64,000 nucleotides of DNA from Rhabdaerophilum calidifontis (GTDB taxonomy: Bacteria > Pseudomonadota > Alphaproteobacteria > Rhizobiales > Beijerinckiaceae), in assembly GCF_008641065.1 (NCBI RefSeq), contig NZ_VTRS01000007.1, positions 1 to 64,000 of the forward strand, in the 5' to 3' direction. This document shows positions 1 to 64,000 of the stretch, piece after piece (within the stretch, counting starts at the first letter, position 1; each line of letters opens with the position of its first letter). The notes beneath the pieces were generated by a model that ran no database searches, was not told the DNA's origin, and worked only from the letters and a program-made list of their open reading frames with translations. The translations under genes were made by a program, and so were the position numbers.

Positions 1-128
1 CTCGGCCGGTTGACCCCGGACGAGGCGTACTTCAATGCGCTGCCAGCAATCCCGATGGCGGCCTAACCGAGGCAGGAATCCACTTAGGAAACGCCCCGAA
101 ACTGTTCAAACAAACCGAGCCAGCTCTC
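1..128 (+). mobile_element. Right end of an IS3-family insertion sequence (partial)
   Basis: The first 66 bases, read in frame 1, give a C-terminal tail containing LTPDEAYF and then a TAA stop at 64-66. This is the usual ending of IS3-family OrfB (DDE) transposases. The stop is followed by a spacer containing the AAACTGTTCAAACAAACC-type sequence seen near the right terminal repeat of such elements. The element boundary is estimated at about 120-131, because recognisable CydD sequence resumes at about 129. The left end, the rest of the transposase and any target duplication lie outside the window. Family assignment is from the OrfB tail and terminal-repeat style only. Confidence 0.6.
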
Positions 129-1439
129 TTTTCGCGGTATCTTCCGGCGCGCTTTCAGGCCGCGATCCTGCCCCTTGGCATGTTCATCGTCATCGCCCCG
201 CTGGATTGGATCTCGGGTCTGGCCTTGCTGGTGACCGCGCCGATGATTCCCTTTTTCATGGTGCTGATCGGCAAAGGCGCCGAGACGCTCAACCAGCGGC
301 AATGGCTCAGGCTTCAGCGCATGTCCGGCCATTTTCTGGATGCCATGCAGGGACTCGCCACGATCAAGGCGTTCAATGCCGGCAGGCGGATGACACATCA
401 TGTCGCAGACGCTGCGGAAAGCTATCGGCAAGAAACCATGAGGGTTCTTCGGATCGCATTTCTTTCGGCCCTGACACTCGAATTCTTCTCCACGGTTTCC
501 ATCGCCATGATTGCCGTCCTGATTGGCTTCCGCCTGCTTTGGGGCGAGATGACCTATCTTCACGGCCTGTTCATCCTGCTGCTCGCCCCGGAATTCTACT
601 TGCCGTTGCGCACGATGGGGGCGGCCTACCATGCGCGCATGGAGGCGCTCGGCGCCGCCGAGCGGCTTCTCGCCATCGAGGCCCTGCCGGAGCTGGCCCG
701 GACAGGTTGGAGGACAGCGCAGGCGGGGGCTCTCAAACAAGCCCCTGCAATCGCGATGCTGGATCTGCACCTGACCTATCCGGGGGATCGGCCCGCGCTG
801 CGGGGCGTGAGCATCGCGATCGCCGCGGGGGAGACCGTCGCGCTCACCGGTGCGTCCGGCTCAGGCAAGTCGAGCCTGATTGCGCTGCTGATGGGATTTG
901 CCATTCCGCAGGCCGGAGAGATCCGGATCGACGATGTGCCGCTTGAGAGCTTCTCGCTCGAGGCATGGCGGCGGTCCATAGCCTATGTCCCACAGCGGCC
1001 CACCCTGTTTTCAGGAAGCGTGGCGGCCAATATTGCGCTGGGCGATCCGGAGCCCGATCCTGCCCGGATCCGTGAAGCCGCGCGCCGCGCCCGGATCGAA
1101 GAGCGCATCCTTGCTTTACCATCGGGGTATGAAACGCTGATCGGTGCTGGTGGTCATGCTCTCTCCGGAGGGGAAGCGCAGCGCATCGGGCTCGCGCGGG
1201 CTTTCTATCGCGAGGCCTTTCTCGTTTTGCTGGATGAGCCGACCGGCCATCTCGATCCTGAAACCGAGAACGCCATCCACACGGCAATTTCAGCGCTCAA
1301 GCCCGGTCGGACGATGATTCTGATCGCACACCGCGAATCTACCCGGCAATTGGCGGATCGGGTGATTACCCTTGCCGCCGGGCGGGTCGCCGAACAGGAT
1401 CCGGCCCCCGAGCCACCTGTCGGTCCGGTTCCGGCATGA
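129..1439 (+). pseudogene. cydD: CydD, 3' part of the thiol/heme ABC exporter subunit, 5' end lost at an IS junction
   Basis: The frame reads LFSRYLPARF directly after the IS end and then continues through the second half of the membrane domain and a complete ABC domain. Walker A is GASGSGKS (near base 850), the signature is LSGGEAQR (near 1160), Walker B is LVLLDEPT and the H-loop is AHR. CydD proteins are normally about 550-590 residues, and roughly the first 130-140 residues with the first membrane helices are missing here. An ATG at 180 could start a 419-residue product, but it would lack much of the membrane domain. CydDC is an inner-membrane heterodimeric exporter needed for cytochrome bd assembly. 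The stop overlaps the cydC start (ATGA). Either the gene is inactivated or a shortened protein is made; I favour inactivation. Confidence 0.75.
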
Positions 1440-3184
1440 CGGACCTGGCGCGCCTCTTCCGCTTGATGCGTCCCCAAGCCGGCTGGATGGCGCTCGCGAT
1501 CCTGCTTTCCGCTGTGGCTACCGGGGCACATGTCGCGCTGATGGCGACATCCGGCTGGTTCATTACCAGCATGGCGCTTGCCGGCCTTGCGGGCATCACG
1601 ATGAACTACTTCACGCCGGCCGCCCTGATCCGTGGCTTTGCCATCATCAGGACGGCCGGCCGTTATGGCGAGCGGCTGATCGGCCACGAGGCGACCTTGC
1701 GCTTCGTGGCCCGGCTGAGGCCCTGGCTTTTCAGCCGGATCGAGCGCGCCGCGCCGGCCAATCTCGGTGATCTTCGGTCGGCTGATCTCCTGACCCGCCT
1801 TCGGTCTGACATCGATCGGATGGAACTGGGTTTCCTGCGGGTTCTCTCCCCCGTCCTGGCTGGCCTGATCGTCCTCGTGCCCGTTCTGATCTGGTTGGCC
1901 TTGAAGCGGCCGGACTTTGCCTTGGTTCTGACGATTCTCCTCGTTGTGTCAGGGGTTTTGCTGCCGGCGGCGCTGCTTGCGGCCAGCCGCCGGGCAGAAC
2001 GATCCCTGGTTGCCCAGACGCCGCGACTGAATGCGGCATTGGTCGAGACCGTCGATGGTCAGGCCGAGCTGGCGGTCTATGATCCGGATGGGCACCATCG
2101 CGCCGCGACTCTTGCTCTCGCAAACGGACTTCTGGCTGACGAGGACCGGATTGCCCGGACACAAGCCCTTGGCAATACGGCCGTTCCACTCGCTGCGCAT
2201 CTTGGCCTGCCATTGCTTCTCTGCATGGGTATTCCCGCCGTTCGCGAAGGCTCGCTGGCGCCGGCAGATCTGCCGATGCTGGCCCTTCTCGGCCTCGCGC
2301 TGTTCGACACCGTAGCGGGCTGGCCCTTGGCGATCCAGTCGATCCCCATCCTGATGCATTCTGCGCGACGGGTCTTCGAACTGGCTGATCGCCCTTCGGA
2401 TGTCCCTGACCCCGTTGCGCCGGAACCAATTCCCCTGCCGCTATCGATCCAATTCTCGGGGGTCAGCTTTCGTTATCCCGATGCGCGAACCGGAGGGCTG
2501 CGGAACATCGACCTGACCCTTTCCCCCGGCCGGCGGATTGCCATTCTCGGGCCGAGCGGCGCCGGAAAATCCACGCTCGGCGCCCTGGCGATGCGGTTCT
2601 ACCAGCCCAGCAAGGGGGTGATCAGCGCCGGAAATACCGATTACCGCGCAATATCCGGCGAAAAGCTGCGCAGACACGTTGCCATGCTGGGTCAGCATGA
2701 TCATCTGTTCAGCGGCTCGATCCGCGACAATCTCCTCATGGCCGATCCCGGAGCGTCGCCGGGAGCGCTGGAACAGGCCTGCCGGACTGCGCGGATCCTG
2801 CCCTTCATTGAAGGCCTGCCGGAGGGGTTCGAGACCTGGGTTGGTGCGCATGGCAAGGCGCTTTCCGGCGGCGAGGGACGGCGCCTGCTTCTCGCCCGAA
2901 CGCTGCTCCGGCGTCCGGAACTTCTGATCCTGGATGAGCCGACGGAGGGCCTTGATCCGGCGACGGAACAGGCCGTCATCGAGGCCATCATCGCCGATCA
3001 TCCCGAGGCGGGTATCCTCCTGCTCACGCATCGGCTTGTCGGCCTGGACAAGATGCATGCATGCTTTTCCCTCGAATCCGGCCAACTTGTCGCGCAACGC
3101 CCGCAGCGCCTTGCATCAGGCCCAATCCCGCGCACGATTGAGATGGACGGTGGAGTTCAAGGTGAAACGCGTCGGTCTACATGA
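1436..3184 (+). CDS. cydC: CydC, ABC exporter subunit for cytochrome bd assembly
   Basis: The product is 582 residues, with an N-terminal six-helix membrane domain (about residues 1-330) and a C-terminal ATPase domain. Walker A is GPSGAGKST near residue 371, the signature is LSGGEGRR near 475 and Walker B is LLILDEPT near 497. Length and domain order fit full-length CydC, the partner of CydD in exporting cysteine/glutathione or handling heme for bd oxidase. It overlaps the truncated cydD by 4 bases (ATGA), which indicates translational coupling. With CydD broken, CydC may have no partner unless a second copy exists. The FNR-type regulator starts inside its 3' end, and bd-oxidase functions are commonly under FNR control. 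Confidence 0.88.
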   Translation: MTDLARLFRLMRPQAGWMALAILLSAVATGAHVALMATSGWFITSMALAGLAGITMNYFTPAALIRGFAIIRTAGRYGERLIGHEATLRFVARLRPWLFSRIERAAPANLGDLRSADLLTRLRSDIDRMELGFLRVLSPVLAGLIVLVPVLIWLALKRPDFALVLTILLVVSGVLLPAALLAASRRAERSLVAQTPRLNAALVETVDGQAELAVYDPDGHHRAATLALANGLLADEDRIARTQALGNTAVPLAAHLGLPLLLCMGIPAVREGSLAPADLPMLALLGLALFDTVAGWPLAIQSIPILMHSARRVFELADRPSDVPDPVAPEPIPLPLSIQFSGVSFRYPDARTGGLRNIDLTLSPGRRIAILGPSGAGKSTLGALAMRFYQPSKGVISAGNTDYRAISGEKLRRHVAMLGQHDHLFSGSIRDNLLMADPGASPGALEQACRTARILPFIEGLPEGFETWVGAHGKALSGGEGRRLLLARTLLRRPELLILDEPTEGLDPATEQAVIEAIIADHPEAGILLLTHRLVGLDKMHACFSLESGQLVAQRPQRLASGPIPRTIEMDGGVQGETRRST

Positions 3185-3866
3185 AGCATGGAGTGGCACA
3201 GCCGATTGCCGGAACTGCGTGATCCGGGGATCAGTGCTGTTTTCCGGCCTGAAAGAGGATGATTTCGAGAAGTTTCACCGCCCGATTGATCAATCCGTCT
3301 TTCCCGCGGGCAGCGTGATCTACTCCACCGGCGATCCGGCAACTTCGCTGTTCACGATCCGGAACGGGCTCGTCAAGCTCACGCAATATCTGCCCGATGG
3401 GACACAGCGGATCGTGCGTCTTATGGGCAAGACCGACCTGATCGGGCTCGAGGCCTTGATCGAGAGCGAGTACCCGCACACGGCGATCACATTGCACCAC
3501 ACCGAAATCTGCCGGCTCCCGGTGGATTTCATCCGCTTGCTCTCGCAGAGCAATACGCAACTCTTTCACGAATTGATGGCGCGATGGCATCGTGCCCTGA
3601 GCAATGCCGATCGCTGGATTACCGAATTCTCGACCGGCTCGGCCCGAGATCGTGTGGTTCGGCTGCTCCTGTGGCTGACCGAGCGCGACGATGGCGAGCG
3701 CTGCGACCTGTTCAGTCGGGAGGATCTCGGCGCCGTTCTTGGTCTGACGACGGAAACGGCCAGCCGGACCATGGCGGAACTCAAGCGGCAGGGCTTCATT
3801 TCCGAGCCCCGCACCAATCATTTCCTGTGCGATATCCCGAACCTGCGACGGTTGATCGACGCCTGA
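3162..3866 (+). CDS. FNR/FixK-family transcriptional regulator
   Basis: The product is about 234 residues: a cyclic-nucleotide-binding-like beta barrel, a dimer helix and a C-terminal Crp-type helix-turn-helix. The recognition helix contains TTETASR, the E-xx-SR pattern FNR proteins use to read TTGAT half sites. Near the N-terminus is DCRNC, matching two of the four FeS ligands of FNR, and a later Cys in EICRLP aligns with E. coli Cys122. The fourth expected Cys appears to be Val. I chose GTG 3162 because GGAG lies 6 bases upstream; GTG 3150 is an alternative. The gene overlaps the end of cydC by about 23 bases. Oxygen or redox sensing through an FeS cluster is likely but unproven given the missing ligand. 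Confidence 0.8.
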   Translation: MKRVGLHEAWSGTADCRNCVIRGSVLFSGLKEDDFEKFHRPIDQSVFPAGSVIYSTGDPATSLFTIRNGLVKLTQYLPDGTQRIVRLMGKTDLIGLEALIESEYPHTAITLHHTEICRLPVDFIRLLSQSNTQLFHELMARWHRALSNADRWITEFSTGSARDRVVRLLLWLTERDDGERCDLFSREDLGAVLGLTTETASRTMAELKRQGFISEPRTNHFLCDIPNLRRLIDA

Positions 3867-3901
3867 TCAGGCCACGATCGCCCGTCCCCCGCGCATGGCG
3901 C

Positions 3902-3930
3902 TTGACATTGCAGCGCAGCACGCGCAGAAG
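3902..3930 (+). promoter_or_regulatory. Candidate sigma-70 promoter for the RNA helicase
   Basis: A perfect TTGACA -35 box (3902-3907) is followed after 17 bases by CAGAAG (3925-3930), a weak -10 matching 3 of 6 consensus positions. It lies in the 267-base gap between the FNR-type gene and the helicase start. The rest of that gap holds a short GC hairpin at 3946-3960 without a U-run and nothing else I recognise. Confidence 0.3.
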
Positions 3931-4133
3931 GCTGTCTGAACGTCGGCGCAGCTCCTGCGCTTGAGCGAAGCAGCGTGATTGCACCCGCCCGTCTAAAGGC
4001 GATGGGTGCCGGCTTCCCCCTTCAATCGTTCCCTGTCCGGCTTCCCCATCACGCGGGCCGCCTTTTCTCCGGTGCGCGGATCCGCGTTCCGGTCAAGGCG
4101 GCCGCGCGGCCGCCGAACCCGAAAGACATATCC

Positions 4134-5432
4134 TTGGCCAGTTTTTCCGATTTCGCCCTGCTCGCGCCGCTGAAGCGCGCGCTCGATGGCGAAGGTTACA
4201 CCATTCCCACCCCGATCCAGACCCAGGCGATCCCGCACGCGCTCGCCGGCCGCGACCTGCTCGGCATCGCCCAGACCGGAACCGGCAAGACCTGCGCCTT
4301 CGCGCTGCCGATCCTCCAGCGGCTGGGGAAATCCGGCACCACGCGGAAGCCGCGCAGCTGCCGGGCGCTGATCCTCTCCCCCACGCGCGAGCTGGCGAGC
4401 CAGATCGCCGACAGCTTCCGCGCCTATGGCAAGTTCATGCATCTGTCGATCGATGTCGTGTTCGGCGGCATCCCGGTCGTCCGCCAGGCGAAGCGGCTCG
4501 CGACCGGCGCCGATATCCTCGTCGCGACGCCGGGTCGCCTGCTCGATCTTGTCGCCCAGAAGGCGCTGCGGCTCGATGAGCTCGAAATCCTCGTGCTCGA
4601 CGAAGCCGACCAGATGCTCGATCTCGGCTTCATCGTGCCGCTCCGGCGGATCCATGCCCTGCTGCCGAAGAAGCGCCAGAGCCTGTTCTTCTCCGCCACC
4701 ATGCCCGAGGCGATCGCGGGGCTGGCGAGCCAGTTCCTGACCGATCCGGTCCGGGTCGCGGTTGCGCCGGTCGCCACCACGGCCGAACGCGTGACGCAGG
4801 GCGTCATGCCGGTGCCGCAGGCGGCGAAGCAGGCGCTGCTCTACCATGTGCTGTGCGACCGCGAGATCGGGCGCGCGCTGGTCTTCACGCGGACCAAGCA
4901 CGGTGCGGACCGCGTCGTGAAGCAGCTCGTGAAGGACGGGATCGATTCCGCCGCCATTCACGGCAACAAGAGCCAGGCCCAGCGCGAGCGGGCGCTCGGC
5001 GCGTTCCGCGCCGGCACCTGCCGGGTGCTGGTGGCCACGGATATCGCCGCGCGCGGCATCGATGTCGACGGCGTCACCCATGTCATCAATTTCGATCTGC
5101 CCAATGTGCCGGAATCCTATGTCCATCGCATCGGGCGCACGGCGCGGGCCGGGGCCGCGGGAATCGCGATCTCGTTCTGCTCGGGCGAGGAGCGGCCGTA
5201 TCTGCGCGACATCGAGAGGCTGACGCGGCAATCGGTGCCGGTTCTCGCCCTGCCGGAAGGCTTCGCCCCCGATCCGGCGGTGATCCGCGCGGTGACGGAG
5301 CCGGCGCGGCCGCACAGCCGCGGAACGCCCGATCGCCACGACGCGCCGCGGCAGGCGCCGTCCCGCCGCCGTCGCCGGGCCGGACGGTCGAAGCCGGGCA
5401 TGCGGCCTCAGGCCGAAGCCGCCGCCGGTTGA
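4134..5432 (+). CDS. DEAD-box ATP-dependent RNA helicase, RhlE-like
   Basis: From TTG 4134 the product is 432 residues and begins LASFSDFALLAPLKRAL, the usual opening of RhlE/DbpA-type helicases. Motifs appear in order: Q motif IPTPIQTQAIP, motif I AQTGTGKT (near residue 46), motif II VLDEADQML (near 155), motif III FSATMP (near 187) and motif VI HRIGRTARAG (near 329). A basic, Arg-rich tail of about 40 residues follows. The frame is open back to 3975, with an ATG at 4002, but that extra N-terminus looks non-conserved; GAAAG lies about 8 bases before TTG 4134. It probably unwinds RNA during ribosome assembly or mRNA decay. It is followed by a terminator-like hairpin and appears monocistronic. 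Confidence 0.85.
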   Translation: MASFSDFALLAPLKRALDGEGYTIPTPIQTQAIPHALAGRDLLGIAQTGTGKTCAFALPILQRLGKSGTTRKPRSCRALILSPTRELASQIADSFRAYGKFMHLSIDVVFGGIPVVRQAKRLATGADILVATPGRLLDLVAQKALRLDELEILVLDEADQMLDLGFIVPLRRIHALLPKKRQSLFFSATMPEAIAGLASQFLTDPVRVAVAPVATTAERVTQGVMPVPQAAKQALLYHVLCDREIGRALVFTRTKHGADRVVKQLVKDGIDSAAIHGNKSQAQRERALGAFRAGTCRVLVATDIAARGIDVDGVTHVINFDLPNVPESYVHRIGRTARAGAAGIAISFCSGEERPYLRDIERLTRQSVPVLALPEGFAPDPAVIRAVTEPARPHSRGTPDRHDAPRQAPSRRRRRAGRSKPGMRPQAEAAAG

Positions 5433-5447
5433 CGGCGGCAGGCTTTT
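5421..5447 (+). terminator. Candidate intrinsic terminator after the RNA helicase
   Basis: A perfect 7-bp GC stem, GCCGCCG (5421-5427) with CGGCGGC (5433-5439), encloses a GTTGA loop. It is followed by AGGC and a run of four T (5444-5447). The hairpin overlaps the helicase stop codon and lies before modA. The T-run is short, so termination may be partial. Confidence 0.45.
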
Positions 5448-5516
5448 GTCGTAACCACGGGATCGCTCGAGTCCCGGTCGCTTCCGGGCCGCGAGGCATA
5501 TGCAGAACCCTGTCCG

Positions 5517-6299
5517 ATGCCCGATCGAACGCGCCGCCTGCTTGTGATCGCTTCGGCCGGCCTCGGGCTCCTCGCGGTCCTTCCCGCCGGCGGCGAGGCA
5601 CGGCCGCTGCTCGTGCTTGCCGCCGCGAGCCTGCAAACCGCACTCGACGCGATCGCCGCCGCATGGCGGAAGGAGACCGGCCGGCGCGTGCTCTTCGCCT
5701 ATGCGGCCACCCCGGCGCTCGCCCGCCAGCTGGAGCAGGGTGCGCCGGCCGACCTCTTCGCGTCGGCCGATCCCGATTGGATGGATTGGGCCGGCCAGCG
5801 CGGTCTGATCCGCGCCGAGACGCGCCGGACCCTGCTCGGCAACACATTGGTGCTGATCGAGCCGGCCGATCGCCCCGCGACGCCGCTGGCGATCGCCCCC
5901 GGTTTCCCGCTGGCGCAGGCGCTCGGCGGATACCGGCTCGCGATGGGCAACCCCGCCAGCGTGCCGGCGGGGAAATACGCGCGCGCCGCGCTGAGCGCGC
6001 TCGGCATCTGGGATCAGGTCGCCCCGCGCATCGCCGGGGCCGATACCGCGCGGGCGGCGCTCGCCCTGGTCGCGCGTGGCGAAGCCCGCTTCGGCATCGT
6101 CTACGCGACGGACGCGAAGGCCGAGCCGCGCGTGCGGGTTCTGGGCAGCTTCCCTGCCGCGAGCCATCCGCCGATCGCCTATCCCTTCGCCGTCACCGCC
6201 GGCGCGCGGCATCCGGACGCCGCGTCCTTTCTCGCCTATCTTTCCGCGCCGGCGGCGAAGCGTATCTTCGAGGCGGAAGGGTTCCTGATCCTGGAATGA
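5517..6299 (+). CDS. modA: ModA, periplasmic molybdate-binding protein
   Basis: The product is 260 residues. A signal peptide of about 28 residues (basic start, LLVIASAGLGLLAVL core, Ala-rich cleavage region) leads into LLVLAAASLQTAL, the family's conserved opening around the oxyanion-binding Ser. The middle contains GAPADLFASAD, also typical of ModA. The protein captures molybdate (or tungstate) in the periplasm and delivers it to ModBC. It starts 84 bases after the helicase and 10 bases before modB. No ModE palindrome is visible in the short upstream gap. Confidence 0.9.
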   Translation: MPDRTRRLLVIASAGLGLLAVLPAGGEARPLLVLAAASLQTALDAIAAAWRKETGRRVLFAYAATPALARQLEQGAPADLFASADPDWMDWAGQRGLIRAETRRTLLGNTLVLIEPADRPATPLAIAPGFPLAQALGGYRLAMGNPASVPAGKYARAALSALGIWDQVAPRIAGADTARAALALVARGEARFGIVYATDAKAEPRVRVLGSFPAASHPPIAYPFAVTAGARHPDAASFLAYLSAPAAKRIFEAEGFLILE

Positions 6300-6309
6300 G
6301 GGTGCCGGC

Positions 6310-7011
6310 GTGCTGGGTCTCGAATTATCGGCCGAGGAATGGCAGGCGATCGGTCTCAGTCTCCGCGTCGCGGGCGTCGCCACGCTCGCCAGCCTGCCGC
6401 CCGGCATCCTGATCGCGCTGCTGCTCGCGCGCGGGCGCTTTCCGGGCAAGGTGTTTCTCGACGCGCTGGTGCATCTGCCGCTGGTCCTGCCGCCGGTGGT
6501 GACGGGCTATGTGCTGCTGGTCCTGTTCGGGCGCAAAGGGGTGCTGGGCGCCTGGTTCGAGGCCAATCTGGGCATCGTCTTCTCCTTCCGCTGGACGGGC
6601 GCCGCGCTCGCCTGCGCGGTGATGGGCTTTCCGCTGATGGTGCGCGCCATCCGGCTCGCCATCGAGGCGATCGATGCGCGGCTGGAGGCGGCCGCCGGCA
6701 CGCTCGGCGCCGCGCCGATCTGGGCGCTGGTCACGGTCACCCTGCCGCTTGCGCTGCCGGGCATCATCGCCGGGGCGGTCCTGTGCTTCGCGAAGGCGCT
6801 TGGCGAATTCGGTGCCACCATCACCTTCGTCTCCAACATTCCCGGCGAGACGCAGACGATCCCCGCCGCGATCTACAATGCCACACAGGTTCCCGGCGGC
6901 GAGGCCGGCGCGTTCCGGCTGTCGATCGTCGCCGCGATGATCGCGCTCGGCGCGCTCGTCGCGTCGGAATGGCTGGCGCGCCGCAGCGGCAGCAAGGCGC
7001 GCTTGGGATGA
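6310..7011 (+). CDS. modB: ModB, molybdate ABC transporter permease
   Basis: The 233-residue product starts at GTG and has about five hydrophobic helices. It carries the permease EAA-type loop EAAAGTLGAAPIWALVTVTL, which contacts ModC, and GEFGATITFVSNIPGETQT, a hallmark of ModB. It forms the inner-membrane channel for molybdate. It lies 10 bases after modA, and its stop overlaps the modC start by 4 bases, so the three genes form one operon. Confidence 0.92.
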   Translation: MLGLELSAEEWQAIGLSLRVAGVATLASLPPGILIALLLARGRFPGKVFLDALVHLPLVLPPVVTGYVLLVLFGRKGVLGAWFEANLGIVFSFRWTGAALACAVMGFPLMVRAIRLAIEAIDARLEAAAGTLGAAPIWALVTVTLPLALPGIIAGAVLCFAKALGEFGATITFVSNIPGETQTIPAAIYNATQVPGGEAGAFRLSIVAAMIALGALVASEWLARRSGSKARLG

Positions 7012-8111
7012 TCGCCTTCGCCTGCCGGCTCCCTCGCGATGGTTTCACCCTCGACGCCGCCTTCGAGGCCGGGAGCGGCGTGACGGCCCTGTTCGGCCCC
7101 TCCGGTTCCGGAAAATCCACGGTGATCCGGCTGTTCGCCGGGCTGGAGAGGCCCGAGGCGGGCCGCATCCGGATCGGCGACGCCACGCTGCTCGACACGG
7201 CGGCGGGCCTGTGCATGGCGCCGCATCGCCGCCGGATCGGCCTGGTGTTCCAGGATGCGCTGCTGTTCCCCCATCTCTCCGTGCGGGCGAACCTCACCTA
7301 TGGCCGCTTCTTCGCGCCGGCGCGCGAGCGCCGTATCGCCTTCGATCCGGTCGTGGAGGTTCTCGGCATCGGCCATTTGCTCGGGCGCCGGCCGGCCACG
7401 CTCTCGGGCGGCGAGCGCCAGCGGATGGCGATCGGGCGCGCGCTGCTGACGAGCCCGCGCCTGCTGCTGATGGACGAGCCGCTCGCCGCGCTCGACACGG
7501 AGAGGAAGCACGAGATCCTGCCTTTCATCGAGCTTCTGCGCGACGCGTTCGGCATTCCGATCATCTATGTCAGCCACGCGGTCGAGGAAGTCGCGCGGCT
7601 GGCCACCCGCGTCGTCAGGCTGGAGCAGGGCAGGGTCGTGGCGAGCGGGAGCCCCGCCGAGGTGCTGGCGCCGGCTTCGCTCGCCGAGGCTTCGAGCCGT
7701 TTCGACGCCGTCTCGGTTCTCGCCGCGCCGGTTTCCCGCTTCATGCCGGATTACGGCGTCACGCTGCTCGACCATCCCGCGGGGCAGATCGTCGTTCCCG
7801 GCCGGATCGAGGCGCCGGGGGCGGTTCGGGTCATCATCCGCGCCACGCATGTCGCCCTGTCGGTGGGCCATCCGGGCCATGTCAGCATCCGCACGGTGCT
7901 CCGGGGGCGGGTCGTCGCGCTGGAAACCGATGCGGGGCCGTTCGCGCTGGTGACGGTCCGGCTCGAGGGCGGCGACCGGCTCCGGGCCTACGCCACGCGG
8001 CTTGCGACCGACGCGCTCGGGCTGGCTGTGGGGGATGAGGTCCAGGCGCTCGTCAAGGCGGTGGCGATCGACGCGCATGACCTCGCCGGCGCCCGCCCGG
8101 CGGCGGATTGA
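7008..8111 (+). CDS. modC: ModC, molybdate ABC transporter ATPase
   Basis: The product is 367 residues. The ATPase domain has Walker A GPSGSGKST (near residue 31), Q-loop LVFQDALLFPHLSV, signature LSGGERQR (near 132), Walker B LLLMDEPLAALD and switch His in VSHAVEE. A C-terminal TOBE/Mop-like domain (about residues 290-360) is the molybdate-responsive regulatory domain of ModC. ATG 7008 overlaps the modB stop (ATGA). It powers molybdate import for molybdoenzymes, which suits the anaerobic theme of the neighbouring FNR-type gene. The operon ends 3 bases from the convergent antiterminator gene, with no clear terminator between them. Confidence 0.92.
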   Translation: MIAFACRLPRDGFTLDAAFEAGSGVTALFGPSGSGKSTVIRLFAGLERPEAGRIRIGDATLLDTAAGLCMAPHRRRIGLVFQDALLFPHLSVRANLTYGRFFAPARERRIAFDPVVEVLGIGHLLGRRPATLSGGERQRMAIGRALLTSPRLLLMDEPLAALDTERKHEILPFIELLRDAFGIPIIYVSHAVEEVARLATRVVRLEQGRVVASGSPAEVLAPASLAEASSRFDAVSVLAAPVSRFMPDYGVTLLDHPAGQIVVPGRIEAPGAVRVIIRATHVALSVGHPGHVSIRTVLRGRVVALETDAGPFALVTVRLEGGDRLRAYATRLATDALGLAVGDEVQALVKAVAIDAHDLAGARPAAD

Positions 8112-8113
8112 GC

Positions 8114-8653
8114 CTAGCGGGGCGCGGCCGGCGCCACCGAACTCACGGAACTGGCGCTGATCGTCGTCGGCACCGCCCGCCCCATCATGTCGAGCAGGAC
8201 GATGATCCGCTCCCTGTCGATGAGCCGCACGAATTGCGCGATCATGTCTCCGTAAGGATCGTCATGCAGCGTCACGCAATCGCCGGGGCGCAGCTGATCG
8301 ACCAGCGCCGGCTCGGCGAGCAGCCCGGCCTCCTGCCGCACCCGCAGCGCCCGGACGACCCCCTGCGGCAGGGGCGCCGGATGTTCGCCGAAGCGGATCA
8401 GCGTCGAAACCCCCATGGTCGAGAGGATCGACCGCCAAGCCTGGCGGTCGATATCGATGCGCACGAAGAGATAGCGCGGAAATAACGGCCGCTCGACGAT
8501 CTCCTCCTTGCGGGCATGGCGCCGCCGCTTGCGGATCAGGGGCAGATAGGCCTCGAATCCCTGCCGACGCAGATGGTCGAGCGCCCGCGCCTCGCCATTG
8601 GGCTGGGTATGCACGACATACCAGCGTTCACCGCCCGGCTCCTCTGTGAGCAT
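8114..8653 (-). CDS. NusG/RfaH-family specialised transcription antiterminator
   Basis: From ATG 8653 the product is about 179 residues. An N-terminal NGN domain opens with RWYVVHTQPNGEARALDHL and contains VERPLFPRYLFVRID, typical of RfaH/UpxY-type NusG paralogs. A C-terminal KOW domain (LRPGDCVTLHDDPYGDM) would contact ribosome or Rho-side partners. The frame extends upstream to 8743, but homology starts after 8653. Such paralogs bind paused RNA polymerase at an ops sequence in the leader of long polysaccharide operons and suppress Rho termination. It lies divergent from the dehydrogenase gene at 8813, and an ops-like element occurs at 20295. It is clearly a specialised paralog rather than housekeeping NusG, because secE and ribosomal genes are absent. 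Confidence 0.85.
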   Translation of the reverse strand: MLTEEPGGERWYVVHTQPNGEARALDHLRRQGFEAYLPLIRKRRRHARKEEIVERPLFPRYLFVRIDIDRQAWRSILSTMGVSTLIRFGEHPAPLPQGVVRALRVRQEAGLLAEPALVDQLRPGDCVTLHDDPYGDMIAQFVRLIDRERIIVLLDMMGRAVPTTISASSVSSVAPAAPR

Positions 8654-8783
8654 CGTGGATCGCGCCCCGCAATTCGAAATCTGCCCCGGAGCATCGCCGC
8701 ATCGGGCCGATTCGCCAGGCCGGACGATCGGCGCCCTCGGCATCCGGGGAGTTGTGCTGACGGGAATTTGCCTCTACCGACGA

Positions 8784-8804
8784 CCGGATAGCGGTCAGAT
8801 CCGG
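8784..8804 (+). promoter_or_regulatory. Inverted repeat overlapping the ribosome-binding site of the dehydrogenase gene
   Basis: CCGGAT (8784-8789) and ATCCGG (8799-8804) form a perfect 6-bp stem around the 9-base loop AGCGGTCAG. The right arm includes part of the GGGA Shine-Dalgarno (8803-8806), which is 6 bases before ATG 8813. The loop contains GCGGT, the start of the ops core, but not the rest of it. It could act as a translational attenuator or a degenerate antiterminator site. This is seen as sequence only; no function is established. Confidence 0.35.
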
Positions 8805-8812
8805 GAAAATCA

Positions 8813-10105
<1,293 letters not shown>

Positions 10106-10155
10106 GCATGCACGGCCGGCCAGCCCGGCAGGACCCCTAGCCCCGGGAGCGTGAG

Positions 10156-12090
10156 ATGTGCGGCATCGCCGGCCTGCTCGACCCCGCGCTCGTCGGAGCG
10201 TCGCAGGAACTGCGCCGCCTCGGCGAGGCAATGGGGCTCGCGATCGCGCATCGAGGCCCGGACGGCGCGGGGCTCTATGTCGAGGCGGAGGCCGGCCTTG
10301 CGCTGGCCCATCGCCGGCTGGCGATCGTCGATCTCTCGCCGGCGGGCGCCCAGCCGATGGTGTCGGCGGATGGACGCTTCGTGCTGGTCTATAATGGGGA
10401 ATTGTACAATGCCGGCGAATTGTGCGCGCATCCGGCGCTGCGCGGCATCGCCTGGCGCGGCCATTCCGACACCGAGATCATGCTGGAGAGCTTCGCCCGG
10501 CGCGGCATCGCGCAGACGCTGGCCGATCTCAACGGCATGTATGCGCTGGCGCTGTTCGACCGGAGTACCCGCGAGATGCATCTTGTCCGGGACCGGCTGG
10601 GCATCAAGCCGCTGTTCTTCGCGCGGCGGGGCGGGGGGATCTATTTCGCCTCCGAGATGCGGGGGCTGCTGGCTGCCGGAATCGGCGGCGCGATCGACCC
10701 CGCGGCGCTGGCCGCCTATCTGCGGTTCGGCTATGTCCCCACCCCCGGCGCGATCTTCGCCGGCGTGGAAAAGCTCGCCCCGGCCGAATGGTGCATCCTG
10801 GGACCCGACGGAGCCGAGCGGCGCACGCGCTATTGGAGCTTGGCCGGGGCCGTCGAGCGGGGCCGGGCCGACCCGCTCGATCTGCCCGACGAGGCGGCGG
10901 TCGAGGCCCTCGATCAACTCCTCCGGGACGCGGTGTCGCGCCAGATGATCGCGGATGTCCCGCTCGGGGCCTTCCTGTCCGGAGGGGTCGATTCCTCGAT
11001 GATCGTCGCCATGATGGCGGCGGCGGGGCAGGGGCGGGTCAGGACCTATTCGATCGGCTTCCCCGATCTCGGTTTCGATGAATCGGCGCATGCCGCCGCG
11101 GTGGCGCGGCATCTCGGCACGGAGCACACGGAACTCGTGGCCACCGAGGCGGACGCGCTGGCAGCCGCTCCCGGCCTGGGGGCGATCTATGACGAGCCCT
11201 TCGCCGATTCCTCGCAGATCCCGACCTATCTCGTCTCGCGGCTGACACGGGCCAATGTCACGGTGGCGCTGTCCGGAGACGGCGGCGACGAACTCTTCGC
11301 CGGATACAACCGCTATATCCTGGCCGGCGCCCGCTGGCCGCTGGTCGAGCGGATCCCGCGGCCTCTCCGCCGGCTGGCGGCGGGGGTTCTCGCCGGCCTG
11401 CCGCCCGACGCCGTCGACGCGACGATCGGCCGGCTGCCCGGCATGCCCCGGCAGCTCGGCGACAAGCTGATCAAGGCGGGGAGCGTCGTCGCGCTGGATG
11501 CCGACGGGCTCTATCGGCGGCTCGTCAGCCAGATTCCGGACCCTTCCAAGCATATCGATGCGCAAGAGCCGGCGGATCCGCTGGCGGTGCCGGAGGGGCT
11601 GGACCTGATCGACCGGATGCGCTTCCGCGATACGCTGACCTATCTTCCGGACGATATCCTGCAGAAGGTCGACCGTGCCTCCATGGCCGTGGCGCTGGAA
11701 GCGCGGCCGCCGCTGCTCGATCATCGTGTCGTCGAATTCGCTTGGCGGCTCCCCCGCCGCCATCTGCTGCGGGACGGACGCTCGAAATGGATCCTCCGGC
11801 AGGTTCTCGACCGCTACGTGCCGCGCCGGCTGATCGAGCGGCCCAAGATGGGCTTCGCCGTGCCGCTCGCCGCTTGGCTGCGCGGCCCCCTGCGCGGCTG
11901 GGCGGGCGATCTCCTGCACGCCGCCGATTACGGCGGCGGCCTGCTGCGGGCCGCGCCCGCGCGGCAGCTCTGGCAGGAGCACGCGGCCGGCCGCCGCAAC
12001 CATGCCTACCAGCTCTGGACATTGCTGATGTTCGAGGTCTGGCGCCGCCGCTGGACTCCCCGGCCTATTCCGGGAATGAGTGCGGAATGA
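10156..12090 (+). CDS. asnB: Glutamine-hydrolysing asparagine synthetase-like amidotransferase (copy 1)
   Basis: The product is 644 residues. The N-terminal Ntn glutaminase starts MCGIAGL, so the nucleophile Cys is exposed after Met removal. IAHRGPDGAG, YNGELYN and GHSDTE are conserved glutaminase motifs. The C-terminal synthetase has PP-loop SGGVDSS (about residues 275-281) and ALSGDGGDELFAGYNRY. In polysaccharide loci such enzymes probably amidate uronic acids rather than make free asparagine. Its position after the uronate-forming dehydrogenase supports that. Its stop overlaps the next start (ATGA). Copies 2-4 are at 29629, 51665 and 60670. Confidence 0.88.
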   Translation: MCGIAGLLDPALVGASQELRRLGEAMGLAIAHRGPDGAGLYVEAEAGLALAHRRLAIVDLSPAGAQPMVSADGRFVLVYNGELYNAGELCAHPALRGIAWRGHSDTEIMLESFARRGIAQTLADLNGMYALALFDRSTREMHLVRDRLGIKPLFFARRGGGIYFASEMRGLLAAGIGGAIDPAALAAYLRFGYVPTPGAIFAGVEKLAPAEWCILGPDGAERRTRYWSLAGAVERGRADPLDLPDEAAVEALDQLLRDAVSRQMIADVPLGAFLSGGVDSSMIVAMMAAAGQGRVRTYSIGFPDLGFDESAHAAAVARHLGTEHTELVATEADALAAAPGLGAIYDEPFADSSQIPTYLVSRLTRANVTVALSGDGGDELFAGYNRYILAGARWPLVERIPRPLRRLAAGVLAGLPPDAVDATIGRLPGMPRQLGDKLIKAGSVVALDADGLYRRLVSQIPDPSKHIDAQEPADPLAVPEGLDLIDRMRFRDTLTYLPDDILQKVDRASMAVALEARPPLLDHRVVEFAWRLPRRHLLRDGRSKWILRQVLDRYVPRRLIERPKMGFAVPLAAWLRGPLRGWAGDLLHAADYGGGLLRAAPARQLWQEHAAGRRNHAYQLWTLLMFEVWRRRWTPRPIPGMSAE

Positions 12091-13265
12091 CGCGCGTGCT
12101 CGTTGTCGGACCGCCGATGCATGTCGGCGGCACCGAACGCCACCTGGCTCAGGTCCTGCCGGCCCTCGCCGCGCGGGGAATCGAGATCGGCCTGCACGTT
12201 CTCGAGCGCGGCGGCGTCCTCGAGGCGCCGCTCTGCGCCGCCGGCATCGCCGTCGAAGGCCCCGAACCGGGCATGGGGCGCGCATGGCGGGCGGCGGCCA
12301 TGGTTTCCGGCCTGCGGCGGCGCATTCGCGCAACCGCCCCCGATCTCCTGCACCTGTTCCTTCCGGAGCCGAGCCTGCTCGGGGCTCTGGCAGCCGAGAG
12401 CGTCGGGTTCCGGCGCTATCTGCTCAGCCGGCGTTCGCTGGCGCATTATCGCGCGGCCTATCCGGGGATATGGGCGATGGAGCGGGTCTTCATCCGGCGC
12501 GCGCTGGGGGTGATCGGCAATTCCGAGGCGGTTCTGGCCGAACTCCTGGCGGAAACGGGGCAGCGCGCGCGGCTCGGGCTCATCCATAACGGCGTGGCGG
12601 TGCCGGCATTGCTTTCTCCCGCGGAGCGCCGCGCCCGCCGCGCCCGGATCGCGGTCGCGGAGGAAGCCTATCTCATCGCCGTCGTCGCCAACCTGATCCC
12701 CTACAAGGGCCATGCGGACCTGATCGCGGCGCTCGGGCCGATCGCGGCGCGGCTCCCGCAGGATTGGGTTCTGGCGCTGATCGGCCGGGATGACGGCATC
12801 GGTGCCGCCCTCGACGCTCTCAGCCTCCGGCACGGTCTCGCCGGCCGCGTCCGCAGGGTCGGGGCGCGGAGCGACGCGGCCGAACTGCTCGCGGCCGCTG
12901 ATCTCGCCGTCCTGCCCACGCATCAGGAAGGGTTCTCGAACGCGCTGGTCGAGGGGATGGCCGCCGGGATCCCCACCATCGCCACGGCGGTCGGCGGCAA
13001 TCTCGACGCGGTCGAGGACGGGGTGAGCGGGCTGCTCGTGCCGGTGGCCGATCCGGCGGCGCTCGGCCGCGCAATCCTGGCTCTGGCCGCGAGCCCGGAC
13101 GATGCGCGGCGGCTCGGAGCGGCGGCGCGGGCGCGCGTTTCAGAGCGGTTCGGCGAGGCGGCGATGCTCGCGCGCTACGAGATGCTCTACCGCCGCGCCG
13201 GCGAACTCGGAACCGTGCCGCTGGCTTCGATCCTCGCGTCGGCGGCGGCGCCTCACGGCGCGTAG
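12087..13265 (+). CDS. Glycosyltransferase family 4
   Basis: The product is 392 residues with a GT-B fold. The opening VLVVGPPMHVGGTERHL is typical of GT4 acceptor domains, and the donor domain contains the E-x7-E motif in HQEGFSNALVEGMA (near residue 281). It transfers a nucleotide-activated sugar to the growing glycan on the cytoplasmic membrane face; donor and acceptor cannot be inferred. ATG 12087 overlaps the upstream AsnB stop. Its last 13 bases overlap the 3' end of the convergent glycosyltransferase at 13253. Confidence 0.85.
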   Translation: MTRVLVVGPPMHVGGTERHLAQVLPALAARGIEIGLHVLERGGVLEAPLCAAGIAVEGPEPGMGRAWRAAAMVSGLRRRIRATAPDLLHLFLPEPSLLGALAAESVGFRRYLLSRRSLAHYRAAYPGIWAMERVFIRRALGVIGNSEAVLAELLAETGQRARLGLIHNGVAVPALLSPAERRARRARIAVAEEAYLIAVVANLIPYKGHADLIAALGPIAARLPQDWVLALIGRDDGIGAALDALSLRHGLAGRVRRVGARSDAAELLAAADLAVLPTHQEGFSNALVEGMAAGIPTIATAVGGNLDAVEDGVSGLLVPVADPAALGRAILALAASPDDARRLGAAARARVSERFGEAAMLARYEMLYRRAGELGTVPLASILASAAAPHGA

Positions 13266-14410
13266 ATGCGCGCATAAAGGCCAGCCTGCCCCTCGCGGGT
13301 ATAGCGGCTCCGGAACCAGGCGGCGATGCTTTCGCGGGGCGGGCGCGGTTGGTCGAGCGCCGACCACCCGCCCGCGGGGTCGACGCGGTTGCCGGCCTCG
13401 TCCGCCGCGGCCGCGCAATCCTCGATCGCGCGCGACATGATGATCGGCAATCCGGCGAGCCCGTATTCCGCGAATTTGGTCGGGCTCGCCACCCGGTTGG
13501 TGCGGTCGGCGGCGCGGAGCAGATAGGCGGCATCGGCGGCGTTCAGATACGCGTTCACCGCATTGTTGGCGACGCTGTCGACCAGGATCGCCGGGTCCGC
13601 GCCCGCCATCGCGCGCGCCGCGTCGCGGTCCGGCGTCAGCATGAGCAGCCGCGCCTCGGGCCGCGCGGCGTGCAGCGCGCGGAAATGCGCGATGGTCTCG
13701 GGCAGGTGCTGGTAGGGCGCGAGGCCGCCCGCATAGAGCAGGAGCGGCGTTGCGGGTGCGAGCCCCAGCCTGGCGCGCGTCGCGTCGCGCAAGGCCGCAT
13801 CCGGCCGGAACAACTCCCCCTCCGCGGCGCAGGGCGCGATAATGGCGGGTTTCTCCGCCGGCCAGGGCGGCGCGAGCATGGCGCGCAGCGGGCGGCTGAC
13901 GAAGATCGCGCGGTCGGCCCGGCGCACCAGTTCGACCTGGCGGCGGCGCAGGACCAGCCGCCGTAGGGCCGCCGCCGGACCCTTGCCGCCATATTCCGTT
14001 TCGGCGACGGCATCGCCCCGGCAATCCCAGATCAGCGGCACGCCGAGGCTGCGGGCGAGCGGCAGCGCCACCAGAGCGGCGTAATCCGTGCGGGCATGGA
14101 TCGCTCCGAAGGCTTCGCTTCCTCCGCCGTGCCGCGCCAGGAGCCGGCCGGCATTGTGCCGCGCGGCGCCGGGCATGGCGGGGCGCAGGCCCTCCAGCGG
14201 CCGGATGCGGCAGCCGGCGGCCTGCTCCGCCGCCTCCAGGGCAAGGAGATTGGCGCGGTGCATGTCCGTGCCGAGGCCGAGCGCCGCGATCTCGAATTCC
14301 GCAATGCCGAGCCCGTGCATCACCGCCGCGTGGCGGAGCGCCTGCGAGCGCACCACCGGATTGGCGAGGCTCTCAGTGAGGATCAGCAGGATTCGGGAAT
14401 GGCTCATCAT
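13253..14410 (-). CDS. Glycosyltransferase, GT4-like
   Basis: The product is 385 residues. A GT-B pattern is visible: an N-terminal domain opening ILLILTESLANPVVRSQAL, a central IFVSRPLRAML linker and a C-terminal donor domain with SPTKFAEYGLAGLPII, the usual nucleotide-sugar loop. Start candidates are 14410 and 14407 (MMSH). It is the last gene of a minus-strand operon and overlaps the end of the heparinase-like gene by about 38 bases. The sugar specificity is unknown. Its 3' end overlaps the convergent plus-strand glycosyltransferase by 13 bases. Confidence 0.8.
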   Translation of the reverse strand: MMSHSRILLILTESLANPVVRSQALRHAAVMHGLGIAEFEIAALGLGTDMHRANLLALEAAEQAAGCRIRPLEGLRPAMPGAARHNAGRLLARHGGGSEAFGAIHARTDYAALVALPLARSLGVPLIWDCRGDAVAETEYGGKGPAAALRRLVLRRRQVELVRRADRAIFVSRPLRAMLAPPWPAEKPAIIAPCAAEGELFRPDAALRDATRARLGLAPATPLLLYAGGLAPYQHLPETIAHFRALHAARPEARLLMLTPDRDAARAMAGADPAILVDSVANNAVNAYLNAADAAYLLRAADRTNRVASPTKFAEYGLAGLPIIMSRAIEDCAAAADEAGNRVDPAGGWSALDQPRPPRESIAAWFRSRYTREGQAGLYARIYAP

Positions 14411-16472
14411 ATCCTCGGCAGGCGGGCGGGGCCGGCATCGCGGGCGCGAGCGGTCCGGTCAGGCAGGCATCCTCGATCGTCACGCCGGTCGGCAGCAGCC
14501 GGATGATCCGCCGGACATGCCAGCCCGGCCCGACGAGATCGCCGGCAAACCCGGCCTCGGAAGCATGGAGGAGCCGGCCCGTCGCAAGATGATCGAGATG
14601 GAACAGCGTCGCTCCGGGCCGGGTCGCGGCATGCCCGACCGGGCGCGGGGCGTCATGCGCGTCCGCCGCCTGGTATTGCCGCCTGAGATCGGGGAAGGGC
14701 GTGTAGCAGCGGCTGCCGGGATCCCGGATCGCGACAGGGCCGAGCACGAGATCCACCGCGAGATTGTCGTCGTGGCTGTGTCCGCTCTCGCCGAGGCGCC
14801 CTGGGTCGAAGCAGCGGAACGCGACATGCGCACCGCCGCGCCGGGCGAGGGCGACCCCGAAATCCGGAAACACCGCGACGCGCCAGGTTGCGTCGTCATG
14901 CGGCAGGGCGAAGCTTCGCCGCCGCCGGCGTTCCGGCGGAAGATCGCGGAGCGGCGCCTCCGCTTCAGCAAGACCGGCCTCGCCGAACTGTGTCCGCGCC
15001 GCCGCCGGCGCCTCGCCGGATGGGAGAGGGCCGGCGGCGATAAGCCGCGCGAGCGGCCCTTCCATCCCGGTCGGGTCGCATGGGGAGAGGAGAGCCTCTC
15101 CCAGCGCGAGCAGGCCCTCCCGGCGGCGGGGATCGGGTGGCGTGGCGGTTCCATCGGCAGGGTCGAGATCGAGCGGCCGGCCGCTATCGTCATCCCCGAT
15201 CAGGATCGCCGCGCCGTCATCCCCGCGCAGCTGGGCGGCGAAGGCGGTCGCGGCCCGCAAGCGCCGGAGCGCGGCCCCGGAAACCGGCGCATGATCCGAG
15301 CCGAGCGGCCCGCGCGGCATGCCGGGGCGGGGGCGGATGCCGCCCGCCGGCACCTGACGCGCCCAGGAGGGATCGGCCCGCCAGGCCCCGGCGAGGGCGG
15401 CGAGCCCCCAGAGCACTGCCTCCGCCGCCAGGCGATGATAACCCGTCGAGCCTTCGAAGGAGCCGCCATCCGCGTGGAACTGGCGGAGGGTCTCGGTGTC
15501 GATCTCGGCGGCAATGAACGCGCATAGCGCGTCCCGCCCGGTTCCGGGCGGCATCACCAGCGCCATGAAGGCCAGGCCGAACAGATCGGACAGGTAATGA
15601 TTGCCCCGCGCCGTCTCCGACCATTCGAGATTGTCGAGCACGTGGCGACGATGCGCCGCAATCCCCGCCCCGAGAACGCCAAGCGCGGCGCGTTCCGGCG
15701 CGAGGCCGGCATGGGCGAGCAGGCTCAGCGCCAGCGCGAGATTGGCGCCCCGGATCGCGACTTCCATCACCGATCGCCATTGAACGCCGTGGCGCGGCGG
15801 ATTGGCGGCGAGGAAATCGAGCGCCTGCGCGCGGATTTCGGCCGCGATGCGGTTGGCGCGCGGATGCTCGCCGCGCCGCCCCGCGCGCGCGGCGGCGATG
15901 GCGAGGCGCGGGAGATGCTGGAGCCGCGCCGTCTGCCAGGCGGCCTTGATGTCGACCCCGCGCGCCGGTGCGATCGCGAGCCGGCGGGATCGGTGCCGGC
16001 CGTTCCAGCGGAAACCGCTGACCGGATCGCGCTGCCAGTCGATCGGCCGGTAATCCGGCAGGGCCTGGGGGCCTGTCGCGATCAGCGCCCAGATGGCCGC
16101 CGATCGCGCCCGGTTGGCGCGGCAGACATGGGCGCCGAGCCACAATCCTCCGGCATCCGCCTCGACCGGTGCCGTGGCCGGCCAATGATGGCCGTCGCGC
16201 CCCGGTGCCGTTGCGCCGAAGCCGAGATCGAGCCCCCGGCGCCCGAAGACGGTGAAGCGATGCCGGAGCAGGGGCTCGACCTCGGCCTCCAGCGCCGCGC
16301 CGCGATCGAGCAGGCGATCAAACGCCGCGGGCGGGAAGACCGGAAAGGCGGGGTGTTCCGGCGTCGCTCCGAAGCTCGGGCGGAAGCGGTCCGCCAGCGC
16401 GAGCCGGGCCGCGCGAAGCCGCCGGCCCAGCGCGCCGTGAACGCGCCTAGCGCCGGAGAGGATCCGCATCAT
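14373..16472 (-). CDS. Heparinase II/III-like protein
   Basis: The product is about 699 residues from ATG 16472. The N-terminal half is an alpha/alpha-barrel with RQFHADGGSFEGSTGYHRL, the active-site region of alginate-lyase/heparinase folds. The C-terminal half has SGHSHDDNLAVDLVLG, the conserved His-containing signature of the Hepar_II_III beta domain. Family members are polysaccharide lyases or glycan-modifying enzymes; in exopolysaccharide loci they often lack a signal peptide, as here, and their role is unclear. The frame is open to 16544, but that would overlap the upstream methyltransferase by nearly 100 bases. The pairing with the bi-domain oxidoreductase recurs in many bacterial surface-glycan loci. 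Confidence 0.82.
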   Translation of the reverse strand: MMRILSGARRVHGALGRRLRAARLALADRFRPSFGATPEHPAFPVFPPAAFDRLLDRGAALEAEVEPLLRHRFTVFGRRGLDLGFGATAPGRDGHHWPATAPVEADAGGLWLGAHVCRANRARSAAIWALIATGPQALPDYRPIDWQRDPVSGFRWNGRHRSRRLAIAPARGVDIKAAWQTARLQHLPRLAIAAARAGRRGEHPRANRIAAEIRAQALDFLAANPPRHGVQWRSVMEVAIRGANLALALSLLAHAGLAPERAALGVLGAGIAAHRRHVLDNLEWSETARGNHYLSDLFGLAFMALVMPPGTGRDALCAFIAAEIDTETLRQFHADGGSFEGSTGYHRLAAEAVLWGLAALAGAWRADPSWARQVPAGGIRPRPGMPRGPLGSDHAPVSGAALRRLRAATAFAAQLRGDDGAAILIGDDDSGRPLDLDPADGTATPPDPRRREGLLALGEALLSPCDPTGMEGPLARLIAAGPLPSGEAPAAARTQFGEAGLAEAEAPLRDLPPERRRRRSFALPHDDATWRVAVFPDFGVALARRGGAHVAFRCFDPGRLGESGHSHDDNLAVDLVLGPVAIRDPGSRCYTPFPDLRRQYQAADAHDAPRPVGHAATRPGATLFHLDHLATGRLLHASEAGFAGDLVGPGWHVRRIIRLLPTGVTIEDACLTGPLAPAMPAPPACRGYDEPFPNPADPH

Positions 16473-17307
16473 CCCCGGGCCTGCGCATCTCGAAGAACCA
16501 TGTCGCGGCGGCCCAGTTCGGCAGCCAATCGGCGATCCGGACATTGGCGCGGATCATCGCGCCGGGCCGCAGGATCGTCGAGCCCGAAAGGTCTGCGCCC
16601 ATCAGCGTGCCGTTGACCAGCCCGGCGAGATCGAGGCCGGCCGCCTGCGCAACCCGGCGCAACTGGCCGCTGGTATAGAATTGCACATGCCCGCTTTCGT
16701 AATTGTACGGGATCGCCGCCGCGCGGGCCGGATCGCCCGCGCCCCGGATGCGGCGCGCAAGCCGGACCAGCCAGCGCAGCCCGCGATAGAGGCCGAGGGT
16801 CTGGTCGATCTTCTTCTCGATCTCCGTCAGGCCGTAGCCATTGGGAACGGAACCGATGACTCGGCCCTCGGGTCGCAGATGCCGCGCCACGAGCCCGCCC
16901 AGCACGGCATCGGGATGATCGAGATGCTCGAGCACCTCGCAGGCGATGATGATGTCGAAGCGCTCGCCTTCGGGGATCTCGGCCTCGAACCGGGCCCGCG
17001 GCCCCGCGAAATGCGCCCGCGCGTAGCCGAGCGACGGTTCGTGGATATCGATTCCCGTGTAATGGTCGATGTCGTTCATCAGGTAGCGGCCGGCATGGGC
17101 GGCGCTGCCGCAGCCGAAATCGAGGATCGCGAGCGGCCGGCCGAGGCGGCGGCGCTGGGCGTCGAGGCGTGTGCGGAACCACGCCATCTTCTTGGCCGTC
17201 GCGTAGCAATCCTCGGCGGGCAATGGCCCCCAGGCCGGCTGCGGTGCCGGTGGCTGCTGCCCGGACGAAGGCGCAAGGCCGGTTGCTGGCATGCCCGTCT
17301 CCATCAT
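16447..17307 (-). CDS. Class I SAM-dependent methyltransferase
   Basis: The product is 286 residues. Motif I is ILDFGCGSAAHAGRYL, followed by YTGIDIHEP and FDIIIACEVLEHLDHPDAVL, as in Methyltransf_11/23 family enzymes. A Pro/Gln-rich N-terminus of about 30 residues precedes the fold. The C-terminal third includes a hydrophobic stretch that may sit at the membrane surface. It probably methylates a sugar hydroxyl or another position on the glycan. ATG 17305-17307 overlaps the stop of the upstream methyltransferase by 4 bases, and its own end overlaps the heparinase-like start. Confidence 0.8.
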   Translation of the reverse strand: MMETGMPATGLAPSSGQQPPAPQPAWGPLPAEDCYATAKKMAWFRTRLDAQRRRLGRPLAILDFGCGSAAHAGRYLMNDIDHYTGIDIHEPSLGYARAHFAGPRARFEAEIPEGERFDIIIACEVLEHLDHPDAVLGGLVARHLRPEGRVIGSVPNGYGLTEIEKKIDQTLGLYRGLRWLVRLARRIRGAGDPARAAAIPYNYESGHVQFYTSGQLRRVAQAAGLDLAGLVNGTLMGADLSGSTILRPGAMIRANVRIADWLPNWAAATWFFEMRRPGDDADPLRR

Positions 17308-17993
17308 CGCCCGGCCGTCGCGAGCAGCATCATCAGCGGTCCTTCCCGGCGGGGAGGGGCGGCATCGAAGCCCGCCTTCTCCAGCCGGGTTGCCCAGCCC
17401 GCGAGCGGAAACCGGTTGATCGACAGGGCCAGATATTCGGCGCCCTCACGCCAGCGCGTCCTGCGGAGCAGGGGCCGCATGCCGGGAACGGCGATGGCGG
17501 CGCGCATCAGCTGCTCCCGACGGCGGAGAGGGTCGCGCGGGTCGGGAACGGTGGCCGCGAGCCGGCCGGCCGGTTTCAGCACCCGGCGCAGCTCCGCGAG
17601 CAGCCGGTCAAGCTCCGGCACATATTCGAGGACGCTCGAACTCACGACGGCGTCGAAGCTGCCGTCGGCGAGCGGCAGGGGGCCGGTGCCCGGATATTCC
17701 TCGAAACGGATATCGCCGCGTGCGCCGTGGCGGCGGCAGGCCTCGATCATGCACGGCGAGGCATCGAGCCCGATCACGACGAAGCCCCGATCCCGGAGAT
17801 GGCGGGCGAGATCCCCCGCGCCGCAGCCGAAATCGAGGATATGGGCGCCGGGTTCCAGGCCGGCGAGCGCCGTGTCGAACCGGGCGAGGCGCGCGGCATA
17901 GGCCTGATCGCGCGCATAGCGCGCGCCCCATTCCGGGGCCAGCCTGTCGAAGAACGATGCCGCGGGCTGCGGCGGGCTGTGGTCGGCCTGCAT
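17304..17993 (-). CDS. Class I SAM-dependent methyltransferase
   Basis: The product is about 229 residues. Motif I is HILDFGCGAGDLARHL, the acidic loop is VIGLDASPCMIEACR, and motif IV/V is FDAVVSSSVLEYV followed by RRVLKPAGRLAATVPD. The frame is open to 18071, but homology starts after residue 27. I chose ATG 17993; GTG 17999, which overlaps the oxidoreductase stop as GTGA, is equally possible. It works in tandem with the methyltransferase at 16447. The substrate is unknown. Confidence 0.78.
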   Translation of the reverse strand: MQADHSPPQPAASFFDRLAPEWGARYARDQAYAARLARFDTALAGLEPGAHILDFGCGAGDLARHLRDRGFVVIGLDASPCMIEACRRHGARGDIRFEEYPGTGPLPLADGSFDAVVSSSVLEYVPELDRLLAELRRVLKPAGRLAATVPDPRDPLRRREQLMRAAIAVPGMRPLLRRTRWREGAEYLALSINRFPLAGWATRLEKAGFDAAPPRREGPLMMLLATAGR

Positions 17994-17995
17994 GC

Positions 17996-20134
17996 TCACG
18001 CCGTGATCTGTCGCTGGATCGCGAAGGCGATCCGCATGGCCTGGGCCTGCTCCCAGAGCGGGATCGGCCAATCCCCGCCGGCCGTGATGGCGGTGTGGAA
18101 GGCGCGCAGCTCTTCCCGGTGCCCCTTCTCCGGCCGCGGCGCGCGCCAGCTGAGGCGCCCGTCGCTGGAGGACAGGGCCGTGTAATTGTCGAGGCTGTAG
18201 ACCCGGCCGTCGCAGAAGATTTCCATCCTTTCCTTCGGGAAACGGGCATCGCCCAGCGCCGTATAGGTGAGCACGGCCAGCGAGCCGTCCTCGAAGCGGA
18301 TCTGTGCCGAGAAATTGTCGTCCGGACGAAGGGCGCCGGACCGATCCCCGATCGCCATGGCACGGATCTCCTGCACGGGGGCGCCGGTCAGCGCCGTGAA
18401 GAGATCGTAGAAATGGCAGGCCTCGCCGATGTTGCGCCCGCCGCCTTCGGGGCCATGGACCCAGGTTTCCGGTGCAAGGTAGCCCGCATTCACGCGCAGA
18501 TCGATCATCATCGGCCCCTTCCGGTGCCGCAGCGCGGTGGAAAGCTGGCGGATCGGCGGCGAGAACCGCCGGTTGAACCCGGTCATCAGCACCGGGCCGG
18601 GCGTGTCGCGCGGGGCGAGCGCGGCTTCGATCCGCGCCAGTTCCTCTTCCGTCAGGCAGAGCGGCTTCTCGACGAAGACATGCCGCCCGGCCTCGATCGC
18701 CGCCAGAACCTGGCCGGCATGGAGATGATGGCGTGTCGCGATCAGCACCGCCTCGGTCTCCGGATCGTCGAGCAGCGCCGCGGGATCGGTCGCGGCCGCG
18801 AGGCCGCCGAACTGGCGCGCCGTGCTGACGGCACTCAGGCCCTGGCGGGTGACGATGGTCGTCAGCCGGAACCGGTCGCGCTCCGCGGCGATCAGCGGCA
18901 GCAGCGTTCCGGTCGCGAAGCCGCCCGCGCCGATCAGCCCGAGCCCGATCTGCCCGGTGCGCGCGCGCCGGACCACCGGGGCGGCGACCGGAATGATGCG
19001 CGCGGGCGCTGCGGCTTCCGGATACCGGAACAGGACCATCAGCGGGGCGTCGCCGCCCTCCTGAAGCCGGCGATACGCGGCCGCCGCCTCCTCCACCGGC
19101 ACGGGCGTGGCGATCAGATCCGCGATGTTCACCCGGCCGGCCGCGAGCAGATCCAGATAGGCGGCCATGTTGCGGTTCTCTGTCCAGCGGACAAAGCCGA
19201 GCGGATAATCGAGGCCCTCCTCCTCGTAGCGCCGGTCATAGCGGCCCGGCCCGTAAGAGGTGGAGATCAGCAGGTCGAGTTCCTTGGCATAGACATCGCC
19301 GCGATCGACCGCGAGCGCGACATCGCCGATCACCACGACGCGCCCCTTGCGGCGGCAGGCGCCGCAGGCCGCCGCCAGCACCCCCGGATCGCGCGTTGCG
19401 GCGGCGACGAGCACGCCATCGACGCCGTGCCCGCCGGTCAGGCGGGCCGCGAGGGCGGCCACATCCTCCGCCGCCGGATCGAGGACATGGGCGGCGCCCG
19501 CCCGCAGCGCCAGATCGCGCCGGGCGGCAAGCGGATCGACGCCGATGACCCGCACGCCATTGGCGTGGAGCAGCCGGCAGGCGAGCTGCCCGAGAATGCC
19601 GAGCCCGCTGACGAGAAACGTCTCTCCGATCGTCGGCGCGGCCCGCCGCACACCCTGGAGCGCGATGGCGCCCAGCGTCACCGTGCTGGCCTCCGCCTCG
19701 GCGAGGCCGTCCGGGACCAGCACGCAGAGATTCTCGGGCACGTTGACGAAGCCCGCGTGATGCGCCCAGTCGCTGCCGCCGCAGGCGACCCTGTCGCCCT
19801 CCCGGATCCCGGTGATGCCCGCGCCGATCCCGATCACGGTTCCGGCGGCCGAATAGCCGAGCGGCTGCAGGGCCTTCAGCTTGCGATCCACGAGCGCGCG
19901 GGTCTGCGCGATGCCGTTCTCCCGCGCATGCGCGATCAGGCGCTGAAGATCGCCGGACTTGTCGATCGCCCGCTTCCAGAGCGGCCGGTTGAGCGCGCGG
20001 ATGCCGCTCATCTCCGTTCCCACCGACACGCAGCTATGCCCGACGCGGACGAGCACCCGCCCCGGCTCGATGCCCGGCGCCGGAACCTCCGCCAGCGAAA
20101 CCCCGGCACGCGGCTGGATGACGACCTGTTTCAT
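17996..20134 (-). CDS. Bi-domain oxidoreductase: MDR dehydrogenase fused to Gfo/Idh/MocA
   Basis: The product is about 712 residues from ATG 20134. Residues 1-350 are a zinc-type alcohol dehydrogenase (MDR) domain, with GYSAAGTVIGIG, EGDRVACGG and the nucleotide-binding LVSGLGILGQLACRLL. Residues about 370-712 are a Gfo/Idh/MocA domain, with IGLGLIGAGGFATGTLLPLI and the catalytic EKP in VFVEKPLCL. This fusion is a recognised family in exopolysaccharide loci and probably carries out consecutive oxidation/reduction on a nucleotide sugar. The frame extends to 20359, but the extra residues are unrelated low-complexity sequence. It is the first gene of the minus operon, facing the large plus operon across a 290-base gap. 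Confidence 0.85.
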   Translation of the reverse strand: MKQVVIQPRAGVSLAEVPAPGIEPGRVLVRVGHSCVSVGTEMSGIRALNRPLWKRAIDKSGDLQRLIAHARENGIAQTRALVDRKLKALQPLGYSAAGTVIGIGAGITGIREGDRVACGGSDWAHHAGFVNVPENLCVLVPDGLAEAEASTVTLGAIALQGVRRAAPTIGETFLVSGLGILGQLACRLLHANGVRVIGVDPLAARRDLALRAGAAHVLDPAAEDVAALAARLTGGHGVDGVLVAAATRDPGVLAAACGACRRKGRVVVIGDVALAVDRGDVYAKELDLLISTSYGPGRYDRRYEEEGLDYPLGFVRWTENRNMAAYLDLLAAGRVNIADLIATPVPVEEAAAAYRRLQEGGDAPLMVLFRYPEAAAPARIIPVAAPVVRRARTGQIGLGLIGAGGFATGTLLPLIAAERDRFRLTTIVTRQGLSAVSTARQFGGLAAATDPAALLDDPETEAVLIATRHHLHAGQVLAAIEAGRHVFVEKPLCLTEEELARIEAALAPRDTPGPVLMTGFNRRFSPPIRQLSTALRHRKGPMMIDLRVNAGYLAPETWVHGPEGGGRNIGEACHFYDLFTALTGAPVQEIRAMAIGDRSGALRPDDNFSAQIRFEDGSLAVLTYTALGDARFPKERMEIFCDGRVYSLDNYTALSSSDGRLSWRAPRPEKGHREELRAFHTAITAGGDWPIPLWEQAQAMRIAFAIQRQITA

Positions 20135-20216
20135 GGCGTTCGATCTGAGCGGTTTGCGGCCTCCGGTCAAGCCGAAGCGGCCGTTTCCGCGGGGATCGGC
20201 CGCCGGCCCGCGATCC

Positions 20217-20245
20217 TTGACAAGCCTCCGGGCCAGAGGCAGAAC
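20217..20245 (+). promoter_or_regulatory. Candidate sigma-70 promoter of the large glycan operon
   Basis: TTGACA (20217-20222) is a perfect -35 box. After 17 bases comes CAGAAC (20240-20245), a degenerate -10 matching TATAAT at three positions. Transcription would start near 20252, about 43 bases before the ops-like element and about 170 bases before the first start codon. The arrangement resembles the helicase promoter candidate at 3902. Confidence 0.4.
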
Positions 20246-20290
20246 GGCGCCGCTTTCGGCTCCGGCAGCCCGGTGAAACCTGTTCACCCG

Positions 20291-20322
20291 GGCTGCGGTA
20301 GCGTGTCCGGACCTCCGCAGCC
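20291..20322 (+). promoter_or_regulatory. ops-like antitermination element inside an inverted repeat
   Basis: Bases 20295-20305 read GCGGTAGCGTG, identical to the last 11 of 12 bases of the E. coli ops element (GGCGGTAGCGTG) that pauses RNA polymerase and recruits RfaH. The site overlaps an inverted repeat: GGCTGCGG (20291-20298) pairs with CCGCAGCC (20315-20322), and the intervening bases contain the palindrome GTCCGGAC (20305-20312). It is on the non-template strand for the operon starting at 20425. The match is seen directly; recruitment of the protein encoded at 8114-8653 is inference. Confidence 0.6.
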
Positions 20323-20424
20323 GGGCTGAACCGTGTCTTCCGCAATCCTCCTGCCGCAAGGCTGCCTGGCCTCATCGCGCGCTGCGCGCCCGGTTGTCGC
20401 CGCGCCATTTCTCGGAAAAAGCTC

Positions 20425-21519
20425 TTGCCGGCCCTCGTTCATCTCGTTGCTGGCGCGCGGCCCAATTTCATGAAGGTGGCTCCGCTCTTCGATGCGCTGT
20501 CGGCGGAGCCCTGGTGCAGGGTCGCGCTGGTCCATACGGGCCAGCATCACGACGATGCCATGTCCGGCGTGCTGTTCCGGGATCTCGGTTTGCCGCCGCC
20601 GCACCATCATCTGGGGGTCGGCGGCGGCTCGCATGCCGAGCAGACCGGGCGCGTCATGGTCGCCTACGAGACCCTGATCCGCCGTGAACGGCCGGATTGC
20701 ACCATCGTGGTCGGCGATGTCGACAGCACGCTCGCCTGCACTCTGGCCGCGAAGAAGCTCGATTGCTTCGTCGCCCATCTCGAAGCCGGGTTGCGCAGTT
20801 TCGATCGGACGATGCCCGAAGAGATCAACCGTGTCGTCACCGACACCCTGGCCGACCTGCTCTGGACCCCGTCGCCCGACGCCGACGACAACCTCGCCGC
20901 CGAAGGCATCGCTGCGGACCGGATCGTCCGGGTCGGCAACATCATGATCGACACGCTGCTGCGGATGTGGCCGGCGATCCTCGCGGCGCCCGGCCCCGCG
21001 GCGCTCGGCCTGTCTTCGAAGGGTTTCGGCGTCGTGACGCTCCATCGTCCGGCGAATGTCGACCGGCCGGAGCCGCTGCGGCGCCTCGTCGACGCGCTGC
21101 TCCTCGCCGCGCGGCGCCTTCCGCTGGTCTTCCCTGTGCATCCGCGCACGCGCTCCGCATTGCAACGGCAGGGTTTCGAAACCGTCCTCGAACAGGGGGG
21201 CATCCGGCTGCTGCCGCCGCTCGGCTATGTCGAGTTCCTGGCGCTCGTCCGCGCTGCCGCCGTCGTGATCACCGATAGCGGCGGCATCCAGGAGGAGACG
21301 ACCTATCTCGACATCCCCTGCCTGACGCTGCGCCCGACGACCGAGCGGCCGATCACGGTGACGCAGGGCTCGAACCGTCTGGTCGCCCCGGAGACGCTCG
21401 ACCTGGCGCTTGCCGAGGTGCTCGCCGGCCGCCATCCGGGCGGGCGCCGGCCTGCTCTCTGGGACGGACAGACGGCCGGCCGCGTGGTCGCGAGCCTTCG
21501 CGCTCGCCTCGCAGCGTGA
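20425..21519 (+). CDS. wecB: UDP-N-acetylglucosamine 2-epimerase, non-hydrolysing
   Basis: The 364-residue product starts at TTG with GGAAA about 6 bases upstream. It contains VAGARPNFMKVAPL, the GDVDSTLAC nucleotide-site region, HLEAGLRSFDRTMPEEINR and DSGGIQEE, all characteristic of WecB/MnaA. It interconverts UDP-GlcNAc and UDP-ManNAc in the cytoplasm, supplying ManNAc or ManNAcA units. It is the first gene of the 43-kb operon and lies about 120 bases downstream of the ops-like element. A separate hydrolysing-type epimerase is encoded at 55426, so the two probably serve different sugars. Confidence 0.88.
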   Translation: MPALVHLVAGARPNFMKVAPLFDALSAEPWCRVALVHTGQHHDDAMSGVLFRDLGLPPPHHHLGVGGGSHAEQTGRVMVAYETLIRRERPDCTIVVGDVDSTLACTLAAKKLDCFVAHLEAGLRSFDRTMPEEINRVVTDTLADLLWTPSPDADDNLAAEGIAADRIVRVGNIMIDTLLRMWPAILAAPGPAALGLSSKGFGVVTLHRPANVDRPEPLRRLVDALLLAARRLPLVFPVHPRTRSALQRQGFETVLEQGGIRLLPPLGYVEFLALVRAAAVVITDSGGIQEETTYLDIPCLTLRPTTERPITVTQGSNRLVAPETLDLALAEVLAGRHPGGRRPALWDGQTAGRVVASLRARLAA

Positions 21520-21537
21520 GGTGGCAGGGCCAGGGCG

Positions 21538-22758
21538 ATGCGGGTTCTCGTGCTCTCGCCCGGCGTGCCGCATCCCGAGCGCGGCGCCAGCGTCGTGCTG
21601 TTCCACCATTACATCGCCGCGCTGGCGCGTTCGGGGCACGATCTCACGCATCTCTGCCTCCATGAGGGGCGCGAACCCGACCCGGCGGCGATCGCCGATC
21701 ACGGCGCGCGCACCGGCCTCGTCCCGGGCAGGACGCTGTTCGCCTGCGCCGCGGGCGGGTTCCGGGCCAGCCGGTTCTCGGTCCGGCTGGAGAACGGCGA
21801 TCCCGCCCCGCTCGACGCGCGGATCGCCGCGGCGCGGCCGGATGCGATCCTGGCCTTCGATATCCATGCGGCGGCGCTCGCCGCCGGCGCGAGCGCGGCC
21901 CGCAAGATCGTGTGGCTCGGCGATCTGCAATTCCAGTCCAGCTGGTACAATTACCTCTACGGTTTTCGCGAGAACCCGCTCAGCCTGCGCTGGCTTCCCT
22001 ATGCCTGGGCGCAGCGGCGGGCCTGGGCGCGAGTCTATGCCGATGTACTGCGGCATTTCGAGACCGTCATCGTCTCCTCGGGGTCCTCGGTCGCGGCCCT
22101 GGCGGAACTGGGGATCGCAAGCCGCTATGCGCCCTATCCCTGGCCGGCCGCGGCCGATCTACCCGCCGCGCTGCCGCCGAAACCGGCGATGCCGACCTTC
22201 CTGTTCTTCGGCAACCTGACCGGGTTGGGTTCGCGATCGGCGCTGCATTTCATGTTCCGCAAGGTGGTGCCGCGGCTGCGCCGCCTCTGGGGACGCGGCG
22301 GGTTCCGGCTGCTGATCGCCGGGCACGCGGATCTGCGGGATTTCGCGGTGCGCGCCATCGCCGAAACCCCGGAGCTTGAATTTCTGGGCTTCGTCGAGGA
22401 TCTCGTCGGCCTCATCCGGCAATGCCATGCCGTTCTGGCGCCGATGGATGTCCCCGTCGGTAACCGGAGCCGGATCCTCACGGCCATGGCCGCGGGCGGG
22501 CTCGTCATCGCCCATCGCAACACGAGCCTCGGCAACCCGGCGCTTGTCGACGGGCAGACGGCGCGCCTGTTTGGCACCGCCGACGAGATGGTCGCGCAGA
22601 TGCGCGACGCGTTCCGCGACCCCGCGCGGCAGATGCCGGTTATTCGCGCCGCGCATCGCGTGTATGAGGAGCAGTTCAGCCCGGCGGCTGCCTCCGGGCT
22701 GTTTGTCTCGCTGCTGGCCGGGCAGGCGCCGGCAGCGCGGACCGATGAAACCCTGTAA
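21538..22758 (+). CDS. Glycosyltransferase, GT4-like
   Basis: The product is 406 residues, opening VLVLSPGVPHPERGASVVLF (acceptor domain). The C-terminal Rossmann domain contains LEFLGFVEDLVGLIRQCHAVLAP and NRSRILTAMAAGG, the latter in the position of the usual E-x7-E region. This looks like a divergent GT-B enzyme acting at the inner membrane. The gene begins 19 bases after wecB. Donor and linkage are unknown. Confidence 0.82.
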   Translation: MRVLVLSPGVPHPERGASVVLFHHYIAALARSGHDLTHLCLHEGREPDPAAIADHGARTGLVPGRTLFACAAGGFRASRFSVRLENGDPAPLDARIAAARPDAILAFDIHAAALAAGASAARKIVWLGDLQFQSSWYNYLYGFRENPLSLRWLPYAWAQRRAWARVYADVLRHFETVIVSSGSSVAALAELGIASRYAPYPWPAAADLPAALPPKPAMPTFLFFGNLTGLGSRSALHFMFRKVVPRLRRLWGRGGFRLLIAGHADLRDFAVRAIAETPELEFLGFVEDLVGLIRQCHAVLAPMDVPVGNRSRILTAMAAGGLVIAHRNTSLGNPALVDGQTARLFGTADEMVAQMRDAFRDPARQMPVIRAAHRVYEEQFSPAAASGLFVSLLAGQAPAARTDETL

Positions 22759-22798
22759 AGCTGCCCGGCAGTCGAGCGTTGAGAGAAAGTCGTGACAG

Positions 22799-24064
22799 AT
22801 GGCCGCGCACCATGATCTGAGCGTTGGAACGCTGACCTGTTGCCAGGTCTGCAATTCCACGCGGCTCCAGCCCGTGATCGACCTGGGCCACCAGCCGCCC
22901 TGCGACAGCCTGCTCTGGCCGCACCAGCGCAACGAGCCCGAGACGAGCTACCCGCTGCGGCTGTTCTTCTGCGAGGATTGCTCGCTGGTGCAGATCGACC
23001 ATGTCGTGGCGCCGGAGGTGCTGTTCTTCCCCGATTATCCGTATCGATCGGGCATCACCGCGACGCTCGTCGAGAAGCTGAGCCGCACGGCGCAATCCAC
23101 GCTGGGCCGGTTTCAGGTCGAACCCGGATCGCTCGTCATCGATATCGGCTCGAATGACGGCACGGTGCTCTCGGCGTTCAAGCAGCGCGGCATGCGGGTT
23201 CTCGGCGTCGAGGCGACCAATATCGCGCAGATCGCCAACCAATCGGGGATCGAGACCCTGCAAGCCTTCTTCGACGAGACGGTCGCGGCGCGGATCGTCC
23301 GCGATTACGGGCATGCCTCGGTCATGACCGCGACGAACGTTTTCGCGCATGTCGCCGGGCTCGGCACGATCATGCGCGGCGTCTCCGCCCTTCTCGAGGA
23401 TGGCGGCGTCTTCGTGACGGAATCGCATTACATCCTCGATCTTATCGAGACCCTGCAATACGACAGCATATACCATGAGCATCTCCGCTATTACTCTCTG
23501 AAGTCGATTATCCGGCTGTTCGAACAATATGATTTCACGGTCGCCGATGTGGAGCGGATCGACAATTACGGCGGCTCGATCCGCGTCTTCGCCGTCAAGG
23601 GCAGGGGGCGGCCGGTCAGCGATGCGGTCCGCGACCTGCTGGCGACCGAGCGGGAGGCGGGGCTCTACGAGGGCGCGGTCTATCAGGCCTTCGCCGAGCG
23701 CGTGCGGCGCAGCCGCCGCGACCTGCTCGCGAAGGTGCTGGAAATCCGCGCCGCCGGCCACACGCTCTGCGGCATCGGCTGCCCGGGCAGGTCGAGCACG
23801 CTCCTGAACTATGTCGGCATCGACCCCGACCTCATGCCCTATATCGCCGAGCAATCCTCGTCGCTCAAGCTCGGCCTCTTCCTGCCCGGCATGCATATCC
23901 CCATCGTGGACGAGGAGCGGATGTTCCGCGAGCAGCCGGATTATGCGCTTATGCTCTCCTGGCATTACGCCCGGCCGATCATCGCGAAGCTGCGGCAGCG
24001 GGGGCTCCGGTCGAAGATCATCCTCCCCCTTCCCGAGGTGACGATCGACATCGCGCAGGGATGA
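22799..24064 (+). CDS. Sugar C-methyltransferase, NovU/TylC3-like
   Basis: The 421-residue product has three parts. An N-terminal zinc-binding region has CCQVC and CEDC (Methyltransf_13). A SAM domain has VIDIGSNDGTVLSAF followed by the family's YHEHLRYYS catalytic segment. A C-terminal domain has GCPGRSSTLLNYVGID. This order is characteristic of the NovU/TylC3/EryBIII family, which adds a methyl group to carbon 3 or 5 of keto-deoxysugars. The protein may therefore generate a branched sugar. Its stop overlaps the next start by 4 bases. It is one of eleven methyltransferases in the operon and the only one with this architecture. Confidence 0.85.
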   Translation: MAAHHDLSVGTLTCCQVCNSTRLQPVIDLGHQPPCDSLLWPHQRNEPETSYPLRLFFCEDCSLVQIDHVVAPEVLFFPDYPYRSGITATLVEKLSRTAQSTLGRFQVEPGSLVIDIGSNDGTVLSAFKQRGMRVLGVEATNIAQIANQSGIETLQAFFDETVAARIVRDYGHASVMTATNVFAHVAGLGTIMRGVSALLEDGGVFVTESHYILDLIETLQYDSIYHEHLRYYSLKSIIRLFEQYDFTVADVERIDNYGGSIRVFAVKGRGRPVSDAVRDLLATEREAGLYEGAVYQAFAERVRRSRRDLLAKVLEIRAAGHTLCGIGCPGRSSTLLNYVGIDPDLMPYIAEQSSSLKLGLFLPGMHIPIVDEERMFREQPDYALMLSWHYARPIIAKLRQRGLRSKIILPLPEVTIDIAQG

Positions 24065-25092
24065 GCATGCTGCGGGTGGGTCTTGCCGGCGTCGGCTTCG
24101 GCGCGCAGGTCTATATCCCGGCTTTGGCCGCCACGCCCGGCATCCGCCTTGTGGCGCTCGCCGATGGCGGTTCGGGCCGTGCGGCGCAGATCGCCGAAGC
24201 CGGAACCACGCCCTATTCGGATGCCGGCCGGATGATCGCGGAAGCGGCGCTCGACATGGTGATCGTCGCGGTGCCGCCGCGCGCCCAGGCGCGGCTCGTC
24301 CATGCCGCGCTGGATCGCGGCCTCTCCGTCCTGTGCGAGAAGCCGTTCGGCTTCGATCTCGACGAAGCCGAAGCCATGGCCGCCAGGGCCCGCACGGCGC
24401 GCGGCGGCTTCGCCCTGGGGTTCCAGTTCCGCTACGATGCCGGGCTTGCGACGCTGGCGCGGGCCGTGCGGGCCGGGGAGATCGGGCGCATCCACCATGT
24501 GGACGTGGCCTGGCTGACCTCCGGCGGCGCCCGGCCCGACCGGCAATGGAGCTGGCGGGACGACGCCGCCCGGTCCGGCGGGATCCTGACCGAGTTCGGC
24601 TCCCATGTCCTCGATTACCTCGCCTGGCTCTGTGCGGCGCCGGTCGAAGCCGTGGTCCTGAGCGAGCGCAAGCGCATTCAGGACCGTCCCGCGGGCGAGG
24701 GACGTCTGCAGACGGAGACGGCGGACAGCCTGTCGATGCTCGCGCATTTCGGCGAGGTTCCGGCGCTGATCGCGATTTCCAACACGGAATCCGTCCCGCT
24801 CGGCCATCGCGTCACCGTGCATGGCGAGGGCGGACGGCTCGTCTGGTGCCATCGGCCGCCCTTCGGGCTGGCGGATCATCGGGTCTGGATCGAGGATGGC
24901 GCCGGCGAGCGGGTCTTGCCGCTGGCGGGCGCCCCGGCGCATCCGGACATGCGGGTTGCCGCCAGTGCCGCCCTGCTCGCCGATTGGCTGGCGGCGCATC
25001 ACGGCGCCGCACCGCCGGATCTGCCCGGTTTCGAGGCCGGGCTCGCGGTGCGCCGCGCCATGCAGCGCGCCCGCGCCCATCCGCTTCGCTGA
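24061..25092 (+). CDS. Gfo/Idh/MocA-family oxidoreductase
   Basis: The product is 343 residues: an N-terminal Rossmann domain (LRVGLAGVGFGAQVYIPAL) and the catalytic Lys in LCEKPFGF, followed by the C-terminal alpha/beta domain. It likely oxidises or reduces a nucleotide-sugar carbon with NAD(P). ATG 24061 overlaps the upstream methyltransferase stop. With the paralog at 25801 it flanks an SpsF-like nucleotidyltransferase. This three-gene block may make one activated sugar; the exact reaction cannot be assigned from sequence. Confidence 0.83.
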   Translation: MSMLRVGLAGVGFGAQVYIPALAATPGIRLVALADGGSGRAAQIAEAGTTPYSDAGRMIAEAALDMVIVAVPPRAQARLVHAALDRGLSVLCEKPFGFDLDEAEAMAARARTARGGFALGFQFRYDAGLATLARAVRAGEIGRIHHVDVAWLTSGGARPDRQWSWRDDAARSGGILTEFGSHVLDYLAWLCAAPVEAVVLSERKRIQDRPAGEGRLQTETADSLSMLAHFGEVPALIAISNTESVPLGHRVTVHGEGGRLVWCHRPPFGLADHRVWIEDGAGERVLPLAGAPAHPDMRVAASAALLADWLAAHHGAAPPDLPGFEAGLAVRRAMQRARAHPLR

Positions 25093-25099
25093 GGGCGTC

Positions 25100-25804
25100 A
25101 TGCGGGTGGTCGCGATCGTCCAGGCCCGCTGGTCCTCGGCAAGATTGCCGGGCAAGGTCGTGCGCGTGCTCGCCGGCCGGCCGCTGCTCGGCCATCTGGT
25201 CGGAAGGCTGCGCCGGGTGAACGGCCTCGATGGCATCGCCATCGCGACCTCGGACGCGCCGAGCGACGATCCCGTGGCCGCTTTCGCGGCGCGCGAGGGA
25301 ATCCCCTGCCATCGCGGGCCGCTGGAGGATGTCGCGACGCGGATGCTGGGAGCGGCCCGCGCGAGCGGTGCGGATGCCTTCGTCCGGATCAGCGGCGACA
25401 GCCCGCTCCTCGATCCGGATATCGTCGCGCAGGCGCTGCGGCTATTCGGGGATGCGCGGCCGGATCTGGTCAGCAATGTCGTGCGCAGAACCTTTCCCAA
25501 GGGGCAATCGGTAGAGATCGTGAGGGTCGAGACGTTCGCGCGGCTGCTGCCGCGCTTCGGTGCGGGCGAGGACCGCGAGCATGTGACGCCGTTCCTCTAT
25601 CGCAACCCCGACCTGTGCCGGATCGTCGGCTTCGAGCGCGAACCGCCGGCAGGCGAGGTTCAGCTCTCGATCGATACGGAAGAGGATTTCAAGGCCGTCG
25701 AGCGCCTCATCCATGCGCTTGGCCCGGAGGCGGATGCGGCCGGGCTCGAGACCCTGCTGGCGACCCGGCAGCGTTTGATTGCGGAAGGAGTGCTGCGCGC
25801 ATGA
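25100..25804 (+). CDS. SpsF-like cytidylyltransferase-family protein
   Basis: The product is 234 residues. It opens VVAIVQARWSSARLPGKV, the nucleotide-binding loop of SpsF/KdsB-type transferases, and contains RISGDSPLLDPDIV with the metal-binding Asp. It probably activates a sugar as a CMP or other NDP derivative. In flagellar and surface nonulosonic-acid loci an SpsF-like gene is common next to Gfo/Idh/MocA genes. A second, NeuA-type transferase is encoded at 56597, so this one may act on a different sugar. It overlaps the next gene by 4 bases. Confidence 0.78.
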   Translation: MRVVAIVQARWSSARLPGKVVRVLAGRPLLGHLVGRLRRVNGLDGIAIATSDAPSDDPVAAFAAREGIPCHRGPLEDVATRMLGAARASGADAFVRISGDSPLLDPDIVAQALRLFGDARPDLVSNVVRRTFPKGQSVEIVRVETFARLLPRFGAGEDREHVTPFLYRNPDLCRIVGFEREPPAGEVQLSIDTEEDFKAVERLIHALGPEADAAGLETLLATRQRLIAEGVLRA

Positions 25805-26817
25805 CGATCCGCGCCGGCGTCATCGGCCTCGGCATCGGCGAGCAGCACGCCGCCTTCCTCGATTCCGCGCCCGGCTGTGCGCTGGTCGCCGTTTGCGATC
25901 GGGACGAGGCGCGGCTCGCCGCAACAGGCGCGCGTTTTCCGGCGGCCGCGCGCTATGCGGATGCGCGCGCGATGCTCGACGGCGCGGCGCTGGATCTGGT
26001 CGTGGTCGCGAGCTACGACGCCGATCATGCCGCCCAGATCCTCGACGCCATCGCGCGGGGTTGCCATGTCTTCGCCGAGAAGCCGCTGGCGACGCGGGAG
26101 GAAGACACGGCCGCCATCGCGGCCGCCTTGGCCGCCCGGCCCGGCATCCGGCTGTCGAGCAACACGATCCTGCGGCGCTCCCCGCGCTTCCTGGCGCTCA
26201 AGGCCGAGATCGGGCGCGGCGCGTTCGGCCGGCTGACCGCCATCGAGGGCGATTACAATTACGGCCGCCTGCACAAGCTGACCGAGGGCTGGCGCGGCCG
26301 CGATCCCGGATATTCCGTCATCCTCGGCGGCGGGATCCATCTCGCCGACCTTCTGCTGTGGCTCGTGGCGTCTCCGGCGCGCGAGGTCTTCGCGCTCTCC
26401 AACGCCATTGCCAGCCAGGGCACCGCCTTTGCGGGGCAGGATCTCGCGATGGCGCTGGTCCGGTTCGAGAACGGCGTGATCGGCAAGATCGGCGCGAATT
26501 TCGGCTGTGTCGAGCCGCATTTCCATCGCTTGCTGGTTTATGGTACCGAGGCAACCTTCGAGAACGGCCGCGATCACGCGCGGATCTGGCGGTCGCGGGA
26601 TCCCGCGGTCGCGCCGGAGCGTGTGGAAACGGCCTATCCGGGCGTGCCGAAGCACGCGCTGCTCGCATGCTTCGTGTCATCCCTGCTCGGGCAGGGGGAT
26701 GCCGCGATCCGCGCGGAGGAGGTGTTCGCCGCGATGAATTTGTGCCACGCCATCGATCGCTCCGCCCGCAGCGGCAGGCCGGAACCCGTCCTGCCCTCCA
26801 TCTCCTTTTCCGCATGA
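25801..26817 (+). CDS. Gfo/Idh/MocA-family oxidoreductase
   Basis: The product is 338 residues from ATG 25801, which overlaps the preceding stop (ATGA). The Rossmann motif is GVIGLGIGEQHAAFL and the catalytic EKP lies in VFAEKPLAT. The C-terminal domain contains GGGIHLADLLLWL, where the conserved His sits. It probably acts with the oxidoreductase at 24061 on a nucleotide-linked sugar. The two proteins are clearly diverged, so this is not a recent duplication. Confidence 0.83.
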   Translation: MTIRAGVIGLGIGEQHAAFLDSAPGCALVAVCDRDEARLAATGARFPAAARYADARAMLDGAALDLVVVASYDADHAAQILDAIARGCHVFAEKPLATREEDTAAIAAALAARPGIRLSSNTILRRSPRFLALKAEIGRGAFGRLTAIEGDYNYGRLHKLTEGWRGRDPGYSVILGGGIHLADLLLWLVASPAREVFALSNAIASQGTAFAGQDLAMALVRFENGVIGKIGANFGCVEPHFHRLLVYGTEATFENGRDHARIWRSRDPAVAPERVETAYPGVPKHALLACFVSSLLGQGDAAIRAEEVFAAMNLCHAIDRSARSGRPEPVLPSISFSA

Positions 26818-26835
26818 ACCTGAAAGATAGCCATC

Positions 26836-27870
26836 GTGACGACTGAACTTTCTGGCAGGCGCGTCGCCCTGGTGGGCGGCGCCGGATTCATCGGCCATAA
26901 CCTCGCGCTGCACCTGCACGGGCTCGGCGCCGAGGTGCATGTGGTCGACAGCCTACAGGTGAACAATCTCGGCGCCTTCACGCACGGGCTCGACCAGAAC
27001 CCCAATGCCCGCCTCTACATCGAATTCGCGAACCAGCGGCTCGATCTGCTGCGCCGGGCCGGCATTCCGCTGCATATCGTCGATGCGCGCGATTATCAGC
27101 TCCTGTCCCGGCATCTCTCGGAGATCCAGGCCGATGTCGTCGTGCAGCTGGCGGCGGTGGCGCATGCGAACCGGGCGAACAAGGATCCCTACAGCACCTT
27201 CGACCATTCGATGCGGACCCTCGAGAACGCGCTCGACAGCGTGCGCGAACGCAAGACCCATTTCATCTTCTTCTCGTCCTCGATGGTCTACGGCAATTTC
27301 GGCAATGCCGCCGCGAAGGAAACCAATATCTGCGAGCCGATGGGCATCTACGGCGCGCTGAAGCTCGCCGGCGAGCATCTCGTGAAGGCCTATCAGCAGG
27401 TCTTCGGGGTTCCCTACACGATCATCCGCCCCTCCGCGCTCTATGGCGAGCGCTGCGTGAGCCGGCGGGTTGGGCAGGCCTTCATCGAGAACGCGCTGCG
27501 CGGCAACGCGATCACCGTCAACGGCGACGGCAGCGACCAGCTCGATTTCACCTATATCGGCGATCTCGTGCAGGGCGTCACGCTCTGCATCACGCGGGAG
27601 GCCGCGCGGAACGAGACCTTCAACCTCACCTATGGATCGGCGCGCTCGCTGAACCAGATGGCGGACCTGCTCCGCCAGCGCTTCCCGACGGTCACGGTGA
27701 CCCATCACCCGCGCGATGCGCTGATGCCGGAACGCGGCACGCTCGATATCTCCAAGGCCCGGACCCTGCTGGGCTATGAACCCGCCTTCCCGCTGGAACG
27801 GGGCTACCTGCAGTATATCGACTGGTATCTGGGGCTTGCGAAGGAAGACCCGAAGCTCTTCGGCCACTGA
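26836..27870 (+). CDS. NAD-dependent epimerase/dehydratase (extended SDR)
   Basis: The product is 344 residues starting at GTG. The Rossmann motif is GGAGFIGHNLALHL and the catalytic YxxxK is YGALK. The active-site strand reads FFSSSMVYG, with Ser residues where 4,6-dehydratases usually carry an Asp-Glu or Asp-Lys pair. This makes an epimerase or reductase more likely than a dehydratase. It may convert UDP-GlcNAc or a keto-sugar in the nonulosonic-acid or amidino-sugar route. It precedes an acetyltransferase and a NeuB-like synthase. Confidence 0.8.
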   Translation: MTTELSGRRVALVGGAGFIGHNLALHLHGLGAEVHVVDSLQVNNLGAFTHGLDQNPNARLYIEFANQRLDLLRRAGIPLHIVDARDYQLLSRHLSEIQADVVVQLAAVAHANRANKDPYSTFDHSMRTLENALDSVRERKTHFIFFSSSMVYGNFGNAAAKETNICEPMGIYGALKLAGEHLVKAYQQVFGVPYTIIRPSALYGERCVSRRVGQAFIENALRGNAITVNGDGSDQLDFTYIGDLVQGVTLCITREAARNETFNLTYGSARSLNQMADLLRQRFPTVTVTHHPRDALMPERGTLDISKARTLLGYEPAFPLERGYLQYIDWYLGLAKEDPKLFGH

Positions 27871-27890
27871 GCGGGCGCGGGGATCGGGGC

Positions 27891-28601
27891 ATGAGCGCCG
27901 CATTGACGCCGGACGCCTTTCTCTCGGAGCGGATGGGGCGCCCCGCCTTCACGCTGCACGCCCCGGAGCCGGGCGCGATCGCGGAGATGGCGCTTCCGGC
28001 CGCCCCGGCCTTCGTCACGGCGAAGGTGCCTGCCGCCGACACGCCCCGGCTCTGCGCGCTGCAGGCGCGCGGGTTCCGCGTCGTCGATACCGCATTGACC
28101 TTCGAGGCGCCGGGCCGGGCCGAAACGCCGCCGTCCGGCATCCGGGCCGCGCGGCCCCAGGACCGGGAGGCGGTGACGGACATCGCCCGGAAGGCGTTCC
28201 GCTTCACGCGCTTCCATCTCGATCCGGAGATCGACGACCACGTCGCGGCCCGGATCAAGGCCGATTGGGCCGGCAATTATTTCGCGGGCCGGCGCGGAGA
28301 CGGCATGCTCCTGGCCGAGGGACCGGCCGGCGGGGCCGCCGGATTTCTCCTCTTCCTGCGCGATGCCGAGGCGCGCCTGACCATCGATCTCATCGCCGTG
28401 GCGCCGGATATGGCCGGCCGCGGCCTGGGGCGGGCGCTCGTCGCGGCGGCCTTCGCCGATCGCACCGGCGGGGCGCCGCCATCCGGGCTGCTGGTCGGAA
28501 CCCAGGCCGCCAATACCCCCTCCTGCCGCCTCTACGAGGCGTGCGGCTTCCGCCTGGCCCGCGCGGCCTATGTCCTGCATCATCACGGCCTGCCGGCCTA
28601 A
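27891..28601 (+). CDS. GNAT-family N-acetyltransferase
   Basis: The product is 236 residues. The C-terminal half is a GNAT fold with motif A AVAPDMAGRGLGRALV (acetyl-CoA pyrophosphate loop) and the beta-bulge region VGTQAANTPSCRLYEACGF. The N-terminal half resembles the extra domain of WecD/LegH-like sugar acetyltransferases. It likely acetylates the amino group installed by the DegT-type aminotransferase at 48493, using acetyl-CoA in the cytoplasm. Its position immediately before a NeuB-like gene supports a nonulosonic-acid role. Confidence 0.8.
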   Translation: MSAALTPDAFLSERMGRPAFTLHAPEPGAIAEMALPAAPAFVTAKVPAADTPRLCALQARGFRVVDTALTFEAPGRAETPPSGIRAARPQDREAVTDIARKAFRFTRFHLDPEIDDHVAARIKADWAGNYFAGRRGDGMLLAEGPAGGAAGFLLFLRDAEARLTIDLIAVAPDMAGRGLGRALVAAAFADRTGGAPPSGLLVGTQAANTPSCRLYEACGFRLARAAYVLHHHGLPA

Positions 28602-28620
28602 TCTGTCGAAGGTGATCGCC

Positions 28621-29625
28621 ATGCGCATCGGCCCCGTTGACCTGACGCAGGACGTCCTGGTGATCGCCGAGATCGGCAACAATCACGAGGGGGATGTCGG
28701 GCTCGCGGAAGAGCTTGTCCATCTCGCAGCCGAGGCGGGCGCCCAGGCGGTCAAGTTCCAGTCGATCGAACCGCGGGCGCTGGTCGCGCCGGATCAGCCG
28801 GAGCGCCTCGCCCAGCTCGGGCGCTTCGCGCTCCCGGAGGCGGCGCATCACCGCCTCGCCGAGGCGGCGCGGCGGGCGGGTGTGATGTTCCTTTCGACGC
28901 CGTTCAGCCTCGGCATGGTCGATTTTCTCGCTCCGATCGCGCCGGCGCTGAAGATCGCCTCCGGCGACAACGATTTCCTGCCGCTGCTGGAACGCGCCGC
29001 AGGCACCGGGCTGCCGCTGATCCTCTCGACCGGCATGGCGGATCTGGCGATGGTCGCGCGGTCCAAGGCCGCGATCGAGGCCGTCTGGGCGCGCTCGGGT
29101 GTCGATCCCGGTCTCGTGCTGCTGCATTGCGTCTCCGCCTATCCGACGCCCGTCGGCGAGGCGAATCTCGCCGCCATCCGCACGCTTGCCGCGCTCGGGC
29201 GCCCCGTCGGCTATTCGGATCACACGCTCGGCATCGCCGCCGCGATTCTCGCGGTCGGGCTCGGCGCGCGGGTCATCGAGAAGCATTTCACGCGGTCCAA
29301 GACCCAGTCCGCGTTCCGGGATCACCAGCTTTCCGCGGAGCCGGCGGAGCTGCGCGAGATGGTGGCCCGGATCCGCGAGGCGAACGCGCTGCTGGGCGAC
29401 GGGGTGAAGCGCGCCATGCCCGCCGAGAGCGGGAGCGCGGCGCGCCGGTCGATCGCCGCGTCGCGCGATCTGCCCGCCGGGCATGTCCTGGCCTTCGCCG
29501 ATCTGGCATGGCTGCGCCCCGGCGGCGGCCTGCCGCCGGGCGCCGAGGCCGCCGTGCTCGGCCGCAGGCTGAAGCGGGCGGTTGCGGCCGGCGCGCGGCT
29601 ATCGCCTGCCGATATCGAGGATTGA
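28621..29625 (+). CDS. neuB: NeuB-like nonulosonic acid synthase (copy 1)
   Basis: The product is 334 residues from ATG 28621, which has GAAGGTGA as ribosome-binding site. The TIM-barrel opens VIAEIGNNHEGDVGLAEELV and contains AVKFQ, STPFS, LSTGMA and YSDHTLG, the PEP/metal-binding set of NeuB. A C-terminal SAF antifreeze-like domain begins near residue 275. It condenses a 6-carbon N-acetylated sugar with phosphoenolpyruvate to form a 9-carbon acid such as legionaminic, pseudaminic or neuraminic acid. A diverged second copy is at 53541. Which acid each makes cannot be told here. Confidence 0.85.
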   Translation: MRIGPVDLTQDVLVIAEIGNNHEGDVGLAEELVHLAAEAGAQAVKFQSIEPRALVAPDQPERLAQLGRFALPEAAHHRLAEAARRAGVMFLSTPFSLGMVDFLAPIAPALKIASGDNDFLPLLERAAGTGLPLILSTGMADLAMVARSKAAIEAVWARSGVDPGLVLLHCVSAYPTPVGEANLAAIRTLAALGRPVGYSDHTLGIAAAILAVGLGARVIEKHFTRSKTQSAFRDHQLSAEPAELREMVARIREANALLGDGVKRAMPAESGSAARRSIAASRDLPAGHVLAFADLAWLRPGGGLPPGAEAAVLGRRLKRAVAAGARLSPADIED

Positions 29626-29628
29626 GCG

Positions 29629-31470
29629 ATGTGCGGCATCGCCGGCTATCTCGGTTCCCGGCCGCTGGCGGATGCCCGCCTCGCGGCCTGCCGCGCCGCG
29701 ATGCGCCGGCGCGGGCCGGATGCCGAGGGCACCTTCTCGACCCGGACGCCGGACGGCCGGCACCTCACTCTGCTCCACAGCCGCCTCGCCATCATCGATC
29801 TTGATCCGGCCTCCAACCAGCCGTTCCGGCAGGGCGCGGGCGTGCTGAGCTATAATGGTGAGGTCTACAATTACCTCGAATTGCGCGAGGAGCTGGAACG
29901 GACGGGCGGGCCGGTCGCGACGCGGGGCGATACCGGCATCCTCGCGCGCATCCTCGCGGAGCGCGGCTTCGCCGGCCTCGGCGCCTGCGAGGCGATGTTC
30001 GCCCTCGCCTGGTATGATACCGGAACCGGGGTTCTGACGCTGGCGCGGGACCGGTTCGGCGAGAAGCCGCTCTATGTGCTGCGCGAGGCCGATGGCACGC
30101 TGTTCTTCGGCTCGGAGGCGAAATTCGTCTTCGCGCTGGCCGGCCGGGTTCCCGCCCCGAACCTCCGGCATCTGCGCCGGTTTCTCGTCAACGGCTACAA
30201 GGCGCTCTACAAGACGCGGGACACCTTCTTCGAGGGGCTGGAGGAATTGCCCGCCGGCCATCTCGGGATCTGCCGCCCCGGCGCGGCCTATGTCGAGACG
30301 CCGTGGTGGCGCCCCCGCTTCGGGGATCGGGACGATGCGATGCCCTATGAGGAGGCGGTCGCGGGCGTCCGCAGCCGGCTGATCCGCTCGGTCGCCTTGC
30401 GCCTGCGGGCCGATGTGCCGCTGGCCTTCTGCCTCTCCGGCGGCATCGACAGCAACGCCCTGATCGCCATCGCCCGGCGGGAACTCGGGCAGGATGTCCA
30501 CGGCTTCACCGTCATGAACACCGATGCACGCTACGAGGAGCGCGACATGGTGGAAGCCGCCGTCCGCGAACTTGCGCTGCGGCACACGCCCCTGCCGGTC
30601 GATACCGCGGATTTCCTGCCGAACCTGCGGCGGCTGGTGCGCCAGCACGATGCGCCCGTCTATACGATCACTTATTACGCGCAATGGCTGCTGATGGAGG
30701 CGATCGGCGCCGCGGGCTACAAGGTTTCGGTCAGCGGCACCGGCGCGGACGAGCTGTTCTCCGGCTATTACGACCACCACAACGCCTATCTCGCCGCGAT
30801 GGCGGCCGAAGCGCCGCAGCGCCATGCCGAGGCGCTGGCGCATTGGCGCCGCCATGTCGCCCCCATCGTCCGCAACCCTTTCCTGTCGGATCCCGATTAT
30901 TTCATCGCGCGGCCCGGCGCGCGCGATCACATCTATCTCGACGCGGATGTGTTCTCGGATTTCCTGATCGATCCGTTCGCCGAGCCCTTCATCGAGAGCG
31001 CCTATACGGAACCGCTGCTGCGCAACCGGATGGCCAACGAGCTGTTTGCCGAAAGCGTGCCCGTGATCCTGCACGAGGACGACCTCAACGCAATGTATTT
31101 CTCCATCGAGAACCGCTCGCCCTTTCTCGATATGGCCCTGTTCGACTTCATGCAGCGGGTGCCGACGCGGCATCTCGTCCGCGACGGCCGCGCCAAGGCG
31201 CTGCTGCGGGATGCGGTGCGGGGGCTTGCGCCGGATGTCATCCTCGACAATCCGCGCAAGGTCGGCTTCAACGCGCCGATCCTCGATTATCTCGATACCC
31301 GCGATCCGGCCGTGCGCGCGGAACTGCTGGCGGATTCGCCCGTCTTCGCGCTTCTTCGGCGCGACAGGATCTCGGCGCTGCTCGATGCCGCCGAATTGCC
31401 CAACAGCCGGAGCAAGTTCCTGTTCAACTTCGTCAATGCGAAGATCTTCCTGGAAGAGGTGGCGGCATGA
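29629..31470 (+). CDS. asnB: Glutamine-hydrolysing asparagine synthetase-like amidotransferase (copy 2)
   Basis: The product is 613 residues. It starts MCGIAGYLG with the Cys nucleophile intact, and has MRRRGPDAEG and SYNGEVYNY glutaminase motifs. PP-loop SGGIDSN (about residues 270-276) and SGTGADELFSGYYDHHN belong to the synthetase domain. It overlaps the WbpG-type gene by 4 bases, so its ammonia could serve that enzyme, or it could amidate a carboxylate directly. It differs strongly from copies 1, 3 and 4 in the C-terminal region. Confidence 0.86.
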   Translation: MCGIAGYLGSRPLADARLAACRAAMRRRGPDAEGTFSTRTPDGRHLTLLHSRLAIIDLDPASNQPFRQGAGVLSYNGEVYNYLELREELERTGGPVATRGDTGILARILAERGFAGLGACEAMFALAWYDTGTGVLTLARDRFGEKPLYVLREADGTLFFGSEAKFVFALAGRVPAPNLRHLRRFLVNGYKALYKTRDTFFEGLEELPAGHLGICRPGAAYVETPWWRPRFGDRDDAMPYEEAVAGVRSRLIRSVALRLRADVPLAFCLSGGIDSNALIAIARRELGQDVHGFTVMNTDARYEERDMVEAAVRELALRHTPLPVDTADFLPNLRRLVRQHDAPVYTITYYAQWLLMEAIGAAGYKVSVSGTGADELFSGYYDHHNAYLAAMAAEAPQRHAEALAHWRRHVAPIVRNPFLSDPDYFIARPGARDHIYLDADVFSDFLIDPFAEPFIESAYTEPLLRNRMANELFAESVPVILHEDDLNAMYFSIENRSPFLDMALFDFMQRVPTRHLVRDGRAKALLRDAVRGLAPDVILDNPRKVGFNAPILDYLDTRDPAVRAELLADSPVFALLRRDRISALLDAAELPNSRSKFLFNFVNAKIFLEEVAA

Positions 31471-32591
31471 TCTGGTGCCGTTCCTGCGTGCTGCCGGATA
31501 CGCGGCCCAATCTACGCATCGCGGAGGATGGCGTATGCAATGCCTGCCGCGCGCATGGCACCAAGCGCCGGATCGATTGGGCGGCGCGCCGGCGCCAGCT
31601 CGAGGCCGTCGCGGCCTCCGCGCGGCAGGCCTCGGCGGGCGGTTATGATTGCGTGATCCCGGTCTCGGGCGGGAAGGACAGCACCTGGCAGGTCGTCAAA
31701 TGCCTGGAACTGGGCCTGAAGCCGCTGGCGGTGACGTGGCGCCCTCCAGGGCGCACGGCGATCGGCCAGCGCAATCTCGACAACCTGATCCGCCTCGGCG
31801 TCGACCATGTCGATTGGTCGATCGCGCCGGATGTCGAGGCGCGCTTCATGCTCGCCGCGTTCGAGCGCCACGGATCGACCGCGATTCCGATGCATCTTGC
31901 GCTGTTCAGCATTCCGCTGACCATCGCGGTCCGCTTCCGCATCCCGCTGGTTGTCTGGGGCGAGAACTCGGCCTTCGAATATGGCAGCCGCGACGAGGCG
32001 GATACCGGGTTCCGGCTGGATGCCGCCTGGCTGCGCACCTACGGCGTCACCCAGGGCACGGTGGCGCGGGACTGGCTGTCGGATCAATTGTCCGCCAAGG
32101 ACCTGATCCCCTATTCCGCGCCGAGCGAGGCCGAACTCGACGCGGCCGGGGTGCGGGCGGTCTTCCTCGGCTATTATCTCGAATGGGACCCGGAAGAGAC
32201 CCGGCGCGTCGCCATGGCCCACGGCTTCTCCTCCGATGCCGCCGGGCCGCGCACGGGCTATTACGATTTCGCCGATATCGACGACGATTTCATCTCGCTG
32301 CATCATTGGATGAAATGGTACAAGTTCGGCTTCACGCGGCTTTTCGACAATCTGTCGCTGGAGATCCGCAACGGCAGGATGACGCGCGAGGCGGCGATCG
32401 CGGTGATCCGCGCCACCGGCGACCAGACCCCGCATGCGGATATCGACCGGTTCTGCGCGTTCGCGGGCATCGACCGCGCCCGCTTCCTCGCCATCGCGGA
32501 GACCTTCCGCAACCCCGCGATCTGGCAGCGGCGCGCGGATGGCCGCTGGCATATTCCGGACTTCCTTCTGCCGGACTGGACCTGGACATGA
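31467..32591 (+). CDS. N-acetyl sugar amidotransferase, WbpG/PseA-like (copy 1)
   Basis: The product is 374 residues. Two Cys pairs near the N-terminus (CRSC and CNAC) form a probable zinc site, and the PP-loop PVSGGKDST marks an ATP-pyrophosphatase. The family converts an N-acetyl group on a sugar to an acetamidino group using ammonia; WbpG acts with HisH and HisF in Pseudomonas. Here the immediate upstream partner is an AsnB-like protein instead. A second WbpG-type domain lies in the fusion protein at 43520, so two amidination steps are possible. Confidence 0.85.
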   Translation: MIWCRSCVLPDTRPNLRIAEDGVCNACRAHGTKRRIDWAARRRQLEAVAASARQASAGGYDCVIPVSGGKDSTWQVVKCLELGLKPLAVTWRPPGRTAIGQRNLDNLIRLGVDHVDWSIAPDVEARFMLAAFERHGSTAIPMHLALFSIPLTIAVRFRIPLVVWGENSAFEYGSRDEADTGFRLDAAWLRTYGVTQGTVARDWLSDQLSAKDLIPYSAPSEAELDAAGVRAVFLGYYLEWDPEETRRVAMAHGFSSDAAGPRTGYYDFADIDDDFISLHHWMKWYKFGFTRLFDNLSLEIRNGRMTREAAIAVIRATGDQTPHADIDRFCAFAGIDRARFLAIAETFRNPAIWQRRADGRWHIPDFLLPDWTWT

Positions 32592-33436
32592 CGCGCGCGC
32601 TGGCGCCCTCGATCGAATGTCCCTGCGCCGGCGCGCATCGGACCGAGGCCTATGCGTATGATCGGCCGCCCATGGGCGAGACCCGCTTCGATCTCGGTGC
32701 CACGGCCTATCGGCGCAGCTATGCCCGATGCGGCCTCTGCGGGCACTGGTTCGGCGCGCATGATCTCGATCTCTCCGCCCTCTATGCTGCGGATTATGTG
32801 GACAAGACCTATGGCGGGTCGGCCGGCATGGCGGCGCGTTTCGCCAGGATCCTCGCCCTGCCGCCGGAGCGCTCCGACAATGCCGGCCGCGTCGCGCGGC
32901 TTTCGGCCCTGGCCGACGCCCTGCTGCCGCCCGCCATGCCGCGCCGGCTGCTCGATATCGGCGCCGGGCTCGGGGTGTTCCCCGCGGGCATGGCCGCGAA
33001 GGGATGGGCGGTTCTCGCCGTGGAGCCGGATCCGCGCACGGTTGTCCATCTCCGCGAGGTCGTCGGCGTCGAGGCGCTGGAACAGCCGATCGAGGCGCTT
33101 TCGCGCGAGGAGATCGGCGGCTTTGCGCTGGTGAGCTTCAACAAGGTCCTCGAACATGTGGAGGAACCGGCCGCCATGCTGCGCCATGCCGGGCGCCTGC
33201 TCCTGCCCGGCGGGCTGGTCTATGTCGAGGTTCCCGATGGCGAGGCGGCGTCCGGGGATCCGGACGGCCCCGCCCGCGAGGAATTCTTCATCGAGCACCA
33301 CCATGTCTTTTCCCCGGCATCGCTGGCGATTCTGGTGGCCCGCGCGGGTTTCGTGCTGCGGCGCCTCGAGGCGTTGCGCGAACCGAGCGGCAAATACACC
33401 GTCTGGGCCGTGGCGGAGACGAGGGAGGCACCATGA
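32588..33436 (+). CDS. Class I SAM-dependent methyltransferase with N-terminal zinc ribbon
   Basis: The product is 282 residues. A Cys pair (CPC) and CGLC in the N-terminal 60 residues suggest a zinc ribbon. Motif I is LLDIGAGLGVFPAGM and motif IV is NKVLEHVEEPAAML. A segment ALPPERSDNAGRV is shared almost exactly with the methyltransferase at 54541, so the two are paralogs. The start overlaps the WbpG-type stop (ATGA). It probably methylates the sugar modified by that enzyme (inference). Confidence 0.8.
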   Translation: MTRALAPSIECPCAGAHRTEAYAYDRPPMGETRFDLGATAYRRSYARCGLCGHWFGAHDLDLSALYAADYVDKTYGGSAGMAARFARILALPPERSDNAGRVARLSALADALLPPAMPRRLLDIGAGLGVFPAGMAAKGWAVLAVEPDPRTVVHLREVVGVEALEQPIEALSREEIGGFALVSFNKVLEHVEEPAAMLRHAGRLLLPGGLVYVEVPDGEAASGDPDGPAREEFFIEHHHVFSPASLAILVARAGFVLRRLEALREPSGKYTVWAVAETREAP

Positions 33437-34560
33437 GCGGGGGCATGCGCGGCGCAGGCGTCTGGCGGCGCGAGGCGCCGGTGGAACGCGTGGCGGTAGC
33501 GATGGAACGCTGGACACCGCCCGCGGGGCGCGGCGGGCCGTTCGAGATCGAGGTGCGGACCGGAAAGCCCCTCGACGTCCTTGCCTTCAAGGGCACCGAT
33601 CTCGGCGAGGTCCGGGATTACGCCGCCTTCCTCAAGCGCTCGGCACAAGCGCTCTATGGCGAGGAGGCCGAACTCGAGACGCTCGCATCCTGCCCCGCCT
33701 GCGACGCGGCACAGCCCGTTCTCGAGGAGGCGTTCCGCGTCTTCGGCGTGGCCTATCACCAATGCCCGGCCTGCGGGCACGGATTCGTCGGCCGGCGCCC
33801 CTCCGCCGCCGCCTTCGCGCGCCATTTCGCCGCCTCCGACGACCATGCCGCGATCTATACCGACAGCGAGGCGGCGGAGCGCCGGATCGCGCGCATCGTT
33901 GCGCCGAAGCTCGATTGGGTTCTCGATCTCTTCCGCCGCCATCTCGGCCGTGCCCCCGCGACCGCGCTCGATATCGGGGCGGGCGGCGGGCATTTCGTCG
34001 CCGCGGCGCGGCGTGCCGGGATCGGCTGCGACGGGTTCGAACTGGCCGAGGGCTCGCGCCGCTTCGCGCGCGAAACGTTCGGAATCGCGCTCGACAATGC
34101 GGATTTCCGCGCGGCGCCCGCGCAGCCGGTCGATCTCGTGACCTTCTGGGGGCTGCTCGAATACATCCCCGCGCCGCGGCAATTCCTGCGCGCCGCCCGC
34201 GCCCGGCTCCAGCCGGGGAGGGGCATGCTCGTGGTGGAGGTTCCGCGCTTGGAGGCCGCCGGAACCCTGGCCCAGATCGCCCATCCCGAGGGCGTCGCCC
34301 GGCATATGGACCCCAGTTCGCATATCAATTGCTTTTCCGATTCCGGCCTGTTCTCGGCGCTGGTCGATACGGGCTTCCGCCCTGTCGCGGCCTGGTATTT
34401 CGGCATGGATGCCTACGAGCTGCTCGTCCAATGCGCGCTCGTGGCCGGCGAGGATGCGCTCGTCGCGCGCCTCGCGCATGCGATTCCGCTGCTCCAGGCC
34501 GGCTTCGATCACGGCCGGCTCTGCGACGACATCATCGTCGCGGCCGTGCCGGTGGAATGA
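33433..34560 (+). CDS. Class I SAM-dependent methyltransferase with zinc ribbon
   Basis: The product is 375 residues, starting at ATG 33433, which overlaps the previous stop. About 90 residues precede a zinc ribbon (CPAC and CPACGHGFVG), then motif I ALDIGAGGGHFVAAA and FWGLLEYIPAPRQFL. The C-terminal region contains SSHINCFSDSGL, a pattern shared by Methyltransf_23-type enzymes of surface-glycan loci. The gene is followed by a sulfotransferase whose start overlaps its stop. Bases 33492-33501 happen to match the ops core but lie inside this coding region. Confidence 0.78.
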   Translation: MSGGMRGAGVWRREAPVERVAVAMERWTPPAGRGGPFEIEVRTGKPLDVLAFKGTDLGEVRDYAAFLKRSAQALYGEEAELETLASCPACDAAQPVLEEAFRVFGVAYHQCPACGHGFVGRRPSAAAFARHFAASDDHAAIYTDSEAAERRIARIVAPKLDWVLDLFRRHLGRAPATALDIGAGGGHFVAAARRAGIGCDGFELAEGSRRFARETFGIALDNADFRAAPAQPVDLVTFWGLLEYIPAPRQFLRAARARLQPGRGMLVVEVPRLEAAGTLAQIAHPEGVARHMDPSSHINCFSDSGLFSALVDTGFRPVAAWYFGMDAYELLVQCALVAGEDALVARLAHAIPLLQAGFDHGRLCDDIIVAAVPVE

Positions 34561-35741
34561 GCCTCATGGCCCCGCATCCGCTTTTCGTCTTCGGCGTCGC
34601 CCGCGGCGGCACCAACCTGATCGCGCGGGTGCTCGCGGCGCATTCCGCCGTGGCGATCGGGATGGATCCGCTCATGCCGCTGTTCCGGTTCTGGCGCGAT
34701 GCCGTCATGGCGGAGGCGCGGGCCGGGCTCCTCCGGGAGCGGCCCGCGGGCGAGCCGTTCCAGGATTTCTATTTCGACGCCGATGGTCCGGCGATGCTGG
34801 CGGCGATGCTGGCGGCGCGGACGGATATCGCGATCCCGCCCGATCGTCTCGCGCCGCTCAGGGAGGCGCTCGCCGCTCGGGCGGCGCTCGAGAGCCCCGA
34901 TCTCGCGCGGCATCTCGTCCGCGTGGACGGCAGCGATGTCGCGGCGCTGATCGGCGCCGTGCTGGGCGCGGTCGCGGCCGAGGCGCGCGAGGCGGGGCGG
35001 GGGCCGCTCGCCTGGCTCGGCTGCAAGGAGGTCTGGACCGTCGATTTCCTGCCGGCGCTGGCCCGCGCCTTCCCCGATGCCCGCTTCGTCATCGTCCTGC
35101 GCGATCCGCGCGCGGTGCTCGCAAGCCTCATCGCCATGGCGGCCGGCGATCCGAGCCAGCACGCCCATGGCGTGAGCTATCTCCGGCACTGGCGCAAGCT
35201 GGTCGCGCTGGTCGCGCTGTTCCAGGCGCGACCGGATCTCGCGCCGCGCCTCACGGTGGCGCGTTTCGAGACCATGTGCCATGCCGCCGAGACCGAAGCC
35301 GGCCGGCTCGGCGCGTTTCTCGGCCTGCCTTTCGAGGCGGCGATGCTGCATCCCGGCGGGGAGAACGGCTGGCAGGGCAACAGCTCCTTCGGCGCGATCG
35401 GCACCGGCATTTCGCCTGCGGCCGCCGAGGGCTGGCGCCGGCGCATCGCTCCGGCGGATCATGCGCTCGCCGAATTCCTCTGCGCCCCGGAAATGGCGGC
35501 GGCCGGCTATGAGCCGGACGCTGTGCTGCCCGAACCGACCGATGCCGTGCTCCGCCGCATGCTCGATTTCCATGACGATCCGGGCAGCTGGCGCAGCGAT
35601 AGCGGCGACCCCTTCGCCGATCTCGCCTGGGAAGCGCTCAGGCACCGGCTTTGGCGCGCCCCCCCCTCTCTCCCCGAAACAGGGACCCTCATGGCGCGGT
35701 GTTTCTTGAACCCTGACGTTCTCCAGCAGCGAGCAGAATGA
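34557..35741 (+). CDS. Sulfotransferase family protein
   Basis: The product is 394 residues. FVFGVARGGTNLIARVL near the N-terminus is the 5'-phosphosulfate loop (GxxRxGT variant). ARFVIVLRDPRAVLASL-type sequence, FVIVLRDPRAVLAS here, is the 3'-phosphate-binding strand with the conserved Arg-Asp. It would transfer sulfate from PAPS to a sugar hydroxyl. CysD and CysNC, which make PAPS, are encoded two genes downstream in the same operon, supporting the assignment. No signal peptide is visible, so action on a cytoplasmic lipid-linked or nucleotide-linked intermediate is likely. Confidence 0.8.
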   Translation: MSLMAPHPLFVFGVARGGTNLIARVLAAHSAVAIGMDPLMPLFRFWRDAVMAEARAGLLRERPAGEPFQDFYFDADGPAMLAAMLAARTDIAIPPDRLAPLREALAARAALESPDLARHLVRVDGSDVAALIGAVLGAVAAEAREAGRGPLAWLGCKEVWTVDFLPALARAFPDARFVIVLRDPRAVLASLIAMAAGDPSQHAHGVSYLRHWRKLVALVALFQARPDLAPRLTVARFETMCHAAETEAGRLGAFLGLPFEAAMLHPGGENGWQGNSSFGAIGTGISPAAAEGWRRRIAPADHALAEFLCAPEMAAAGYEPDAVLPEPTDAVLRRMLDFHDDPGSWRSDSGDPFADLAWEALRHRLWRAPPSLPETGTLMARCFLNPDVLQQRAE

Positions 35742-36481
35742 TGAGCAGCAAATTCAGTTATGAGGAATATGTCGGGGATCAGAAATTCCTCAAGGAATAC
35801 AATGCGTATCAGGAGAAATATGCAAAAGACATTCGCCAGAGCGACAAGAAGATAATTGATATCATCATCAGAGGAATTCGCGGCTCGGAAGTCGTGCTCG
35901 ATATCGGCTGCTCGACCGGGAATCTCCTGAAGCATCTGCGCGGTGCCCTGCCGGCCGGAATCACCCTTGTCGGGGGTGATCTGGCCGAATCGTCGCTGGA
36001 ACTGGCCCGCGCCAATCCCGATCTCGCGGGAGTTGCGTTCGAAGCCATGGATATCATGGAGCTTCGGGCGGCGGCCTATGACGTGATCGTCGTCAACGCG
36101 GTGCTCTACATGATGACCGAGGCCCAATACGACATGGCCCTGGCATCCCTTCACCGCGCCCTCCGGCCGGGCGGGCGGGTGGTCATTTATGATTTCGCGC
36201 ATCCGTTCCAGCAGGAGCTTGAGATCATCGAGACCTCGGACAGCCATCCGCAGGGGCTGCGCCTCTGCTTCCGTTCGGAAAAGCGGATCGCGGCGGCCTT
36301 TGCCGCGGCAGGCTTCGCGAGCTGGGAATTCCAGCCTTTCGAACTGCCGATCGACCTGCCCAGGCAGCCCTATCCCAACGACCTCATCACCTATACCCGC
36401 AAGGACGAGCACGGCGCGCGGATGATGTTCCGGGGCACGCTGTTCCAGCCCTGGTGCCACATGATCGCGCGGAAGGCCTGA
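35738..36481 (+). CDS. Class I SAM-dependent methyltransferase
   Basis: The product is 247 residues. Motif I is [15 protein letters not shown], and [13 protein letters not shown] with [12 protein letters not shown] are motifs IV-VI. The first 45 residues are Lys/Tyr/Asp-rich and their codons are much more AT-rich than the flanking genes, hinting at a different origin. It overlaps the sulfotransferase by 4 bases and precedes cysD. It could methylate the same sugar that is sulfated, but this is only positional inference. Confidence 0.8.
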
Positions 36482-36488
36482 CGGGGCG

Positions 36489-37421
36489 ATGTCGACGCGC
36501 CGCGCCATGGCGGAGGATTCCGCGCCGGTCTCCGATCTCGATCTGCTGGAGGCGGAATCCATCCACATCCTCCGCGAGGTGGCGGCGCAGTTCGCCAATC
36601 CGGTGCTGCTGTATTCGATCGGCAAGGACAGCTCCGTCCTTCTGCATCTGGCGATGAAGGCCTTTTACCCCGCGCCGCCGCCCTTCCCGCTGCTGCATGT
36701 CGATACCGGCTGGAAATTCAGGGAGATGATCGCGTTCCGGGATCGCCGCGCGCGGGAACTCGGCCTGCGCCTGCTGGTGCATATCAACCCGGAGGGTCTC
36801 GCGCGTGGCATCAACCCGCTCGATCATGGTTCCGCGCTCCATACCGACATCATGAAGACGCAGGGGCTGCGGCAGGCGCTCGATGCCCATCGCTTCGACG
36901 CAGCCATCGGCGGCGCCCGGCGCGACGAGGAGGCCGTGCGGGCGAAGGAACGGGTGTTCTCGCTGCGCGCCCCCGGCCATGGCTGGGAGCCGCGCCGTCA
37001 GCGCCCCGAACTCTGGCGGCTCTACAACGGCCGCATGGCGCAGGGCGAGACGATGCGGGTCTTCCCGCTCTCGAACTGGACCGAGCTGGATGTCTGGCGC
37101 TACATCGCCCGCGAGGGGATTCCGGTCGTTCCGCTCTATTTCGCCCGGCCGCGCCCGGTTGTCGAGCGCAACGGCCTGCTGCTGATGGTCGATGACGACC
37201 GGCTGAGGATCGGGCCGGAGGAGATCGTGCGCGAGCGGATGGTCCGCTTCCGGACTCTGGGCTGCTATCCGCTGACCGGGGCCATCGTCTCCGAAGCCGC
37301 GACCCTTGAGGCGATCATCGCCGAAATGGCGGAATCGCGTTCCTCCGAGCGGCAGGGCCGCGCGATCGACCACGATCAATCCGGCTCGATGGAGAAGAAG
37401 AAGCGCGAGGGGTATTTCTGA
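36489..37421 (+). CDS. cysD: CysD, sulfate adenylyltransferase small subunit
   Basis: The 310-residue product has the PP-loop [13 protein letters not shown] near residue 40, the [11 protein letters not shown] and GGARRDEE motifs, and the C-terminal KKREGYF tail typical of CysD. With CysN it forms APS from ATP and sulfate, coupled to GTP hydrolysis. The gene shares one base with the next start (TGATG), so subunit synthesis is coupled. No cysH, cysI or cysG follows, so the purpose here is activated sulfate for the sulfotransferase rather than reduction to cysteine. Confidence 0.93.
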
Positions 37422-39289
37422 TGGCGCTGCCGGATTCCGGGCCATCCGCGCGCGGTCTGTTGCGGTTCCTGACCTGCGGCAGCGTCGATGACGGCAAGAG
37501 CAGCCTGATCGGGCGGCTGCTGTTCGAGGCCCGCGCCATCATGGACGACCAGATGGCGAAGCTCGACCGGGACAGCCGCAAGCATGGCACGACCGGCGCG
37601 GCGCCGGACCTCGCCCTGCTCGTGGACGGGCTGCAGGCCGAGCGGGAACAGGGCATCACGATCGATGTCGCCTACCGGTTCTTCGGCACGCCCAGGCGGA
37701 AATTCATCGTGGCCGACACGCCGGGCCATGAGCAATATACCCGCAACATGGCGACCGGCGCCTCGACGGCGGATCTCGCCATCATCCTGGTCGATGCCCG
37801 CAAGCGCCTGCTGCCGCAGACCTTCCGACACAGCCGGATCGCCGCCCTGCTGGGGATCCGCCATGTCGTGCTGGCGGTCAACAAGATGGATCTCGTCGGC
37901 TATGATCAGGCGGTCTTCGAGGCAATCCGCGCCGCCTACGCGCCGCTGGCGCAAGGCCTCGGGTTCCGCTCCGTCGAATCCATTCCGGTCTCGGCCCTCA
38001 ACGGCTGCAACATCGCCGGCGCGCCGGCGTCGACCATGCCGTGGTATCAGGGGGTGACGCTGCTTCCCTATCTCGAGACGGTGGACATCACCCCGGCCGC
38101 GCCGGGGCCGTTCCGGATGCCGGTGCAGCATGTCATCCGCGTCGCGCCGGATTTCCGGGGCTATGCCGGGACGATCGCGGGAGGCACCGTCGCGCCCGGC
38201 GATTCCGTCGTCGTGCTTCCCTCGGGGCGCGCATCGCGTGTCGGGCGCATCGTCACCATGGCGGGCGACCTGCCGCGCGCCGGGGCGGGGCAGGCGGTGA
38301 CGCTGACGCTTGCGGACGATGTCGATATCGCGCGGGGCGATCTCCTCGCCTCCGCCGAAAGCCCCCCCGAATTCGCCGATCAGCTGGCGGCGGATCTGGT
38401 CTGGATGGCGGAGACGCCGCTGCTGCCGGGCCGGCGCTACCTGCTGCGGGTCGGGACATCGGAAACCGGGGTCGCGATCACCGCCCTCAAGCACGAGATC
38501 GATATCGCGACGGGCGAGCCGCGCGCCGCGCGGGCGCTGGCCATGAACGCGATCGGGCGCGTGACCCTGGGGCTCGACCGCGCGATCCCGTTCGATCCCT
38601 ACGAGTCCTGCCGCGAGACCGGCGGCTTCATCCTCATCGACCGGGAAAGCGGGGATGTCCTGGCGGCTGGCATGATCCGGCACGCCCTGCGCCGGGCCTC
38701 CAACATCGCCTGGCAGGGCTTCTCGGTGGACCGCGCCGCCCGCGCGCGGCTCAAGGGGCATCAGGGCGCCGCGATCTGGTTCACCGGCCTTTCAGGCTCG
38801 GGGAAATCGACGCTCGCGGACAGGCTCGACCGGGCGCTGGTGCGCGAGGGCTGCCATACCTACGTGCTGGACGGCGACAATATCCGGCACGGCCTCAACC
38901 GCGATCTCGGCTTCACCGAGGCCGATCGGGTTGAGAATATCCGTCGGGTCGCCGAGGTGGCGCGGCTGTTCGTGGATGCGGGGCTGATCGTGATCGTCTC
39001 GTTCATCTCGCCCTTCCGGGCCGATCGCGCCATGGCCAGGTCGCTGTTCGAGCCGGGCCGGTTCTTCGAGGTCTTCGTCGATACGCCGCTCGAGGAATGC
39101 GAGCGCCGCGACCCCAAGGGCCTCTATGCCAAGGCGCGCGCCGGCAAGCTTCCGAACTTCACGGGGATCGACCAGCCCTACGAGCCGCCCGAAACCCCCG
39201 AATTGCGGATCATGACCGGCGAGCTGAGCCCGGAGGCCGGGGCCGAGCGCCTCCTCGGCCTGCTGCGCGGCGGGGGAATCCTGCCGTGA
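37421..39289 (+). CDS. cysNC: CysNC, fused sulfate adenylyltransferase GTPase and APS kinase
   Basis: The product is 622 residues. Residues 1-430 are CysN: GTPase G1 [15 protein letters not shown]3 [13 protein letters not shown]4 NKMD, then an EF-Tu-like beta-barrel. The last 180 residues are APS kinase: Walker [15 protein letters not shown] and [16 protein letters not shown]. Together with CysD it converts sulfate to PAPS. The fused NodQ-type arrangement is common in alphaproteobacteria. It lies in the same operon as the sulfotransferase at 34557 and overlaps the following gene by 4 bases (GTGA). Confidence 0.93.
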
Positions 39290-40716
39290 AGCGGCGGGTG
39301 CTGTTCACCTTCTCGGTTCTTCATGCCCGCGCCGAAATGGCGCGCCTGATGCCGGAATTCCGGGATCGGGGCTGGGATGTGCACCTGCTGATCGGCTTTC
39401 GCGGGCCGGCCGCCGATGCGCTGGCGGCGGCGGCGCAGGCCGAGGGGACCACGGTCCACCGCGTCCCCGATCCCTGGGCCTATGGCGCAGCGCCGGCGAA
39501 CCCGGCGCAGGATGCCGGCGCGGCGGCCGGCACGGTCCGTAGGCCCGGGCGCAGGCCGCGCGTGCCCGCACCGCTTCGCCCCTTCGTCAACGCGCTGCTC
39601 TATGCGTGCGGCGGCTTCCGCCAGCGCGCGCATGCCCGCCGGCTTCTCGGGGATATCCGGCCGGACGTGGTGGTCGCGAACAATTTCCACAGCTGCTGCG
39701 AGTTCGACAACGCGATGAATGTCGAGGCGCGGCGGCAGGGCGTGCCGCGCGCCTGCGTGCTGACATCGCCGCTGGTCGCCGGGATCATCGGCCGCCGGGC
39801 CCGTCTGTCCAATTACCATCTCGGGATGGTCGATGGCAGCCACCGGGCCGATGCGCATCTGCTCTCCCGTATCCTCGCCCGCCTGCGGCCGGATTGGACC
39901 GTGGGGGAGGGCGCCGAGCGCATCCTGTGCTGGCCGGGGGAGAAGATCGCGGGCGGCTTCATCGCCGGCCTCGCCCGGCGCGATGTCTGGGAAAATCCTT
40001 CCGGCGATTTCGACCGGATCTACGCGCCGTCGGACAAATCCCGGCAGCTTCTCGTGGCGAGCGGCACCGAGGCCGGGCTGATCCGGGTCTTCGGCCCGCC
40101 GCGGCTCGACCCCGTGATCGCCGAGGCGGCCGATAGTTCGCTCCGCGCCGAAATGGCGGCCCGCTTCGGCCTGCGGCCGGACGAGCCCTATATCCTCTAC
40201 AATGTCGAGCCGTCCTGGGAGCATCATTACTGCGACCGGGAAACCCATTTCGCGCGCATCGAGCGCATCGCGGCCTTCCTCGTCCGGCAGCCGCTGCGCA
40301 CGCTCGTGTCCCTCCATCCCCTCTGCGCGGCGGAGGATTACGCGCCGCTGCTGGAGCGCGCGCCGCAGATCACGATCAGCCGCGGGATGGGGATCGAGCG
40401 GCTCTATCCCGGCTGCCGCCTGGTACTGTCCTTCGGCTGCTCCACCAATGCCTATGCGGTGCTCTGGAACAAGCCGCTGGTGATGTATGACTGGTTCGGC
40501 ATCCGCGCCGATCCATGGCGCTGGTCGCTCTACGATCAGCCGCGCCTCACCGCCGTGACGAGTTTCGAGGATCTCGAGCGCTGCGTCGCGGCGGAGTTGC
40601 TGCGCCCGGTGGACTCCGGCATCCCGGAGACGCTTCCGGTCTCGCCGGCTGCGCCCCGCATCGTCGACGACATCATCGCGCTTGCCTCGCGCCCGCCGCT
40701 ATCCCAAACAGCCTGA
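39286..40716 (+). CDS. Probable GT-B-like surface glycan protein of unknown specificity
   Basis: The 476-residue product starts at GTG overlapping the cysNC stop. The N-terminal domain opens [21 protein letters not shown], like a GT-B acceptor domain. The C-terminal half contains [25 protein letters not shown] and [22 protein letters not shown], reminiscent of capsule/polysialic-type transferases and epimerase-like folds in which a donor-binding loop selects the sugar. No classical E-x7-E is clear. I cannot assign the linkage. Position after PAPS synthesis does not help to define it. Confidence 0.55.
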
Positions 40717-40719
40717 ACC

Positions 40720-42063
40720 ATGCGCACGCTCATCCGCGATCTCTGCAGTTTCCGCACGGCCGTCGTCGCAGACGACAATGAGGGGCTGTTCCGGCGCATC
40801 GCCGCGGAATTGCCGCTCGAGATCCGGCGCTACCCGTCGGGGCTCACGCATAATGGCTGGACTGTTCCGAAGAATTGGCGCGTGCGCAGGGCCAAGCTCT
40901 ATCGGGACGGCGTGGAGATCTTCGACGGAACCGGAAACGCGCTGGCGGTCGGCTATTATTCCCGTTCCTTCAGCGGTGAACTCGATTGGGAGGAGCTGCG
41001 GCCCCGGCTGGTGACGAACCCGGACCTGCCGGATGCCTTCATGTTCCATTGCATGTGGCAATACCGCCCCTGGGATGCGGATTGGCGCCTCGTCCTGCCC
41101 TATTCCCTTTATGGCACGCTCGGACCGGGGCGCTACCGCGTCGAGCTCGAAACGGAATACGAGGATGGCGAGATGCTGGTGGGCATCGCCCACAAGCGGG
41201 GCGCCAGCCGGAAGACGATCGTCTTCAACGCGCACAATTGCCATCCGCACATGGCCAATGACGGCTTCGCCGGCGTCGCGGTCTTGATCCGGCTCATGCA
41301 GCGGCTCATGCAACGCGAGACGTTCTACAGCTACCGTCTCGTCATCGCGCCCGAACATCTCGGCACGGTGTTCTATCTCGCGGATCTGCCGCCGGACGAG
41401 ATCGAGACGCTCGTGGCCGGATTGTTCGAGGAGATGCCGGGCACCGGCGCACCGATCAAGGCGACCGCCACCTTCCTCGGCGGGCAGATGCTGGATCAGG
41501 CCGTCTCCAATGCGCTGCGCCACCATGCGCGCGCGCATCATCTCGTGCCCTGGCGCAAGGGCGCGGGCAACGACGAGACGGTCTGGGAGGCGCCCGGATA
41601 CGAGGTTCCCTTCGTCGAGATCACGCGGTGCGAGGACCAGTTCGCGCCGTTTCGCGAATATCATTCGAGCCTCGACGGCCCGGACCTGATGCAGCCGCAA
41701 CAGCTGGAAGAAATGCTGAACGTGCTGGTGAAGATCGTTGAATCGCTCGAGGACAACGTGACGATCCGCCGCCGGTTCGACGGCCTGATCTGCCTGTCGA
41801 ACCCCGCCTACGATCTCTACATGGAGCGGCCGGACCCGACCGTGACCAAGGATCTCGCAGCGGATGCCGAACTCTGGGGCCATCTGCTGGATTGCCTGCT
41901 GCGCTATTTCGACGGCAGCATGAGCGTGCTCGACATCGCCGAGCGGCACGGCCTGCCCTTCGACCGGCTGCGGCGCTATCTCGGCCGGTTTCAGGAGAAG
42001 GGACTGGTTGCGCTCGAAAGGGCCGAGATCCCCCGTCGCAAACCGGAGCGGATGGCGCCATGA
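40720..42063 (+). CDS. DUF4910/aminopeptidase-like protein with C-terminal winged helix
   Basis: The product is 447 residues. NAHNCHPHMANDGFAG and APEHLGTVFY match the zinc-ligand regions of the DUF4910 family, which has an M28-peptidase-like fold with an inserted small domain. The last 60 residues (LDIAERHGLPFDRLRRYLGRF) look like a winged helix. Family members occur in glycan and natural-product clusters, with a proposed aminopeptidase/deacylase role that is not established. The gene overlaps hisH by 4 bases, so it may belong to the amidine module. Confidence 0.72.
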   Translation: MRTLIRDLCSFRTAVVADDNEGLFRRIAAELPLEIRRYPSGLTHNGWTVPKNWRVRRAKLYRDGVEIFDGTGNALAVGYYSRSFSGELDWEELRPRLVTNPDLPDAFMFHCMWQYRPWDADWRLVLPYSLYGTLGPGRYRVELETEYEDGEMLVGIAHKRGASRKTIVFNAHNCHPHMANDGFAGVAVLIRLMQRLMQRETFYSYRLVIAPEHLGTVFYLADLPPDEIETLVAGLFEEMPGTGAPIKATATFLGGQMLDQAVSNALRHHARAHHLVPWRKGAGNDETVWEAPGYEVPFVEITRCEDQFAPFREYHSSLDGPDLMQPQQLEEMLNVLVKIVESLEDNVTIRRRFDGLICLSNPAYDLYMERPDPTVTKDLAADAELWGHLLDCLLRYFDGSMSVLDIAERHGLPFDRLRRYLGRFQEKGLVALERAEIPRRKPERMAP

Positions 42064-42683
42064 TCACGATCATCGACAGCGGCATCGCCAATATCGGCTC
42101 GGTGCTCTCGGCCTTGAGGCGCATCGAGGCGCCCGCCGAGACGACGCGGCAGCCCGAGATGGTGGCGCGCGCGCGGGCGCTTCTGCTGCCGGGTGTCGGG
42201 GCCTTCGGCGACGGCATGGCGAGCCTGGAGCAGAACGGCCTCGTCGATCCGATCCGCCGGGCGGCGGCGCGCGGCGTCCCCGTTCTCGGCATCTGCCTCG
42301 GCATGCAGCTCCTGGCCGAGGGGAGCGACGAATTCGGCGCCCATGCCGGGCTCGGTCTGGTTTCCGGGCGGGCGATCCGCCTGCAACCGCAGCGGCCGGG
42401 GGAAAGGGTGCCGAATATCGGCTGGTGCGATATCCGGCCCAGGCCCGAGGCGCGATTGTTCAAGGGCATTCCGCCCGGCGCCAGCGTCTATTTCGCGCAT
42501 AGCTACCACGTCGTCTGCCACCGGGACGAGGACGTCGCCGCCGAGATGGCCTATGGCAATGGGCGGATCACGGTCGCGATCGAGCGCGGCAGGGTGTTCG
42601 GCGCGCAGTTCCATCCCGAGAAGAGCCAGGATGCGGGTCTCGCGATGCTGGCGGCCTTCGCGGATTACTGCCGGAACCTCTGA
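42060..42683 (+). CDS. hisH: HisH-like glutamine amidotransferase of the amidine module
   Basis: The product is 207 residues. It is a class I glutaminase with the nucleophile in GICLGMQLL (Cys79) and His/Glu in FHPEKSQ (about residues 184-187), plus PNIGWC and YFAHSYH, which are HisH-specific. In histidine synthesis HisH feeds ammonia to HisF. In sugar-amidine loci the HisH paralog feeds a HisF paralog and WbpG. No other his genes are present and a HisF domain lies one gene downstream, so the second role is favoured. ATG 42060 overlaps the DUF4910 gene stop. Confidence 0.85.
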   Translation: MITIIDSGIANIGSVLSALRRIEAPAETTRQPEMVARARALLLPGVGAFGDGMASLEQNGLVDPIRRAAARGVPVLGICLGMQLLAEGSDEFGAHAGLGLVSGRAIRLQPQRPGERVPNIGWCDIRPRPEARLFKGIPPGASVYFAHSYHVVCHRDEDVAAEMAYGNGRITVAIERGRVFGAQFHPEKSQDAGLAMLAAFADYCRNL

Positions 42684-42708
42684 GGTCGAAGGATGCGGGG
42701 AGCCTGAC

Positions 42709-43512
42709 ATGCGCAGCAAGGAATATTGGGAGCAGCGGGCCGGCGCCTATCGCGACACGATGGCGACCCCCTATCACCGGAACCGGCTGCGCATGGTGGA
42801 GGCGCTGCTCGCCGGGGCGCGGCTTGACGGGGCTGCGGTCGATTTCGGCTGCGGCGACGGAATCATGTCGGAACGCATCCTCGATCTCGGCGGCAGCGTG
42901 ATTGCAATCGATATCGATCGAAGCATGGTGCACGCCACGCAGGAGCGTCTGTCGCGCTTCGGAGGCGGTTGGCAGGTTCTCCAGGGAACCGAAACCGCTC
43001 TGGCGCCGATCGCCACGGCGAGCCAGGATCTGGTTCTGGCGCTAAATGTCCTCGCCTATATGGGGGCGGAGGAAGGCGAGAGATTCTATGCGGAGACGAG
43101 CAGAATTCTCAAGCCCGGCGGCCATCTTGTTGTTACCCATTCGAACGAATTGTTCGACATGTTTACGTTGAACAAGAAAACCGTTGAATTCTATCGGAAT
43201 AATTTCTCCGATTTCGTGGACAACGGCGAGGTTTCCGCATTGCTGACCCATCCGGACAAGCCGGACCGGGCCTCCTTCCCGACGCGAGAGAATCCTCTGG
43301 CCTATGGCGCCAGGCTGAAGCGCTTCTCGCTGTTCGAGGAGCGGCAGGAATTCGCCATCCTGCATCCCCGGCCGCCGCTGCTGATGCCGGGGTTCAACCC
43401 GGATGATCTTGCGGCGAGGGAGATGGAGGATACGATCGGCTGGGCCGAGGATGTCCGCTGGAAACTGATGTTCATGTGCAGCGTTTTCGGCGCACGCTTC
43501 GTGAAGGGGTGA
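42709..43512 (+). CDS. Class I SAM-dependent methyltransferase
   Basis: The product is 267 residues, with GGGGAG as ribosome-binding site 7 bases before ATG 42709. Motif I is AVDFGCGDGIMSERI, the acidic loop is VIAIDIDRSM, and ILKPGGHLVVTHSNELFDMF is motif VI. Bases 43100-43230 are markedly AT-richer than the surroundings. It is inserted between hisH and the HisF-WbpG fusion gene, suggesting that it acts on the same amidino-sugar. Confidence 0.8.
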   Translation: MRSKEYWEQRAGAYRDTMATPYHRNRLRMVEALLAGARLDGAAVDFGCGDGIMSERILDLGGSVIAIDIDRSMVHATQERLSRFGGGWQVLQGTETALAPIATASQDLVLALNVLAYMGAEEGERFYAETSRILKPGGHLVVTHSNELFDMFTLNKKTVEFYRNNFSDFVDNGEVSALLTHPDKPDRASFPTRENPLAYGARLKRFSLFEERQEFAILHPRPPLLMPGFNPDDLAAREMEDTIGWAEDVRWKLMFMCSVFGARFVKG

Positions 43513-43519
43513 TCGCCCG

Positions 43520-45601
43520 ATGACGATCGCTGCTCCGCCGACCACTCGCCCCCGGCTGGTGCCCGTGCTTCTGCTGAAGCACGGCGTCATCGTCCGCAGC
43601 CAGCTGTTCAAGGTGCACCAGGTCATCGGCAACCCGATGAGCAGCGTGCAGCGCTTCTCGGACTGGAATGTCGATGAACTCGTCGTGCTGGATATCAGCC
43701 GCGGCGAGGAGGGGCACGATCTGCGCCGCGACGATCTCCAGCAGAGCTATGCCGGCAATTCCGCGCTTGATGTGCTGCGGGCGATTGCCGAGGTCTGTTT
43801 CATGCCGCTGACCTTCGGCGGGCGGATCCGGTCGCTCCGCGACATCGAGGCGCGGCTCGCCGCGGGCGCGGACAAGGTGACCCTGAACACCGCCGCCTTC
43901 GAAACGCCCGGGCTTGTGGAGGAGGCGGCGCGGCGTTTCGGCGAGCAATGCATCGTGGTCTCGATCGACGCGCGCGCCCGCGAGGCGGGGCGATGGGAGG
44001 TGTTCGTCGACGGCGCCCGCCGGCCCACCCGGCTCGATCCGGCCGATTGGGCGCGGCAGATGCAGGAGCGCGGCGCCGGCGAGATCTTCCTCAATTCCAT
44101 CGACCGCGACGGCTCCGGCATGGGTTACGATACCGCGCTGATCCGGCATGTGACGCAGGCGGTCGCCATCCCCGTCGTCGCCTGCGGCGGGGTCGGGCGC
44201 TACGCGCATTTCCCGGCCGCGATCGAGGCCGGCGCCTCGGCGGCGGCGGCGGCGAACATCTTCCATTTCTTCGAGCTGAGCTATTCCCACGGCAAGCAGG
44301 CCTGCCTCGATGCCGGCCTGCCGATGCGCCCGGTCGGGCTCGGCTCGCGCTTCCTGTGCCGGGAGCCCCGCTACGACACCGCCCGCGAGGATGCCCGCAT
44401 CGCCGAAAGGCTCCGCCGGGCGGAAACCGGGGATTTCGCGGCCGCGCGGCCGCCGGGCGGTCGCGGCCATGCGGCGGTGCGCTGGTGCTCGGCCTGCGTC
44501 TACCCGACGATCTCGGCCGCGCCGATGGAATTCGACGATGCGGGCGTCTGCACCGGCTGCCAGATGGCGAAGGTCAAGGCGGCGATCCCGCGTTCTGAAT
44601 GGGACCGCCGCCGCGAGATCCTGCGCGAACTGGTCGAGCGCCACCGCAGCCGGGACGGCGCGCGCCATGATTGCGTGATCGCGGTTTCCGGCGGCAAGGA
44701 CAGCTATTTCCAGACGCACGTCCTCAAGCACGAATTCGGGCTCAACCCGCTGCTCGTCACATATGACGGCAACAACTGGACCGATGTCGGCTGGCGCAAC
44801 ATGGTGCGCATGCGCGAGGCCTTCGACGTCGATCACGTCGTGGTCCGGCCCTCGGTGGCGACACTGCGAAAGCTCAACCGCCTCGCCTTCGTGATCATGG
44901 GCGACATGAACTGGCACGCGCATGTCGGCATCATGACGGTGCCGATGCGGGTTGCGGCCGAGCGGGGCATTCCGCTGGTCTTCTACGGCGAGCACGGCTA
45001 TCTCGACCTTTGCGGCCAGTTCTCGATGGACGATTTCCCGGAAGTGACGTTCCGCGACCGGCTCGAGCATTTCGCGCGCGGGTATGAATGGACGTATTTC
45101 GTCGGCCGCGAGGGGCTCACGAGCGGCGATATGATCCCGTGGAAATATCCCTCGGATCAGGCGTTGTTCGACCTCGACCTGCGCGGCATCTTCCTGGGCA
45201 ATTACATTTATTGGGAAGCGAATGACCATGGCCGGATGGTCGTCGAGAAATACGGCTTCGAGGTCAGCACCACGCCGTTCGACAGGACCTACCGGACCAT
45301 GTCGAACCTCGACGACATGCACGAGAACGGCGTGCATGATTATCTCAAATACATCAAGTTCGGCTATGGGCGCGCCACCGACCACGCCTCGAAGGATATC
45401 CGCGCCGGCCTGATGACCCGTGCCCGCGCGATCGAACTGGTGAACCATTACGATCCGATCAAGCCCTCCGACCTCGCGCGCTGGCTGGATTATGTCGGCA
45501 TGAGCGAGGCGGAATTCGACCGCATCGCCGACACGTTCCGCGATCCCCGCGTGTGGTCCTTCGAGAACGGTCGCTGGAAGCGCGACAGGCTGGAAGGCTG
45601 A
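43520..45601 (+). CDS. HisF-like cyclase domain fused to WbpG-like N-acetyl sugar amidotransferase
   Basis: The product is 693 residues in two domains. Residues 1-280 are a HisF-type (beta/alpha)8 barrel: LTFGGRI and LNSIDRDGSGMGYD are phosphate-site motifs and the Asp of VSIDAR is kept. The N-terminal catalytic Asp of true HisF is replaced by Leu in VPVLLLKHG, as in sugar-amidine paralogs. From about residue 317 a WbpG-type domain follows, with CSAC and CTGC zinc Cys pairs and PP-loop VSGGKDS near 389. In Pseudomonas these are two separate proteins (HisF and WbpG). Fusion would channel ammonia from HisH directly to the amidinating site. It is one continuous frame with no stop or frameshift between domains. 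Confidence 0.87.
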   Translation: MTIAAPPTTRPRLVPVLLLKHGVIVRSQLFKVHQVIGNPMSSVQRFSDWNVDELVVLDISRGEEGHDLRRDDLQQSYAGNSALDVLRAIAEVCFMPLTFGGRIRSLRDIEARLAAGADKVTLNTAAFETPGLVEEAARRFGEQCIVVSIDARAREAGRWEVFVDGARRPTRLDPADWARQMQERGAGEIFLNSIDRDGSGMGYDTALIRHVTQAVAIPVVACGGVGRYAHFPAAIEAGASAAAAANIFHFFELSYSHGKQACLDAGLPMRPVGLGSRFLCREPRYDTAREDARIAERLRRAETGDFAAARPPGGRGHAAVRWCSACVYPTISAAPMEFDDAGVCTGCQMAKVKAAIPRSEWDRRREILRELVERHRSRDGARHDCVIAVSGGKDSYFQTHVLKHEFGLNPLLVTYDGNNWTDVGWRNMVRMREAFDVDHVVVRPSVATLRKLNRLAFVIMGDMNWHAHVGIMTVPMRVAAERGIPLVFYGEHGYLDLCGQFSMDDFPEVTFRDRLEHFARGYEWTYFVGREGLTSGDMIPWKYPSDQALFDLDLRGIFLGNYIYWEANDHGRMVVEKYGFEVSTTPFDRTYRTMSNLDDMHENGVHDYLKYIKFGYGRATDHASKDIRAGLMTRARAIELVNHYDPIKPSDLARWLDYVGMSEAEFDRIADTFRDPRVWSFENGRWKRDRLEG

Positions 45602-45603
45602 AC

Positions 45604-47454
45604 GTGCTTGCGAGTGTTCGCCGCGCCTTCGGTCTCGTCAACCGCGATTCCCGGCCTTGGATCGCGGCCTATATCGTTGCTGCGATCGCGGCCTCCGTGC
45701 TCGAGGCGGGCGGGCTCGCGGGGCTGTTCGCCTTCTTCCATGTCGCGATGTCGCCACTCGACGACACGGCGCCGGGAATCGTCCGCGCGCTCCATGCGGC
45801 GTTCGGGGCACCGGAGCGGAACGCTTTTCTCTCCGGGCTTGCGATCGCCACAGCGACGGCGTTCCTGATCCGCGCGGCGATGCTGCTCGCCATCAGCTGG
45901 CTCGGCCTCGCCTTCCGCCGGCGGTTGCAGATCCAGATGACGAACCGGCTCTTCCGCGCCTATCTCGCGCAGCCGCTGGAATGGCACATGGCGAAGGGGC
46001 AGGCGCGCCTCGTCACCAACATCGCCAACAATATCGGCCAGGTTTCGCAGCATCTGATCGTCGCAGCGCTGGATATCTTCGCGAGCCTCGTGCTGATGGC
46101 CGTCGTCCTGGGCACTCTGCTCTATGTCCAGCCGCTCGGAACCCTTGCCGCCATTATGCTGGTTCTGGCGAGCGCATGGCTGTTCCTCAAGGTCATGCGG
46201 CCGGTGCTGCTGCGCTGGGGGGCCGACAATGTCGAGATCCAGGCGGCGCTCTACCGCGCGGTGCGCGATCCGCTGCGCGGCATCAAGACGCTCAAGGTTC
46301 TCGGCATCGGTGATGTCTTCGCGCGTGCGGTCGACCGTGCGACCGAGGCGGCGATGGCGCTGCAGGTCCGCCGCAGCCTGGCCCAGCAGGTGCCGCGGCT
46401 GACCCTAGAAGCGCTGGTCGTCACGGCGGTGCTGGGCGGGATCGTGATCGCACTCAATGCCGGGATGGGGCCCGGCGAACTGATCCCGAGCATGGCGCTC
46501 TTCGCCGCCGCGGCGATCCGGCTCATCCCGCATGCCACGACGATCCTCAATCATCTCCAGTATATGCGGATGACGGAGGCGCCGCTCGCGGCCCTGTGCG
46601 AGGATGTCGCCGGTCTCGTCGATACCGGCCCCAAGGCGGCGCCGGCGGCGCAGCGCCTGGCGTTCGAGCGGCTCGACCTCGACCGCGTCTTCTTCAGCTA
46701 TGCCCGGGCGGAGGGCCGGCCCGGCGTGCTCGCCGGGATCGATCTCTCCATCCGCCCCGGCGAACTCGTGGCGATCGCGGGGGGGTCGGGGGCGGGGAAG
46801 ACGACGCTCGTCGACCTGCTGCTCGGCCTGCTCGCGCCGACCGGCGGGCGTATCCTGCTCGACGGCGTGCCGATGCACGCCATGCCCGCCGGGCTGTTCG
46901 CCTATGTGCCGCAGGAGAGCTTCGTCGTCCATGGCACGCTGCGCGACAACATCGCGCTCGGCCTGCCCTCCGTCTCCGACGCGGCGATCCTGCACGCGGC
47001 CCGTGCGGCGGGGCTCTCCGCGCTCCTCGACCGATTGCCCGAGGGGCTCGACAGCCGGATCGACGAGGAGGGCAGCGGGCTTTCGGGCGGCGAGCGCCAG
47101 CGGATAGGGATCGCGCGGGCCTTGCTGCGCGACGCGCCGGTGATCGTCCTCGACGAGCCGACCTCCGCGCTCGACGCCCTGACCGAGGAGACCGTGATCG
47201 AGACCATCCGCAGCCTGCGCGGGAGCAGGGCGGTCATCATGATCGCGCATCGGCTGAGCAGCATCCAGCATTTCGACCGGATCGTCTTCATGGCGGCCGG
47301 CCGCGTGATGGCCGAGGGCAGCTTCGCGCAGGTCTACCGGACGAGCCCCGAATTCGCACGCATGGTGGACATCATGGCGCTGGATGGCTACGACCGCGGG
47401 GAGGGCCGCGGCGGCAGGCCGGATGACGCCGCCGGAACGAAGGAAGGACGATGA
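45604..47454 (+). CDS. ABC transporter, PglK/MsbA-like flippase
   Basis: The 616-residue product starts at GTG 45604 after GGAAGG. An N-terminal membrane domain of about six helices (residues 20-320) is followed by an ATPase domain with Walker A AGGSGAGKTT near residue 393, signature LSGGERQR and Walker B VIVLDEPTSALD. Half-transporters with this architecture flip lipid-linked oligosaccharides (PglK) or lipids (MsbA). Its location amid glycan genes favours flipping the undecaprenyl-linked repeat. No Wzx or Wzy homologue is seen in the window. It overlaps the next methyltransferase by 4 bases. Confidence 0.8.
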   Translation: MLASVRRAFGLVNRDSRPWIAAYIVAAIAASVLEAGGLAGLFAFFHVAMSPLDDTAPGIVRALHAAFGAPERNAFLSGLAIATATAFLIRAAMLLAISWLGLAFRRRLQIQMTNRLFRAYLAQPLEWHMAKGQARLVTNIANNIGQVSQHLIVAALDIFASLVLMAVVLGTLLYVQPLGTLAAIMLVLASAWLFLKVMRPVLLRWGADNVEIQAALYRAVRDPLRGIKTLKVLGIGDVFARAVDRATEAAMALQVRRSLAQQVPRLTLEALVVTAVLGGIVIALNAGMGPGELIPSMALFAAAAIRLIPHATTILNHLQYMRMTEAPLAALCEDVAGLVDTGPKAAPAAQRLAFERLDLDRVFFSYARAEGRPGVLAGIDLSIRPGELVAIAGGSGAGKTTLVDLLLGLLAPTGGRILLDGVPMHAMPAGLFAYVPQESFVVHGTLRDNIALGLPSVSDAAILHAARAAGLSALLDRLPEGLDSRIDEEGSGLSGGERQRIGIARALLRDAPVIVLDEPTSALDALTEETVIETIRSLRGSRAVIMIAHRLSSIQHFDRIVFMAAGRVMAEGSFAQVYRTSPEFARMVDIMALDGYDRGEGRGGRPDDAAGTKEGR

Positions 47455-48461
47455 CCGATATCGGCGAACGGCTCAGCGAGACCGAGCTTTGCCCGACCGA
47501 TCTTCTGGCCATGCAGGAGGCGGCCTTCGCGCGGGACATCGCGCGGATGCATGCCCGCGCGGCGGAATTCGTGGCCGTGTCCTGCCCCGCCTGTGGCGAT
47601 CGCGCCGGCACGCCGGCCTTCGAGAAATTCGGGTTCTCCTATCTCCGGTGCGGCACATGCCGCACGCTCTACATGTCGCCGCGCCCCTCCGAGGCCGTCC
47701 TGGCGGATTATTACCGCAATTCGGAGAATTACGCCGTCTGGGCGAAGCATGTATTCCCCGCCTCCGAGGCCGCGCGCCGCGAGAAGATCCACCGGCCCTG
47801 GCTGGGGCGGATTGTCGGGTATTGCGATCGGTTCGGCGTGCCGCGCGGCACCCTGGTCGAGATCGGCCCCGGCTTCGGCACCTTCGCGGCGGTGGCCACG
47901 GAATCCGGCGCGTTCCGGCGGGTGGTCGCCATCGAGCCGACGCCGGAACTGGCCGAGGCCTGCCGCCAGCGCGGCGTCGAGGTTGTGGAGGCGCGCGTCG
48001 AGGATGTCTCGACCGAAGCGCTGCCCGAGGCCGATGTCGTCGTCGCCTTCGAGGTGATCGAGCATCTTTTCGAGCCGCGGCGGTTCATCCGCGGCATCGG
48101 CCCGCGCTTGCGCAAGGGCGGGCTGCTGGTGCTCTCCTGTCCCAATGGCGAGGGGTTCGACATCGCGACGCTTGGCGCGGAATCGCTGGCGGTCGATGCG
48201 GAGCATGTGAACCTTTTCAACCCGTCCGCGCTGGCCCGGCTCCTGGCCGATGAGGGCTACGAGGTGGTCGAGAGCACGACGCCGGGCCGGCTGGACGCGG
48301 AATTCGTGCGCGAGGCCGCGCTGGCCGGCAGGGTCCGGCTGGATCCGTTCCTCGAGCGGGTTCTGATCACCGAATGGGAGCGCCTCGGCTGGCCCTTCCA
48401 GCAGTTCCTCGCGGCCCACGGCCTTTCCTCTCATATGTGGACGGTCGCGCGCCGTCTCTGA
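47451..48461 (+). CDS. Class I SAM-dependent methyltransferase with zinc ribbon
   Basis: The product is 336 residues. CPAC and CGTC form a zinc ribbon (residues 45-75), then YMSPRPSEAVLADYY. Motif I is LVEIGPGFGTFAAVA, followed by VVAFEVIEHLFEPRRFI and LVLSCPNGEGFD. This resembles the Methyltransf_23 enzymes common in LPS and flagellar-glycan loci. The start overlaps the flippase stop, with GGAAGGA upstream. The substrate is unknown. Confidence 0.8.
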   Translation: MTDIGERLSETELCPTDLLAMQEAAFARDIARMHARAAEFVAVSCPACGDRAGTPAFEKFGFSYLRCGTCRTLYMSPRPSEAVLADYYRNSENYAVWAKHVFPASEAARREKIHRPWLGRIVGYCDRFGVPRGTLVEIGPGFGTFAAVATESGAFRRVVAIEPTPELAEACRQRGVEVVEARVEDVSTEALPEADVVVAFEVIEHLFEPRRFIRGIGPRLRKGGLLVLSCPNGEGFDIATLGAESLAVDAEHVNLFNPSALARLLADEGYEVVESTTPGRLDAEFVREAALAGRVRLDPFLERVLITEWERLGWPFQQFLAAHGLSSHMWTVARRL

Positions 48462-48492
48462 GCGGCGGCGGCGACAAGACGGAAGTTCCAGC

Positions 48493-49653
48493 ATGGATAC
48501 GCCCATTCCCTTCGGTCGCCCGCAGATCGACGAGGCCGAGATCGAGGCCGCGGTTGCGGTTCTTCGCTCCGGTATCCTGGTTCACGGGCCGGTGACGCAC
48601 GATTTCGAGCGGGCCTTCGCGGCGCGGCTGGGGGTCGCGGAGGCCGTGGCGGTGTCGAGCTGCACCGCGGGCCTGCACCTTGCCCTGTTCGTCCACGGGG
48701 TCGGCCCCGGCCGCCGCGTCGCGGTGCCGGCGATGACCCATGTGGCGACCGCCCATGTCGTGGAATTGCAGGGCGCGACGCCGGTTTTCGTCGATGTCGA
48801 CCCGGAAACCGGCAACATGGATCCGGATGCCTTGGCCCAAGCGGCGGCCGAGGGGCCGCTGGCGGCGATCCTGCCGGTGCATTATCTCGGCCTGCCCTGC
48901 GACATGGACCGCATCCTGCCGATCGCGGAGAAGGCCGGTGCCCTCGTGATCGAGGATTGCGCGCTGGCGCTCGATGCGACCTTCGGCGGGCGCAAGGCGG
49001 GCGGGCTCGGCACCTGCGGCAGTTTCTCGTTCTATCCGGTCAAGCACATGACCTCGATCGAGGGCGGCATGGTGACGACCGACGATCCCGATCTCGCGGC
49101 CACGCTGCGCAAGCGCCGGGCCTTCGGCTACAACCGCCAGCTTGGCGAGCGCGCCCGGCCGGGGCTCTATGATGTCGATGCCCTCGGCTTCAATTATCGC
49201 ATGAGCGAGGTCGAGGCCGCGGTGGGGCTCGCCCAGCTCGCCAAGCTCGATGCCAGCCTTGCGGCGCGCGCCCGCAACCATGCGCTGATCGCGGAGCGGC
49301 TCGCGACGATCCCCGGTGCGACCATCTTCCCGGATCGGCATGGCAAGGCGGTGTCCTCGCATTATTGCATCAATCTCGTGCTGCCGCGAAGCGGTGCGAT
49401 CAGCCGCGACGCGGTGCAGGATGCCCTGAAGTCCATGGGCATCGGCACCTCGATCCATTATCCCGGCGCGGTGCCGCTCTTCACGTATTACCGCGAGAAA
49501 TACGGCTATCGCCCCGGGCAGTTCCCGGTCGCGGAATGGCTCGCCGCGCAGACGATCTCGCTGCCGGTCGCCGCGCATGTCAGCGCCGCCGATGCCGAGC
49601 GGATCGGCGATGCCGCAATTGCGGCGGTGCGTTCGGCGATCGCCGGCACCTAG
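48493..49653 (+). CDS. DegT/DnrJ/EryC1-family sugar aminotransferase
   Basis: The 386-residue PLP enzyme has SSCTAGLHLAL (phosphate cup), VIEDCALALDA (cofactor Asp) and FYPVKHMTSIEGG, in which Lys184 forms the internal aldimine. It transfers an amino group from glutamate to a keto-sugar nucleotide, as LegC or PseC do before N-acetylation. With the GNAT at 27891 and the NeuB copies it could supply the 4-amino sugar of a nonulosonic acid. No matching 4,6-dehydratase was recognised in the window. Confidence 0.87.
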   Translation: MDTPIPFGRPQIDEAEIEAAVAVLRSGILVHGPVTHDFERAFAARLGVAEAVAVSSCTAGLHLALFVHGVGPGRRVAVPAMTHVATAHVVELQGATPVFVDVDPETGNMDPDALAQAAAEGPLAAILPVHYLGLPCDMDRILPIAEKAGALVIEDCALALDATFGGRKAGGLGTCGSFSFYPVKHMTSIEGGMVTTDDPDLAATLRKRRAFGYNRQLGERARPGLYDVDALGFNYRMSEVEAAVGLAQLAKLDASLAARARNHALIAERLATIPGATIFPDRHGKAVSSHYCINLVLPRSGAISRDAVQDALKSMGIGTSIHYPGAVPLFTYYREKYGYRPGQFPVAEWLAAQTISLPVAAHVSAADAERIGDAAIAAVRSAIAGT

Positions 49654-49664
49654 GAGGAGGCTCG

Positions 49665-50060
49665 ATGCGGATCGACGAGAAATCGCCCCCGCGCCGCTTC
49701 GGGGTCGGCATTGCCGGCCTGATGCTGTCGCATGTCGCCGATATCGCGCTCGAACCGGATGAGATGGTGACGTTCCGGCACGGACAGGCCGGCGAATACG
49801 ACGTGACGCGCAAGAGCTGGGGATATTACGCGACGCCCTCGCTGGGCGGCCGTCTGCGCCGGCATGGCCTGCGCGCGGCTTTGACGCGCAACATCGATAC
49901 CCGGCAATGCTTCGTGGTGCTCGTTGAAGCGGGGCGCGAGGCGGAATGGCACGCCTACAACGCCGCCGAGCGGCAGGAGGTCGTGCTCTGGCTCGACGAT
50001 TTCGATACCCTCGCCGCGATGCCGGCGGTTCCGGGCCGGGAGGAGGCGCGCGATGGCTGA
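49665..50060 (+). CDS. Small conserved-looking protein of unknown function
   Basis: The product is 131 residues with a strong ribosome-binding site (TAGGAGGAGG) before ATG 49665. I do not recognise the family. It has EPDEMVTFRHGQAGEYDVTR and SWGYYATPSLGGRL, no Cys pairs, no signal peptide and no membrane helix, and it looks like a soluble beta-rich domain. It overlaps the start of the next methyltransferase by 8 bases. Its location between an aminotransferase and a methyltransferase suggests an accessory or binding role in glycan synthesis. Confidence 0.65.
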   Translation: MRIDEKSPPRRFGVGIAGLMLSHVADIALEPDEMVTFRHGQAGEYDVTRKSWGYYATPSLGGRLRRHGLRAALTRNIDTRQCFVVLVEAGREAEWHAYNAAERQEVVLWLDDFDTLAAMPAVPGREEARDG

Positions 50061-50967
50061 CAAGGCGCATGTCGAGCGTGCAATCGCCGCCTGCTACGCG
50101 ACCTGGGCGGACGATTATTACGACAATTATTACGGGCCCGCCGCGGCCTACCCGCCCGTGCATGCCGATCTCGTGCTGCGGACGCTGCTTGAGGGCGGCG
50201 CGCGCTGCCTGCTCGATGCCGGCTGCGGCCCGGCGAGTTTTCTCCGCCATATGGCGCATGCGCCGATCGCCTGGCACGGCTTCGACCTCACGCCGGAAAT
50301 GGTGGCGCGCGCGCGGGCGCTGGCGACCGAGATCGGGCGCGGGGATGCCGAGATCTGGGTCGGTTCGGTGCTGGATGACGGGGCCTTCCGGCCGCCGGGC
50401 CGGGACATCGCCTTCGATTCGGCCATCCTGATCGGCGTGCTTCCCCATATTCCTGCCGAGGAGGACGAGCAGGTCCTGCACCGCCTTGCCGGGGCGGTGA
50501 CGCCGGGCGGGTTGCTGATCGCGGAGGCGCGCAACGCGCTGTTCGGGCTCTTCACGCTCAACCGCCCGAGCTTCGAACTCTTTGCCGAACGGCTTGTCGA
50601 TTGGCCGGCCCTGGCCGCCGCCGCGTCCGATGCGGAGCGGGCCGCGCTCGACGGGCTCCGGGAGGCGCTCGCGGCGCGGTTCCGGATGGATCTCCCGCCC
50701 GTGCGGACCGGCAAGGCCGGAGAGCCGGGTTACGATCAGGTGCTGAGCCGGGCGCATGTGCCCTTCGAACTGGCCGAGGCGGCGCGCCGCGCCGGCTGGA
50801 CCGATGTCGAGATCCTCTACACGCATTTCCATGCCCTGCCGCCGATGTTCGAGCGGGTCGTGCCGGATCTCTTCCGCCGGGCCAGCCTTGCCATGGAGAA
50901 CCCGCGCGACTGGCGCGGCATGGTGATGGCCTCCTCCTTCCATCTGGTCGGGCGCCGGCAGGGATGA
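50053..50967 (+). CDS. Class I SAM-dependent methyltransferase
   Basis: The product is 304 residues. The N-terminus is DYYDNYYGPAAAYPPVH, motif I is LLDAGCGPASFLRHM, then FDLTPEMVARARAL and DSAILIGVLPHI. It has a long insertion of about 80 residues before the C-terminal strands. It is followed without a gap by another methyltransferase (ATGA overlap). The gene resembles the methyltransferase at 42709 in fold and insertion position but is not a close copy. Confidence 0.79.
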   Translation: MADKAHVERAIAACYATWADDYYDNYYGPAAAYPPVHADLVLRTLLEGGARCLLDAGCGPASFLRHMAHAPIAWHGFDLTPEMVARARALATEIGRGDAEIWVGSVLDDGAFRPPGRDIAFDSAILIGVLPHIPAEEDEQVLHRLAGAVTPGGLLIAEARNALFGLFTLNRPSFELFAERLVDWPALAAAASDAERAALDGLREALAARFRMDLPPVRTGKAGEPGYDQVLSRAHVPFELAEAARRAGWTDVEILYTHFHALPPMFERVVPDLFRRASLAMENPRDWRGMVMASSFHLVGRRQG

Positions 50968-51668
50968 TCCGCGCGGGCGATCCGGATCACTTCAACATCT
51001 GGTCGCATTCACAGCATATGCGGGCGCTCTATCGCGCCCGTGCGCGGGACGAGGCCGAGGAGATGACCTGCGCCGCGCAGGCGGCCGATCTTGTCGCCGG
51101 CATGGCGGGAAACGGGGCGAGCCTGCTCGATGTCGGCTGCGGCTCGGGCTGGTTCTTCCATTCCTTGCGCCGGCGCGGCCTTGCTCTGGACTATTGGGGC
51201 ATCGACAGGACGGCGCCGTTCATCGCGATCGGCCGCGAGGAACTGCCCCGCTATGGCCTGCCGCCGGAGCGGCTGCTGCTCGGCGAGATCGAGAGCGCGA
51301 CCGGCGCGGCCGATCTCGTCCTGTGCATGAACGTGCTCTCGAACATCGACAACTGGCACCGCGCGCTCGACCGCATCGCCGCCATCGCGCGGCGCGGGAT
51401 CATCCTGCGCGAATCCTTCGGGGATGACGCGGCCTATGCGCTGGTGACCGACCGGTTCCTCGATCCGGGGGTGGAGCTGAAGGTGCATGTGAACCGCTAT
51501 GCCCGCACCGAGATCGCCGCCTTTCTGGCCGAGCGCGGGTTCATCTCCCGCTTCGTGACCGATATCCGCACCGGCGGTGCGGCGGAACCGGTCATCGGCT
51601 ATGATCATCACTGGGAATTCCTCGTCGCCAGGCGCGAGACTCCCGCGACCGGAAATACCGCATCATGA
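50964..51668 (+). CDS. Class I SAM-dependent methyltransferase
   Basis: The product is 234 residues. Motif I is LLDVGCGSGWFFHSL, then WGIDRTAPFIAIG and LVLCMNVLSNIDNWHRAL. It is short and lacks extra domains. It overlaps its neighbours by 4 bases on both sides, including the AsnB copy 3 start. The substrate is unknown, but it is transcribed with the second NeuB-containing block. Confidence 0.79.
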   Translation: MIRAGDPDHFNIWSHSQHMRALYRARARDEAEEMTCAAQAADLVAGMAGNGASLLDVGCGSGWFFHSLRRRGLALDYWGIDRTAPFIAIGREELPRYGLPPERLLLGEIESATGAADLVLCMNVLSNIDNWHRALDRIAAIARRGIILRESFGDDAAYALVTDRFLDPGVELKVHVNRYARTEIAAFLAERGFISRFVTDIRTGGAAEPVIGYDHHWEFLVARRETPATGNTAS

Positions 51669-53539
51669 GCCGCATCGCCGTTCTCGCCGCCCCAGGCCTT
51701 CCGCTTCCCGCCGCAATCGGGGACATGCTCGCGGCCTATCGCGGCGCGCCGGAGACCCTCCTTGCGACCGGCGCGGCTGCCGGGCTTGCGCATTCGGGGC
51801 CAGGCGGGATCGCCGCGCATCCGGCGGGGTTGCTGGTGCTCGACGGGCTGCTCTACGGTTCCGGCCATCTCGCATCCCTGCCGGAGCCGCCGACGGGCGA
51901 CGACGCGGCCATCCTCGCGGCTTTGATCGCCAGGCTCGGCGTCGAGGCCGCGCTCGCACGGGTCAACGGCGATTTCGCCTTCGCCTGGATCCCGTCGGAC
52001 GGCACCGGGATCACGCTTGCGCGCGATCCGTTCGGCATGCGCCCGCTCTTCTACGCGGCGCTGCCCGGCGGGGGCTGGGCGGCCTCCTCGCAGCCGCGCG
52101 GGCTCCTGCGGCTGCCCGGTATCCCCGCGACGCCCGACCGCGCCTTTCTCGCGCGTTTCGGTGCGATGCATTACCGGCTCATCGATGCCGAGCCTGCGCG
52201 CTCGCCCTACGCCGCCATCGCGCAGGTTCCCGCCGGGATGGTCGTCCGGCTGGGCCGCGACGGTGCCGCGCGGATGACGCGCTGGTTCGATGCCGAGGAT
52301 GCGCCCGAACTGGTCGGCGACGAGCCGCGGCTCGCGGAGGAATTGCGCGCCCTGCTGCTCGATGCGGTCGGCATCCGTCTCGCGCGCTTTCCGAACCGGG
52401 CCTTCACGCTCTCGGGCGGCATGGACAGTTCCTCCGTTCTCGCCTCGGCAGTCGAGATCGAGGGCCGGCCGCAGATCGCGTTCAGCACGCTCTATGTCGA
52501 CGAAACCTATGACGAGCGCCGGGAGATCGCCGACATGCTGGCGCGCCATGTCGGCGAATGGCGGCAGGTCGTGCTGCCGAACGCGATCGACCTGACGGCC
52601 GATGTCGACCGGATGATCGGCCTCCATGACGAGCCCGTCGCCACCGCGACCTGGCTGTCGCATCTCCGCCTGGCGCGGCAGGCTGCGGGCGAAGGGTTCG
52701 CGGCGCTGTTCGGGGGCCTTGGCGGCGACGAGCTCAATGCCGGCGAATACGAATATTTCCCGATGCATTTCGCCGATCTGCGCGCCGCCGGCGAAGAGGC
52801 CGCGCTCGAACGCGAGATCTCCGCCTGGGCGCATCACCACGACCATCCGATCTTCCGGAAATCGCCGGCGATCGCGCGCGAACTCATGAATCGTCTGACG
52901 GATCCCGCGCGCCCCGGCCATTGCCTCGCGGACAGGGCCCGGCTCGACCGTTACAAGCATGTGCTCTCACCCGATTTCGCGGAATTCCGGGATTATGCGC
53001 CGCCCATGGAGGCGCCGTACCGCTCCTATCTCAAGACGCGGACATGGCAGGACCTCACCCGCGAGACCCTGCCGTGCTGCATTCGCGCCGAGGATCGCCA
53101 CGGCGCCGCGTTCGGCCTGCCGCCGGTCCTGCCCTTCCTCGATCCGCGCCTCGTGCGCTTCATGTACCGCGTACCCGGCACGATGAAGATCCGCGACGGC
53201 GTGACGAAGCGGCTCTTGCGCGAGGCGACGCGCGGCCTGCTGCCGGAGGCGACGCGCACCCGCGTCAAGAAGACGGGCTGGAACGCCCCGGCTCATCTCT
53301 GGTTCACCGGCCCCGGCGCCGCGATGCTCCGCGACCTGACGCATTCGGCGCTGTTCGACGACCTGGGACTTTACGACCGGGGCGGGGTGCTCGCGATCAT
53401 CGATGCGCATGAGCGGATCGTGACATCGGGCGCGGCGGAGGAGAACCACATGATGTTCCTCTGGCCCTATTTCAACATGATGCGCTGGCAGGCCTGGCTG
53501 AAGGCGGAAGGCTGGCGCGAACCCTTGGGGACGTCCTGA
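51665..53539 (+). CDS. Asparagine synthetase-like protein lacking the glutaminase Cys (copy 3)
   Basis: The product is 624 residues. The glutaminase-like N-terminus begins MSRIAVL instead of MCGI, so the nucleophile Cys is absent and glutamine hydrolysis is not expected. The HRGPDG and YNGE motifs are also eroded. The synthetase domain is intact: PP-loop SGGMDSS (about residues 250-256), GGLGGDELNAGEYEYF and KKTGWNAP. It could use free ammonia or ligate an amine, as beta-lactam synthetases and other AsnB paralogs do. It sits between methyltransferase and NeuB genes. Confidence 0.82.
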   Translation: MSRIAVLAAPGLPLPAAIGDMLAAYRGAPETLLATGAAAGLAHSGPGGIAAHPAGLLVLDGLLYGSGHLASLPEPPTGDDAAILAALIARLGVEAALARVNGDFAFAWIPSDGTGITLARDPFGMRPLFYAALPGGGWAASSQPRGLLRLPGIPATPDRAFLARFGAMHYRLIDAEPARSPYAAIAQVPAGMVVRLGRDGAARMTRWFDAEDAPELVGDEPRLAEELRALLLDAVGIRLARFPNRAFTLSGGMDSSSVLASAVEIEGRPQIAFSTLYVDETYDERREIADMLARHVGEWRQVVLPNAIDLTADVDRMIGLHDEPVATATWLSHLRLARQAAGEGFAALFGGLGGDELNAGEYEYFPMHFADLRAAGEEAALEREISAWAHHHDHPIFRKSPAIARELMNRLTDPARPGHCLADRARLDRYKHVLSPDFAEFRDYAPPMEAPYRSYLKTRTWQDLTRETLPCCIRAEDRHGAAFGLPPVLPFLDPRLVRFMYRVPGTMKIRDGVTKRLLREATRGLLPEATRTRVKKTGWNAPAHLWFTGPGAAMLRDLTHSALFDDLGLYDRGGVLAIIDAHERIVTSGAAEENHMMFLWPYFNMMRWQAWLKAEGWREPLGTS

Positions 53540-53540
53540 C

Positions 53541-54539
53541 ATGCGGACGATGATCATCGCCGAGATCGGCTCCGTTCATGACGGCTCGTTCGGGAATGCC
53601 TGCAAGCTGATCGAGCTCGCCGCCGAATGCGGGGCCGATATCGTCAAGTTCCAGACGCATATCCCGGCCGCCGAGACGTTGCGCGACGCGCCGATGCCGC
53701 CCTATTTCAAGGGCGAGCCGCGCTTCGAATATTTCGAGCGCACCGGGTTCTCGCGGCCGCAATGGCGCGATCTGCAGCGGGCCTGCGCGGCGGCCGGCAT
53801 CGGCTTCCTGTCCTCGCCGTTCTCGCTCGAGGCGGTCGATCTCCTCGAGGAGATCGGCGTCGATCTCTACAAGGTGCCGTCCGGCGAGACGAGCAACCTG
53901 CCGCTGCTGGAGCGACTCGCCGAGACCGGCAAGCCGGTCCTTCTCTCGACCGGCATGTCGAACTGGGCGGAGATCGACGCGGCCGTGGCGATCCTCCGGG
54001 GTGGCGGGCCGCTCTGCGTCATGCAATGCACCTCCGCCTATCCCTGCCCGCCGGAGCGGGTCGGGCTCAACGTGCTGGCGGAGATGCGCGCGCGCTACGG
54101 CGTGCCGGTTGGCTTCTCGGATCACACGCTGGGGCCGGCGGCCGCGCTCGCCGCCGCCGCGCTCGGCGCCGGCGTGATCGAGAAGCACCTGACCTTCTCA
54201 CGGAAAATGTATGGCTCCGACGCCGCCAATTCCATGGAGCCGGCGGAATTCGCGGCGCTCTGCCGCGATCTCCGCGCCGTCTGGACCATGCTCGACAACC
54301 CGGTCGAGAAGGACGATCTGGCCCCGTATCGCGACATGAAGCGGATTTTCGAGAAATCCGTCGTCACCGCGCGGGCCCTGGCCGCGGGAACGACGATCCG
54401 GCGCGAGGATCTCGCCTTCAAGAAGCCGGGCGACGGGATCCCGGCGGCCCGGTATCGCGATCTTCTCGGCCGGCGCGTGCTGCGCGACCTGCCGGCCGAT
54501 CACAAGCTCGCGGCCGCCGAGATCGAGGGATGGAACTGA
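53541..54539 (+). CDS. neuB: NeuB-like nonulosonic acid synthase (copy 2)
   Basis: The product is 332 residues. It contains IIAEIGSVHDGSFGNACKLI, IVKFQTH, LSSPFS, LSTGMSN and FSDHTLG in a TIM barrel, then a SAF domain from about residue 275. The second substrate loop reads SVHDGS instead of NNHEGD, so substrate preference may differ from copy 1. The gene starts 1 base after the AsnB copy 3 stop. With the NeuC-like and NeuA-like genes at 55426 and 56597 it forms a compact nonulosonic-acid block. Confidence 0.85.
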   Translation: MRTMIIAEIGSVHDGSFGNACKLIELAAECGADIVKFQTHIPAAETLRDAPMPPYFKGEPRFEYFERTGFSRPQWRDLQRACAAAGIGFLSSPFSLEAVDLLEEIGVDLYKVPSGETSNLPLLERLAETGKPVLLSTGMSNWAEIDAAVAILRGGGPLCVMQCTSAYPCPPERVGLNVLAEMRARYGVPVGFSDHTLGPAAALAAAALGAGVIEKHLTFSRKMYGSDAANSMEPAEFAALCRDLRAVWTMLDNPVEKDDLAPYRDMKRIFEKSVVTARALAAGTTIRREDLAFKKPGDGIPAARYRDLLGRRVLRDLPADHKLAAAEIEGWN

Positions 54540-54540
54540 C

Positions 54541-55401
54541 ATGGCCCCGCAAACCTGCATGCTCTGCGGGCATGCGCTGGGCGATGCGCTGCTGGTCCAC
54601 GCGATTCCCGATCGGTTCGAGCGGGCCGTGGGGATCGCGGAAGCCGGCTACCGGCGGGTCTGGCGGGGCTGTCCGCATTGCGGCACGGCGACGAATATCC
54701 ACGACCCCGCCCATGCCAAGGCCATCAAGGCCGTCGGCGCCGCCTATTACGACATCGACTTCGCGGGCGGCGATCTCGCAGGCAAATACGCGAAGGTGAT
54801 GGCGCTCCCGCCGGAGCGCTCGGACAATGCCGGGCGGGTCGAGCGTGTTCTGGCGGCGCTGCGCCGCTGGGTTCTGCCCGTCGAGCCGGTCAAGGCCGTC
54901 GATATCGGCGCCGGGCTCTGGGTCTTCCTGGCGCGGCTTTCGGCGCGGGCCGATTTCGCGCTGTCGGCCGTTGCGATCGAGCCGGATCCGACCGCCGCGG
55001 CGCATCTGCGCGGGCTCGGCGGCTTTGCGGTCGAGCAGGGGCTGTTCTCGGGCGAGGATCGCCACCGGGATGCGAATCTCGTGACGCTCAACAAGGTGCT
55101 CGAACATGTCGCGCAGCCTGTGGAGCTGCTCCGGGCCGTCGCGCGGGTGCTCGATCCGGCGCGCGGGCTCGCCTATGTCGAGGTTCCGGATGTCGCGACG
55201 ATCGGCAACCGGCCGCCGGATGACAACATCCTTGGCGCGCTGCATGTTCATCTCTATAGCCCTACCGGCCTTGCGCTGGCGCTGACCCGCGCGGGGCTTG
55301 AGCCGCTGGAGATCGGCCGGGTGGTCGAGCCATCGGGGAAAATCACCGTCTTCGCCTTCGCGGCGCTGCGCCCCCTGGTCGATCGTCACGCCATGCGCTG
55401 A
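54541..55401 (+). CDS. Class I SAM-dependent methyltransferase with zinc ribbon
   Basis: The product is 286 residues. CMLCG and CPHCG form an N-terminal zinc ribbon. The segment ALPPERSDNAGRV and the motif NKVLEHVAQPVELL match the methyltransferase at 32588, so these are paralogs, each in a nonulosonic-acid/amidine block. Motif I is AVDIGAGLWVFLARL, with Trp where Gly is more usual. The gene lies between neuB copy 2 and the neuC-like gene. Confidence 0.79.
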   Translation: MAPQTCMLCGHALGDALLVHAIPDRFERAVGIAEAGYRRVWRGCPHCGTATNIHDPAHAKAIKAVGAAYYDIDFAGGDLAGKYAKVMALPPERSDNAGRVERVLAALRRWVLPVEPVKAVDIGAGLWVFLARLSARADFALSAVAIEPDPTAAAHLRGLGGFAVEQGLFSGEDRHRDANLVTLNKVLEHVAQPVELLRAVARVLDPARGLAYVEVPDVATIGNRPPDDNILGALHVHLYSPTGLALALTRAGLEPLEIGRVVEPSGKITVFAFAALRPLVDRHAMR

Positions 55402-55425
55402 ACGCGGCGGGGGAATGGAACGGGC

Positions 55426-56592
55426 ATGAAAAAGATCTGTTGCGTCATCGGCTCGCGGGCCAATTACAGCTCGATCAAATCCGCGCTCGGCGCGATCCGG
55501 GCGCATCCGGGCCTGCGCCTACAGCTCGTCTGCATGGCGTCGGCGCTGCTCGACCGCTACGGCAGCGTCGTGAACCTCATCGAACGCGACGGGTTCGAGA
55601 TCGACGAGCGGCTGCACATCCTGCTGGAAGGCGAGACTCCGGCCACGATGGCGAAATCGACCGGTGTCGGGCTGATCGAGCTTCCCTCCGCCTTCGAGCG
55701 GCTGAAGCCCGATATCGTCATCACGGTCGGGGACCGCTTCGAGACCATGGCGACCACGCTCGCGGCCGCCTACATGAACATTCCCGTCGCGCATACCATG
55801 GGCGGGGAGGTCACCGGGACGATCGACGAGAGCATCCGCCACGCGGTGACGAAATTCGCCCATATCCATTTCCCGGCGAGCCGGGATGCCGCACAGCGGA
55901 TCGAGCGGCTCGGCGAGCGGCCGGAGATGATCTTCCGCGTCGGCTGCCCGCGCATCGATCTGGTGGCCGAAATCCTCGGCGCGGATGACGGCACCGCGAC
56001 GCTCGACGCCGCCGATCAGCTCTTCGCGACGGGCGTCGGCGCCAGGCTCGACCTCTCCCGCCCCTTCGCGATCGTGAGCCAGCACCCCGTCACGACGGAA
56101 TACGGCGAGGGCGAGGCGCAGATCACCGCGACGCTCGAAGCGGTGCGGCGCAACGGATTGCAGGCGATCGTGCTGTGGCCCAACGCGGATGCCGGCTCCG
56201 AGGACATCGCCCGCGGCATGCGCAAATGGCGCGAGAAGGGGCTCGCCGAGGGGCTGCACTTCTTCAAGAACCTGCCGATCGCCACCTATGTGCGGCTGAT
56301 GGCGCGGACGGCCTGTCTCGTCGGCAATTCGTCGAGCGGCATCCGCGAGGGCGCCTATATCGGCACGCCGGTCGTCAATGTCGGCAGCCGTCAGGACAGC
56401 CGCGAACGCGGGCGCAACGTCCTGGATGTCGATCACAATGCCGGGGCCATCGGTGATGCGATCGCCGCGCAGATGGCCCATGGCCGCTACCCGATGGAGG
56501 ATATCTACGGCGATGGCCATGCCGGCGCGCGCATCGCCGAGATCCTCGCGACGATCGGGCCGGTCCGGGTCCAGAAGACCATCACCTATTGA
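55426..56592 (+). CDS. neuC: UDP-GlcNAc 2-epimerase, hydrolysing, NeuC/LegG-like
   Basis: The 388-residue product contains VIGSRANYSSIKSAL, VTVGDRFETMATTLAAAYM, GGEVTGTIDESIRHAVTKFA and GNSSSGIREG, all typical of hydrolysing NeuC/LegG/NnaA epimerases. It removes UDP and epimerises C2, yielding free ManNAc or a 6-deoxy-diacetamido sugar for the NeuB-type synthase. It is distinct from the WecB-type enzyme at 20425, which has HLEAGLRS and related motifs. Confidence 0.88.
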   Translation: MKKICCVIGSRANYSSIKSALGAIRAHPGLRLQLVCMASALLDRYGSVVNLIERDGFEIDERLHILLEGETPATMAKSTGVGLIELPSAFERLKPDIVITVGDRFETMATTLAAAYMNIPVAHTMGGEVTGTIDESIRHAVTKFAHIHFPASRDAAQRIERLGERPEMIFRVGCPRIDLVAEILGADDGTATLDAADQLFATGVGARLDLSRPFAIVSQHPVTTEYGEGEAQITATLEAVRRNGLQAIVLWPNADAGSEDIARGMRKWREKGLAEGLHFFKNLPIATYVRLMARTACLVGNSSSGIREGAYIGTPVVNVGSRQDSRERGRNVLDVDHNAGAIGDAIAAQMAHGRYPMEDIYGDGHAGARIAEILATIGPVRVQKTITY

Positions 56593-56596
56593 CGCG

Positions 56597-57292
56597 ATGC
56601 GGTTCCTCGCCATCATCCCGGCCCGGGGCGGCTCCAAGGGGGTTCCGCGCAAGAACATCCGGATGGTCGCCGGCCGCCCGCTCATCGCCTGGACGATCGA
56701 GGCCGCGCGGCTTTCCGGCGCGCTCGACCGGATCGCCGTCTCGACGGAGGATGCCGAGATCGCGGCGATCGCGCGCGCCTGGGGCGCCGAGATTTTCGAG
56801 CGCCCCGCCGCCCTGGCGGAGGATGCGACGCCGACGCGCGATGTCCTCTGGCATCATGTCGCGGATTGCGCCGCCGCAGGCTATCATCCCGATGCGGTGG
56901 TGACGCTGCAGCCGACATCGCCGCTGCGCCGCCCCGAGCAGTTGCGCGCGGCCTGCGCGGCCTTTGCGGCCGATCCCCGCGCCGACAGCCTCGTGAGCTG
57001 CATCGATGTGCCGCATATCTTCCACCCGCTTTCGGTCATGCGCCTCGGCCCGGACGGATATCTGCGGCCCTATCTCGATCAGCCGGCGACGCCGACGCGG
57101 CGGCAGGAGAAGCCGCCGGCGCTGGCCCGCAACGGCGCCGCAATCTACATCACCCGCACGGCGCGGCTCGCCGATTACGTGTTCGGCGGCAATCTGCTCC
57201 CCTTCCCGATGCCTGTCGAGGACAGCCTCGACATCGACGAGGAGCAGGATCTGGAGGCGGCCGAGCGGTGCCTGAGGGAGCGTCACCCGTGA
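56597..57292 (+). CDS. neuA: CMP-nonulosonate cytidylyltransferase, NeuA/LegF-like
   Basis: The 231-residue product has FLAIIPARGGSKGVPRKNI (nucleotide-binding P-loop-like segment) and TLQPTSPLRRPEQL, plus the acidic DSLDIDEEQDLE near the C-terminus that binds metal. It activates the 9-carbon acid from NeuB as the CMP-sugar for transfer. It sits 4 bases after the NeuC-like gene. LegF versus NeuA or PseF cannot be separated by eye. Confidence 0.86.
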   Translation: MRFLAIIPARGGSKGVPRKNIRMVAGRPLIAWTIEAARLSGALDRIAVSTEDAEIAAIARAWGAEIFERPAALAEDATPTRDVLWHHVADCAAAGYHPDAVVTLQPTSPLRRPEQLRAACAAFAADPRADSLVSCIDVPHIFHPLSVMRLGPDGYLRPYLDQPATPTRRQEKPPALARNGAAIYITRTARLADYVFGGNLLPFPMPVEDSLDIDEEQDLEAAERCLRERHP

Positions 57293-58974
57293 TGGCGCTG
57301 GGGTCTCTGCCCCGCCGGCTGCGGACACGGGCCTTGCTCGAAATGGACGCGCTGCGCTTCCGCCGCGCGCTCGGCGCCTGGCGCGCCGCGAGGCCCCCGG
57401 CCGGGGCGCGCCGGACGCTGCTGATCTCCGATCTGTTCATGATGACGGCGACGGCCAAGGTCGAGGCCCTGATTGCCGGCACGCTCGAGGCGCGACACGG
57501 CTTCCGCAGCGTGGTGCTGCTGCGGCAACGGGAGCCGGTGATCGAGCGCATCTATCGCGCGGCCTGCCGCGACGTGGAATTCCGCTATTTCGACGCTCTC
57601 CTGGCGGCGGAGGATCCCGCTCCCCATCGCGCCGAGGCGGCGCGGCTGCTGGCGCCGCTGGGCAGCATCGCCGAGGTCGCGGCACTGGAGCTCGAAGGGT
57701 TCCGGACCGGCCGCAACGCGCTTTCAGCGGTGTTTCGCCGCCGGCGGGCCGGGCAGATCGACCTCGCCGATCCGGCGCTGCGTGAGGAGGTGCTGGGCGA
57801 GATCGCCGCCTCGCTTCGCGCGGCCGCCACCATGCGCCGGCTGGTCGGCGCGCTGCGGCCGGACCGGGCGCTGTTCAACGAGCGTGGCTATACGCCGGCG
57901 GGGGAGGTGTTCGATGCCTGCCTTCTGGCCGGCTGCGAGGCGGTGCAATGGTTCGGGGCGCCGAGTTCCGAGAGCCTGATGTATACGCGCTACCGGCTCG
58001 ACAATCGCGGCATGCATCCCATGGCGCTCGCGCCGGCGACCTGGGCGGCGATCAAGGCCCGGCCCTGGTCGGAGGCCGATGACGCGGCGGTGCTGGCGCG
58101 GATCCGGCGCAACTATACTGGCGGCGGCTGGTATAACCGCCAGAAGCTGCAGGAGGGCAAGGTCGCGCTCTCGCCGGCGGAGACCCGCGCCGCCCTGGAC
58201 CTGCCGCCGGGAAAGCCGGTGGCGGTGATCTTCGCCCATATCCTCTACGACGCCACCTTCTTCTATGGCGAGAGCCTCTTCGCCGATTATCAGGAATGGC
58301 TCGTCGAGACGGTCCGGCACGCGATCGCCAATCCGGCACTGACCTGGATCGTCAAGGTGCATCCGGTCAATGTGTGGCGCTCGAAAATGGACGGCGCCGC
58401 GATGGAGCAGCTCGAGGCGGCCGCGCTCGCCCGTGCCTTCGGCGCCTTGCCGGACCATGTCCGGCTGATGCCGGCGGATACGCCCGTCAACACCGCCTCG
58501 CTCTACGCGATCACCGATTACGGGCTGACGGTGCGCGGAACGGTGGGCATGGAGCTCCCATGCTTCGGCGTTCCCGTCGTCACGGCCGGAACCGGGCGCT
58601 ATTCCGGCCTCGGCTTCACGCTCGATCCGCCGACACGGGCCGAGTTCGCCGACCTGCTCGGCCGCCTGCACGACGTGCCGCGGCTCGATCCGGCAACGAT
58701 CCGCCTCGCCCGGCAGCATTACAACGCGGCGCTCAACCTGCGCCCGCAGCCCATGACCTCGTTCCTGCTCGATTTCGACGCCGGAACCTTCGGGCTTCCG
58801 GAATTGCGGCAGAATACCCGTCTGCAGGCCGCATCCCAGGGCGAGGCCTGGCGCCCCGGCCCGGACCTCGAACGCCTTGCGGATTGGATCGAATCCCGGA
58901 CGCCGCTTGATCTTCTCGCGATTGCCGATCAAGACCTCGGGGTGTTCCCACGCGCCGAGGAGCCCACCGGATGA
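57289..58974 (+). CDS. Probable capsule-type glycan biosynthesis protein (GT-B-like)
   Basis: The product is 561 residues from GTG 57289; ATG 57292 is equally possible, with GAGGGAG upstream. The C-terminal half includes FAHILYDATFFYGESLF, WIVKVHPVN and VRGTVGMELPCFGVPVVTAGTGRYSGLGF (quoted in two parts by position 58528-58614). This is reminiscent of Kps/Lip capsule transferases that recognise CMP-sugars. The N-terminal half has no recognised motif. It follows the CMP-activating gene, so it may transfer the nonulosonic acid (inference). Confidence 0.6.
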   Translation: MMALGSLPRRLRTRALLEMDALRFRRALGAWRAARPPAGARRTLLISDLFMMTATAKVEALIAGTLEARHGFRSVVLLRQREPVIERIYRAACRDVEFRYFDALLAAEDPAPHRAEAARLLAPLGSIAEVAALELEGFRTGRNALSAVFRRRRAGQIDLADPALREEVLGEIAASLRAAATMRRLVGALRPDRALFNERGYTPAGEVFDACLLAGCEAVQWFGAPSSESLMYTRYRLDNRGMHPMALAPATWAAIKARPWSEADDAAVLARIRRNYTGGGWYNRQKLQEGKVALSPAETRAALDLPPGKPVAVIFAHILYDATFFYGESLFADYQEWLVETVRHAIANPALTWIVKVHPVNVWRSKMDGAAMEQLEAAALARAFGALPDHVRLMPADTPVNTASLYAITDYGLTVRGTVGMELPCFGVPVVTAGTGRYSGLGFTLDPPTRAEFADLLGRLHDVPRLDPATIRLARQHYNAALNLRPQPMTSFLLDFDAGTFGLPELRQNTRLQAASQGEAWRPGPDLERLADWIESRTPLDLLAIADQDLGVFPRAEEPTG

Positions 58975-59702
58975 AGGCCGAGCAATATCCCGAACTGGTC
59001 TGGACGCCCGAGATGATCGCGCGGTTCTGGGATTGGCAGGCCGGCACGCCGGAAGTCTATTTCACCTATCAGTTCGGCGCGGAGATCGCCCGCACCCTGG
59101 CGCCCTGGTTCGCAGGGCGGCGGCGCATCCTCGATTACGGCTGCGGCGTGGGCTATCTCATTCCGCATCTGTGCCGGCATGCGGCGGAAGTGCATGCCGC
59201 CGATACCTCCGAGGTCAGCGTTGCCGAGGTCAACCGCCGGCTCGGCCATCTCGAGCGCTTTCGGGGCGCCTCGACGATCCGCGCCCTTGCCGAGCGTGGC
59301 GAGACCTTCGATGTCGTGCTGGTGATCGAGGTGATCGAGCATCTCTATGACGATGCGCTCGCGGCCCTGTTCGCCGATGTGCGGGCGCGCCTCGCGCCGG
59401 GCGGCATCGCGATCTTCTCGACGCCGAACAACGAGGATCGCAGACGCAACATGATCCTGTGCCCGGAGAGCGGCAAGCTGTTCCACCGCTGGCAGCATGT
59501 GCGCTCCTGGTCCGCCGAGAGCCTGGAGCGCAGCCTCCAGCAGGCCGGCTTCGTGCCCGAAGCGATGATCGAGACCGACATGTCGCGTCCCAGGGTCTCT
59601 TCGCCGGGCATGGCATTGCGGGCTTTCACGAGGCGCATGCTGCATGGTCCGGCCGGCAAGCCGCATCTCGTGGCCGTCGCGCAGCGGAGCGCAGCGTCGT
59701 GA
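58971..59702 (+). CDS. Class I SAM-dependent methyltransferase
   Basis: The product is 243 residues. Motif I is ILDYGCGVGYLIPHL, then VVLVIEVIEHLYDDAL and IAIFSTPNNEDRRRN. It overlaps neighbours by 4 bases at both ends. A simple Methyltransf_23 protein; the substrate is unknown. It is followed directly by a second methyltransferase. Confidence 0.8.
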   Translation: MKAEQYPELVWTPEMIARFWDWQAGTPEVYFTYQFGAEIARTLAPWFAGRRRILDYGCGVGYLIPHLCRHAAEVHAADTSEVSVAEVNRRLGHLERFRGASTIRALAERGETFDVVLVIEVIEHLYDDALAALFADVRARLAPGGIAIFSTPNNEDRRRNMILCPESGKLFHRWQHVRSWSAESLERSLQQAGFVPEAMIETDMSRPRVSSPGMALRAFTRRMLHGPAGKPHLVAVAQRSAAS

Positions 59703-60664
59703 GCGGGGGCTCCCTGAACCCCCAGGCGCAGGCGCTTCTCGCGGAGGTGCTGGGACCGGCCTGGCGCGTCTCGGCAGAGGAACTGATCGCGGCCGATGGC
59801 ACGCGCGTGCCCGTGCAGGACGGGGTCACCCGTTTCCGCGAGGAAGACAGTTACAATCGCTCCTTCGCGCTCCAATGGGGCGCATTCCGAACCAACCAGC
59901 TTGACGAGGTCAACGGCTCCAACCTCTCGATGCTCCGTTTCGCCGAAACCGGCTGGACCGCAGAGATGCTGAACGGGCAGCGCGTGCTGGAGGCGGGATG
60001 CGGCGCCGGCCGGTTCACCGCCATCCTGGCGCGCCTCGGCGCCCGGCTCGTGGCGCTCGATTATTCGAGCGCGGTCGATGTGAGCCGCCAGAACAATGAG
60101 GAGAAGGGCGAGATCGCCTTCGTGCAGGCGGATATCCTGGCGATGCCGTTCCAGCCCGGCAGTTTCGATTTCGTCTTCTGCCACGGCGTTCTCCAGCATA
60201 CGCCGGACCCGGAGCGCGCCTTCCACGCCCTCTTGCGCATGGTTCGGCCTGGCGGGCGCCTCTCGGCCGATATCTACCGCAAGGATGGCCTCATCCGGCC
60301 GTGGAAATCGAAATATCTCTGGCGGTGGTGGACCACCCGCATCGCGCCCGACAGGCTGCTCGCCTTCCTGCGCTGGTTCATTCCCAAATGGTTGCCGATC
60401 GATACGGCGATCAAGTCCATTCCCTATGCCGGCAATTATCTCGGTTCGGTCATCCCGTGCTGGAACTACAGCAATCGCGCGCTATCGCCCGAGCAGAAGC
60501 GCGAATGGGCGATCATGGATACGTTCGACGCCCTTGCCCCCGCCTATGATCTGCCGGCGCATATCGACGATGTGCGCCGATGGGCGCGCGAAGCAGGGCT
60601 CGTGGATGCCGAGATCCGTCCGGGTGGCAACGGCGTTGTGATCAACGCGATCAAACCCCTTTAG
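59699..60664 (+). CDS. Class I SAM-dependent methyltransferase
   Basis: The product is 321 residues starting at GTG 59699 (GTGA overlap). The N-terminal region has VPVQDGVTRF, similar to the short Trm112-like segment seen in some sugar methyltransferases. Motif I is VLEAGCGAGRFTAIL and motif IV is FDFVFCHGVLQHTPDPERAF. The C-terminal third includes WRWWTTRIAPDRLLAFL, possibly membrane-associated. The substrate is unknown. Confidence 0.8.
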   Translation: MSGGSLNPQAQALLAEVLGPAWRVSAEELIAADGTRVPVQDGVTRFREEDSYNRSFALQWGAFRTNQLDEVNGSNLSMLRFAETGWTAEMLNGQRVLEAGCGAGRFTAILARLGARLVALDYSSAVDVSRQNNEEKGEIAFVQADILAMPFQPGSFDFVFCHGVLQHTPDPERAFHALLRMVRPGGRLSADIYRKDGLIRPWKSKYLWRWWTTRIAPDRLLAFLRWFIPKWLPIDTAIKSIPYAGNYLGSVIPCWNYSNRALSPEQKREWAIMDTFDALAPAYDLPAHIDDVRRWAREAGLVDAEIRPGGNGVVINAIKPL

Positions 60665-60669
60665 CGATC

Positions 60670-62460
60670 ATGTGCGGCATCGTCGGCTTTCAGGGAGACG
60701 AAGCGGACGAGCAGGTCGCGCGCATGAACGCCGCCCAGGCGCATCGCGGGCCGGACGGGGCGGGAAGCCACGCGGTGCCGGAACTCGGCTTCGCGATGGC
60801 GATGCGCCGTCTCGCCATCATCGACATCGCCGGCGGTCGGCAGCCGCTGGTCAGCGCGGACGGGCGCTACGCGCTCGTCTTCAACGGCGAGATCTTCAAT
60901 GCGCCGGAGCTGCGCCGGGAACTCGAGGCGCGCGGCATCCGGTTCGCTTCCGATCATTCCGACACCGAGACCCTGTTCCGCCTGCTGGTCGCCGACGGGC
61001 CGCAGGCCGTCTCCCGCCTCAACGGCATGTTCGCCTTCGCCTTCCTCGACCGGGAGGCCGGCACGCTGGCGCTCGGGCGCGACCGCTTCGGCATCAAGCC
61101 GCTGCATTACGCCGAATGCGCCGGCGGCTTCGCGTTCGCATCCGAGATCAAGTCCCTCCTGGCGCTGAACGCGCTCGATGCCGCGCCGGACCCGGCGGCT
61201 GCGGCGCATTTCCTTACCCTGCATTACGTGCCGGGCGAAACCACGGCGTTCCGCAGCATTCGCCGCGTGCCGCCGGGCACCGTGCTGGAGCGCGATCTGC
61301 GCTCGGGCGCGACGCGGCTAACGCGGTTCTGGCGGCTCTCCTACGCGCCGGATCACCGGCGATCGCGGGCCGAATGGCGCGAGGCGATCCGCGAGACGCT
61401 CCGGGGCGCCGTGCGGCGCTGGGCATGGGCGGATGTCCCGGTCGCGGTGAGCCTCTCCGGCGGGCTCGACAGTTCGGCTGTGGCCGCCTTCGCCGCGCTC
61501 GAGGGCATCCCCGTCAGTGCCGTGTCGCTGGGCTTCGACGGCCCGGACGAGGCGCCCTGGAACGAATTGCCGCTGGCGCGCGAGGTCGCGGCGCGCTGGA
61601 ACATTCCCCATGAGGAAATCGTGCTCAGGCCCGAGGCGCTGATCGAGCGCCTGCCGGCCATGGTCGCGGCGCTCGACGAGCCCTATGCCGGCGGTCTGCC
61701 CTCCTGGTTCGTGTTCGAGGCGATGGCGCGGCGCGTGAAGGTCGGCCTGACCGGGGTTGGCGGCGACGAGATGTTCGGCAATTACGGCAAATGGCTGGGG
61801 CTGGAGCGCCGCTGGTTCGGCCGGTTCGGCCGCCGCCCCGCTGGCGCGGTGAGCCGGGAGCTGTTCGCCGAGCGGCTGGTCGGGCGCTATTATTACGCCG
61901 ACGCGGCGGCGAAGGCGGCGCTGCTGGTCGATCCGCCCCCGGTCGCGGCCGCGACGGAGACGCTGCTCTTCGAACGGTTCGAGGCCGCGGTGCGGGCGGG
62001 GCAGGGGCTCCGGGATGCCTGGGCGATCACCGATATCGAGACCCAGCTCGCCGACGAGTTCCTGATGATGACGGACCGGTTCTCGATGGCGCATGGCCTC
62101 GAGGCCCGCACGCCGTTCCTCGACAACGAATTCGTGGACCTGGTCCGCACCATCCCGGAAACGGTGCGCACCGCCCCCGGCGATCTCAAGGGTCTGCTCC
62201 GGGAGGCCGTGGCGCCCCTGCTGCCCGCGGCCTTGCTGAATGCTCCCAAGCGCGGTTTCGTCCTCCCGCTCGCGAACTGGCTCCGCGGCCAGCTCCGCGG
62301 CCTTGTCGAGGAGAGGCTGGCCGAGCCGGCGCTGCGCCGGCAGCGGATCTTCCGCCCGGAGGCGGTCGCCGCCATCACCGCCGCCCATTTCGCCGGCGAG
62401 AACCGCACCGCCCAGCTCTGGCCGCTCCTGATGTATCAGCTCTGGATCGACAGCCGGTGA
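60670..62460 (+). CDS. asnB: Glutamine-hydrolysing asparagine synthetase-like amidotransferase (copy 4)
   Basis: The product is 596 residues with an intact MCGIVGF start, AHRGPDGAGSH and FNGEIFN glutaminase motifs. PP-loop SGGLDSS is at about residues 263-269, followed by GVGGDEMFGNYGKW. It probably amidates a carboxyl-bearing glycan precursor. The last 4 bases overlap the next GT4 start (GTGA). Confidence 0.87.
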   Translation: MCGIVGFQGDEADEQVARMNAAQAHRGPDGAGSHAVPELGFAMAMRRLAIIDIAGGRQPLVSADGRYALVFNGEIFNAPELRRELEARGIRFASDHSDTETLFRLLVADGPQAVSRLNGMFAFAFLDREAGTLALGRDRFGIKPLHYAECAGGFAFASEIKSLLALNALDAAPDPAAAAHFLTLHYVPGETTAFRSIRRVPPGTVLERDLRSGATRLTRFWRLSYAPDHRRSRAEWREAIRETLRGAVRRWAWADVPVAVSLSGGLDSSAVAAFAALEGIPVSAVSLGFDGPDEAPWNELPLAREVAARWNIPHEEIVLRPEALIERLPAMVAALDEPYAGGLPSWFVFEAMARRVKVGLTGVGGDEMFGNYGKWLGLERRWFGRFGRRPAGAVSRELFAERLVGRYYYADAAAKAALLVDPPPVAAATETLLFERFEAAVRAGQGLRDAWAITDIETQLADEFLMMTDRFSMAHGLEARTPFLDNEFVDLVRTIPETVRTAPGDLKGLLREAVAPLLPAALLNAPKRGFVLPLANWLRGQLRGLVEERLAEPALRRQRIFRPEAVAAITAAHFAGENRTAQLWPLLMYQLWIDSR

Positions 62461-63704
62461 CCCTCTCCGTCGTCCATATCTCCACGAGCGATATCGAGGG
62501 CGGCTCCGCACGCTCCGCCTGGCGCATCCATTCCGGGCTCCTGGCGCGGGGCCTGCGCTCGCGCATGCTGGTCGGCTGGAAATCCTCGGCGAGCGCGGAG
62601 GTGGCGGAGATCGCGGAGGCGCGCTGGCTCCGCCGCCTCGACAATCTCGCGAGCCGGATCACCGGGCGCATCGGGCTGCAATATTGCGCGATTCCCTCCT
62701 CGTTCGGGCTGCCGGGGCATCCCTGGCTTGCCGATATCGATGTCATCCAGCTCTACAATCTTCATGGCGGGTATTTCGATCTCGCGGCGCTGCCCGCGCT
62801 GGCGCGCCGCGCGCCCATCGTCTGGCGGCTTTCCGATCTCTGGCCGGTCACCGGGCATTGCGCCTATCCCGGCTCCTGCGAGCGCTGGCGCATCGGCTGC
62901 GGCCAATGCCCGGATCTTGCGACCTATCCGGCCATCGGGCTCGATTTCACCCGCTTTCTCGCATCCCGGAAGCGCCGGCTCTACCGGCGGATCGCGCGGA
63001 TGACGATCGTCGCGCCGTCGAGCTGGACCGAAAGCCAGGCCCGTGCGGCGCCGGCCCTTGCCGGGTTTCCGGTTCTCCGCATCCCGAACGGGATCGACAC
63101 GCTGCGCTTCCGGCCGCAGGATCGCATTGCGGCGCGCGCGCGGCTGGGGATCGCGGATGACCGGCCCGCGATCCTGTTCAACGCCCATATCGCCTTCGAC
63201 AATCCGCGGAAGGGCACGGATATGCTGCTGGCGATCCTGCGCGCCCTGCCGGAGCCCGAACGCTTCTGCCTGATCGTGGCGGGGCGCGACAGCGAGAAAT
63301 GGCGCGGGCAGACGCCGCTCGCCACCTATCCGCTGGGCTATGTCACCGGGGAGGCGCGCCTTGCCGATCTCTACGCGGCCTGTGATCTCGTCGCGCTGCC
63401 CTCCGGCGTCGAGAATCTGCCGAACACCGCCCTGGAGGCGCTGGCCAGCGGCCGGCCGATGATCGCGTTCGATATCGGCGGGATGCGCGACGCGGTTCGC
63501 GACGGCGAGAGCGGCTTCTGCGTGCCGGCGGGGGATCGGGACGCCTTCGGCGCGGCACTCACAGGCCTCGTCAGGGATGCCGCGCTCCGGTCGCGGCTCG
63601 CCCATGGCGCGCGGGCGCTCGCCGAGCGGGAATTCGCCCATGCGATCGAGATCGACCGTTTCGCGCGGCTTTATGCCGAATTGGGGAGCCGGAGCGCGCC
63701 ATGA
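62457..63704 (+). CDS. Glycosyltransferase family 4
   Basis: The product is 415 residues from GTG 62457. The N-terminal domain has HISTSDIEGGSARSAWRIH and the Cys-rich GHCAYPGSCERWRIGCGQC, found in WcaC-like enzymes that follow colanic-type glycan synthesis. The donor domain has GVENLPNTALEALASGRPMIAFD with E-x7-E. It probably adds one sugar at the cytoplasmic membrane face. It overlaps the next gene by 4 bases. Confidence 0.85.
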   Translation: MTLSVVHISTSDIEGGSARSAWRIHSGLLARGLRSRMLVGWKSSASAEVAEIAEARWLRRLDNLASRITGRIGLQYCAIPSSFGLPGHPWLADIDVIQLYNLHGGYFDLAALPALARRAPIVWRLSDLWPVTGHCAYPGSCERWRIGCGQCPDLATYPAIGLDFTRFLASRKRRLYRRIARMTIVAPSSWTESQARAAPALAGFPVLRIPNGIDTLRFRPQDRIAARARLGIADDRPAILFNAHIAFDNPRKGTDMLLAILRALPEPERFCLIVAGRDSEKWRGQTPLATYPLGYVTGEARLADLYAACDLVALPSGVENLPNTALEALASGRPMIAFDIGGMRDAVRDGESGFCVPAGDRDAFGAALTGLVRDAALRSRLAHGARALAEREFAHAIEIDRFARLYAELGSRSAP

Positions 63705-64000
63705 TTGCAGGTTCCCCGGACACCGTCCCCGGCGCGCTGCCGCGCGTGCTCTTCGTGACGCCGCACGCATTCAATGCCGTCACCGGCGGGGGGATCACGT
63801 TCTCGGCGCTGTTCCGCGGCTGGCCGGAGGACCGGATCGCGACCGTGCACAACGATCCCGAACCGACGACCGGCGATGTCTGTCGCCGCTATTTCGTTCT
63901 CGGCCGCGACGAACTGGATTATGCGCCGCCGCTGCCGGCGATCCGCCGGCTGCTCGGACGCGGCGCGGGGGGCGATGGCGGCCCCTCGGGGCCGACCGTC
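63701..64000 (+). CDS. Glycosyltransferase, N-terminal fragment (cut by window end)
   Basis: Translation from ATG 63701 gives 100 residues to the window edge without a stop. RVLFVTPHAFNAVTGGGITF resembles the acceptor-side opening of GT4 enzymes (glycine-rich loop after the first strand). ATG overlaps the stop of the preceding glycosyltransferase (ATGA). The rest, including the donor domain, is outside, so the family is only suggested. Confidence 0.6.
   Translation, partial: MIAGSPDTVPGALPRVLFVTPHAFNAVTGGGITFSALFRGWPEDRIATVHNDPEPTTGDVCRRYFVLGRDELDYAPPLPAIRRLLGRGAGGDGGPSGPTV

Follow-up and report, generated by a model that had tools for sequence, protein, structure and literature searches.

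An 11-base sequence that differs from the 12-base ops element of Escherichia coli only in missing its first base stands at 20295-20305 (plus strand) of the 64,000-nucleotide stretch of Rhabdaerophilum calidifontis DNA analysed here (the window), in the leader of a long glycan gene cluster. We consider it probable, at about 0.85, that this site acts as an ops-type loading signal for an RfaH-like NusG paralog, P0001, encoded in the same window. As the two lie 11.6 kb apart, the regulation would be in trans. An RfaH/ops interpretation had been put forward in a sequence-only reading of this DNA, and the comparisons reported below support it.

The 11-mer, GCGGTAGCGTG, was confirmed by exact match, as that reading had claimed. 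It corresponds to positions 2-12 of the E. coli ops 12-mer, GGCGGTAGCGTG, with T at position 1 in the window; thus 11/12 bases are identical and all bases with a reported role are kept. According to the available text of PMC5995543, bases 3-8 of E. coli ops serve RfaH recognition, and the flanking bases 2, 11, and 12 serve pausing; with the numbering used there, the pause RNA 3′ end is predicted at U11 (20304), followed by G12 (20305). In the 3,086,309-base genome, both strands included, the 11-mer occurred only here, whereas the reversed control string occurred six times. One-mismatch matches in the window, however, numbered 2 against 1.92 expected from shuffles, about as frequent as by shuffling, so that the 11-mer by itself is no proof and the argument rests on conservation.

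The site lies on the non-template strand, 120 bp 5′ of a 45.8-kb co-directional cluster that runs on the plus strand from 20425 through the end of the window at 64000 and, on the contig, to 66243, as delimited by ORFs and Pfam matches. The distance of about 120 bases to the first gene, as claimed earlier, held with a TTG start at 20425; this gene (20425-21519, plus strand) belongs by Pfam to the UDP-GlcNAc 2-epimerase family (PF02350). A start site predicted about 43 bases before ops was not confirmed, since a sigma-70 promoter scan of 20000-20700 found none. One of the two perfect TTGACA hexamers on the plus strand of the window is located at 20217-20222 and is a candidate -35 element; a consensus -10 was not found. 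The cluster encodes glycosyltransferases, two NeuB proteins, a cytidylyltransferase, three AsnB-type (asparagine-synthase-like) enzymes, sulfate activation enzymes, a sulfotransferase, an ABC exporter, and methyltransferases, and it may be read as one operon giving one transcript. Two of the scanned ORFs, 39097-40716 and 56866-58974, had no Pfam match, and at 31.5-35.6 kb a codon-bias heuristic favoured minus-strand ORFs, whereas Pfam supports the plus strand. Two NeuB-type synthase genes are accompanied by PAPS-reductase, CysN/C-like, and sulfotransferase genes (28570-29625, 53541-54539, and 33156-39289), a gene content which suggests a sulfated nonulosonic-acid-like glycan.

The putative partner, P0001, is encoded on the minus strand. 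The sequence-only reading had placed a NusG paralog at 8114-8653; the gene is present, but the full ORF extends over 8114-8743, and 8653 is an internal ATG that may nevertheless be the start. Its NGN domain spans 8345-8626, and the genome carries one further NusG-domain gene. P0001 scored 133.1 bits against the RfaH profile (TIGR01955), 73.8 against UpxY, 51.2 against NusG, and 28.7 against LoaP. The RfaH score is below the equivalog cut-off of 144.5, which none of 385 genomes of the class exceeded. The best PDB sequence matches were E. coli RfaH chains at 62 bits, compared with 38 bits for NusG, and the predicted structure superposed on RfaH of the ops complex (8pen) at 1.6 Å over 96 columns. 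P0001 keeps the ops contacts H20, R23, and Q24, but carries Q in place of the ops contact K10, M in place of the ops contact R73, and R in place of E48, which RfaH requires for autoinhibition. The missing E48 suggests that P0001 would not be autoinhibited. AlphaFold predicted its CTD as a beta-barrel with high confidence; however, a control over the RfaH cut-off (L147, with 23 other such sequences as alignment) was also predicted as beta, with low confidence (47-73 by block in the CTD). The prediction did not tell the two classes apart, and because the control too came out as beta, it was not used as evidence for or against fold switching. The gene is patchily distributed, since in a 149-genome sample of the family each of the five other genomes of the same genus had a single match of 33-45 bits, at the level of canonical NusG.

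We compared 51 RfaH-like sequences (the window included, L076 left out, L052 taken from a record titled Deltaproteobacteria, and nearly all taken as alphaproteobacterial) with 24 from outside the class that score over the RfaH cut-off (L152, which has an internal stop, and L172-L176 left out), the latter presumably gammaproteobacterial from their E. coli-like sequence. Among the 51, E48 occurred in 0, R73 in 8, and K10 in 3, whereas among the 24 the counts were 20, 23, and 21, respectively. H20 (20), R23 (29), Q24 (50), F56 (51), and R138 (50) were also counted in the 51. The NGN beta-hairpin carries a HAR motif in 45/51 RfaH-like sequences versus 0/24 over the cut-off, and in all four proteins extracted from f182, a family outside the class. 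A quick 87-row tree set its four NusG rows, which come from the organism's own family, apart from the RfaH-like rows with an SH-aLRT of 100; P0001 was nearer RfaH than NusG in sequence and, as judged against these four, in the tree. The class rows and f182 formed one group (91; the long branches L052 and L072 inside), with the over-cut-off rows around it.

The earlier reading had proposed searching the leaders of relatives for the 11-mer. This check was run, and the interpretation survived it: an element was found that co-occurs with RfaH-like genes and is located behind the rfaH-like gene or before glycan genes. The exact 11-mer occurred 14 times in 50 loci collected by family and named-genome searches, compared with three times for the reversed control, and all 14 copies sat just behind the rfaH-like gene, on that gene's strand. 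When the 420 nt behind the stop codon of the NusG-domain gene were scanned in 51 loci (the window and some canonical NusG genes included; the contig of L046 ended before the gene's end), at least 10 of the 12 ops bases were found in 22, at 53-245 nt; the window was not among these 22. Alignment of the relatives revealed a longer conserved block, TTCACCCGRACTGCGGTAGCGTG. A sequence-only model, R1, was built from 32 relatives with the window left out, and among its matches in the organism's genome the window site came top (E = 1.9e-5, 26.3 bits; next match E = 0.617). With 26.3 bits, and with P = 0.095 for its own hairpin against shuffles, the window site is among the weaker elements of the set.

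The distribution of the element was then compared with that of RfaH-like genes in the 385 class genomes, taking TIGR01955 scores of at least 86 bits as RfaH-like and R1 matches at E ≤ 1e-3 as the element. By these thresholds, 87 genomes had an RfaH-like gene and 43 the element, which was present in 41/87 RfaH-bearing genomes versus 2/298 without (both, 41; element only, 2; RfaH only, 46; neither, 296; Fisher P = 2.4e-28), four genomes with TIGR01955 scores of 72.9-73.8 bits being counted as RfaH-less. The two element-only genomes were 74% complete (G274) and in about 630 contigs (G373). After removal of the 10 training genomes and the organism's own genome, the ratio was 30/76 versus 2/298 (P = 2.8e-21). 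At E ≤ 1e-3, R1 found no element in 46 of the 87 RfaH-bearing genomes. Weak matches, with E up to about 0.02, occurred in 34 further genomes, 15 with an RfaH-like gene and 19 without, and 31 RfaH-bearing genomes had no match even at E of about 0.02. In a phylum sample of 249 genomes, which overlaps the class set, the element was present in 9/54 genomes with an RfaH-like gene (at least 78 bits) versus 1/195 without, and five of the nine co-occurrences fell in family f182.

The genes beside the element were examined in 20 fetched loci; in most of these, rfaH was on a different contig or kilobases away. The scan was confined to ORFs on the same strand as the element, and in 5/20 loci it took an ORF beyond the first (115-258 aa). 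A downstream same-strand ORF matched families frequent in glycan clusters in 18/20 loci and nothing in 2/20; polysaccharide and nucleotide-sugar enzymes, DegT aminotransferases, Gfo/Idh/MocA oxidoreductases, asparagine synthase, formyl- and methyltransferases, a glycosyltransferase, and ABC exporters were found. One genome, G271, has two elements (L127 and L135), the first behind its rfaH-like gene and the second on a different contig, where a DegT-type aminotransferase gene follows. In family f61 (L064:2885; L079:2901) the element is found upstream of rfaH but on the other strand, and transcription of rfaH and of the ops-led genes therefore diverges. Plasmid records with a P0001 relative numbered 68, of which seven were fetched and scanned. 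In the Bradyrhizobium sp. ISRA443 plasmid about 51 kb separate the rfaH-like gene from the element, which stands 5′ of glycan genes; in Mesorhizobium sp. 131-2-5 the element is directly 3′ of the rfaH-like gene. Agrobacterium sp. MA01 carried GCGGTAGCTTG with an unrelated hairpin 5′ of an epimerase gene, without a good R1 score. On the RfaH-bearing plasmids of Cereibacter, Sulfitobacter, and Sphingobium, R1 gave weak matches only, and on that of Marivivens no match.

In a set of 64 distinct elements, made up of the 32 training rows, the window site, and 31 more, ops positions 2-5 and 7-9 were identical in 64/64, where the training rows had been chosen by a pattern fixing most conserved ops bases and the other 32 by a score not requiring them. 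Position 2 was G in 64/64, position 6 T in 59/64, position 11 T in 60/64, and position 12 G in 50/64; positions 1 (mostly T) and 10 vary. A recurrent variant with one extra base, GCGG[T/C]AGC-CGTG (L050:4476; L187; L071), keeps most recognition bases; the extra base would shift the pause by one.

Directly adjoining the ops core in the window, a hairpin is predicted at 20267-20294 on the plus strand, with a 5′ arm at 20267-20277, a loop at 20278-20282, and a 3′ arm at 20283-20286 plus 20288-20294; it includes GTTCACCCG. In a 32-row ungapped alignment RNAalifold recovered only two pairs, both inside ops. As loop lengths differ among the relatives, the upstream hairpin was tested instead by shuffling the 5′ half: the 45 bases before ops were folded in each of the 64 elements, with the first 30 shuffled. 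The natural sequences folded better than the shuffled ones (mean z = -1.85; P ≤ 0.05 in 33/64), whereas a control segment further upstream reached P ≤ 0.05 in 14/63, so that the excess at the element is little over twofold above the control; the excess of the control over 5% perhaps reflects real intergenic hairpins. The 3′ edge of the last stem adjoined ops in 20/64 and was no more than five bases away in 59/64. The sequence-only reading had instead noted an inverted repeat, 20291-20298 with 20315-20322. It is present, as part of a larger predicted fold at 20287-20325, but it is not conserved in relatives: the corresponding hairpin reached P ≤ 0.05 in 6/64 (P = 0.06 in the window), and it was ruled out as the conserved one, which is that at 20267-20294. 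The stable 20287-20325 fold (plus strand) pairs the ops region with downstream sequence, would sequester ops in the RNA, and is mutually exclusive with the upstream hairpin.

An alternative is that loading is RNA-borne, as for LoaP with an RNA hairpin, the protein or a partner recognising the conserved hairpin with its CACC arm while the ops DNA is only a pause. This would fit the pair types, read from minimum-energy folds that lean towards pairing, which change on both sides in columns -5 to -2 (e.g. C-G to T-A and G-C to C-G), and also CACC of the hairpin arm, invariant in 32/32 training rows, and the absence of the K10 and R73 ops contacts from most proteins. However, the bases identical in 64/64 elements include ones that are dispensable for E. 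coli pausing according to the available text of PMC5995543; furthermore, the Agrobacterium hairpin is of quite different sequence, and the arms in f182 are partly different. We regard RNA-borne loading as unlikely. The HAR motif could contact upstream DNA, and there is a hint that it is tied to the TTCACCC arm; the f182 proteins have HAR, two of them with partly different arms.

It is decidedly improbable that the site is a plain consensus pause, or a transcription-translation checkpoint in a long leader, in which the RfaH-like protein takes no part. The counts at positions 2, 11, and 12 (G 64, T 60, and G 50 of 64) do fit a consensus pause, but a plain pause would leave the strong co-occurrence with RfaH-like genes and the conservation of the central recognition bases unaccounted for. 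Still less probable is an attenuator, an intrinsic terminator, or a metabolite-binding leader RNA. Strong leader folds would suit such an RNA, yet the folding of the whole 171-nt leader was unremarkable (z = -1.09), and no T-run terminator was found in 20000-20700. Moreover, an Rfam search of 19800-20800 up to E = 10 gave four matches, all below their gathering scores. The only one in register was JUMPstart (RF01707; 14.1 bits at 20271-20305, gathering score 35), a family whose stem-loop directly 5′ of ops has its counterpart in the 20267-20294 fold (P = 0.095 for the window alone); an RsmW match on the other strand (E = 0.14; 23.4 bits, gathering score 52) was dismissed. A chance match in a GC-rich leader, for which the shuffle-like frequency of one-mismatch matches might speak, is hardly credible given a genome-unique 11-mer, 14 versus 3 exact copies in the loci, the first rank under R1, and the co-occurrence with RfaH.

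Under the preferred reading of the site as an ops-type loading signal, the leader would be transcribed from a promoter near 20217. By analogy with E. coli ops and from the geometry of the leader, the nascent RNA hairpin 20267-20294 would form as RNA polymerase reaches ops, and the hairpin together with the consensus pause would halt polymerase when the RNA 3′ end is at U11 (20304). The exposed non-template strand may then make a small ops hairpin, which the NGN domain of the RfaH-like protein would bind. If P0001 behaves as E. coli RfaH, it would stay on the polymerase and exclude NusG and Rho, and the whole cluster would be transcribed. Against this reading stand the sub-cut-off RfaH score of P0001 and its substitutions at K10, R73, and E48, the RfaH-bearing genomes and plasmids with weak matches or none, the weaker standing of the window site, and its distance from the rfaH-like gene.

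As to origin, the sequence-only reading had left deep conservation and convergence side by side. Convergence is the less favoured of the two: the class's RfaH-like proteins cluster with those from outside, away from NusG, and hairpin plus ops occur inside and outside the class alike, which is better explained if ops use is deeply conserved or has passed between classes. A further proposal, which we hold at even odds, is that ops-specific loading is ancestral to the RfaH lineage and preceded autoinhibition and fold switching; the alphaproteobacterial proteins would read the same bases through a different pocket, mostly without R73 and K10, and without the E48 lock, with help from a pause hairpin joined directly to ops and perhaps from contact of the HAR loop with the upstream arm. 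In the available text of PMC7593976 (2020), ops contacts and autoinhibition are placed together as late steps, and in that of PMC13015549 (a 2026 preprint), RfaHs predicted to be non-switching are described as ops-independent. The element, taken with the absence of E48 and the mostly missing K10 and R73, casts doubt on the published account in which ops recognition is a late gain coupled to autoinhibition; if our proposal is true, non-switching RfaHs would be selective through DNA and not, as proposed, by ops-free action in cis. Both the late joint origin and the ops-independence of non-switchers become directly testable. With the co-occurrence, a specific and predictable DNA target can be named for a group of RfaH-like proteins, and the element offers a means to predict which glycan clusters of soil- and plant-associated bacteria fall under RfaH-like control.

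Among known systems, the element most resembles JUMPstart (RF01707) of gammaproteobacteria, with which it shares a polysaccharide-operon leader and a hairpin 3′ arm that ends at, or no more than two bases from, GCGGTAGCGTG; in the E. coli record the ops/JUMPstart element ends 75 bp before rfbB. It differs in the hairpin sequence (3′ arm TTCACCCGRACT), in ops position 1, which is mostly T in the new elements, and in position 10, which is variable. With E. coli as the positive control, RF01707 gave no match at E ≤ 1 in 12 other loci of the new kind. JUMPstart is listed for gammaproteobacteria, and a conserved stem-loop is mentioned, in the available text of Weinberg and co-workers (PMC2864571). 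Alphaproteobacteria make up 18% of rfaH genes in PMC7593976, and ops is not named for them in its available text. For alphaproteobacteria, neither ops nor JUMPstart was found to be reported in the literature searched, which lay mostly outside subscription papers and covered accessible portions of, among others, PMC7593976, PMC13015549, PMC6391919, and PMC7819879.

UpxY, LoaP, and TaA are likewise specialised NusG paralogs of long polysaccharide or secondary-metabolite operons, but P0001 scores lower to UpxY and LoaP than to RfaH. The recruitment modes of UpxY, LoaP, and TaA are termed unknown in the available text of PMC7593976. P0001 shares with E. coli RfaH the NGN-KOW architecture, and the RfaH-like proteins of its class group with RfaH-like ones from outside. 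They differ from RfaH, however, in mostly having neither K10 nor R73 and never E48, in commonly carrying HAR, and in being often encoded beside the putative target.
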